Source: Tubiluchus corallicola (Eukaryota; Priapulida; Priapulimorpha; Priapulimorphida; Tubiluchidae). From it: a DNA stretch of 64,000 bases. The notes under the pieces were generated by a model that saw only the letters and a list, made by a program, of their open reading frames with translations, ran no database searches and was not told the DNA's origin. The stretch spans positions 62,001-126,000 of the forward strand of contig JAQGDQ010000108.1 in NCBI GenBank assembly GCA_030141605.1, read 5' to 3'. Every line of letters begins with the position of its first letter. Positions within the stretch are counted from its first letter, which is position 1. The translations under genes and the position numbers were made by a program. Positions 1 to 64,000 of the stretch are shown here, in pieces.

Positions 1-934
1 TCTACTAGGATAATAAACGTGCATGCGAGCAAAATGTGCGGGATATCGGGATTGTTTTTCCCGCGCTTCCTGTTTAACGGTAAAGAGTTAATCCGCCCTG
101 GATTAAAAGTTAAATCTCTTACCCACCGCATTGCTATAATACAGCCACTGTGCCTGCACGTTTTACTTGATTTATCTTACGCAATAAAACTTTTTGTGAT
201 GACGAAAATTTTTATAGTTTAAAGCTATGTTAGTAATCTGGCTGCTTTACCCGAATTTGTATTCTGGTTTTTTAACCTTTTATGATGATGAAAAATTTTA
301 TAGTGTAATTTAAAACTATGTTAGTAATATGATTACTTTACCCGACTTATATTTTGGTGTTTTTATGTTATGCACACGTTTAATCTCTATTTTAATTTAA
401 TTACGAAAGGCTCTAATTTTAAACCAGAAAGTCGCCTACCACGTTAGTCAAGATTACGCCTGACACTAGTCTTTGTTTGTGAAGGCGCTAACCCTTTCCA
501 TTCGTTTGAGTCTATACTGGGTTCAAGTCATCCACAGTGTTTAATTTTTTTGACCTGCAATTTTTATGTTGGTTACTAAGACTCGTAGACCAGTTTCCCT
601 CAAGCCGCTGAGGTTTGTTAACGAATGAGCATTCGTATAACAGTAGTGTCACTTCACACAGGACGCCTGGAAAGTTTATTTAACGAAAGTTAATTCATGG
701 TGGCACAGATGAAATTGTAGTTGATTAATTAGATAATCACATGCCTGCACCTTGCCATTAATTCATGTTAACCCCTAATATTTTTTACGTAGGAAACGTA
801 ATGTTATTTGTCTAAGGATGTTTTTACTCTGAGGCACAGTTTTCGACTTAAGATTTACTTAGTGCAGGCGTTTTTAGGGCAATCTGAATTTTACTGGGCT
901 TGTTTTACTATTTCAATGTTTTTTTTTATTTCAG
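1..934. other. Upstream intronic sequence of the navigator gene
   Basis: No exon was recognised here. The first supported exon begins at 935 after a T-rich acceptor, and it opens in the middle of a protein. This stretch is therefore most simply read as the tail of an intron, with the 5' exons of the gene left of the window. Confidence 0.6.
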
Positions 935-3900
935 GGTCACGTTGTATCAGCATTTGAACAGAGCTTATCCAATATGACCACACGATTACAACAACTGACA
1001 ATGACTGCAGAGATAAAGGTAATGTTACTATTTTTCCTTTGTGAAATTGTCATATCTTCTAACTACTTTTGTTTTTCTGCCTTCTGGCATAATTGTTTGC
1101 AATTACCAATAGCAACGCCAATCCTGTGTATCTCTGCCTGAATAATAGATTTTATATTACATTTAGTACTTTCCGTGTGTATGTGTGATAGTTGGGATTT
1201 ACGTTTTTCTCACCTTTTACCATTAAAAACATATATTCTGCAGCTACATGCGTCTCTTACTGTCAGCAAATTGTTTTCTGTCGTGTAGAAACACGATTTT
1301 ACAGTAATCACAAAAAGTGCGTGCATCCAAATCTATTTTAAGATGGTTTCAAAACTTTGATTTTGTGCTATTGCCTCAATGTAATCTGGGAGCTTCTTTA
1401 GATTTTCCTTAGGAGTTTTTAGAAAAACATATAAGTATATTTTGCTTATTTGTATGGGCTAATATGTTTGATGAGTTCCTGTGGGCTTGCATGGTTTGTA
1501 TAATCTTGTGTTCTGTCCTGCATAAAGCAGAGTTCTAACCCCCAGGCTATTTGGGGAGGAGGGGTGTGGAATGTTTGAGCATCCCTTCTCTTCACATGTT
1601 TCATTAGTGTGGTTGAATCCTGAGCTTATTTTGAAAATGTTTTGAAAACATTTGTGGCATTTTGATGCCAAGAGAACAGAAACATTCAAACTGTGACTTT
1701 CTTGTTCCCGGCTAAGCTGCCTAAATGATATGCAAATAATAGAAGCTCTGCGTGCTCAGCAAAATTGGTCAGCTAAGAAAAAAGTCAAATAATAATTTGC
1801 AAGGTTAGAAAATGCCTCTGCACTTACAAAGTTTCTTGCAATAAGTTGCACAACAAAAAGAAATGTGTCTTTTTTTACTGCCTTTTTTAACTGTTTTTTA
1901 ACTTTTTATTACTGTCTTTTTAGTACAAATTGTACACTTGGTCTTTCATGCTTTGTATTTGTATCATTTTTGTAACCAGAGGTCAGTTTCATAGCAGTGT
2001 AGAATGTCCAAAGGTTGTAAAATAAATATGTTTAAACTAACAAAAAGAAATATAATTTTTTTTTTTAGATTTTGGGGTTTTGCTTGTGAAATGTCGGAAT
2101 CATACTTACAGAAATTAATTTTCTTTTTATTACATAGGACTGTGAATTGAACAAACTACGGCGCACTATCGAAGAGCTGAAGCGCAATTCCAACTCGTCA
2201 GGAGGTGAAGATTTTTCTCGAAGAAGTACTAATCCTGACTGTAAGTATACACGTTTGCACTTCTTGTATTGATCCCCTTCCATGCACCAAAACTGTTCGA
2301 GATTTGTAATTTTGTTTTAATTCTGAAAATATTTCCATTCTGTTTGCTGTTTTGCTTCACAAAATGTGATTTATATTTCGCATTTTTGCTGACAGGTTTT
2401 ATTTGACTGCTACTGAATTAATCTCATAAGCTTTGTTGCAATGTAATTTATTTATGTTGTGTAGGCATGTCAGAAGGGAGGATGAGCAGGCAACGGTCAG
2501 TGGACAGTGTTCACAGTATTTCTAGTGCTTGTAGTAACAGCAGCCATCAGTCAGAATCAGATAGTAATAAGTCGAAAAAGAAGAAGAACTGGGTGAGTTT
2601 TTCATTAGCAGCACTAGGGATTTTTAATAAACAGCTAAAAATTTTAACTTTATGTAGTATCGCAAATTTGGGAATTAAATTTTATTTCTTAAAGTTTTAG
2701 TCTTTTCAGTACGGTCCTTATGAATCTTGATGAATTCTGCAAACAATTTGCATCAAAATTAGCTTTCGTTTGAAGGTAATCTTACAATGCACTAATTTAA
2801 TTTCAGTTACGGAGTTCATTTAACAAAGTCGTCAGCAGAAGTAGAAGTAAAAGCAAGACACGAAATGGTTCTTCTTCCGACGTTGAAGGCGACACCCACA
2901 GCATTTCTAGTAACCGCTCCGTTCCAAATTCTCCATTGCTCAGCAGTGACAAAACACTTAAGCTGTCTCAGTCATCTTCTGCGTAAGTTTTGTTTTGTTA
3001 ATATTTATTTAATAAACATTTGTACATTCTTGTATTATCTATCTTAATTTTGTATTTAACTACTATGTTGTATTTTCTTCGTTCAGTTTGTTTGATCCAA
3101 ATGATGGTGAAGATGTTCGAGATCTGAAGAAGCAGTTACGGGATAAAGAAATGAAGTTGACAGACATCCGTCTAGAAGCACTTTCATCGGCCCACCAGTT
3201 AGAGCAGCTCCGCGAGCAAGTTCACAAGATGAGAGTAAGTTATCAGTTAGATTGTACATTTACACTTGGATTGAAATATATTGCCAAAAACAAGATTACA
3301 AATTTACTGCAAGATAGCTTGCTGTCACGAATTAGTTCCATACTGTGAACCATCGAACGCACTTGTTTGCACTTGCATTTCTGGTGATACCTACTTTTCA
3401 GAAACAACAGAGTAACCAATTCCAAGAAAATCGTATATTCTGGGCTAAACAAACTACTAAATTTACAAACAAATAAAATAATTAATATTACTGTGAAGGC
3501 ATTTGAGCTGGTTCAAAAGACTGATACTTGTTCAATGTTTCTCGCACTTTCGTTAAAATAATTACAGCCAAGCCTTCATGTATTTTGTGTATTTCATGTA
3601 TTTTATATGAATATGCATTTTTTCTACTGCTGCTTTTCAAATAAATGAGATTTTATTTAATTTCGCAATTCCAGTTTATTTTATTAAAATGCAAGTTGAG
3701 GAAAAAAAATTTTTTATTTAGGAGGAGATGAAATCTTTACGGTCTCAGAACGAAGAGCTAGTAAAAACATCTAGTAGACCTAGTTCCATGTCCGGCTCAC
3801 AGGTGTCTCTTGGCAAACGCAGCAGTGCTGATTCGACTGATCATCCGCTTAGTTTGTCTGATGTTGGGTCAAACCATGGTGGTAGTTTAGGTAACTATTG

Positions 3901-6900
3901 TTAACTCTTTAAAAGTGGAATATTATCAAGTTAAATGTAATTATTGCATTGATGTATTGGTATAAATAATTATTTAAGTGAACAATGTTTCGCTTAACAG
4001 AATTAATGTGTTTCTTTTTTATTGTAGATATGTTATTGTGTGATGGTGGCAGCACTGAGCAAAAGGAGGGAAGGAGAATAACCGTTTCCGTCTGTCTTTT
4101 TCCACAAGGCAATTTTGCTGAGTGGCAAAAGAGCGGGTCTAAATCAGAGTCATTGATTGGTGCTATATTTGTGAGTGGCAAAACAAAATGGGACATTTTA
4201 GATGTTGCTGTTAGAAAACTGTTTAAGGTACACTAATTTTTTTGTCTATATATTTTACATTTTGTATATATAAAGTTATTGTTTTGCTGTATTTACCTAT
4301 CTTGTTGTATATTTAAAAAAAGCTAAGCTTAACTGTGTTGTAAGAAAAGTAAAAACCTTCTCAAATTCATGATTATTCTATTTAAAAAACATTTTATTAA
4401 GGTGACCACTTCATTTTGAAATTTGTGCCAGTTCCTCTGATTGTTTGCACTAGTGTTGACGAATATGCTCATCTGTTTGCTTGCATGTGAAAACAACGTG
4501 AAAACAAGTTCTATTAATGTTTGTCCAATCGCCAATCAAATGCCACTAAGGCGACTGAGCCTATGAAATTTCGATGTGTACATCATTTTTGTGGTTTTTC
4601 ATGTCGTACAACCATTCGAAATTACCACTGGATTTGGTTTTTGATTTAATACGGGTATAAATTAAAATAGGGAACATTGCAAGACTTGTTTCAAGAATGG
4701 CTGTATTTTGTTGTAAATGGAGTTACTGTTGTCGTGAACGTATGTTTGTTTATCATTAGGAATATGTGCTGAGGGTCGATCCTGTTGCTAATCTTGGCCT
4801 CACCACCGATAGCATACATTGCTACAATATAGGTGAAGTGAGTCGTTGTCGAGATACAGATATGCCTGAGCTGTTGCCCTGTGGATATCTCGTAGGAGAA
4901 AATATGCAAATACAAATAACACTCAAAGGTCAGTCACCAACTCAAGTTTTTCTGGTTGTCTATTATGGCTTGTTCTATGTTTATTGAGAATGCAACAAAA
5001 TTCTAAAAAGTAAGCTAACTAGCGATTTTATTAAGAACATGCTTTCTTTTTCAGGAACAGAGCAACAGTGTGTAGATGCTTTGGCATGCGAAACACTCAT
5101 ACCTAAGTCTATCGTACAGCGTTACATATCGCTCTTAATGGAGCACAGACGGATCATCTTATGTGGACCCAGCGGAACCGGCAAAAGCTATCTTGCTCAG
5201 AAACTTGCAGAGTTTCTTGTGTTAAAGTATGTTTAGGACATTGACAGATTTTGGACTAACCAAAACAGTATTTTGTCTAGTTTAGATTGCCAAATTATTT
5301 TTGTTTCCAAGTTGCTTAATTGACTCTGTTATCATATTGTTTTGGTCTCGCTTACTTAAGACAGACTTACCATTCAAGACTGCCTTGCTTACTTTGAATT
5401 GCTGTTGATAAACATCAGGCAATATTTGATCGATCCTGCTTTACTTTGGTTGCTCATATTACACAGGCAATATGCAGCTGAATGGATATTATGGCGGCTA
5501 TTTGTGAGTTGAGACTCATTCAGTCTTAAGTTTGGTGATTAAAACAGCTTATTCCTGCAATGTTTGTCTTCTTTTCTGCAGATGGTGCCAATTTTAAAGT
5601 TGAACATAAATTAGCCTTTAACTATAATATCTACATTACAGGTCTGGCCGAGTTCTAAAGCAAGGCGTCATAGCAACATTTAGCGTGGACAATAAATCCA
5701 GTAAAGAATTACGCCAGTACTTGTCCAGTATTGCTGACCAGTGTGAGGAAGCTGAGAATGCCGGCCTGCCAAGTGTGATTATTTTGGACAATCTGCACCA
5801 CGTTGGCTCTTTGGGCGAGGTAGGCCTCGATCACTTCTATAACGTGCACTTGGCTATGTTTAAACTTTAGTCTGCTTGCTTTCATTTGTTTACATTATGC
5901 TTTTCAATTGATAGTACCTTTATATTGCTTTCATTTTCTATTTATAGGTGTTCAATGGCTTTCTCAACTGCAAATATCAAAATTGCCCGTACATTATTGG
6001 TACAATGAACCAGGCAACATGTTCAACAACTAATCTGCAGCTTCATCATAATTTTAGGTGAGGTCCAAGTTTTATATGCAGTTTTTTATGGTCACCAGAA
6101 GTTTATATGTGCCTGAAATATGTAAGTGAATTGAACAAGCAAATAAAGTTAATCATTTGATGAATGTTTTTGTGTAAACTGCCTAGACATGCCAGTTATA
6201 CATTACAAGACAGATAGTACTGTTTTTCAAAACTGTAGTACAAAATTATGCTGTTATAGTATAACAGACAAATTTGGAAACTTCTTATTTTACTTTTTCA
6301 TGTATTTTTATTTAAGGTAATTAATCACTGTAATTTTACACTCTCAAAATTGTTTGTTTTGTTGATGAGAACAATTTGTTATTTTTGTTGTCGCTTTCAA
6401 TAATTATTATTAATAGAGTTATTGCTTATTACTGTTTAGCCACATGCGTTAAAGCTTGTAGTTGGAAACACTAAAACCTTCTCATGTAACTATGTCACAT
6501 TATTACACGTGGCATTAATGCTTGTGAAAGGTAGTGAAAAGGGTTTTATAACTCATATCCATTTGTGTGAAACTTGACACGAATCCTATATTTTAAATTA
6601 CATAGTTTTACGACATGGAATATGCAAAACCTGTTTCACAAAACGCACAGAGCGCATACTGTAATAAGCATTTTCATTTCATTTACCGTATCGGGCTGTT
6701 TGCTGTTGCAGATGGGTGTTGTGCGCCAATCACATGGAGCCTGTAAAGGGTTTTCTTGGTCGCTACTTGCAGCGACGTCTGGTGGAAGTAGAGATAAGCT
6801 CAAACTCTGTAAATGAAGGAATGGTGAAGATTGCTGCCTGGCTTCCTAAAGTTTGGATACATCTTAACAAGTTTCTAGAAACACATAGTTCATCAGATGT

Positions 6901-8310
6901 TACCATCGGTGAGAAAAATTTCAACTACACATACAGTTAGTTTCATCTGTACCTATAAAAATACAGAACTTGATGTTACACATTGTCATTATTTGAAAAT
7001 GATGAATTATTGACTAAATGAACTTGCAGTTAATAATAATTATTTAACAAACCCGCAGTTACTAACAGCTGTTGCAGTTATAGTTTTAGTAATTGTGATT
7101 TCCTGTATTAATAGAAAATATCGTCCATGTCAGCTAATGTTACCTAGCTTTTTAAATGCATGATTTTTTTAATAGGACCTCGATTGTTTCTTTCGTGTCC
7201 AATGGATGTCGCTGGCTCACAAGTTTGGTTTACTGATTTATGGAATTACTCTATAGTGCCCTATTTGCTTGAAGCAGTGAAAGAAGGACTGCAGGTAGGC
7301 ACCTCGTTAACAGGGGTCACTGTTTGTTTCCATATAAAAATGTTTATTCAAATTTTGCAGGAATTTCACTTTACTTCAATCACTATAGTGCGAAATTTGT
7401 GTACAATGATTTTTGCGTGGTATTGCATTTATAATCATTGTTACTCTAATACGTAAATTTTTTTGTTTCAAGTTGTATGGACGACGTGCACCATGGGAAG
7501 ATCCTACTGAATGGGTTCGGAAATCGTATCCATGGGTGAACATCAACAACGACCCAGATTGGCCAAGTTTGCTTAGACTCCGGCCTGAGGATGTAGGATT
7601 TGATGGAACCAATCAAGGAGTTGGGACCAGCAAGACTGCACCGGGGACCATGAGTGACGTTGAAGCTGACCCTCTGGTATTCATGCTTTAACTTCTTTTG
7701 CTTCCCGTTTTGCATGCGTGTTTTGCTAATGAATATGTAGCTTAATGTTCAACAGATGGAAGGAGGTCTTTATCATGTGAGTCAGAATGTTAGTCCAATG
7801 TTAGTTTAGTCAATTTTCTCAAAGAACTTCAATGTTGATGGATTTTAACCACAAACTGAATGGTACACTGCACCAACATGGCATGGACTGTATGGGAATA
7901 TCAATTGTATGTCATTATTTCATTTGTAGAATATTATTTACATAATTTATAATTAAAGAATCGGTATCAAAGTCAAAATTGAAAGGTTGAGCTTTGAATC
8001 TGGCACTTCTTCACTTTTGTCCTCTTGTTAAGTCTTTCAGAAATTTAGCCATGATTGTACATGAACCTCAGGCAATAATTTGCACACCACACAGTTGAAA
8101 TCACTGTGACAATTTTCACTTTTGCGTATTTTTATATATATGAGCTTACTGCTTTCGCGTTTTTTTTATATATTTCCGATTTTGTTATAGTTGAACATGT
8201 TGATGAGACTCCAAGAAGCGGCCAGCTACTCCAGTCCGCAAAGTCAAGACAGTGATTCTGTTAGCCTGGACAGCCACAGTAGTGGCATCCACGATAGCGA
8301 GCATGCTTAA
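935..8310 (+). CDS. NAV: Neuron navigator (NAV/unc-53 family), C-terminal 758 residues, 5' end outside window
   Basis: Fifteen exons join with matching phases: 935-1018, 2138-2240, 2465-2592, 2807-2982, 3087-3234, 3722-3890, 4028-4227, 4760-4928, 5055-5226, 5642-5819, 5948-6057, 6712-6908, 7176-7294, 7473-7676 and 8191-8310 (stop TAA). Together they are 2277 nt. In order the product shows a coiled-coil start (AFEQSLSNMTTRLQQL), a Ser/Lys-rich linker with LRSSFNK, a second coiled coil (KEMKLTDIRLEAL), then an AAA-type P-loop domain with Walker A GPSGTGKS at fragment residues about 430-437 and a Walker B-like VIILDN. It ends with the NAV hallmarks FLSCP, WFTDLWN, PWEDPTEWV and MLMRLQEAASY. Navigators are cytoskeleton-associated proteins acting in axon guidance and cell migration. 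The Walker B acidic pair is altered (LDN). The N-terminal region, including any calponin-homology domain, lies off the window. It is a single-copy homologue of vertebrate NAV1-3; which one is closest cannot be told. Confidence 0.95.
7756..7776 (+). other. Candidate 21-nt in-frame microexon of the navigator gene
   Basis: Between the last two exons lies AACAG, then 21 nt encoding MEGGLYH, then GTGAGT. Both flanking exons are in phase 0, so inclusion would add seven residues without breaking the frame. A TGCATG motif (RBFOX-type) sits about 40 nt upstream at 7711-7716. The acceptor tract is weak, and vertebrate navigators join the flanking segments directly, so this would be an alternative exon. 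Confidence 0.35.
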
Positions 8311-9855
8311 AGCTCCTCGATGAGCTAGCCAAATCGAAATTTCTGAGATGTTGGGATCATCTTCTGGTCTTCTCAAATATATCGAATGGGCATTTGAGAA
8401 TGTATCAGAGCAGGTAGTTTCAAGGTGATCGGGAGCAAAATGTCACTCGTTCTTGTATGTCGAACTGAGGTGGTTCCACAGTTGGTCTTTTGTGCGGATT
8501 TCACCTATTTAAACATTTACCATCTACATTTGCTGCAATGTAACAGTGGAGTGAGTTACCAACAATTACTGATCAAATCATTTGCTAAACAATGCAATGT
8601 ATTGAAGCACAAAAGTGCTATTTGATAATTATTTTAAGTAGTGATTTCATTGAATGATTTGACAATGCAACATTATACACTGCCGCCTATTGTTTGCTTG
8701 TATTGTATGTGCTTAAGTAGCTTTGAATCTATCGCATATGTTTGTAATTTTGCCATTGACTTACTGCCCACAATGTGTTTAGCTGATAGTGTTTTTTGTA
8801 TACTGATTGGCTACTTGTTTTGTTAGTTATTTATATTGATGTGCTGCAAGGTACGTTTTTGGCACCAGTATTTGCATTAATTATTAATGCTTTTTTAATA
8901 ATGTACAAAGTTATTTAATACTGTGCGTGACGATTCTTGTGAAGTAGGTAGATTAAGTTTTGTACAAAATTTGCATTTTCTAGTTTTTGTTATATCGTAT
9001 AATTTATTAATTACAAAGCGCTGGGCCGGCTATTTTTGCCCGTAAGTATTTATCATATTGTGTTAATTACGGTGATTTTACATGTTTTAAGTTTGACACA
9101 TTTTTTCTGTTTAGTTGTATAGAAGGTTGCATTATGTGTTTTGTTACATAGCTGATGTTATGTTTCTGCACACCTGTCGGTTAATGTTAACTAATCGGAG
9201 CAAGTGTTAAGCTGGAGTTCAGAGCAATAACGATATGTTCATAGAAAAGCTTCCACTGAAACAGCTAGTGGTTTGTCATAGAGCTAGGATTGACAAAACT
9301 AAGCAAAGTAATATTAAAAATAAAAGTTATTATATTTTACTAACTTTCTAGTCCAGAGACTGTCTATGATGACTATTTTGTTATGTAAACAATTACATAG
9401 TATTCCTGGTTAATTTAATGTTGTGTTCCTATAGAGCAGCTAATATTGTAGTGTAGGTAGAATAATTGTGCCTTGCCTAAAATAGGATTGTTATAGTTGT
9501 GTATTACTGTAATGTGCTTGGCGTGCATACCTAATTTGTTACATAATTATTACTCATGTTTTACCTGTGAAGAATTTTAATGAAAACTGTTTAGTGGCAA
9601 ATAACTTTGCCAGTTTTGTGTTCAAGAGTACAGGAATAAGTGTGAAGTGTGTTGTTTGCGTACATAATTATTATAATCATGTTTTCACACATAGAAACTG
9701 AATGTATGCAGTAGATAGTGTTGTGACGCTGTGCCCATATAATTTTGAAATTTTTATCTACTTTTATATTGTAAATAAGTATATGTTATGTACATGTACC
9801 GTCAAAACACTTCTACTCGATTCATTTGTAAATAAATTTTCAATGTAAAATGTCA
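8311..9855 (+). other. 3'UTR of the navigator gene
   Basis: After the stop there is no other reading frame of note for about 1.5 kb, up to an AATAAA followed by a GT-rich stretch. Two exact Pumilio-type TGTAAATA sites occur at 9770-9777 and 9827-9834, just before the cleavage region. The extent is inferred from the poly(A) signal. Confidence 0.6.
9831..9836 (+). terminator. Poly(A) signal of the navigator gene
   Basis: AATAAA is followed about 25 nt later by the GT-rich stretch cttgtgttttatgtg. It is the best placed canonical signal downstream of the navigator stop codon. Confidence 0.6.
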
Positions 9856-10002
9856 CATTTTATGCATCTTGTGTTTTATGTGAACCGTAGTGAAGCTAGT
9901 TAACAGCATTTATAATTAAATTTAGATGATAATGACGATGATTACGATTAAGATGATGACTTTAAATTAAGAGAATAAAAATATGTAAAAAACACTACAT
10001 TG

Positions 10003-10296
10003 CAAAATATATATGCACAATGTTCAATATAATTTTAATATTATCATCTTGCCTATTAGTGTCATTGTTGTGGTACTAGTAATTTCAGTCAATGAAACAA
10101 TGATATCATTTAGATAATGAATTCCTAATCCCCAATATATTCCTAATCCCCAATATTCCGAATTCCCAATATATCAAAATATATATGCACAATGTTTAAT
10201 ATAATTTTAATATTATCATCTTGCCTATTGGTGTCATTGTTATGGTACTAGTAATTTCAGTCAATGAAACAATGATATCATTTAGGTAATGAATTC
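10003..10296. repeat. 122-bp direct duplication separated by 50 bp
   Basis: 10003-10124 and 10175-10296 are nearly identical. The 50-bp spacer itself repeats cctaatccccaatat-type units. The duplication lies in the intergenic space between the navigator and the neurotrophin gene. Confidence 0.85.
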
Positions 10297-11480
10297 AAAT
10301 GTGCAAAACATGGATTGTAAACTAACACTAATACTAAAATTTATAATCAATTAGTAAGAAATCCAGAGCAAACCAGTAAGAAATGCCCGAATACCAAATG
10401 ATTTTGATGTACTTTAACTGCAAAATTATTGCACGTCAACAGTGACATGCGTTCTGTTCATGTTAACAGTGGTTTATACCCAGATTTTGTTCTTTTTGTG
10501 CAAATTTTTGAAGTAATTTTTTATTATACGAAACCATGTCATCTTTACTTAGTTTATTAAGTTTTTATATTTTACTGGCCTTAATATTGGTTTAGTCGTC
10601 ATTTGAAAATTGATAAACTAGTAAGTGAGGCTTTTAGTTATTTGCAAGTTGCTATAGTATGTGAAATGGATACAAAACACCAGTTTAACATGTTTACCAA
10701 AAGTTTCTTTGTTCTGAAAGACAATTATTAATATTTAGCTTAACTTACATTGAATAGCAGAAAATTAGTTGCATGATTAAATGTATTGCTATAACTAAGT
10801 ACTGATATAAATATTATGTAAACTATATTGAAATTAATTAACAATAACTTACGTTGTTAGAGCCTTTAACAGTTACAAAGACAGGAATGAGAACTGCAAG
10901 TAGCCTTAAGAACAACATTGTCACAACAATAAATTCGTAAAAAATTTACAGTCATTATGCTCATCACAGACAGAAAAATAGAGCAATGGCGGGGAGAACC
11001 AAAACACGGGTAAAATGTCATACAACTACTACAGCTATAGCTCACGAAAGGCCAAAATGCTAATGTATTCAAGGATATTAGGTGCTTCTATTTTAAAAGA
11101 GTGACTACTGTAAAAGGTAAAAAGCCCACTAAATGAACAAACAGGTGGCAGTAATTGAAAACTAAATTAAACCAAAAAAGGGCCTATGCACCCGCTACAG
11201 TATGTGTTGCTATAGTTTCAGTAATATGTGACCTGGCGGAAAAATAATACGAACGCCCACTATATTGGTACCCATCTGTTATGTTAATAAGATTTTTGCG
11301 TGACACTAATTAACGTCATACGCAGACATAATTATATATTTATAACGCTGACCTAATAATCGATACACGTAACTGATAAATGTTGTCATGAGTATGTACG
11401 TAAGTGACCAGGAGATTCACGTCACAAAAGTGATTCGGCTGAGCTACCGGATTTATTCACATTGCGATGAGCAGGCGCAG
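10297..11480. other. Intergenic, AT-rich
   Basis: No gene, RNA or repeat was recognised between the duplication and the promoter-like region at 11481. Confidence 0.5.
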
Positions 11481-11570
11481 CCAATGACCAATTCATGCGT
11501 AATTTTCCACATGTGGCTCTCGCCTTCGGGCTTTATAATGCGAATGTTTGTGTGTGACCATCAGTAGTTA
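11481..11570 (+). promoter_or_regulatory. Likely core promoter of the neurotrophin gene (CCAAT, TATA, Inr)
   Basis: CCAAT occurs at 11481-11485 and 11488-11492. A TATAA sits at 11534-11538 in a locally GC-richer stretch, and an initiator-like CCATCAGT follows near 11559-11566, about 29 nt after the TATA. A palindromic E-box (CCACATGTGG) lies between. The spacing matches a TATA promoter, and the first ATG with a signal peptide follows at 11740. Confidence 0.5.
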
Positions 11571-11739
11571 CAACAAACTTGTATAAAACACCAGCAGAAT
11601 AGCAAATTTAGCGTAATATTAACAGTACACTTGTACTTTATCCATTACTGCATTCTATTATTTTAACTAAGTAATATATAAACAATTATTGCAGTTTCTA
11701 CATGATTTGTAATACAAAGTATATTTTAAGTGTCTAGTG

Positions 11740-11821
11740 ATGAAAAGAAAATTAATTGATTTGGTGTCCATATGTTGTATAGAGCTATGCCTAATGTCAG
11801 TCGTGAATTCCACATCGTACG
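11740..11821 (+). CDS. Neurotrophin exon 1: signal peptide exon
   Basis: The ATG opens 27 codons plus one base, followed by GTAAGT. The encoded basic-then-hydrophobic segment looks like a signal peptide. Its overhanging G completes GCC with the first bases of the exon at 17594, and the downstream exon has no ATG start of its own. The 5.8-kb intron this implies holds another gene on the opposite strand. Confidence 0.65.
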
Positions 11822-14800
11822 GTAAGTTGATTATTTTCTCACTAAATTATATTATTAGATAAGTATTCCTTATTACATATCCTCTCATAAGACCATAATT
11901 ACATACCACGTGATATATCAAGTAAGTTAAAACGGAAATTTTTCATTAAAGCAACAAAAAATGTATACTGATGATCATTACAAACAATAATAGTGGAAGT
12001 TTCAGTAATATGTCTACACAAAACGGATCTGCTCCGAAACCGATATGGACCGAATCTTGAGTCCGATTTATCATTGAATTCGTAATTATAGGGTAAATCC
12101 GTAAAAACTAACTTACCCCAAAAAAAACTTTCGAAGTTGGTAACATTTTTTAAAAGATTCTCTAGTCGTTTGGATACTGCAAAACGATTTAGAAACACAA
12201 GTGTTGGCAAGATCATTGAACCTTATGGTCGAGTGGTTAATGCAACGGCCTTGGGCGCATAGTCTGCTTACAACTCGAGTTCGAATCTTACGACTACGTG
12301 TAACGGCACAAACTTCATACACTTAAAAATTACTTATTACTTATTAGTTATTAGTTAATAAAATAATATGCTGAATGCAAGTGAAAGCCACATTAAGGCA
12401 GCAAGAGTCATATTGGTTGCCAGAAACCGTGTGGCTCCTCTATTCAGCATTGCAAACACTCTCACAGGAGCACCAGAACCATCTCTGATATTCATTGGTA
12501 TGGCAAATATTGTGCTTCCTACTGGCGGCATCTGGTCCAAGTTTGTCAGAAGGTCAATAATGCCAATGCTGTGCTCTGCCTGGATCAGCTGATGAACCCT
12601 AAATGTGGGATCAGTGCCAGGATCCAATCCAACGTCAGATCCGAACAACTTGATTCGTCTATTTTCAATCAGCCATCTGACTGCTCCAACGTCAATTCCC
12701 GGAACGTGCCATATTCCTTTGTCATCCAGGCCAAAGACGACCTTCCAATCATCACCACCTCTGTGCCTACCTGCAATAAATGCTCATTGTATTATTAAGT
12801 ACTCAAACATTTAAGATAGATATGTTGAAACAAAGCGCTGAAAATTCGGTTGAGTCATTAATGGACAAAAACCATGCAATGATGGTAGAGATGTTTTTAA
12901 ACTTAAGGTCTTGCAGGCCATAGATCCACCCATCCACCATTCCACTTGCACAAGACGTTCCAATGCTTTTCGCAGGCGCTATGCGAACGTTTGTTTATAC
13001 TTTGTGTTCGAACATTATTAGAAAAACGATTGGTTGAGTTCTGTAACACGCTGATATCGCGGGAGAAGGGGCTCCTACGAAATCTAAATAGACCTGTTAC
13101 ACCTAAGACCCTTCCACGCACCTATGCACTTTCGAGCTGATATTTTAAACATACAAACTTGTCTCAAGCCACGCCAACAGATAGTGAGAAACCACACTAA
13201 AAGCTGCAGTTTTGTTGCGTTTTTTTCTCAACACATTGTTACATTTCTGAACTAACAAAACGTAAACCATTAAACCGTACCTGTATTTAAGAAAAATATG
13301 CTTCCGTCTGGTATTCTTCCGTATTCTTCTTCCCACTTATTGATGTCGTTCATTGTTGCAATATAGTCAGGATCTTCTTCCCCTTTGGCCGTTATGTCCA
13401 ACATCACCCCATTTCCAATCAGCTCGGTAAGAGGCATATCGCCAATTGTTCTCTCGCCTTCTTTGAAATGCATTGGAGCATCCAGGTGAGTTCCCGTGTG
13501 GTCAACTAGACACATCTTGTTCGTCTGATAATAAACTCCATGCTCACTTGTTTCTTTATAATGCACGCTCATGTTGAATGGTGGGTGTGAAGGAAGTGGT
13601 ATGGTTATCATGTTGTTGTGATATAGGCGTGTCAAGTCAATTATTTTTCGATGTTCATCTGCACATACTTGAACGAAAAAAAAGATTGTAATAGTTAGCA
13701 CAACGAAACAAAACCTAGCCTCCATGGTAGGGTAGCAGAAACCAACTGCCTTTTCTTAGTAGAAAATTCTCCGAATAGTTTTAGTTTTATCCAGCGTAGC
13801 CGTCATTTACCACTAGGCCAAGGTTTGTTATTGTAAGATATGTTGCTTATACAACCGGCTTCCTAATGCAGAGCCAGTTTACACAACGTAACTCATTGTG
13901 ACACTAGTATGTTGGCGAGTTATGTGTCTTGAAGAAAACTTTCGCGAATAGCAGTAAATCACAAAATTAGAATCTGCACAAGTAATCACGATGTTTAATT
14001 TACTGAAATCTGCAGTAATTTCAAAATCAAAAAATATAAAATATCATGACCGGTCTAAACATCTAAGTCGCACTTATTCTATTGAACACTTTTTTCTTCA
14101 CTTCGGTAGCCAGTCAACAGGTTGGACTGTCAATTAGTCAGTTAGTTACTCGGTCGATCAATACTATGTGCAGTTGGGCCTTACTACAGTCAAGCGTTAT
14201 TTTAACAACCCTACCTGGCGCCACAGGGGATGTGTGCGGTAGAAGGTGTGATCATGGCGTGTGCTTAGTGACCGAAATTAAGCACACTGAGTCTAGTTAG
14301 TACGTGAATGGATGGGTCCCTGCTTAGAAAGTTGCCTTTGCGATTTTTTCTACGGTAATGCCCCGGCTATTTACCTTATGGGGGATGATGTATGTATACT
14401 ATCCCAACGTCTCCTCCACAACCCTGTCGGTTCTCATGAGAGAATTGTCCTTAATAATTACATTCGTTCCTGTCTTGCCTGAAACATGGACATTAGATAG
14501 ACATTGATGCCGGTTAACGAATATCAGAGGTTAACTAACGATTTCCCATATTGAGTAACAATTTTAATACCGGCTAATATATTTCTCTGGTTATAATTTT
14601 AGACAGTAAAAAGAGGCAGCTACAGTCGTCTATATTACGATGATGTTGCAGTGGTTGCACACAATGCTATGAGCACATTTACAAGATGTAATAGACAGAC
14701 TTGTCATAAAAAGATTCTTGGATAACCAATTAATGCATGAGAGTTGCGCGGGTGTTATTATTTTATTGCGTCAATTCCACAATGACGTCATCAGCTAAAT

Positions 14801-17800
14801 TACCTTGCACGCATGCAACTTCTATCTTTCGTGATTAGTGCTTTAAAATGCCGTTAACCTGGTTTTTTAATCAACAACGAGAAAATATTATTAACTATCT
14901 TAGCGTGCATTATTAACAACAATTCTTTACGTCTTTACATTACTGCCTTCTCTTTATTACTTCCGTTACATACATTCGTTAGGATGAATAATTTTCGATA
15001 GATTATGCGTTAAGTTAATCACACGTCAGCGTTAAATATTTAATGCCACAGACAGCTCGACGGATTATGAGATTATTATAGACTAAGAGAATGTATTAAG
15101 ACTCTAAAATGAAGTGTGATTTGTATCACGGAGTGTTGTGTTTAAAATATTATGGCATTTGTACCAGAAATTACTTTCTAGTATTTTCATTTTCGCAGAT
15201 AATAACTTCAGTGAGCAATAGAGCAGTCCTTAATTATATTAAAAACCGTTTCTGCATTTAAAAAAGATGTTTTCACTGTAAGCAATTTACAACAATGATT
15301 ATCTAAGCCATCTTCTTCAAAATTCCTCTGACGTTAATGCATATGCTTATTATTATATTACTTGTTATCCAAAATTTCAATTATTGCCCAAAAACACGTA
15401 AACATTTTGATTGCTTGCTAAAGGTCAGCCATTAATATTAAGTATTAATAAGCTCACGTTATTACGCTAAACCTCTAAATGAGAGATTACTATACTGTAA
15501 TAGTTCTATAGAATACAGGTGTTGCAGCCTTTCATGTCATAATGCGTGTAACGCAAAAGTTTTGTATGGAATGTCGCCAAAAGTGAATACCTATATGACG
15601 GTCTTCGTTGTGGAAGCCAATGTTATGGCTCCCGAGGTCGTTTGCGGCTGCTTTTTTACAACATACAATTAGCCAAACATTAGAAAAGTTATTTATACCC
15701 AAATAAAATAAAAATGAGGGGAGAAGGCAAGCCCTTATATTCTACTTTCATGTGAGCCAATATAAAATACATGTAGATGTCATTGAAAAAAAGAAAAAAA
15801 TAGTAGCGAACATATTTTTTAAACGTTATTATACGTTTCACAAAAAGGGAAGATGCAACTAATTTTTGCCCCTTTCTCACACAAACGTTATCTTTTTAAG
15901 CATTTTTAGTTTGTTAAAATTTTGATTATTTGTCCCTTAGATATCTCACACAAACGTTATCTTTTTAAGCATTTTCAGTTTGTTAAAATTTTGATTATTT
16001 GTCCCTTAACATCTCACACAAACGTTATTTTTTTAAGCATTTTTTAGATTGTTAAAATTTTGTTTACTTGCCCCTTAGATATCTCACACAAACGTTATCT
16101 TTTTAAGCATTTTTTAGTTTGTTAAAATTTTGATTATTTTTTTCATTTAACACTTAAAAAAGTATTCCACAATCTAGCTCATAACAAAATATAATAGATT
16201 AAACATAATTTTTAGATTAGTTTAGCCCGCGCACAAGGCGTTAAAAAAATCTCTCCCTTGTCTATACTGTTTATTAAAGCATAATCAACTTAGAAAAAAT
16301 TCTGAACATTAGGCAGAAGAGTTTACTATTTTTGGGTACACCTGTCCTCTTGTTTATCTTCAATCTAACTAAAATTTGAGCCGTTCTGAACATTTGATTA
16401 TCACACGAAACTCTCTTTGTTGCTTTTTCATTATAATTCGACTAATTTTATTCACCACTCGGATAAAAATTAGCAAGACGAATGTAAAAGCAATTTGTCA
16501 TAAGCAACCTGTTTTCTAAATAAGCCGGGCCAAACCAAATGCTGACAGTTAGGCGTTTGTTAAGGTTCATTATGAAACAAAAAGAGAGACAACCCAGACA
16601 TTTAATAGATTGGCCTGGGACAAGCAAGACATGAGGCAGACCAACCACTGACAAGTCCAGACTGAGCTGGAGCCAGACTCGCATTTATAACAGAAAAAAG
16701 CAAATCCTAGATGTGAAAAGACCCATGCACAGATCATGACCAAACCTGCGCTAGTTTGATACATAATGCATCATTTTTCTTGCATAACGGTTGCTACATA
16801 ATTACGTAAAATTTATTACAAAATGCCAAATTTTCTGGTTTGTTGCATAATGCTGCGTTGTTGCATAATGACCATGTTTGCTACGTTATTATGAAACCAT
16901 TATTATTATTATTATGTTTATTTACGTAATGTATTATTAACATGACAACGTTTTTAATAATTTTTAAAACAGCAATAATGCCCAACGCATTTTTGTATTC
17001 AGTAACAACAGTTGCTGGTTTATTTTCTGCTATTTGTGTTGTTCGTATTTTTGTAAAATATGTATTGTTGGTGTAGCTTGGTGTTGCTGGTGTGTAAGAA
17101 ATAGCTGAAAATATTGATTTACAAAGATTGGCTCAACGTCTACTATTTAGTGTCATTTCATTACGCTCTCGGATGTATAATGACTAAATACCTGTTACGT
17201 TGCTCGTATAATAAGATCTATTTATGTAATTTCATAACAATAAGTGAAAGTTGATTGTTTCCTACATAAGCCCATCAACTCTAGGCACCTATATCATATT
17301 TCGTTTCCCTTCACGGGTTATTTGTTAATGCTTTATTAATAGCACGGTTTGTTTTAGCATTACATGTTAAGTGAATTATTATATCAAATTAGCCGTGTTC
17401 ACATTAACGGATTTCTTTTTGTATTCAACGGAAAGTAGGAAGTTTTTGTCTAATACAAAGTAGTGCAAAATATTATATTATATATTATATATATTATATA
17501 TAAAATATTATACTAACGTAGTATGAATTAAAAATAATTTTTTTGTTTTAGTATTTTAGTACATAATATATTAATTGTTATTTTGTTTTTTAGCCGTAAC
17601 AGTCTTGGAAAAGGCGATGAGACATTTTCCGGCTCAAGAAAACGCAATTAAGTTCAACGATATTCAAGAGCAACTATTTTACCCATACAATGGCCGCATG
17701 GTGACGAAGTCAGAGCAAGTAACCAATGTTTTGAAGCCATTGCAAGCAGAATTTGCATATGTTCGCTGTCCGCAATGTTCTAAAGTAGCCGAAAAACTAA

Positions 17801-17969
17801 CAAAGACGAACGAGGATGACAAAAGCGTCTTAAAGCGCTTGTGGCAAGTAAGTAGCCATTTTCATGATAACACTTAAGTGATAAAATAATAAAATAAGTG
17901 ATAAAATAAGTGATAATAGCGATGATGATGTGATGTGGTGCTGATGATGATGATAATGATGATGACGAC

Positions 17970-18017
<48 letters not shown>

Positions 18018-18729
18018 ATGATGACGATGATGAACGATGACGACGACTACAATGACAATATATAACATGTTAAACTGCGTTACGCCGAAAGTAATGGTTT
18101 CTAGATAACACAGATTTATTAGCAAGAATAATCGTCTCATTTACTTGAGAAATTATATATTTTATTTAATGCTGTTCACTTCTGCAGGCATTCAATGTAG
18201 ATGTAGACGCAGAACCTGTCTTTTCGAACAAACACTGGCAAATACTTTCCAAGTTCTCAACTCGCTTAAACAGCAAATTTCGGCAGACAGCTGATACGGA
18301 GAAACTTATTAGACGTACGGATGATAATAAGTCAGTAGATGACAAAAGGACTTCAAACACTGATCACATAAATTTTGGTAAGCGAGCATGGTTGCCTGAA
18401 GACGTGTGTGAGACTAGAAGTGGTTGGTTACATGTGACTAATTCAACTGACATCAAGGGTCATGTGGTTACGGTGGTTCAGCCACCAGATAGTCGCCAAC
18501 AGTGGTTCTACGCCACCTGGTGTTCTGATGCGAGTGAAGGAATGCCCTGCTTGGGGATAGACCAAACAAGGTAAGTGATGCTGAACCAAAAAAAAGATCA
18601 AAATTGCGTTTCTTATCTTCGTTAAACTTTTTTATCACAACAATCATGCCAAAATTTTGTATCCGTCGGTCTTGTATTTATTCAATAAATATTTTCCCAA
18701 CTAAAACAGCAGGTCTTAGAGCAAAGGGA

Positions 18730-18800
<71 letters not shown>

Positions 18801-19159
18801 GTAGAGTTGTGCTAAAATTTCAAAAGTTAGGATAAACCAAAATGCAAGAAAGTGTAGTGCGTACATGAACCACTGGAGCATTCTTTGGGCAAGGGCAGCT
18901 ATTATAATTACATTGAGGCAAATGAGTTTAATCAAAGTGGTCAGACTGACTAAATAAATTTCTTAATTTTTGAAGGTATATGTCTCGATGCGAAACACAG
19001 ACTGGTTACGTGATGGCTTATGTGACACGTACCGAAGATGCACAATCAACAGCCGAGTGGAAATACATAGAAATTCCTACAAGTTGTAGTTGTGGCATAG
19101 CTTTGGTGCCAAGTGAAACAAGAAAGCGACAATTTTACGGTCATTTTTCCAATGACTGA
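11740..19159 (+). CDS. Pre-pro-neurotrophin (NGF/BDNF family), 300 aa
   Basis: Exons 11740-11821, 17594-17847, 18188-18570 and 18976-19159 give 903 nt with phases 1, 0 and 2 closing exactly. Exon 1 encodes a signal peptide (MKRKLIDLVSICCIELCL...). A prodomain follows, with a CPQC pair in exon 2. A dibasic KR at residues 177-178 precedes a mature region with exactly six cysteines at residues 186, 224, 233, 245, 277 and 279. The last two form the C-x-C of the neurotrophin cystine knot. TDIKG, GID and W-K-Y-I-E-I match conserved neurotrophin strands, and the Cys3-Cys4 spacing (12) equals that of NGF. Cys1-Cys2 is shorter (38 against 43) and Cys4-Cys5 longer (32 against 28). The likely role is a secreted Trk/p75-type ligand. 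Spätzle-type knots are the alternative, but TDIKG and the spacing favour neurotrophin. Exon 1 is inferred from phase and signal peptide. Confidence 0.87.
12215..12354 (+). repeat. tRNA-derived SINE-like sequence or tRNA pseudogene
   Basis: TGGTCGAGTGGTTAATGC resembles an A box and GAGTTCGAATCTTACG a B box of Ser/Leu-type tRNAs, at roughly tRNA spacing (about 12228-12296). The anticodon arm does not fold cleanly. A tail of TTACTTATTA-type repeats runs right up to the stop codon of the gene at 12355. This suggests an old tRNA-headed SINE rather than a working tRNA. Confidence 0.55.
12355..13725 (-). CDS. Secreted cyclase / kynurenine-formamidase-like metal hydrolase, 286 aa
   Basis: Two exons on the minus strand, 13725-13281 and 12770-12355, joined in phase 1 (861 nt, TAA). 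Residues 1-22 form a signal peptide (MEARFCFVVLTITIFFFVQVC). The body matches the cyclase superfamily (Pfam PF04199: bacterial KynB, isatin hydrolase), with the metal-binding signature HTGTHLDAPMHF, then IDLTRLYHNNMITIPLP near the N-terminus and the late SDVGLDPG and VFAMLN strands. The last 22 or so residues are hydrophobic after small residues and end at the stop, like a GPI-anchor signal or a tail anchor. Family members hydrolyse amides or lactams such as N-formylkynurenine or isatin; the substrate here is unknown. The gene lies wholly inside intron 1 of the neurotrophin gene, in the opposite direction. Confidence 0.92.
13740..15870. other. Intronic sequence, no gene recognised
   Basis: This lies within the large neurotrophin intron and upstream of the cyclase-like gene. 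It should include that gene's promoter (minus strand, just above 13725), but no clear TATA or CCAAT was identified. No convincing coding exon was found on either strand. Confidence 0.5.
15875..16140. repeat. Minisatellite, four copies of a ~69-bp unit
   Basis: Copies start at 15875, 15944, 16012 and 16082, each opening with tctcacacaaacgttat and containing gtttgttaaaattttgatta. Periods of 69, 68 and 70 with scattered substitutions indicate an old tandem array in the neurotrophin intron. Confidence 0.9.
17921..18050. repeat. (GAT)n microsatellite
   Basis: GAT/GAC trinucleotides run with few interruptions in neurotrophin intron 2, about 75 nt after the donor at 17848. Confidence 0.95.
18722..18799. 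repeat. (GA)n microsatellite
   Basis: An almost pure GA dinucleotide run in neurotrophin intron 3. The apparent Arg-Glu and Leu-Ser reading frames over it are artefacts of the repeat. Confidence 0.97.
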
Positions 19160-19390
19160 TTCAATTTTATTCACCCTTTAAACGAATGGTAATGATAATT
19201 AGTTCATTCGTGAGAAAGAATAACCGTCACAAGTGGTGACCTCCTGTTTTTTGGCGTATATACCTCTATTAATGTGCATTCAATAGCCTATACTTATAGG
19301 GCTGCTGAAAAGTCACTATACAATTTGAAAGCTTTTTTTCTCTTTGCTTTTTTAGCAAACTCTGGCATGAGTCAAAATCAGTCTTTTGGA

Positions 19391-19437
19391 ATAAGCTTTC
19401 TCACAGTTTCGTTGTGCGCATACGCAGTTCTTGCAGG
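19391..19437 (+). repeat. 47-bp dispersed repeat, copy 1
   Basis: ataagctttctcacagtttc and the following bases recur at 26988-27034 at roughly 80% identity. Both copies contain gttg-gcgca--cgcagtt. This points to an undescribed dispersed repeat. Confidence 0.5.
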
Positions 19438-19528
19438 CCAACGGTTAAGTGTACCACAGCAACGCGTCTTAACTGAAATCATCACGTAAAATGTGGGTAA
19501 AGTAAAGCCATCTGCCGCACCTGTTCAG

Positions 19529-19634
19529 TGACGTCAGTTGTTTTACGTGGACTTTACTTAAATATGCATTAGTCTGTGCGTAGAGTGATTTACTAGCAGG
19601 ATCTTGCTTGGGAACAAGAAAAATGAACCAGGTA
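19529..19634 (+). promoter_or_regulatory. Candidate promoter with a three-codon first exon
   Basis: A full CRE palindrome TGACGTCA at 19529-19536 is followed by a TATA-like ttaaatatg near 19560, and then by aaaaATGAACCAG directly abutting GTAAGG at about 19624-19638. ATG plus donor at promoter distance is suggestive. No downstream partner exon was recognised, so the call is weak. Confidence 0.25.
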
Positions 19635-22511
19635 AGGTTCTAGCTAGCCGTTAAAACGTGTTAAAACTGTTTAATTACAATAGCTTGGGCTCGAGGCGTT
19701 GTCTGGTACATTTACCTTTGACCTTTGACGTTTTTACGATCATTATCAATCGCTGTAACTATTGTGGTGTGCAAGTTGCAACTGAGTCACAATTATTATG
19801 AGGATCTATAATTTTGTGAGTCTCTCAACGCAAACTTTCCCCGTCAAGTGGAATGACCACTGGCCAGTGTGGCCCTCTGGAATGGCACTCTGAGATTTGA
19901 TGTGTCTCGCTCTGCAATTTGTTAAGCAGAATTAGAAAAGCTTATTCAACCAAACCAAGACCTTCATGAAATTTACTCAACATTAAAAATTGACATAACT
20001 TGAAATGCTGATGTTAGAAATGCATGTGTTAATCATTAGTTGAAGTGCTTTGAAAAAAGTACCACATGTAGACTGTAGAGTCTACCAGCGCTGTAGTATT
20101 TCTCAGCAGTTTTGTTTAATTTGATGAGGTTTCCCAAAAGTTAGTATCTGTTTTCAATCATTTTGCTGTATTTGTTAAAATGTAAAAAACTGCAAAGTGG
20201 ATGGGTGACTTCTGAGGAGCATTCTATGCTATTATTGCATTTGACGTCATGTGGATAAAGTAAACCGTGCTTAAGCAGAGACGGTTATCCCGTTTCTCGA
20301 TTTGAACTCGTCATATCCCAAAATTACATGACATACTGTAGATCAGCAACTAGTTCTCTGTAGTTGCTGCAACGGTTCTGAAATAAAAGCCAAGAGCTTA
20401 GCTGATCAGATTAAAGGAGGCTGAACGTGTCCAATGACGTAAAACTATAACGTAAAACTATACATTTCCAAGAATATTCATATAGCCGTCAGTTCTTTAT
20501 CAATGCATCTCGGCAAAAGTTATAAAAAGCGCCACTTACTTCGACTCTATAATGGGTTACTATATGAGGAGAGAATTCCTGGAAATGCGTATAAATTATG
20601 AAGTGAATTAATTCTTAGTTCAGGTTTAATCCATTTATAGCAAAGAGTTGTGCTACAGGTTCCGAGATGTGAGACTCACGGAAAAATTCGGAAATCGATA
20701 GCGCACTGACGTAAGAAACACTGAGAAAATTATAAAGACATTCGAAGTAACTTTGTTTCTGTATGCGTGATGATAATACAGGGACACTGCCTTTAAGCAA
20801 TCCAGCTCTTATGAAAATCAATCCAGCTGTTAGGGAAATATTCGGCCTCTTGGCACTCAAAGCTCCATACTGCAAGTGTTTTGAATTTTAGACTCGCACA
20901 CTATTTTTAAACTAAGTTAAAATAAGCCCGTAGTAAATTTCGCATTCTTGTAGATTGACATGACTGCCATCTCGTAATATCTGTTAGACAAATGAAGTGG
21001 GTGCCAACGCTGCTGCCAGATGGCAGCAGTTACCTACCAGAAAAAGAACAACTAACTCTAAGCTGGTACTTTTTTATTAATACAGTATTATACACTGTAT
21101 ACACTGTAAGTTTGTAATTCAAATTTAACATTTTAACTAACATTTTAATAGAGTTGTTTATTTATGTGAGCTAAATTAAAATATGACATTGTTTTATTAT
21201 ATTTCACAGCATCTATTTAGACACTCATTCAAAAACTTTGAACATTAAGCAATAAATCATTTTGCTTTCAAATTCATTTTATACATTAACAAGATATTGA
21301 CGCGTTGACAGGTGCCCAGCACAGTGCGAATTCTTAAAGTTTAGAAAAAAATTAAAAAGTGTAACAATAACAATGAGCCTAAATATGTGAAAATTTATGA
21401 CATTATTGGTTTATTATAAAGTACGAAGGAACAAACTGTAATAATAATGACGATTGTTAGATTTTCAATTTCACGGCATGACTAGTGTTGCAAATCAAAA
21501 CAATTTCTATATAAAGCAGATGCTTGGAAGCATTCTGCCTTCCTACATCTGCGAAAGAACAAACAAATAAATAAACAAGTAAACTATTTCCAAATAGTTT
21601 ATAAATTATTTACTATTCATAAATAATTAGTAAATGATGACGAAACTAAACAGATTATTTTTTGTTTTTATTTTTATTATTTATTAAATAAACCCATTGC
21701 GATTATTACAGCATAGCATATAAAAAAATAATCTATTGGTAATAACTTAAAATTGTTTATTATGTACCCAAAGTGTCAAGCTGCAAATGGCTTACGGTTG
21801 TGGCAGAAGCGGCAGAAAAAAGTACTTGTTGAGAGCACCCTTTCAACCATGATAATGGTTAGGAAAAGGGAAAAAGGAGCAGTAAAGGAATGGAGAAGAA
21901 ACGTTATAGAAGAGAAGGAAAGAAATGTGTCATGGTAACTGTATGAAGTGACGCGAAGTATACAGATTGACGTAGCCAGCGACAGGATAGATCTCGAAAC
22001 GGGCAATGGAATTAATAAAACGAAAAAGTCAAAACTTATTGGGATAAGGAAAATGTCCGTATTTCGTTTCTGTAATTGTATACCAGGCTCAGCTATCGAC
22101 ACCTTGCTCTTCTCGTGTGCAAAAAAAACTGACTGAAAGGTAGTTTAGGAAGCTGCTGCTGGTGAAAGTGATCAAAGACGGACACTCAATACACACGAAT
22201 TGTCGCGGATATAATAGGATAAGTACTACAGTCACGGGTAGTGAAACGTACAAGCTTAGCTAATTTCCGTTTGGCAATAATTAAACTAGGTTAATGTGGT
22301 CTGACTGCTAATGAAATGAATCCGTACATGCAGTCTATTAAGCACAGGCGCTAACACGAAATTAGTTTACATAAATATGCAGCAGGTTTTTTTTATCTGG
22401 GGCAATAATCACGGGCTCAATGTGCTGTCAGTCGAACGGTCGTTCAACATGTGGGACAACCGCTAGTCGGTTGGTTGGTCAACTTAGTTAGCAGGACAAT
22501 CACCAGCTAAC

Positions 22512-22594
22512 CAGTCAGTCAGTCAGTCAGTCAGTCAGTCAGTCAGTCAGTCAGTCAGTCAGTCAGTCAGTCAGTCAGTCAGTCAGTCAGTCAC
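22512..22594. repeat. (TCAG)n tetranucleotide repeat
   Basis: About twenty perfect copies of the four-base unit, flanked by degenerate gttg/ggtt tetranucleotides. Confidence 0.97.
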
Positions 22595-22811
22595 ATGTTC
22601 AGTTTGTTAATCGGTTAGTTGACCAGGTATTGAATTAATAGTTCAGTAAGTTGCGAATCGTTGTCAGCATCAATTTTCCCAAATCTTTAATTTTGATAAT
22701 GATAGATCTTACGCATAAATCAAGCAAGTGCACAGTGATTAGATAAACATAAAATACTATATATAAATAATGAAAAAAATATGCACAAAATTTACAGACA
22801 TGCTTATATAT

Positions 22812-23640
22812 ATGTCACGGCCATGTGATGCATGACCGCTAGCTAACTGGCCGATATACAGGGCCATTCATCACTATAAGATTTTGAACAGTATAGAAGC
22901 CATTGGATACTATGCATTATATACAAGGTCATTCTATCTAGGCTAATGTTTTACCCACTTCATTCAGGTACCGAGTTTTGTGTTGAACGGATGTCTATCC
23001 AGGCCGTTTTTACCTGGTCGACATAGTTAGTACTTTTCTTCTGTTCATCATATGTTTGAGACACGTTTTGTCTATGAGTTTTATTTTGGTCTTAATGGCA
23101 AAATTTAGTTGTTCTGTGAGAGACGATAGTTAAATGCACAATGACGTATCGACAACCTTTACGTAGCACCAGCACGACTCAGGAGTGAAGTAATTGCCCC
23201 GTCATACTTATTCACTTAGAGGAGCTCTCAGACAACCCACTCTGTGAGTGATTCTGAAACCTTCGGAGCATTGGTGGAGTATTCACATAGTGGTGGAGTC
23301 CGCAGTATTCTGGTTACGCTATTCGGCGGTAGTGGAGGCGCAGAGACCGACTACGATTCCAGATTAAACTGCTTGTAGTGTGTCAGAACTCGTGGATCGG
23401 CTACATGGTGGAGCATCCTCCTTATTCCAGTACGGGATCGTGGATTTGGGACTGTGAACCGTCCTTAGTGCATCCTGGAAGAGCCGGCCATCGGGAACTA
23501 CGTATAAACATGAGTATACTCCTTGCTACTTGTTAAATCTGGGCCCAGTAGGTATTATTTTCTCCTGTATGTACAATTGTTCTTTGCTTTGTTCTTATTC
23601 AATAATATACTGTATGATTTGCACAACATCCAGGTGTTTA
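22812..23640 (+). mobile_element. GC-richer block, possible solo LTR
   Basis: The block begins tgtcacggccatgtgatgca, an LTR-like TG start. It contains tggtgga-type repeats, a TATA-like acgtataaac near 23501 and an imperfect poly(A)-like cttattcaataatat near 23600. Its base composition stands out from the surroundings. No matching second LTR, target-site duplication or coding region was found, so the class is uncertain. Confidence 0.3.
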
Positions 23641-25294
23641 ATAGTTCTATTTCAATGTTTGTGAAAACACTTTTACGATTAACTACTCAATGATTATATT
23701 TAGTAAAATGATCGAGTCCTATAGGAGAATTGCCCCAACATGAACCCAAACGCTTGGTGATGAATTTAGTAGAAATAATTACCCTGACATGTAAGTAAAT
23801 TTGGATTTGAGACTTTGATACTAAATTACCCTAGTCCAGTTATAATATATTAGTTTTAATACCACAAACCACCACAATATATATATTTACAACCTAAACA
23901 TAATACAAATACACTGGCCAATTTTGAAACACAATAAGCAAAATTATGTTAGCAACACATGTTTCACATTCTCATCAGTAATTCTAAATGCCAGACGTAC
24001 TAGGGTAGTACAGATGCTGCTGCTTGTAAAGTGTTTCAAGAAGCTTCCAACCTAGAGAAATAAAGTTATGCTTTAGGCCTTTAGAACTAACGTCAATATC
24101 ATATCGGGTCTTTTTCATTGTCTTAAATCGCAAAAATTATTAAGAAACTATTAAATGGTAAAACATCATTTTAGCATGTTACGATGCTAGATAAACCAAA
24201 CAATTGAGGGATTTGACAATGTCGACTTTTTCGGGAAACCGCGATTTTAAAATTTTGTGGTTAGCTAAGAAAAGATCTATCATGCGAATAACACAGGTGA
24301 TTGGCAGGCAAAAATGGGCGATTGATGAAAATTCTACTTAACAGTTGACCCAGCACCTTACACTGATGACTTCTAGTATTTTTGCAGCTGTGATCACATG
24401 TCCTACACTTACCATTACCAAAAAGTAAACCTCTCCACAGAGACAAGAAAACTGACATTTTAAAAAGATTTTTACAAGTAAGCTAGCTAAAGTGCCGAAG
24501 CAGTGAAAGTTGTGATTGGTATTATTTTAGTGTTGCATAATCTGCTGCAGCTGCTCTGTTGTCGCTGTCGTTTATCTTCAGAAAAGTCCCATCCCATTTT
24601 CTCAGTAAACATGTATAATAAGATTCTGCTTACAGCAGAATTTTCTTGATTTACCACCGGTTTTTATTATTTCTTTATTTATCATTTATTTACTTGTGCA
24701 TTTCGTTTTTTAGTAATTCGCACACGCACTGAGCTAGGTCTCTAAAGCACACTTCCCCGGTAGTGGGATTTATGTTTTTGTGTAATCCGTCAGCCTCGAG
24801 TCGAAAGCCACGGAGCAGACAAGAAAAAAGCCCTTAAGAGCCTTGCGTTTCGGACCATTGGTGAAAAAGTGACAAGTTCTGATTTCATTGAAGCTTCTAA
24901 TGTCAAGCACAACAGTACCTACACACGATGTTAGCTATTTTGAAAAACATTTTTTATTTGAAAAGCTCTGACATAAAGCATCTCCTGTCACAGAACCTTA
25001 CCGCTGGTTTTTTTGACGCAACCAAAAACGCCCACTAGTTCACTATGCCTACTAGTTCATTTACATTGCACGATTATTGTTAAATTTTTAAAGCCAGTAT
25101 AGCTAGTAAAGTCAGTATTTCTCAGGCTAGTATAGGAAGAATGTCGAAATTGGGCATATGTTTGTAGCCCCGAATTCAGTATTGCAGGAGTGGTACCGTG
25201 GCCGCTAAACCGTGAATAAGATTAATTGAATCCAAGTAACTCGCCAACTAAGACAGACTTTCCAAGTGTCAACCGAAAAACTATGTATGCAAAT
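23641..25294. other. Intergenic; probably includes the 3'UTR of the TTLL gene on the minus strand
   Basis: No coding exon was recognised. Several minus-strand AATAAA signals (TTTATT on the plus strand) lie at about 24663-24689, some 600 nt past the TTLL4-like stop, and could end that transcript. Confidence 0.4.
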
Positions 25295-28200
25295 TTATAA
25301 ACATAGCCAACAATTTTTTAATTTCAGTGTTATTCTCGTGAACTTTAATATTATCATTTTACCTTCTTTTGGGTCACTGTGGTATTTCCTAGTCCAGGCG
25401 TCAAGTAACAAATTGCTGTAACGTTTTTTCTCAAAATATTTTAAATATTTATGAGATGTTGGACTAGGAAAGATGCGCTGGAAATTTCCACGTCTCTGAT
25501 TCTCATCTTCTACTTCTATTAGCTCACGTACATCAGCTGGTGTGAGATCATCCAAAATACTCGAACTAATTTCCTTTACAAAACAGTAGCAGATTAGAAA
25601 ATTGGATATCTGACATTCTGTCAGAAGTAAGTAGATCCACAAGACGATTATAAATATCATTTAGTGTTGTGTTTTGATTACTCAAAAATAAAATGCAGTG
25701 ACAGAAAAGCAAACAAAAATTTGTGGCATCTCGTATGTTGTTGATTAATAAACGTCTTCATATAAGTTTACCATATTATCAAAGTTGTATCACACGATAT
25801 ACGTTCACGTGAAAGACAATAGAAGTGTTTTAATGCGATTATACAAACAGACGCTTATTAATTAGATCAGTTTCGTTAAATCTTAGGCAATTGTTATTAA
25901 TGTCGGACAGTTCAGGTTTTCTGGAGTGCTGTAGCAACATTTACCTGCTAAGAAGTACTCCTATTCTTATAAAGCTGTTCTTGCAATACGCAGGAATATT
26001 AAGCATGACATTTAAAAAATGCATCGCAAATATGTTGTAATCTGAATTAACCCTATTGTATATTGTTTGTTACCGCAGACGATCGATTCGACAGCAACTG
26101 TCATCTTCTATGTTGTAAATCAAGACAAAACAAATAATCATTACAATTATGAGCTTTTAGTAGTGTCAAAATTGTACTGATTAATTGTTTTGGCTTGATT
26201 TATAGCATTGAAAATGACAGTTGCTGTCAAAACGATCGTCTGCGCTAATAAACAACATACAACAGAGGCAGGCTCTTTCATTGTAATTAGCTCTATTGTG
26301 TCCTTTGCAATTTCCACTCTACCCGTAAATAAATAATTGGTTAACATTCTTTTAGTGATCAACTGCTCATTTCATTAACGATTTAAATAGCTAAAAGTAG
26401 TTCGAATTGTTTTATTGTTTTCCATTATATAAACACTCAGAAAAGTACACTTACATGAAAAGCTATAACGTTAAGTGCCGCAGTTCAGTAACTCAAAATG
26501 TGAAATTGAATTATACAGTTTTGTGTAATAAGCATGTGCATACTGAATGTAATTTAAAATATTTTAATTTATTAGCTATTTCTTTAGTTCACAGCCACAC
26601 GGCAAAGGTTTAGCATAATCTCGAGCAATAACTACAATAATTTTTTTTAGTTAGTTATAGTTAATTATAAAAATCGAGAGCATTTTTTAAATCTGCCCCT
26701 GATTAGTTATAGCTTTCCAACCGCCTTAAAAAATCGCTAACCATTTCACCATATGAAACGAAACGTACATAAAAACGTATTCTTTATTCTACTGCACACT
26801 TGCCTTTTCTGATGCTTTTATACTAAAGTAAGCACGTTTTGTTTTTTCAATATCGGTAAGGCTAGAATCCCTTAGGGAAGCTTGTTGTGCTGGTCGTATT
26901 GTTTGTTGAGTATCAGACATCACAGAGAAGTTGCTAAATAAGAATTGGTTGTGAAATCAATTGTTATTTGAACAAAATGTTTTTACAATAAGCCTTTTCA
27001 CCGTTTCGTTGCGCGCACGCGCAGTTGCTATAGGTCATATACGTTATATACACACACACATATACATATATACATATATATATATATATACCACCGAAAT
27101 TAATATATAGCACTAGCCAAACCTCGCAAAAGAACTTTGCGCACGAACCAACCTCCACACCCCCAACCCACATCACCCACACCATACCACCCACATTATG
27201 CCACCAACGCCATGCGGCAGCCACCACACCATGCCACGTTCACCACAACAAAAAACCATGCGCCACACACACGACAACAACCACACCATGCAACCCACAC
27301 CAGAATACCCATACTATACCACAAACTACACTACATCACCCACACCGTACGACCCATACGAAATCATGCCACACCCGCCGCCCAAACCACACTACACCAC
27401 AACACACACACACCATATTCATTACACCATACCACCTACACCATGCCAACGGCACCACCACCCACATTATGCTAATAAACATCGTGCCACAGTTACCACA
27501 CCACACCACGTCCACCACAACAGCCACACCATGACACGTTTAAAAATAAGTTTTTGGATCTGGAAGAATTGATTTTTCCAATATTTCTTTAAATATCAAT
27601 ATGACGCTCATGGCCACAGTTTTTCATTTTTTATTTATTTATTGTACAATGACAGAGCCACAGTATTTCAAGATCAAACTATTTCAGTGGCTAGAACAAT
27701 ATCTTCTTCATTCTTCTTTGCTTCTTGTAGTTCGTGTACCAAAGGTTTTTTATAATATCGGCAAACTCCTACAAATCATCTGTCATTAATGACCCGCTGC
27801 ACTAAGTAACTGTTCCATATAAACGCCTGTTGAGTTTGCTCAGATAAAGAGATGTATAAGTTCGGACGAAGCTAATAATCTAAAAGGGGTTTGTTATAAG
27901 ATACTCCTGCATGCTCACTAATTAACGTTAATTGGTGATTCAGTTAACTAACTTGAATACCACTAAATTACCGAATTACTGTTATTAAACAAACAAATCT
28001 TTTCTTCTTTAATGATGTCTATCAAGCAACAACAATATCAGCGAAACGTGCAACATTATTGCAGTCTGGTAAGATCTTAGTATATTGCAGACGCAGTACA
28101 TTTAAAAATATCTCCAAAATCGTAGCTATATATTATTGGTACATACGGCTAAGCTCCACTTACCTGGTTTTGGTGATTTTATGGCCAAATACTCGCATTG

Positions 28201-29266
28201 ACGTTGTTGATGAGCCACTTGCCAAATGTTTTGGTACTTTAAAGCCGGCAAGGTTAAATACGGATTGTATCATGTCAGCATTAATACTGTGTTGGCTCAC
28301 ACTGAAATAGAGAACTTTCAGTAGGCCAAAATGACAAACACGTACAAGGCACCAACAATTCGTAATGGCTGTCCATGTATATACATATAGTGAAAGCATA
28401 CATAAGCACGTAGCGATAAATCATTTGCTGAAATTTACACTAGATACACGTAGGCACAGATACTTCTTTAGTGTAAATTACAACTTTTGATTTAATGCTA
28501 CGTGCTAACGTGTGATTTCACTATAAAGCTAAATGCTGAAATAATAATATAACTTTCACACAGTTCGAACTTTCTTAGCGTATACTGATTACTAATAATT
28601 ACTTTTTCGCTAGTTGTTGGTGCTTTCCATCTGCAGAGATGAGGGACATGTAGTATTTTTGGTTTTCGTGAAAACAGGCATTACATAGAATTTACAATAT
28701 TATAATTATTATTATGCTCTTTATCTTCTCCACTAATTCAATGACCGATTGATAGCGAAGCTTTTTTGGTGAAACAAAGTGCTGATATATATTACTAACA
28801 CATTCCACAGATTTTACTTGGTCATTGTTTTATTTTTTCTACTTAAGCCGTAATTCTCCAGAAAAAGATTATACAAAAACCTGTAGATCAAAACGTCCTA
28901 TAAATAAATGAATACCTTGGTGAAGTGTTAACTTCTATCAACCATGGCTTTAGGTTGTGGTCCAACATAATGTCAAATCCGTATAATTCGTGACAACCAG
29001 AAGGACTATTTAGGTATGTACTGGTGAGATCATAAATGTTAGATTCTGCACTGCAAAATAATTTGAGATTTACTTCGGAATTTTGGGACTGATGTGAAAA
29101 CTCAAAGCAACAAACAATTATAAGGAAATAAATTAAAGCATTTAATTATATACTAACTACGTCTAATATTTAAAGACTTATTTATTTTTTATTTTCTTAA
29201 AATTATTTTAACTAAGGCAACATGCATCTAACGTGCAAAAAATTGAAGTTTCTGAAAATAAGAGCG

Positions 29267-29312
<46 letters not shown>

Positions 29313-30426
29313 AAATTAAAATTTAAAATGACTATCCGGAAGTATTTAATTTGCTTCGAATGGTGGTCATAACGTCACCCTGTAGTACTGATGTCACAAA
29401 TATTTCGTAATTACGTCTTTGTAGAATTGAAAAGCCAATGGCTTATCAGTTTCTACTAATTCTCTTGTTTACCCATTAACTGCATGGACAAATGAAGTGA
29501 AATCAGCCCAATTTACACGCAAGTGTAGATGAACGCTCCTTAAGAATTAATTGCAATTAACACACAAGCTTTTCAAAATCTTCTACTAAAGTATGTGCTA
29601 GAGGCTATTTATATAATTTGATCAACTGCAAATCGAACTTGGGAGCCAAAGATTCAGCGAATTTTACACTGGGCAATAGTTCTAAGTGTATAAACACCCC
29701 TGCATAAGAACTCTAAAAATATTTTAATAATTGTTCAATAAGGCTTGGTCATGTACAGGTATATCATGGAAATTTGAAGATCCCGAGGGTAATGAAAAAC
29801 TGGTTTACCTGATAATCTGTTTCATAACAAGATCCTTTATCTTATCCCAGATGACATCCATGGGAATACCTTTGGATTCCAGGTATCGCCACATTGTTTG
29901 AAGATGCCTGAAAGAAAAGAACACATCTCAAAACACATTTAGAGCAGGAAACAGTCTTAATCTTCTTTGAAAAGAATGTATAGAGACCTTGGTTTTTCAA
30001 TTTTTATTCACCGCACAAATCAGAGCACGATTTTTCAGGAAGCAGGTAACGTACACAGACAAAATCGGGAAGAAAAGGTTAAAGAAGACCTTGAAGAAGC
30101 AGGAGAGTCTAGTTATGTTTATTGCAGATATTGGCTGGGCAAAATTCTAAGCGATTCACTTAATTGTATATTGTTGCCAGCCATGCACTGGTTGACATAA
30201 TTTCTTTTCCCGACTCTTAGTATGTCAAAGTTCGCTTAAACTATATATAGAGAAAGATTTCCTCCCACGAATATTCTGTTTGGTATCACACACGCCACAC
30301 ATCCTAATATGCAGAAATTCCAGAAATACTTTCGCCAGTCAAAGCCATTTTGCTTTTAGCATTATAGAGAGAGAGATAGGGGGAGGGAGAGAAGAAACAA
30401 GAAGGGGGGTTAGAGAGACGGAGAGG

Positions 30427-30457
<31 letters not shown>

Positions 30458-33187
30458 CGAGAAAGAAGGAGAGAGAGAAGAGGAAAGAGTGACTGTAAGT
30501 ACTTTTTTGTAGTATTATCGTTTAATCTGCAAATCAAGAACAGCATACATAAAGATTGAGTCTAATAAGTCGAAACAAAATATTGTGTAGCAAAAAATAC
30601 TCAAATGCAAAATACATAGTGAATGCTAATTAAATAGTAAAAATGTAACCTAAAGTATTACAGCACATTTTCTGACGTGTGAATGCAAATTTAGACGTTC
30701 AAAAGAGGAGTGGTGTAATTTTCTTAATTACTTACACCATAGCAGCAAATAGTTGGCTCAAAGATGAAATACATGTAGCACTAAGACAAGAAAAAATACA
30801 AATATTTGGCAAACATAATAGCGCCTTAATTCACATATTAAGCTTTGCGACGTTAGTGACTTCGCTCACACCTTTTACCTGCCTTATACTACTGCCACCT
30901 GGTGCTTGAAATTCAGGAAACATCCTCACAGCGACAGAGAAAGATGGAAAAAAAATTGGAAGTGACAATTTTAATGCAGGTTTAACTTGTGGTGCATGAT
31001 GACCAGGAATTTAGCCAAATGGTTAGGCGGAGAGGGGCAGTGTATGAGCGAACGATAAAATTAATACAACATATTACAGGCCTATGTCAAGTTATTATGG
31101 TTTTCTAATCTCTAATAAGAATTTTACTGTTGTTAGTACCATTTATGCGCAGATTCTTCTCCAATGTTTGCAAATCTCTGTTTATATATGGGACTGCCCT
31201 TATTGATGTCAATATTAGTAAGATGCATAAAGACGTCATGTAGTTTATCAGCGTCGGTGTTATATCTGAAAGCAAAAAGTGAAATTCTATAATATTTATA
31301 ATTATTTTAGTGCGTAATATGTAATTGCAAGAAAAACGCGAAATATCATGTCATTTTTGCTTGCTATATAAAGAAAGTTTTTTTATCGCCTGTTCTACTA
31401 TTGAGTGTGTCAACTATTGGTTGCTGCAGAGGACGAAGCTCTGTTGTGAATGCAAGAAACTCCAAAACACAGTGTTTGCAATAGATCAAGCCATGACATA
31501 TTAAACAAAGTTGGTGAGTATAAATTCACCCAGTGAAATAACAGAAGTAATAGAGAAAATGAGTGGTACAAATTCAACCAACTCCATGTTGAAAAACCGA
31601 TAGGATCTGTTACAAATGACAAACATTTCATTCGAGTTTCCATAACGCAATGCATCACAATAATCTATTCTATACAATGACAAGTACAGAAAGATTTTGA
31701 TCGAACTACCCCATATGACCTATCACTATTATTAAGAAGTACATACATAAAGCTACATTAACAGTGGATACATAATTAGGGGTGGACAGTAACCGAAAAA
31801 TTCCAACATCATACTCGGTTACGAAAAGAAATGTTATAATCTTAATAATAAGAGAGACATAAAGAGAGGCAAGGTACGGTACGGTACAACAAAAAAGCTG
31901 AAAACTACGATACGGAATTAGAGTACGGTATTTTTCAAAAGTACGGTACGATACGGAATACGGCATTTTTCTCGTACTTTTTCCGTACCTTTATCGAACC
32001 TTTTCCGTACCTCAGCAGCACACGCAAACAAAATGGCTAGATTGGTTTGTCTTGGGTGCAAAAGCGACAACAGCTGTTTAGTAGCCCCAGTTGTCGTTTA
32101 CCGTAAACTGCGTTTATTGTTATTCGTAAACCTGGCAGATTATTTCCCATGTTTGCTACCTATTGTTTTGAAAAAAAACAATGTGTCGTTTAGAGCTTTT
32201 CATGCCACAGTATGTAGATCCCAAGTGCACTTGATACGGGATTACGATACCATATTTTACTGTATTAGTACGGTACAGTATTTTTAAAGGTACGAAATAC
32301 GTTATTTTTTCGTACCGTACCGTACTGATAGACTTGAGTGGAGGTGGTGGTCAAACAACAACGCAACAAGACGTCAACCCGGCTGGAAGAGTGATTGTGG
32401 ATGAACGCAGCCACATGGAACGTGTTGGTTGGTTACTTCCCATTGTTCCGCAACACGGCGAATGTTACATCCAACACGCCATAAAATTGCTTACAACTTC
32501 GCCGTAAGCACCATTTATGGAAAAATAAAAATGCAATGGCGTAGGTTAAATCAATACAGATAAAGAAACAAATCAGCAAAGCAAACAAACTGTAAAAGAA
32601 GTTCTTACTTTTTTGTCGCAAACTTCGCTGCACCACCAGTGTGCATATAAATTCGCAGTGGTTCCATTGACGGCACATACACATATATTCGAAAATCAAA
32701 CTTACGCCCTTCGATAAGAAATGGCTTCGATAGGTACCTAAGCAATAAAAGTGCTTTATTTTACTATTTGCCATAACGTAATGATTATAAACAATTATAC
32801 CATAACGTGTGCACGTAATGTAGGGCTTACTCTGCTAATGGGCAAATACGTCTTGTGCAAAATAGGTAAACTACTCGACTTAATGTTAGTGCATAAAAAC
32901 CACATGTATTAAAACAAAAATAGAATAGCATACAATAAATGTACTTGCACGAGCACACCAATTACTAAAACGATAACGGCAATGACAAAGCTGAAACAGC
33001 ACAATTACTGCACTCACGGGTAGACTCATATAATTTTACGCGTCATCAAATAAGCACAAATTAATGACATACAATAATATAAGTAAGAAATACTTTAAAG
33101 CACGTTGAAAAATGTATGATTATATATACGTAAGTATATATGCGCTTATCTGATGTGTAGACTTTTATATGTGAATCTGATTATGTG

Positions 33188-33233
<46 letters not shown>

Positions 33234-36200
33234 CAAAAAAGCACAATAAATCAGACATTAAGAAAAACAGTCGCTTATCGTGTGGTGTGATTTTGGAAGA
33301 GATTTTGGAATTTATCAAACCAAAAAGGTGAACAGGTAATATTAGCGGAAAACATCGAACAACATCAATTGTATTTAATGTCTGTTGTTCTAATAGGTTA
33401 AACCTTTGTGTTTAACTATTTAAAAATTTGTTATCGCATCAATTAGCAATAACTTATATAGGGCTTACATAGATTTAATCGGCAGGATTATACATCAAAA
33501 TGTGAAGTACCATACATAAATTGCTATCTAATTGCAGATATGCATGGAATTCTTCGAGACTGCGGGTATATACCAACTGCCTGGTGGCGTGGTGGGTTAC
33601 TTAACCCGCACAATTCAGTTTTAGATTGTTTAACTAATTATTCTGTTACTTTGTCGGTTTGGAGGTTAGTAGTATTATGGTCGGCGACTGGTTTTCATTA
33701 CAATACTGAGCAAAGAGATGCATCAAAAAGAAAAAAAAATGTATTAATAATCACTCATTTAACGTTTTGGATTTATTCGTAATTTATAAAATTAAATGCA
33801 GCTGCAAAGTAGTTTGCTCAAGCACCTGGCGAGTTACAAGTGTTAATGTTGTAACATTCTAGACAGAGGACGCCATTTTTCGTTCAAAATGAGCAAGCCC
33901 AAACTTGACGTAATCGCGACTTAAAATTGATTTTACAAGTTAATTGCGGCGCTTAACACAATTTTATTGCTGTGATTTTCTAACATTTTTCTCAAATATT
34001 AAAATAAGCACAACTTCTCGAGAGCCTAAGCTTTTGTTGAGTTGATTAACTGATCGTTCCCCGCCTCACAAGTCTATTATGGCCGAGTTCCAAAAAAAGG
34101 AACAGCATTTTTGCGTTAGGCGCGGCAGTGGGAATAATTGCCTTATATGCTTCGCTTGAGGACTGAGCACGAACAGTGGACTGTTCAGTGCAGAGGTAGC
34201 AAGAGTCACTTGGACGGGATGGCCCGAGCGTTAAAAAGCGATTTCGAAAACGCAAATTACTGAAATAATGTGTGTTTAAGCTGCAACGTAAGCCTTGGTA
34301 CTTTAATTTTACAAATACCGGTTTTTCACATCTTCATACTAATACATTGTGTCGCGTTTTGGTGACGATGCGCTGAAGCGCAATGCAGCCACTTAACAAC
34401 TGAAAGAGCAATAAATTGTGATATTAAAATCCCGTTAGGGTAATTTCAATTTTTTGCCCCATTTTAAACAGCTGTAGATCTGCTCGATTGCTAATGCATT
34501 TTTTAATAATTAATATCATAAGTCTATACAAATTTGTAGCGAGAAGGCAAATGTTTAATATTCCTCTGTGTCCTCAACCTCAACACTCACAATCTTACCA
34601 CGAGCAGCGAGGAATTAACGTCTAAGATTCGTATCTTAGCTAGCAGAGTATAGATAACAATATTAAAGCTTTTAAAGATAAAAATATGGAGAAACATAAA
34701 TTCGAACAACGTTTATTTTCCACTTACTCTTGAATAATAGCCGGCGAGTGTGGTAAGCTTACTTGTTCCCTTGTGTTTATCAGTTTAATTCCCTTTCCTT
34801 CAGACAAGTTAGGCTAAATATGAGAAGAAAATAAACAAAAATTATTCTATAATTAGCCCATAGTTCGCTGAAGTTTTTCTGAAAATTCAAAAACATTTTC
34901 AATTATTTTCATCACTCTGAAATGTAAACTATTTCTCAAGGTATCGCAAAATATTTAACTATTAGTACTATTATTACTATTTATTTCGAAATTGCAGTAT
35001 AATATTCAATTTGTTGGTAGCATAAAAAATATAATAAAACACACATTACAACAATAAGTAATACAGTAGTTAGTCAATGGGGAGTACAATAAAAATAATA
35101 CATTACTTAATTTAATTTTGACATATCCAGTCTACTATTAGGTAGTCTGTTCAAAAATTCAAAATATTTACGCTGGACTACATTCACAATATCTTTCACA
35201 AACAATACATGATAACTCCTCTCATTAATCACATTGTAAGCGCACTTAGAGACAATCTGTCTTACATGCGAAATTGCACTTTGAGCACATTTCAATTGTT
35301 GTTAGTTGTGAGTTATAACCGAAAGTAGAGTCTAAAGAATTAATTGCATTTTTCGCGACGAAATTTACGAGACAGTTTTGACTAGCAAGACTAGATGAAT
35401 CTTAAATCTATTAATCTTAAGCTGTTAATCTTAAACAAATTATTATCAGCCGGTTCAAAATGACACAAGCTATTTTCTGGATAATATGCTCTCTAGCTTT
35501 GTCTTTCCAACAATCACATGCCCCACGAGAATCACAAGCGAAACTGCTACATCAATTATAGATAAAATATTTTCAAATTTAATAGACACAAATTATATAG
35601 CTGGAAACTTATTAAATGCTATCTCAAATCACCTTCCGACCTTTATAATAACTGACATACAAACTGATGTTCACAGTCAACGCACTTACAGTAAACGATA
35701 ACAAAAAGACGATGTTAAATGAAGCCCATGTACAGAACCAAACTATGCTCTACTGTAGTTTCAACATCATTTATTATTATTTAACTTTAGACACGTAAAC
35801 TTTGTTAAACTCTCCAAATCGCAGTCTTTTGGTTCACGCTAACATCACAACTTGTAGAATTTTCTGATTGCAAACATACATTCAGTATGAAAATTAACTA
35901 ATAGTATGTTTGCAATCAGAAAATTCTACAAGTTGTCATGATAATGTTAACCTAAAGACTGTGATTTAGAGGGTTTAGCAAAGTCATACAAACCGGTTTT
36001 TGAATCCACAGTGTTTTGTTTCTATGTGATTTAACAAACTGTTGAAAGTTCCACACTTCACTTGGCAAAACGAACGTTAAAGGCATGTAGTTGAACTGGT
36101 TCGATCCAAACTTTAAACGCATCGCCTTGTAGTTTCTCCATAAAAAATCTTTTCGCATGTTGTTGCCGGGAAAATGATCATACTGGTAAATAACACAATT

Positions 36201-36763
36201 TAATTAAATTAGTCATTATTATGTTATGTACAGGTTGCCACAGAAGTCATTATACATTATACATTTACATTTGTTAAAAACGTGAAGCATAATGTTTAAA
36301 AATGGGGACAGAGGTACGACATCTTTACAGAACGAAAATCGAAACTGCAGCATTGGCAGTTTCTACATGCGTACCACTTTTTTCAAAGCATTTCAGCTAA
36401 CGATTGACTAACGCATTTTAAGCATCAGCAATTCAAGTAAAACGCTTGCACAACAACCTCTAATTAATATACCAAACTCTTGAAGAAGTCTTAGTCTTGT
36501 GGCATAAACGTTTTCCTCTCTGAAGCTCATCATAATAATGCCGGCTCGGTTAACTTGGTTTTGATACCAAAATAATTCCGAGAGACTGTTTTTGATTCGT
36601 GCCCTATTTTGCCGAAATTGTAGGAAAATTTGCAAAGATAAAGAAAATTTATCTTTTCGTATAGTTACATTTGAGACACTTACATAACATGTATCATCAT
36701 CGTCGTCGTCGTCGTCGTCATCATCGTCATCATCATCATCAACATCATCATCATCGTCATCAA

Positions 36764-36794
<31 letters not shown>

Positions 36795-39700
36795 TTTATG
36801 GCGTAATGCAATGAGTTGTGTATCATGTACACGACTATCGCACTATGCTTGTTTTTTTAATTAATATGTTAAAATCTTTTCCTGTAATTTATGCGGAGGT
36901 AATTTACTATCTTTGCTAATGGAGAGAACATGGTTAGATATGGTATTACATGTTACGAATCTTACAATTTTTCACATTTTCTTGTTGTTACTCAATCTGC
37001 CATTTTGTTTTGTTAGCATATTTCTGATTATCACATGCAGTATGCCTACAGTGCTCATTACGACTAAGTTTACTCAGGCATAGCTGGAGGACGAAAGACC
37101 ACGAGTCAAAAAACCACTTTCTACAATTTTTAAAGTAGTCAAAGATCAATAGTACACAAAAATATCTCAAATGGTTGTGGGTTGACCAGTGGTTCTTTGG
37201 CCTTTTATCCAATGACTGGCGTCCTTTGAGCTAAACTCACACCTTTACTTGTGCTTAACTACCCATGTAAAATAATGTTTTATCCCGTAACCTGCAATAG
37301 GCACCTACCTTTTGATAAGGTTTCAAAGCTCTGTACGACTTGTTAGATATTCGATAGCACCAACAACCCAACCAGTCATCATGCCATTTAGTTTCTGTAA
37401 AGTATCCGAGTGTAAAACAACTTCCCTTTTCATACACGCATCTGTGTATTTTTGTACCACACTTTTTATAGTCGGGCGTTTATTCGACGGACTGACTTAG
37501 AGCAGTTGGCCCTATTTGTATGCCTGCAAGAGCAGTCTCTCGAGCTCGAGCTATTCTTCTGTACAAGACTGAAACTTTCATGAAAGCAGGTGCTAAGTAT
37601 GTGTTGCCCCAGAATCATTTGATATTGGAGTCCAAAAAAATTAAAAATGCAGTATATCTTAGAAACTCTGCAAGACAGAATGAGGAATATGGCTGGTAAC
37701 GAGTACAATATTATGAACGAAAGAAAATCAACGCTGTTAAAATTTTCGTTCAAAATGCCATCTAAATTGTAAGATTACAAATAAGAATTCATTTACTAAG
37801 ATTTATAAGATTTATTTGCAAATAATCCAGTTTCAAAATCTTGAAAATATGACTTACGCTTAAAGTGAAGTTTAACTAGACGTTGTTTAGACACTCACAG
37901 TTTAGCAGACAGTTACGTAAATAACTGAATATACTATAGACATCAATTTTTGTTTGCAGTATATTCAATTGTTAATGTAATTTAAAATCTATTGTAATCT
38001 TAAAAACTGGTGAAATTTTACATTAAACATTATTTACATTAAACAATTGTAAGTGTCTAAATAAAATTTTATCAATGTTAAAAAACCATTAATTAATGCG
38101 ACGTTGTTAAAAAATTTCATTGAAAGTTTGCATACTGTAGTTACACAATTTCTTTTATATCTAGAAAGTTCTATGATTTATGTCACAGAACTAACTGACA
38201 AAGTGATGACACGTGTTAAGAGCTCGTTTCTAGAAGAAGTTTTTCATTTTTTTATTACAGGCCTCAATCTTTTTGCAATTGAAAGAAAAATCTGTCATAT
38301 TGTGAAACAACTGTACCCACATATTCAGCTACGCATTGTATTAAAATCTAGCAATAATTTAGGTTCTTTCTTCCTATTTAAAGAGAAAATACCACCACTC
38401 TTATAATTTGGTATTTTTTATATATTTCAGTGCAGCAGCAGCAATGCTGCTTACCTGGCAAAACGTTCAGACACTTTAAAGTGAGGATTTGTGAACATTT
38501 GGGTATTTCGTCTAGAACTGGCAAAGAAAATAAAAAAATCTCCTCAACCCAGCATTAATGACCATATTTGTGCCTCTGGCCACAAAGCTGATTTTAATAA
38601 TTTCAGCACTGTGAGCAGAGCTACAAATAACTTATTAATGAAAGAAAGTTTATCTGTGTACCCTAATAAGCCTTCTCTTAATGTACAAAGCAGTTCAATT
38701 CATTTAGCTTTATTTTCAAACATTTAAGAACGCGTCCGCGAGAAGACCATGCAAAATCGAAAAATTCCGGCACAAGGTTAGGTAAACCGATTCAGACCAA
38801 AGTTCGGGTATGAGGTCCACTAGTCACTAGTATTCACTATGTGAATCCGCTTGGCCCAACTCCTCATAGTAGCAGAGGTACGGCATAAGCCGATTTTCAT
38901 GAAAAAATACCTATTTTTCTCTATTTTTTACTCATATTTGAAGGATTAGCCATGCTCATATTGATCATGCTCATATTACTCATATTGAATGGATCTGACT
39001 CTGCACAGTATTGGATCTTGTTATCTTCTCCAAAACGACTTTTCGACTTTTGTCCCAAACCCCCTCTTTCGGCTCTACTGGGGGTCTTTAAGCACGCATT
39101 ACGTACAAGATGCAAATACTCAGTCATTTCAAAGTCTTATATCTCACCCACTGCGGGGGCGGGGACAAAAATATCGATATGTATGTGAATAGAGCATCCC
39201 ATCCCACTATGCTGCAGTGACAATTTCGATGGAGCGAATTTCCACCCTATTGTAAAAGACCCCTGAAAGAGGCATATATCAGGGTGAAAATATAGCTAAC
39301 AACGTTCATCAAAAAGCTTCGTGTAGGTAAACATGAGTTGTCAAATCTTGTCAAAATACTTCAAAACATCATAAATATTCATCTTTGGCAACTAAGGGCC
39401 TGGCCAGCACATTGGTTAAACTACCGACAGGATTGGACTCCAGCATTCAAGATGGCGGCCACTGCTGAACTAAAATGTTCGTTTTCTGGGCTGATTACCA
39501 GCGTTAAATGCGGCATTGTGACTAGTTATCCGCACGAAACGAATATTGTAAATCTATTAGCAACTTGCAAGGACTGGAAAATGTTTTATGTACTGTTTAT
39601 TTTCTATGCTTTGTAAATGTTATGTACAGGTTATTACCTATTTATTACTCATTGTCTTACATAGGCGTACAAGCCAGGACACAAAGAAAATTGCCCTAAA

Positions 39701-42700
39701 TCTGAGCGAAAGCCCAAAAAATATGGGACAGACTTGATATCATTTGTCCGGTGATTTTTAGACTGTAAAACATCGAAAATTTTTGTGCCATTGGCGCAAT
39801 CACACTATTAATATTTTTTGTCAGAAGTATCGATTTTGTGCCACAAATAAATCTTGGGCGAAGAAAAATTTTCTGAGCTAAATATCGCTGCCATCCCCCT
39901 AGAAGCGACCCATACGCTTATATTGTCTGATGTTTAGACTGTAAGATTTTCACTTTATCACTTTCCCCATGATATATTTGTCTATATTTCTGTATCTATC
40001 TTCTAGTGCTAATCTACCTGCATCGATAATTCTTTCTCTATTATTTAGATATTATGGTTTTGATTACTTGTACTACTCTTCAGTGATAGGATTATGCTGC
40101 TACAATAGGAACAGTATTTTGGACTTAGAGAAATTAATTCTGACTGAGTTTTGTAGTTTTTTCATTTTTGTACCGATATTCATAATCTTCTATGTATAGC
40201 CATGAAGCTTATTCATATAAAAAGTATAAAAAATGAACGGATGTATAAAAATGAACGGATTTCTATTTCATATGTATATACCAAGTGTTGTCAGATTCTT
40301 TCGCTAGCAATGACTCTCACTCTTAACAATCGGTACTTCTTTTCTATTAGAGGGCTTATTGTTTAGTCTTTCCTGGTATCCACTAGCGATTCAGTGTGTA
40401 GAGAACGCCCTGAATCAGGGTCGGACTCGGTACTAGGGGCATGCATGATGTCCTGTCCAGAAATCCATCAGAAAAGGCAATTATTCATATTTGTAGTCCT
40501 ATGAAAATTCCGACATAACTAAACCAATTTAAGATGAAATTCGCAAATTTCTAGCAATTTCCATGGCAAAGGAATCTATTGCTACTAGGAATGGAGAGCA
40601 CTAGTCACAGAAAATGCAGGTTAAACGTGGCTAAATATCTATTGTCATATACGACCTGAGCCAAGTATGTCTACTTTTTACACATGGACGGAATTACTAT
40701 GGAAAGTAAAAAAGTGTGTTGGTATGGTAATTTTTTCTAACAGTGCCCCCTCTATATAATGCCATTCATGATATTATCTCAGCTCGTGCGTTTTCATGAA
40801 ATTTAGAATACAAATTTGTCACTTATAATCCAGGATATAGATAGAAAAAATATTGAAAAACTACAAAAAAGGCGAATTTTGCTGATTTTTGTGAAATTTT
40901 AAAGTGCCAGTACTAAGTACTGAAACAGGCTCCAGCGAATTTTCTTTTTTATATTATTAGTGAGGATGATGGTTAACACATACATGAAAACCAGAAGTTC
41001 TGTACCCCCGCAGTGGGCGAGTTATGAGCCTTACAACTTAACCTCTCCCTGGACTCTTAACAAAGAGCCGAATTTGAAAAATCCCGTTCTTTGATACTAT
41101 TAATAGTATGTCAGAAAAAGTTAGGATATCAGAAGACAATGTCTGGGTCTATGTACCAGCCAACTTACATCGACCCATATATAATAGTTTATACAGGAGA
41201 AAAAGTTAAAATAACCCCCCAAAATAGCGATTTTTTGCCTCTTTTGAGGTCAATTTCTTGATGTGGTCATTTCTCTGCTAATAGTAGCTCGATCGATTTG
41301 ATATCTTGGTTACATGGTTTTGGGGGATTGCCCTTCATGTTAGAAAAAAATGATATAAATTCGTCGTCCCTCATGTGCCACCCTCTGCATGGTGCTCTCG
41401 CGGACTCGTTCTATTTGTTACTGTATCAGTTTCTTTTTTTCAGGACTGCTTAATCATTACCGTAAAACGGGGTGAGTTCGCCACTTTTTAGGGGTATTTT
41501 TTACGTTTCCTGCCATAGCAAGAGAATTACCCAACCGATTTTCTTAGTTCAAGCTTTATATTGCCTTTCGAATGAAACACTATCGTGGGGTGAATTCGCC
41601 ACTAACAATTTAACACTGTTTAATGCCATTCTAGGCAGCTGAAGTTAACTGGTTGTGATTGGCTGGTTGGGGGTGAGTTCGCCACCCTATGAAAAAATTA
41701 TGAAAAATGTCTAGTTTTAGCCGAATTATTGAAAATGTTCGATGGTGGGACGTTTTCAATAAGGGGCCCTACGTTGGCAAGGAAGGCTTGAACGTCTTGT
41801 GCACTGATCTTCGCGCGGGCGTCCTTGACGTTGCCAGCCACTCTGAAAACCAGATTGTTCCTTCGTGCGAATGATTTGACAAAGTCTATTCCAGGGGTGT
41901 TTGCCTTGAATCGTCGTTCCTGGATTCCCTTCACGTCGAGAACACTCTTAATCAGTAGTCGGAGATCGATGGCAGTCATTGGGAACCCCCACTCAGCGGC
42001 CACTTGGAGTGTTGGCGATTTCGTGCTCCTCGGCGGCGGAGAACACTGGCTGACCTCCGGTCTTCCGCGGATGACTTCGTGAGAGTTTGTCAGAAAGGGA
42101 CTTTCTTGGAACTCCGAATTGCCTCGCCGCTGCGCTGACTGTCCTGTTGGTATTCTTGACGGCATGTAGGGCAGCTTCCAGAGCTTCTGGGGTATAATTT
42201 TGGTATCTATGACCCGGTACAGGGGTGCAGGTGCGTGGCATGTTAAGTAGCAAGAAATAGTAGACAAATAATATGTAGTGCAGAATGGAATACTTCTAGT
42301 GCGAATTGAAAGAAGATAACTGTCGCAAACTGTTTATAATGACGGTGATCATGATATCTGTTCATTAAACACTGAACAATAGTTACAGCAAACACTACAA
42401 TGGCCATTACGTAGGGGGTGGCGAACTCACCCTCGGGTGGCGAACTCACCCCGTTTTACGGTATCTATTTGGCTTTTGTAAATACATAATTAGTGCATAA
42501 GCTAATGTATCAATTTCTTTAATAGTCTGCTTATTTATTAGCTTTTTGGCTTCTGTTGACTACTTAGTTAGTGCATAATAGGCTCTGCCTATATAAACTG
42601 GTTGTATGTTTGTAAATTTACCACTGATGATGACAGCAGTAGCCTGTCGAAACGTCTGGCATGACTATGACTTCGAAAAGTAAAAGTTTTAATAAAGATG

Positions 42701-45700
42701 TGTTGTTTTTAACTATAGATGTTTTTTTATTTTTTTAAGAAAATTTCCGCTTAGTCTATAATTATTAATAAATAGGTCCTTACCAATAAGACGGAAATTT
42801 GAGCCTCGCATAATAGATTCTATAAGCTCCGATTCATATCTCCCAATCTTCCACTTTAGCCGTTTCTTTATGTAAAGCGGCACCTCATCAACTATAAAAT
42901 TTTGTAATAAACGTTACTACTTAGTACTACAGTTTAGATAACATGACCATCTTTAGTTTTTAATGTTACGTCATATAAATTATTTCATTAACAATGTATT
43001 ATTACGTTCATTGAGGAGTGAGTTCATTAAACTGAACTGTCAGACAATACCTCGACGAAATTTTGTGAGCATTTCCATAATTAATGGATAAAACACAGCA
43101 TGAAAATTTTTCTGTAAAAAGTGGTTTCTTAGATTAGTGTTTTACAGAAAATTTATAATTTGTTTATTTACGTTATGTTATTGTAGCATTATTCAAAGAA
43201 ACTGAATATGATCCTGTGTCAGCGTGCGTTTGGATCACTGGTGACGGTAGCTCTGATTACTAACACTATATTTTTTATATACGAAATAAAACAGTAGATA
43301 GATAGATAGGTTTATTCAAAAAATTAATTGTAATTTACAATGGAATGAAATTGCTTTGTACGAGAACTAAAAAAGAAAATTAAAACACTAAACTAAACTG
43401 AAACTATAAAAATAAATGAAATAAAATTGTAAGTCAATCTAAAATTACGAATTAAAAGCAGTGCTTACTAAACAAACAATAAAACTAAAATAGCGTAAAA
43501 TTTCCAAACTAAGATTGAAACTAAAGCTGTCTTTATGCAACGCAAAAACTATAAAAGTAAAATTAAATTTCAGATTAAAAGGAAAAAGATCAATTTTATA
43601 AAACAATTTCTGTCTGTTAGATGTAGCGTCGAGTCGCTGCCATTAATAAATCATTTCATAATGATAATTACTCCCAGTTTTCCTTTTTGTCAGTTCTAAT
43701 TTGCGTCTTCACAATACTCAAAAATGTTTATTTAGTTTAACGCAATTTTTTGTGTTGTAATGCATATATAGTGTTGTATTGTTATACATAGATACACTGT
43801 CTGTAAATTTAAAATCTGTGTTAGTAAATTAAATTAATACAATTAACTCATACATTTTTTGTTGGAGCTACATAAATATGCCTAAATAATTACCTATCTG
43901 ACCAGGTAAAGCGAAATTGATTACAGGTTCGACGTTAGAGAAAATACTAGGAGTAAATGCTGGTATTCTCCGCTGGCATATATCGCCTGATGAAGAATTG
44001 TTCCTTTTCACACGGCACATGCTTACCGGCGTTACTTCTTCGATGTCTGCAATTAGAGTTATTCTATGCAATTAATAAGTGTAAAATTAAAGCGAACACA
44101 AGAATATTGACAGCATAGGGAAAATGGGCTAATGTCGGGGAGAAAATGGGCTTTTCCATGTTTCTATCTACATTTTTACAATTTTCTTGGAATAATAGCT
44201 GATAAACTAAAACTATATTGCTAAGGAATCTAGAAAACGGAAAACGTGTGGCTGCATGAAATGTAAAATACTGGGATAATTAAACGCTTTGCTACGTCAT
44301 TTCAAAAAATGAGATAATGTCGAACGCTTGCAGTTAATGTCGGAGAAGTTTGGCAGGGTAACGTTGGACATAATAACTTTGTAGTTATGGTACTTAAATT
44401 GTTTTAAATATTTTGCAATGTGCAAGATTGACATGAGAGAATGGTACAGAACCCCTATGTAAGCAAGGAAAATGCCTTTTTGCTCGACGTTGTTATCTGC
44501 TTATAACCGCAGAAAACAAATACAAACTTGAATACGGTTATAACATTATGACGCAAATCTACAAATCTTATACATTCTCTGTTCGATTTAACCTCTGAAA
44601 TCACCTTCTCCCCTTTTTATACCCTCTGTGGTGTCTATTCAGATCAACCAACAAGTTTTTGCTCCGTGGTCAGGTTTTATATGGCAACGCTGATCGCCTT
44701 AATTATACTGCACAAGCATTTTATCTTGTGTTATAGACTTTCAGTTTGTTATGTTTCTTTTAAATTGATAATTTGTTATCTAAATTCTGCATTAAGTTAG
44801 TTGTATTTTTATTTGCCACGTTTTTAAAAGGCATAAAAACTTGCACAATTTGCCGTGTGTAAAACTCTGCTAAAACTGTTAGCGTAGTTTAGTTTAGTTA
44901 GTCCAGTATAGTGTCACCTTTCATTTTACTACAATTTAAAAACATAAAAATATGCACAGTTACAGTAAAATAAATGCCACTATATCGACAGAGTTATGAG
45001 ACACCTTAAAAACAATAAAAACAATCATTTTGCAGACAAAAATGGATGCCATACTTTAAAGTCAGAATTTATTCGGCATGTATAAATGGTTTTGTTTTCG
45101 TAGATTTGAAAATTTGTGGTAGTAAACTCGCATTACAGTGCGAAATACACACAGTATGACATATCTTCCTTCCAGATACCGGGTTCTATAGATTGGCTGG
45201 ACCCGCCCAAAACCGGCCTTGACCACATAGCTGAATGCTCTATGTAGAGAATCTTTCAACTTCCTTGATCTTAATCTTTGAACTACACTTGTACCTCATA
45301 ATTAACCATTAACCATGTAATGGCCTATTCTTTAGAAGAATGACATTCAAAACAACGACTGTCAAAACACTGAACTCTGTCCACAGTTTTCACTGAGTTA
45401 CTTTGTACATAACTAATTGTTGAAAGAGTATTCTCTTACTTCTGTTCATTTTTGAAATAGCGCCAGAACGGCTTGTATGAAAATGAACTGGGTTTTAGCA
45501 TGTGCTGCAAAGGGCGAGGGAAATCAAATAACTTCAGCAAAGAAATTGAAACAAGAAGTTATTAAGAAACATTTTGGAAATTAAAAACAGAAGCGAAAAC
45601 CATTTTTTAAAGATTTTAGATTTTCGACTTTTATTTTATTATATCTAAGTTTCACCTCAATATACCGTACAAATAAATGCTTTATTAGAAACTATGCATA

Positions 45701-46819
45701 AAATAAGCCACTCGTTTAGAGTTATGAGAGACTGTTAAAAACTATACATTCAATGATACTAAAAAATCACAGCAATATACACATAAAGTGTAAAAGAAAA
45801 TCACTACTGATTATAATAAACTAGTTGATTCCTTCGTAACAAAATTTTATTGCAGGCGTTTAAAATTTCATCAACCATCAAATCTGAACCTGACACATTT
45901 TCTCTACATTTTTCATTGTACTAAAATGTTCATTTTTCCTAATTGCACTTGTGTATAGATCACGCCTAATATCTTGATGAAATTCACACTCGGTTAAAAC
46001 ATGCAATTCAGACTCAATACTGTTACTGTTACACAAAGTTGGCACAGTCTTCCAGTTTCCAATCGCCACAAAGCAATACCATATTTAAATTTTGCAAGCG
46101 TTTTCCTGTTATTGTTTGACAGGATACAGTTTACATATTTTTCTACGCTAAAATGCCTTTTAAAGAGTTTGTACGTCCTGAGTTCGTTTCTCCCAGTTCC
46201 GTGACCTTTTTTTGTTAACAGTTTCTAACCAGAGTCTTTCATAGTAGTCAGTGAGCGCATTCGAAATTTGCCTCAAACTTCTGGAAATTATTTGGTTCCT
46301 CTTTGTGTTGGTATAGTGTTGTTAGGCCCACACTACACTATCTCCGGGATGTTCCTTGGCTAGGATGATCATTGTATAAGGTATGAACGTATAATTATTT
46401 TCTACATCATGGAGCATGTCTCAAAATCGTATTTTTAATTCTCTAGTCATGCAGTCATTATCGTTTACTAATTTAGTAGGCTCTGCAGGCTTGTAAATGC
46501 AGTAAGGCATAGTATGATGTAACACCAATCAGACTAATAAATTTATGCTGTATTGTAAATACCATAAGACGCGATCATTTTTGCTCATATTTTAACTCGG
46601 CGTTGTTGCCATTTTTAACACTTTCACTAAACGTTTTCAATCGTGCAATGTAAGGAATCTCAGTCATCCGGCTCTTCACGTCTGCTATCTCACTTATCCA
46701 AAAACAATAGCTTAATCCCAAATCTCACAAGTACAATCACAAACAGATAGCAAGTATAAACGATATCACCTACCTTCATAACAATTGTTTCGATTGTTTG
46801 CTACTGAATCTACAGTCAT
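25295..46819 (-). CDS. TTLL4: TTLL4-type tubulin polyglutamylase, about 521 aa
   Basis: Twelve minus-strand exons close in phase: 46819-46774 (ATG), 44046-43894, 42891-42784, 37394-37309, 36182-35994, 34813-34728, 32737-32609, 31265-31140, 29907-29809, 29050-28916, 28301-28164 and 25565-25295 (1566 nt). The tubulin-tyrosine-ligase-like fold is complete: [53 protein letters not shown] and [14 protein letters not shown]-terminal helical part with [16 protein letters not shown] follows. Family knowledge: these enzymes use ATP to add glutamate chains to tubulin and other proteins, with the E-x-N of IEVN binding magnesium. DDWLGCW and HFPG point to TTLL4. The protein is compact and lacks the long N-terminal tail of vertebrate TTLL4. 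A weak GTAAAA donor at 25362 could lead to unseen 3' exons. The first exon is the least certain. Confidence 0.9.
26056..26264. repeat. Foldback element, arms ~85 bp
   Basis: 26056-26140 is the inverted copy of about 26178-26264. gcagacgatcg...gacagcaactgtca faces tgacagttgctgtc...cgatcgtctgcg, and aaatcaagacaaaac faces its partner near the centre. The ~38-bp loop holds no gene. It lies in the last TTLL4 intron, and the short minus-strand reading frame over it is taken as chance. Confidence 0.75.
26988..27034 (+). repeat. 47-bp dispersed repeat, copy 2
   Basis: Second copy of the repeat at 19391-19437, here in a TTLL4 intron just before a TA/CA microsatellite. Confidence 0.5.
27046..27091. 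repeat. (CA)n(TA)n microsatellite
   Basis: A compound dinucleotide run in a TTLL4 intron. Confidence 0.9.
27141..27540. repeat. C/A-rich degenerate minisatellite
   Basis: About 400 bp almost without G on the plus strand, built from variants of cacaccatgccac and cacattatgcc. The His/Pro/Thr-rich frames through it are consequences of composition, not genes. Confidence 0.85.
29262..29309. repeat. (GA)n microsatellite
   Basis: A pure GA run in the TTLL4 intron between the exons at 28916-29050 and 29809-29907. Confidence 0.95.
30365..30490. repeat. GA-rich low-complexity tract
   Basis: Interrupted gagaga/gaagaa purine tract in a TTLL4 intron. Reading frames in it are artefacts. Confidence 0.9.
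31780..32335. mobile_element. Possible non-autonomous DNA transposon rich in GTACGG motifs
   Basis: Starts near aggggtggacagtaaccg and ends in cgtaccgtaccgtactgata. In between are many copies of gtacggtacg and its complement, such as aaggtacggtacggtac at 31870 and tttttcgtaccgtaccgtac at 32307. The motifs face inward from both ends, as in subterminal repeats of MITEs. No transposase or target duplication was established. Confidence 0.35.
33189..33231. repeat. (AT)n microsatellite
   Basis: A pure AT run in the TTLL4 intron upstream of the exon at 32609-32737. Confidence 0.97.
35486..35700 (+). pseudogene. LINE endonuclease-domain fragment
   Basis: The plus-strand frame reads [20 protein letters not shown]...[14 protein letters not shown]. 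This is the familiar stretch of the apurinic-type endonuclease of non-LTR retrotransposons (PTRIT...IDNIF, then SDHLP; here SNHLP). It has no start and only about 70 codons, and no reverse transcriptase follows. It is a dead fragment in a TTLL4 intron, antisense to that gene. Confidence 0.7.
35795..35987. repeat. Foldback element, arms ~84 bp, beside a TTLL4 splice donor
   Basis: Left arm about 35795-35878 and right arm about 35905-35987 are inverted copies. acttgtagaattttctgatt faces aatcagaaaattctacaagt, and the loop is about 26 bp. The right arm ends about 6 nt from the TTLL4 donor at 35993, so the hairpin would form immediately downstream of that exon in the pre-mRNA. Confidence 0.85.
36693..36792. 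repeat. (TCA/TCG)n microsatellite
   Basis: Trinucleotide run with TCG and AAC interruptions in a TTLL4 intron. Confidence 0.95.
38104..38727 (+). pseudogene. Penelope-like retroelement remnant (GIY-YIG region)
   Basis: Three adjoining frames give [24 protein letters not shown] (to 38406), then [11 protein letters not shown] and, after a +1 shift, [20 protein letters not shown]. After another shift come [19 protein letters not shown] and LLMKESL...SIHLALF to a stop at 38727. This order (KIPPLL, C-x-x-C-N-A-x-Y, K-T-x-R-H-x-x-x-R-x-x-E-H-L-G, DH...GH..DF..F, L-K-E-S-L) is the GIY-YIG endonuclease end of Penelope-like elements. At least two frameshifts and a stop show it is dead. It lies in the TTLL4 intron between 37394 and 42784. 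Confidence 0.75.
41460..42461. mobile_element. Complete 1,002-bp pogo-like DNA transposon, non-autonomous
   Basis: Perfect 25-bp terminal inverted repeats occupy 41460-41484 and 42437-42461 (start ccgtaaaacggggtgagt), flanked on both sides by TA, the expected target duplication. The 14-mer ggtgagttcgccac (one copy with a single change) recurs at 41471, 41589 and 41672. Its complement occurs at 42418 and 42437. Such subterminal repeats are typical transposase binding sites. The inside carries the start of a pogo-type transposase but no catalytic domain. It sits in a TTLL4 intron. Confidence 0.93.
41698..42253 (-). pseudogene. Truncated, frameshifted pogo transposase (Psq HTH + CENP-B HTH)
   Basis: From 42253 the minus-strand frame reads a Psq/pipsqueak-type helix-turn-helix ([12 protein letters not shown]...[20 protein letters not shown]). 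It stops near 41993. The continuation, [19 protein letters not shown]...[15 protein letters not shown], is in the overlapping frame ending at 41698 and is the CENP-B-type DNA-binding domain. After [10 protein letters not shown] the frame breaks off exactly where the DDE catalytic core should begin. So a frameshift near 42000 and an internal deletion leave only DNA-binding parts. Confidence 0.85.
42621..42659 (+). ncRNA. Hammerhead-ribozyme-like motif (Penelope type, minimal stem III)
   Basis: CCA pairs with TGG as stem I (42621-42623 / 42657-42659). CTGATGA is at 42624-42630, a stem GACAG/CTGTC at 42632-42636 / 42644-42648, then GAAAC at 42649-42653 and GTC at 42654-42656. The sequence acgt at the missing stem III is self-complementary, as in the dimer-dependent hammerheads known from Penelope-like elements. 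One extra T after CTGATGA departs from the consensus and may weaken it. An aataaa follows at about 42695. Confidence 0.5.
44050..46350. other. TTLL4 intron 1, no other gene recognised
   Basis: AT-rich sequence between the first and second recognised TTLL4 exons. No coding exon or named repeat could be supported in it. Confidence 0.5.
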
Positions 46820-46979
46820 AATGAACACGACCTGCATAAAAAAAACAATTTCAACACACGTGGAGTTAAAATTACGATGCTAGACTGTAATATTAGTAGA
46901 CTTACTATATCGTTTTAATCACAAACAGAACGTATCCGCATTATGAACAGAATACCCTTTTTAAAACACGTTTGACGTT
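46351..46979 (-). repeat. Inverted duplication, left copy (contains TTLL4 first exon)
   Basis: Read on the minus strand, this block matches 47681-48511 on the plus strand in the same order, with small insertions in the latter. It consists of unit B (46605-46979) and unit A (46351-46598). Confidence 0.85.
46774..46819 (-). CDS. First coding exon of the TTLL4-like gene
   Basis: On the minus strand atgcag precedes an open frame with ATG, 15 codons and one base, then GTAGGT. Its phase fits the exon at 44046. The exon lies inside a duplicated block whose second copy (47849 onward, plus strand) has lost both splice sites. The exon could instead be 5' non-coding or be replaced by an upstream start. 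Confidence 0.55.
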
Positions 46980-47315
46980 TATAAGTTTTAAAAGTTTAGT
47001 AGCTTTACGTCACCAGAACAAGTAATTCTGCCTGTAACATGTTTTCTCAGACTAAAGTCAATAAAATAATGTTGCTTGTATATTGATATACTACAAAATA
47101 ATGTTGATATGTTTAACACAGGCTTTTAAATTACAATAAGGAAGTTTTGTAAATAACAAGAGCGGTCATGGACAGTGCTCAGGAATTTGATAGGTGCTCA
47201 GTGTTATGTACAAACTATGTTAATTAGATTATGTTAGTAAACCAGGTCTGCAACATGTCACGCGTATTTATTTATTATTCATTTTAAATGCAATTCGCAC
47301 ATTTACAAGTACATA

Positions 47316-48179
47316 GCATTATTTATAAAAATGTTTAAACACTCAGCTCTACTATAAAAATTGTATTAGAAACTACTGAAATATTTGCATATAGTTCTGT
47401 ACGTATATATATATATATATATGAGTTAAAATATGAGCAAAAATGATCACGTCTTATGGTATTTACAATACACCATAAATTTATTAGTCTGAATGGTATT
47501 ACATCATACTAGGCCTTTCTGCATTTACAAGCCTGCAGAGCCTACTAAATTAGCAAACGATAATGATTGCATGACTAGAGAATTAAAAATACGATTTTGA
47601 GATATGCACATGATGTAGAAAATAATTATACGTTCATACCTTATACAAGGATCATCCTAGCCAAAGAATATACATATATACGTCAAACGTGTTTTGAAAA
47701 GGGTATTTTGTTCATAAGTCATAATGCGGATACGTACTGTATGTGCTAAAAATGATATAGTAAGTCTACTAATAGTACAGTCTAGCGTTGTAATTTTTAA
47801 CTCCACCTGTGTGAAAATTGTTTTTTTTCTATGCTGGTCGTGTTCATTATGACTGTAGATTCAGTAACAAACAATTGGTACAATTGTTATGAAACTAGGT
47901 GATATCATTTATACTGGCTGTCTGTTTGTGATTGTACTTGTGAGATTTGGGATTTTTTTGAATAAGTGAGATAGCAGGCATGAAGAGCCGGAAGACTGAG
48001 ATTCCTTAAATTCCCTGGTTCCAGGCAATTTATTTTCACAGTTGCACGACTGAAGACGTTTAGTCTTTAGACAGCAAGTGTTAAAAAACGGCAACGCATT
48101 ATATATAAAAATGTTTAAACACTCAGCTCTACTATAAAAATTGTATTAGAAACTACTGAAATATTTGCATATAGTTCTG

Positions 48180-48210
<31 letters not shown>

Positions 48211-48511
48211 GTACAGAACTATATGCAAATATTTCAGTAGTTTCTAATCATTTTTGTTCGTATACGAACAAAAATGATCACGTCTTATGGTATTTACAAT
48301 ACATTAAATGACCAAAAACTGATTAGTTTGATTGGTATTACATCATACTAGGCCTTACTGCGCTAACAAGTCTGTAGAGCCTACAAGATAAGTAAACGAT
48401 AATGATTACATGACTAGAGAATTAAAAATACGATTTTAAGATATCCTACATGATGTAGAAAATAATAATACGTTCGTACATTATACGAGGATCATCCTAG
48501 ACAAGGAATAT
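47316..48511 (+). repeat. Direct and inverted duplicated units A-B-A
   Basis: Unit A occurs at 47316-47671 and again at 48096-48511 as direct repeats, with unit B between them (47681-48095). B plus the second A mirrors 46351-46979. Unit B carries a broken copy of the TTLL4 first exon with ATG at 47849. There the acceptor cag became ctg and the donor GAAGGTAGGT became GAAACTAGGT. Confidence 0.85.
48145..48277. repeat. Palindromes: 37-bp arms around an AT run, then a perfect 30-bp palindrome
   Basis: 48145-48181 and 48212-48248 are perfect inverted copies (attagaaactactgaaat... and its complement) around (AT)n. Directly after, 48248-48277 is a perfect palindrome with centre gttcgtatacgaac. Both are absent from the sister copy at 47316. 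Confidence 0.9.
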
Positions 48512-48520
48512 GTGCTAACA

Positions 48521-48682
48521 GAGACACACGCACACGCTCACACACACCCACACACACACACAAACACTCGCACGCACGCATACACGCACGCACTCATGCA
48601 CGCACGCACACACACGAGCGCACGCGCACACACACGCACGCACACACGCACGCACGCACGCACACACACACACACACACACA
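48521..48682. repeat. (CA)n/(CACG)n microsatellite
   Basis: An interrupted CA/CACG run. The His-Thr and Cys-Val reading frames are repeat artefacts. Confidence 0.95.
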
Positions 48683-48699
48683 CGTATGTATAAATAAAT

Positions 48700-49195
48700 A
48701 TATATGCGAGAGGAGACGAGATAGTACACGCGAGGCGTACGCGGGGCCGCGGTACTTGCGAACAGTCGTTTGCGCATGAAATTCCCTTGTAGTGTTTTGA
48801 AAAAAGAGGCGTCAAAACAGATGCCATAATGGAAGCAAAGTGCCACAGAATTTTATTGCTTATATGTGTCTGGCCTGAGGTTTAATCGATCAGGAGCATG
48901 CAATTTCACAAAGTATGGAAAATACCGCTGTTAGTGACAGGGAGAGCGTTACCTGCGATACCTGTATGCATGTTGACAAATTACGTGGCGTCCCTAGAGA
49001 GTATGAGAGATAGATGTTCGATGTAATCCATTATTATAAATATAACTTGCGCGGGCCTATAAACTTGCGACTCACTGATGGGTTGATTATATGCAGAGAG
49101 TGTGTGCTGGCTGTTATTAACAATTTCTCCGTGTCGTCGTTACATCCATTAAAAGTGGAACGCATAATTACGGACTATCGGCCACAGTAAAGCAG
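48700..49195 (+). promoter_or_regulatory. Probable promoter and non-coding first exon of the ankyrin-repeat gene
   Basis: A locally CpG-rich stretch (gcgaggcgtacgcggggccgc near 48730-48750) breaks the AT-rich background. A consensus donor agcag|GTACGTG lies at 49195/49196. A T-rich acceptor at 50063 precedes 59 nt of leader and the ATG at 50123. The first exon is inferred. Trans-splicing onto the 50063 acceptor is another possibility. Confidence 0.35.
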
Positions 49196-50122
49196 GTACG
49201 TGAATACGCATCATTGTCGTCGTCGCGTTGTCGTCATTGCCGTCTTCGTCACCACCAGTCATATTTTTGTTAGTGGTTTAAAACTCTAGTGGCGTTTAAT
49301 TTCAATTTCATGAAATTCGCGTTGTGCACTATATCTTACTTTTAAGGATAAATTTTACGCATACTGAATAATTATAATAAAGTTTACAATTTTAAAGACG
49401 GTAAATATGATCTACCGTTATTTAACTATGCATTATGTAACAGAACTTACGACTTTCTGTGCACATTCTGTAGTAGTACTGCAGAACGACAAAAATGAAT
49501 GGAATTTGCACAAGTATCATTTCCCTTGAAATATGTTTTGAAATATTTTTTGAAATATATTCGATGAATAATTTCCGATTTTATCGTTCTTGGTAGAATT
49601 TTGGAAAGGGAATAAAGAATAAATTAAAAAGCAAAGAAGAAAGAAAGAAAGAAGGAACGAAAATAGGAAAAAGAAGTATAATATTATGGGTGTTGCAGAT
49701 TCAAATTCTTAATAGTATAGCAAGGATGACATCAGTTTCTTAAATATTTCTTAAATATTCACAAATATTTCATTATTTCATTGTGACAGCTAGTATGCAT
49801 TAGAAACGTTATTTTGTGATGTAAAAATGAAAAAAATCTTGTCAGCTATTTTTCAAACTAGGTGGTATCATTTATTAAGAAATTAGCTACATATTAACAC
49901 CAATATTGCACAGAGATTTTCATGGGTGAAAATTGGCAAATTCCATTTAATTAAAATACTCGCATTTTATTTATATTCCACGAAACTAAATTAATAACAT
50001 GTGTTTCTATTTCAGCAGTAACGTGATTTCCTCAGATGGTATACTAAGAAGCCTTTATTTCAGTGGAAATGTGATTTATTCTGCTCAGAAGGTGTACAGT
50101 AAAGCCTACGTGAAAAGAAGCC

Positions 50123-61517
<11,395 letters not shown>

Positions 61518-63025
61518 GCGACATATTAATTTCTGTAAACCAAGCACTGACATTTTACTCTGCTTTTTTGGTTTGCCAGGTTATAACACTTGCAAGTTGC
61601 AAGATAATGCTTTCACTACATTTTTAGTTTTTTTAATATACTTATGACGTCTTCATCAATAACTTTATACATATATCGCAATATCATTGTATGATTATCA
61701 GCGTAATTACTATCATTATAATAGTGTTAGCAGTTGTTGGTTTATACCAGGTTCATGCAGTTTTTCACTATGTGTTATGCTAACTCGCTTTAAATAACAA
61801 CACAGCTAAGCTGTAAAGTACCCTAGTTTGAACTACAATGGCAATAATTTTTTATAATGTACAAATTCGTACCAGTGCAGTACCTAAAAGTAGTGAAAAG
61901 CTATTAATGACAAAGTAAACTATATTTAAGCAATATAACTGAGCGGGGAAACCCCGAGACCACAATGATAGTGCGCTTGCTCATAAAAATACACTGAACT
62001 ACTAATTGTTGTAATATCGTGATAAGATTTCAACACACTAGTAATATTTTCGAGTATTTTTCGTACAGCCGAACGTGCCCGAGGTACTTGGTTGGCCTGG
62101 TTTCGTGTAGGTTTAGTTTGACCTCGTAAGTTGTTTCTTTGTGTCATAGTTAAGCACAAATTTGTCATTGTCGAATAATGGTGCATGTCGTAGATCAGCA
62201 ATAAAGTGAGATAGTTCGTGAACGCACTTGTAACGCAGGTTTTATTACATACAAGTGTGATCTTGCGTATTTATAAACTGATACGTAATTTGAAATAGAA
62301 ATGATGTTATAAAATGCGTAACTCCCGGCGTGTAGATCATGGTCAATTTTGTCAGGTTTGTTTTTTATGTATTTTAAGTTTTGGCCCTTTTAAGCAAGTG
62401 TTAATTTCATTTTTTATGTGATAGAAGTATTTATTGATGTATTATTTTATGTTGTAATCATGATGTAAAAATATGTAACTTTTGAAGAGCATGGGTGTAA
62501 AGCGTCAATGTACATTTGTACTATAGCGTTACCGTTTTGCTTTCATATCAAAATAACCACAGCGAAAGAACAGTTCAGCGTATAATAAGTGTGGAAATGG
62601 AAATTTAGCAAATATTTCTGATTCCGTAGAATCATTCAGCCTCATCAAAATGTTGTTAGACGCAGCATTGTCGTTAACCGTGAAACATCGGGACGACCAT
62701 AGAACATTTTATTAAGTAAACTGTATTTGGGCAAATTATGTACAACTTTGGATTTCTCGGCCTGTCTCAAAAGTAGTTTGAGACAGCAGTGAAACCGTCT
62801 CAAAGATTTTTTGCTATTCTTGCGAGATTTACAGACCTGCCGTTTTCAGGGATTATCACGTAAACAATTCTACGCCATACTAGTAATTAAAAATTATGAT
62901 AGTTTTGTACTAGTGTTTTTCAGAATATCACAGGTTTCATGGATACCGGTTACATTATTTAAAATCATTTCTTTTTTATTTTTTAATATCTTGATGTTGT
63001 GAAGATATTTTTGTTAATAAATTAA
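61518..63025 (+). other. 3'UTR region of the ankyrin-repeat gene
   Basis: AT-rich sequence without reading frames of note. Two AATAAA signals are candidates for the transcript end, at 62200-62205 and 63016-63021; which is used cannot be decided. Confidence 0.45.
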
Positions 63026-64000
63026 GAGTACGTAATTTACACTCACTTTAAATGAATTATTTTTTCCTTAGATAAAAATCCTTAATTGTAGCATAAAACG
63101 AGCATACAAAAAGGCATCCAAACAGACAAAAAACTGCTGACAGATACAGGCATGCGGCAGTTAAACAAACGACAAGACAACTAGAAAGTTAACTAAATAA
63201 GCAACCGAACGAACACGCAGAGAGACGAACAAACAAAAAAACAAGAACTTACAAGTAATTGATAGCAAATTGATCTTGAACAGATTCTTTAGATGCATTA
63301 AGATGACACAAAATGCCAGCAGTACATAAATCAACTTTAGTAAGTATAAATAAATCCGTAGTTACCCAAATCAGCAATCCAAATAGCAGTAACAGAGGGT
63401 GTCACAAATTTACAATAAGTAAGTACTGAGTGTCACAAGCAGTTTTACACATTTTCTGCGAAAAATAAACTAAAATATTATGTAACCTCACGTTTTTTCA
63501 GCTTAGTAAACTCTGAGTAAACAACTTAGAGCCATGATATTGCCTTACATAATGTCAGACATCATCAGACGATGAGGAATAATTTCAAATAATAATTTAA
63601 AATCATGCTAAAACAATAGTTTTATGGTAGTAATGCTACGAGTATAGGAACAGTCACACAGAAAAAATAAACAAAAATAAAAGATGTAAAACAAAACCCA
63701 TCACAAATAATTTACAATGGAAACAATGTAATTAGGAAAAAAGATGTTCTGTGGAGTAGAACCATTATGATTTAAGCCAAATTTGAAAGCTTTACAATCA
63801 AAGCATATTCAAATATGTACCTTTTGTAACCTTATTAAAAGGATAAAAATGTTTGGTTCTGTTAAAATAAAAAATGGTGTCAGTTACTGTCACATGCTTA
63901 GAAAAAACACATTCAAGTTTTAGTTGCGCGTGCTTCCTTTTGTCCTTTTAATTTGCACATCGAAAACTTAAAGAACATTTGGCAACCTCATGCAATGAAA
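63026..64000. other. Intergenic sequence at the window end
   Basis: No gene, RNA or repeat could be supported on either strand. The last 900 bp are A-rich. Confidence 0.5.

Follow-up and report, generated by a model that had tools for sequence, protein, structure and literature searches.

The vertebrate neurotrophins (NTs) belong to a neurotrophin/glycoprotein-hormone tetra-paralogon, in which the sets containing NGF, BDNF and NTF3 lie, among other segments, at human 1:111-115 and 200-210 Mb, 11:0-48 Mb and 12:0-124 Mb (PMC3280201, Table 1). The human navigator genes NAV1, NAV2 and NAV3 map to 1q32.1, 11p15.1 and 12q21.1 (PMC9877351). A sequence-only reading of the DNA analysed here had pointed out that each NAV gene shares a chromosome with a neurotrophin, and the published segments and bands agree with this, the human copies of both lying inside the paralogon's boundaries. 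For chromosome 1, we take 1q32.1 to fall inside the 200-210 Mb segment. Because a match of this kind is expected for every two genes that come from a single ancestral chromosome, as illustrated by the 227 families common to the 1/11/12/19 paralogon of NGF, BDNF, NTF3 and NTF4 (PMC3280201), the match is no argument for a tight pair. The tight neighbours of vertebrate neurotrophins in that paralogon are GPH-beta, KCNA and LIN7, and the main text of the paper mentions neither NAV1, NAV2 or navigator nor MyoD, Myf5 or myogenin (PMC3280201). Among the papers listed by searches of open-licence literature, we recognised none that states NAV-neurotrophin linkage.

The MyoD-family (MRF) locus occupies the same four human chromosomes as the neurotrophins, with genes on 1, 11 and 12 and a ghost on 19, in a paper whose text mentions neither 'neurotrophin' nor 'ntf' (PMC7530620). 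In amphioxus, the synteny of the MyoD-family locus is significant with human 11 and 12, marginal with 19 and absent with 1, and B. floridae scaffold 138 is the homologue of the amphioxus scaffold that bears the MyoD family (PMC7530620). The intronless amphioxus neurotrophin lies on scaffold V2_138, with lin7 elsewhere (PMC3280201). When the two papers are joined, assuming a common scaffold numbering, they suggest that the neurotrophin and a MyoD-family gene are linked in amphioxus.

The exact number of neurotrophin paralogues has been called unsettled (PMC4812194). Sp-NT2 is a multi-exon precursor found alongside an intronless, vertebrate-like neurotrophin, as in the genome described below; together with acorn worm NTa and NTb it forms a second type of invertebrate deuterostome neurotrophin, and its intron arrangement differs from that of Daphnia (PMC2772990). 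Since the protostome Capitella has, in its NT1/NT2 pair, a second, chordate-like neurotrophin (PMC4812194, in whose main text the word 'exon' is absent), two types may predate deuterostomes. Against two old types count the argument that Bilateria started out with a single neurotrophin gene (PMC7535936) and the one neurotrophin counted in Branchiostoma (PMC10253963).

A neurotrophin gene directly behind a navigator gene

The window, a stretch of 64,000 nucleotides on the Tubiluchus corallicola contig C1717 (615,738 bp), opens with the 3' part of a NAV gene on the forward strand (935..8310). Its 15 modelled exons (935-1018, 2138-2240, 2465-2592, 2807-2982, 3087-3234, 3722-3890, 4028-4227, 4760-4928, 5055-5226, 5642-5819, 5948-6057, 6712-6908, 7176-7294, 7473-7676 and 8191-8310, with the stop at 8308-8310) have AG/GT borders and give a single open frame after splicing; the model is one of 72 phase-consistent splice variants kept, chosen as the closest to the expected borders. 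In Pfam, the C-terminal 422 residues matched AAA_lid_NAV1 (PF25408, E 2.8e-48, 162.9 bits against a cut-off of 27), the NAV1-like Ubiquitin_6 family (PF23092, E 1.6e-16) and AAA, so the gene carries the NAV-type AAA+ domain with lid that marks the navigator family; by homology, it would encode a cytoskeletal AAA protein. Coding-scored ORFs lie upstream on the contig, none of the four tested matching a Pfam family, and the gene probably extends beyond the window start. Across the genome, the lid domain was found in this gene and in one divergent relative on contig C34 (six candidates scored).

Behind it, on the same strand, lies a multi-exon neurotrophin gene (11740..19159), with GT-AG introns between exons 11740-11821, 17594-17847, 18188-18570 and 18976-19159, and a modelled precursor of 300 residues. 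The precursor has the NGF-type cystine knot (PF00243, E 2.2e-16, 60.4 bits against a Pfam cut-off of 27), its best solved relative in the PDB is neurotrophin-3 (E 6.5e-12, 35 of 96 aligned residues identical), and its six knot cysteines (residues 186, 224, 233, 245, 277 and 279) align with those of NT3 and NGF. A Spaetzle identity was rejected, the Spaetzle domain scoring 25.7 bits, under the Pfam cut-off of 27; NCBIfam held no family for the protein. The PCLGIDQTRYMSRC motif fits except at its first position, and since the consensus is a vertebrate one the imperfect fit is no bar to membership of the NGF family. The predicted first exon has a hydrophobic start and a KR stands at 177, ahead of the knot, with no furin-type R-x-K/R-R site in the precursor; homology suggests that the product is the precursor of a secreted cystine-knot ligand. 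Whereas vertebrate-type genes hold the whole precursor in a single coding exon, this one has four, and the phase-2 intron preceding the last of them (18571-18975) divides the knot between Cys3 and Cys4.

In two respects the window protein departs from the Sp-NT2 type. Asn replaces Asp30 in the Sp-NT2/acorn worm group, at a position whose importance in mammals is recounted in the same paper (PMC2772990), whereas the window protein has the Asp of vertebrate-type neurotrophins (STDIKG aligned with NGF ATDIKG), as do all three related multi-exon copies elsewhere in the genome. The extra Cys next to Cys5 is missing (SCSC, with the six knot cysteines only). A Pro just before TSCSC is present in the window protein and not in the other three copies; to equate it with Sp-NT2 position 136 would be a guess.

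That a neurotrophin gene stands right behind the NAV 3' end, in the same orientation and about 3.4 kb on, had been claimed from the sequence alone, and splice models and domains now confirm it. NAV really is adjacent to a neurotrophin gene of a multi-exon family; the distance, 3430 bases from the NAV stop at 8310 to 11740, is conditional, as it depends on a predicted first exon. This signal-peptide-like exon (11740..11821, forward strand, phase 1, with a TATA-like site at 11582) was the sole candidate in forward-strand positions 8311-17593 to combine a hydrophobic N-terminus with phase 1 and a GT[AG]AG donor. The reverse strand also yielded one, and a Markov null gave a mean of 0.285 candidates, 21.5% of 200 trials producing one or more. 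Were the prediction wrong, NAV and the neurotrophin might be separated by a cyclase gene. The link shown between NAV and neurotrophin is one of gene position, not of joint action of their products.

An assembly misjoin between 8310 and 11740, which would make the adjacency an artefact, is highly improbable: the window is without any N, polyA signals (e.g. AATAAA at 9831) and TATA-like sites follow one another in a plausible order across the gap, and GC, taken in 2-kb steps, stays at 0.31-0.40 between 8 and 16 kb, each in itself weak evidence.

The cyclase gene, passed over by the earlier reading, is a complete two-exon gene nested antisense inside the first neurotrophin intron (12355..13725, reverse strand; exons 13725-13281 and 12770-12355). 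It is a relative of isatin hydrolase and kynurenine formamidase (PF04199, 1e-33; isatin hydrolase A, 3.6e-29), with a partial NCBIfam arylformamidase match below cut-off; its four acceptor variants give 278-290 residues, 286 in the model used. The first recognised gene past the neurotrophin is a tubulin-tyrosine-ligase-like (TTLL-like) gene of several exons (28888..36203, reverse strand; PF03133 in four of five ORFs, best 1.8e-15), which, by resemblance, may reach down to 25295, where the ORF 25295-25660 had neither a Pfam nor a PDB match. An ankyrin-repeat gene follows at 50117..61517 on the forward strand (Ank families in five of the six ORFs tested) and presumably includes the ORF 60519-61517. 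Neither Rfam nor a tRNA scan gave a match in the window. Of the vertebrate neighbours, GPH-beta, KCNA and LIN7 were not seen by the window neurotrophin in motif scans and family searches, which are weak tests, the motif scan finding no KCNA- or LIN7-like words anywhere in the window.

Further neurotrophin copies and a MyoD-family neighbour

At least five neurotrophin loci are present in the genome: multi-exon genes in the window and on contigs C1349, C1822 and C2208, and an intronless gene on C2252. When PF00243 was used alone, the genome search matched the intronless gene and missed the four multi-exon ones, so neurotrophin counts are lower bounds. All four multi-exon copies share the phase-2 knot intron at the identical place (ACAAG before it, gtaag at its start, GTATATG after it).

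With at least four multi-exon copies, the genome differs from the Sp-NT2 system, and these copies raise the question of chance: the family could have spread in this lineage, with one copy landing by NAV. The copies lie on four contigs, three of them are 79-86% identical to one another in the knot, NAV is near only one of the four, and genes of no known relation (cyclase, TTLL-like, ankyrin) are also there. The window copy, however, is divergent (57-59% identical to the other three), and is thus no very recent insert, and NAV sits in the same human paralogon as the neurotrophins; we consider such a landing unlikely.

The intronless neurotrophin on C2252, a single open frame of 250 residues without a stop, is built like the vertebrate genes. 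It scores 86.4 bits against the NGF family, versus 60.4 for the window protein, and 60.5 versus 48.1 bits against the best solved vertebrate neurotrophin. In build and score, the vertebrate neurotrophins are therefore matched more closely by the intronless gene than by the window gene. Plain identity fails to separate the two types in relation to the vertebrate proteins: the intronless copy is 38% identical to NT3 and NGF, yet 36-38% to three of the multi-exon copies, while the window protein is 35% identical to NT3 and NGF. A comparison of the window protein with a set of 5.8 billion proteins gave 572 candidates, none reaching E 0.01, which left no invertebrate neurotrophin set for a tree. 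In an unrooted tree of seven sequences (the five T. corallicola copies, NT3 and NGF, with no outgroup or other invertebrate), the four multi-exon copies were separated from the intronless copy, NT3 and NGF with a support of 98, although rooting on the C2252 branch would leave that copy apart from the vertebrates.

Only 6.4 kb from the intronless neurotrophin lies a MyoD-family gene (C2252:525250-525528; Myogenic Basic, PF01586, 1.5e-13), the one such locus found in the genome (three candidates scored); a search for the NAV lid domain gave no match on this contig. In ORF scans of the flanks, covering about 200 kb of the 1.3 Mb of C1717 and C2252, we recognised no further paralogon gene besides the MyoD-family gene, and one ANF_receptor exon was confirmed. 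L27 domains, of interest because LIN7 neighbours the vertebrate neurotrophins, were found on C259, C539, C311 and C15, and none on C1717 or C2252. PF00007 and the molluscan haemocyanin domain had no match in the genome; as control genomes likewise gave none, absence is not implied for either. A search of the genome for COX1 also came back empty, where 8 of 14 controls gave a match.

Origin of the linkage and neurotrophin orthology

The earlier reading saw in the locus one NAV-neurotrophin pair, multiplied by genome duplication. Shared chromosome ancestry has become likelier; a tight ancestral pair draws no support from the chromosome match. Such a pair would date back to the ancestor of Bilateria, survive in this genome and have been multiplied in the vertebrate line, where later separation along the chromosomes and intron loss would have to follow. 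It accounts for the adjacency itself and for NAV1/2/3 and NGF/BDNF/NTF3 sharing a published paralogon (PMC3280201, PMC9877351), and is compatible with the unrooted tree and the identities. But NAV's neighbour belongs with three other multi-exon copies, the vertebrate-like, higher-scoring copy is on a contig without a NAV match, so that the window gene may be the wrong neurotrophin, and the tight pair is known from this genome alone. We regard it as unlikely.

Both adjacencies, NAV-NT and MyoD-NT, and the gene structures can be read directly from the assembly, and in our judgement they are best explained, with a probability of roughly 0.57, by an ancient linkage group of NAV, a MyoD-family gene and neurotrophin, from whose MyoD-side copy the vertebrate neurotrophins would derive. 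Most likely, the three genes lay on one ancestral chromosome corresponding to the human 1/11/12/19 paralogon. Against this count that C1717 and C2252 (711,201 bp) are separate contigs, whose shared chromosome in this animal is inferred, that L27 domains lie on neither, though lin7 is elsewhere in amphioxus too, and that the amphioxus MyoD-family locus has no synteny to human 1. An early neurotrophin duplication would have given rise to a multi-exon and an intronless type, and the intronless copy, judged by its build and score, would be the vertebrate counterpart. The NAV adjacency could either go back to an old arrangement of the region or have come about by local rearrangement inside that chromosome. 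More tentatively, the ancestral bilaterian chromosome may have carried both pairs, NAV beside a multi-exon neurotrophin and a MyoD-family gene beside an intronless one, with vertebrates keeping and quadrupling the MyoD-side copy only.

If this last arrangement is true, both adjacencies would preserve very old micro-linkages of neurotrophin genes, and neurotrophin orthology across phyla could be called by position. Fast sequence divergence has left invertebrate neurotrophin orthology disputed, and position by better conserved markers, here NAV and the MyoD-family gene, offers an independent character for it. That character suggests the intronless, MyoD-linked neurotrophin, rather than the NAV-linked one, as the counterpart of the vertebrate neurotrophins.

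A navigator gene followed by a neurotrophin gene

The 3' part of a navigator (NAV) gene occupies the first 8.3 kb of the window on the forward strand, from 935 to a stop codon at 8308-8310, as 15 exons in a single frame with AG/GT borders. Pfam analysis of the protein revealed a NAV-specific AAA lid and ubiquitin-like domains. When the 343.5 Mb genome assembly (2344 contigs) was searched, the lid family was found only in this gene and in a divergent relative on contig C34 (six candidates scored; relative at C34:155326-155535, L019, 45.6 bits against a cut-off of 27). Navigators are cytoskeletal proteins of growing neurites.

On the same strand, a four-exon neurotrophin gene (11740-19159) encodes 300 residues, with an NGF domain far above the Pfam cut-off and six cysteines in its knot; its closest solved relative is neurotrophin-3. 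These models and domains bear out the sequence-only reading of a navigator followed by a neurotrophin in the same orientation, and its end points (935, 8310, 11740 and 19159) are exact to the base. Whether the two are directly adjacent depends on exon 1 at 11740, a prediction; it is the sole candidate of its kind on the forward strand across the 9.3 kb searched, while random sequence yields at least one such candidate in about a fifth of trials. The description of the two genes as direct neighbours is sound, given that exon; a complete antisense gene of the cyclase family (PF04199; 12355-13725, reverse strand, two exons, about 286 amino acids) within neurotrophin intron 1 (11822-17593) had been overlooked. 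The closest solved proteins to its product are isatin hydrolases, and hydrophobic stretches lie at both protein ends.

Downstream of the neurotrophin lie a tubulin-tyrosine-ligase-like gene (reverse strand) and an ankyrin-repeat gene (forward strand). A Psq-type helix-turn-helix open reading frame at 41698-42333, probably from a transposon, has a similar counterpart at C1717:6800-7204 (L010), on the contig whose positions 62001-126000 form the window. We see no sign here of joint navigator and neurotrophin regulation, nor of a functional cluster with the nested cyclase and other neighbours.

By family knowledge, the window neurotrophin would be made as a secreted precursor and cleaved ahead of its knot domain, which would form dimers and bind receptors of the Trk/p75 type. 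Its propeptide carries a CxxC pair (RCPQC, 17761-17781), and a weakly similar stretch, MCLQC, occurs in the neurotrophins of contigs C1822 and C2208 (tblastn E about 7.5).

Further neurotrophin copies and a MyoD-family neighbour

A Pfam search of the genome identified an intronless neurotrophin on contig C2252 (517876-518628; L001:1114-1866), an open frame of 250 amino acids (E 8.7e-23) with an REKR site ahead of the knot. On the same strand, 6.4 kb beyond it, lies a MyoD-family bHLH gene (C2252:525043-525750; L004:7043-7750), the sole match to the Myogenic-Basic family that the genome search found (one place, three candidates scored). The two are possibly an old micro-linkage of their own.

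Using the window protein as query, we found three more neurotrophin genes, on C1349 (L027), C1822 (L028) and C2208 (L029). Their knots share a phase-2 intron at a position identical to that in the window gene, and are 79-86% identical among themselves; in the C1349 copy, serine replaces the third knot cysteine.

PMC7530620 assigns the human MyoD-family genes to chromosomes 1, 11 and 12 and a ghost locus to 19; these are the neurotrophin chromosomes. There, the amphioxus MyoD-family locus has significant matches to human chromosomes 11 and 12, a marginal one to 19 and none to 1, and Branchiostoma floridae scaffold 138 is among the scaffolds homologous to the amphioxus MyoD-family scaffold. PMC3280201 places the amphioxus intronless neurotrophin on scaffold V2_138, so that, if the numbering is identical, both genes would share one amphioxus chromosome. 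Each main text leaves the other gene family unmentioned: PMC3280201 has no mention of MyoD, Myf5 or myogenin, and PMC7530620 none of neurotrophin or ntf.

Shared chromosome or ancestral pair

The proposed human match also held: PMC3280201 delimits four paralogous sets, one each around NGF, BDNF, NTF3 and NTF4, and three of these sets contain the NAV bands reported in PMC9877351. As this paralogon comprises 227 families (PMC3280201), sharing it suggests a common pre-duplication chromosome and says nothing about being neighbours. By rough arithmetic, with 20,000-30,000 genes as our own assumption, chance alone would place two named genes side by side in roughly 1 of 10,000 cases genome-wide; this frequency rises by a factor of tens when a single ancestral chromosome carries both genes and one has several copies. 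It counts against the common-chromosome reading that the navigator and the intronless neurotrophin lie on different contigs, C1717 and C2252, and that the own-genome search placed L27 domains on neither. The earlier inference of an ancestral pair multiplied by vertebrate genome duplications is right in part: navigators and neurotrophins likely share chromosome ancestry, but a tightly linked pair in the ancestor is unproven.

Two kinds of neurotrophin

Two kinds are already published: for sea urchin, PMC2772990 describes an intronless vertebrate-like neurotrophin alongside a multi-exon NT2, and for Capitella, PMC4812194 reports a second, chordate-like neurotrophin. The idea of two old types is opposed by PMC7535936, which argues for a single neurotrophin gene at the base of the Bilateria, and by PMC10253963, which counts one in Branchiostoma. 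Like NT2 as described in PMC2772990, the window gene is multi-exon; unlike it, it lacks the NT2 asparagine and extra cysteine, and we therefore term it a multi-exon neurotrophin rather than an NT2.

The gene build of the intronless copy is vertebrate-like, and it outscores the window gene both for the NGF family (86.4 versus 60.4 bits) and against the best solved neurotrophin (60.5 versus 48.1 bits). An unrooted tree of the five own copies, NT3 and NGF separates the four multi-exon copies from the intronless copy, NT3 and NGF (support 98). This is not proof, since the tree is small and rootless and the plain identity of the intronless copy is 38% to NT3 and NGF and equally 36-38% to three multi-exon copies. 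We take the MyoD-side intronless copy, rather than the navigator-side one, as the likelier vertebrate counterpart.
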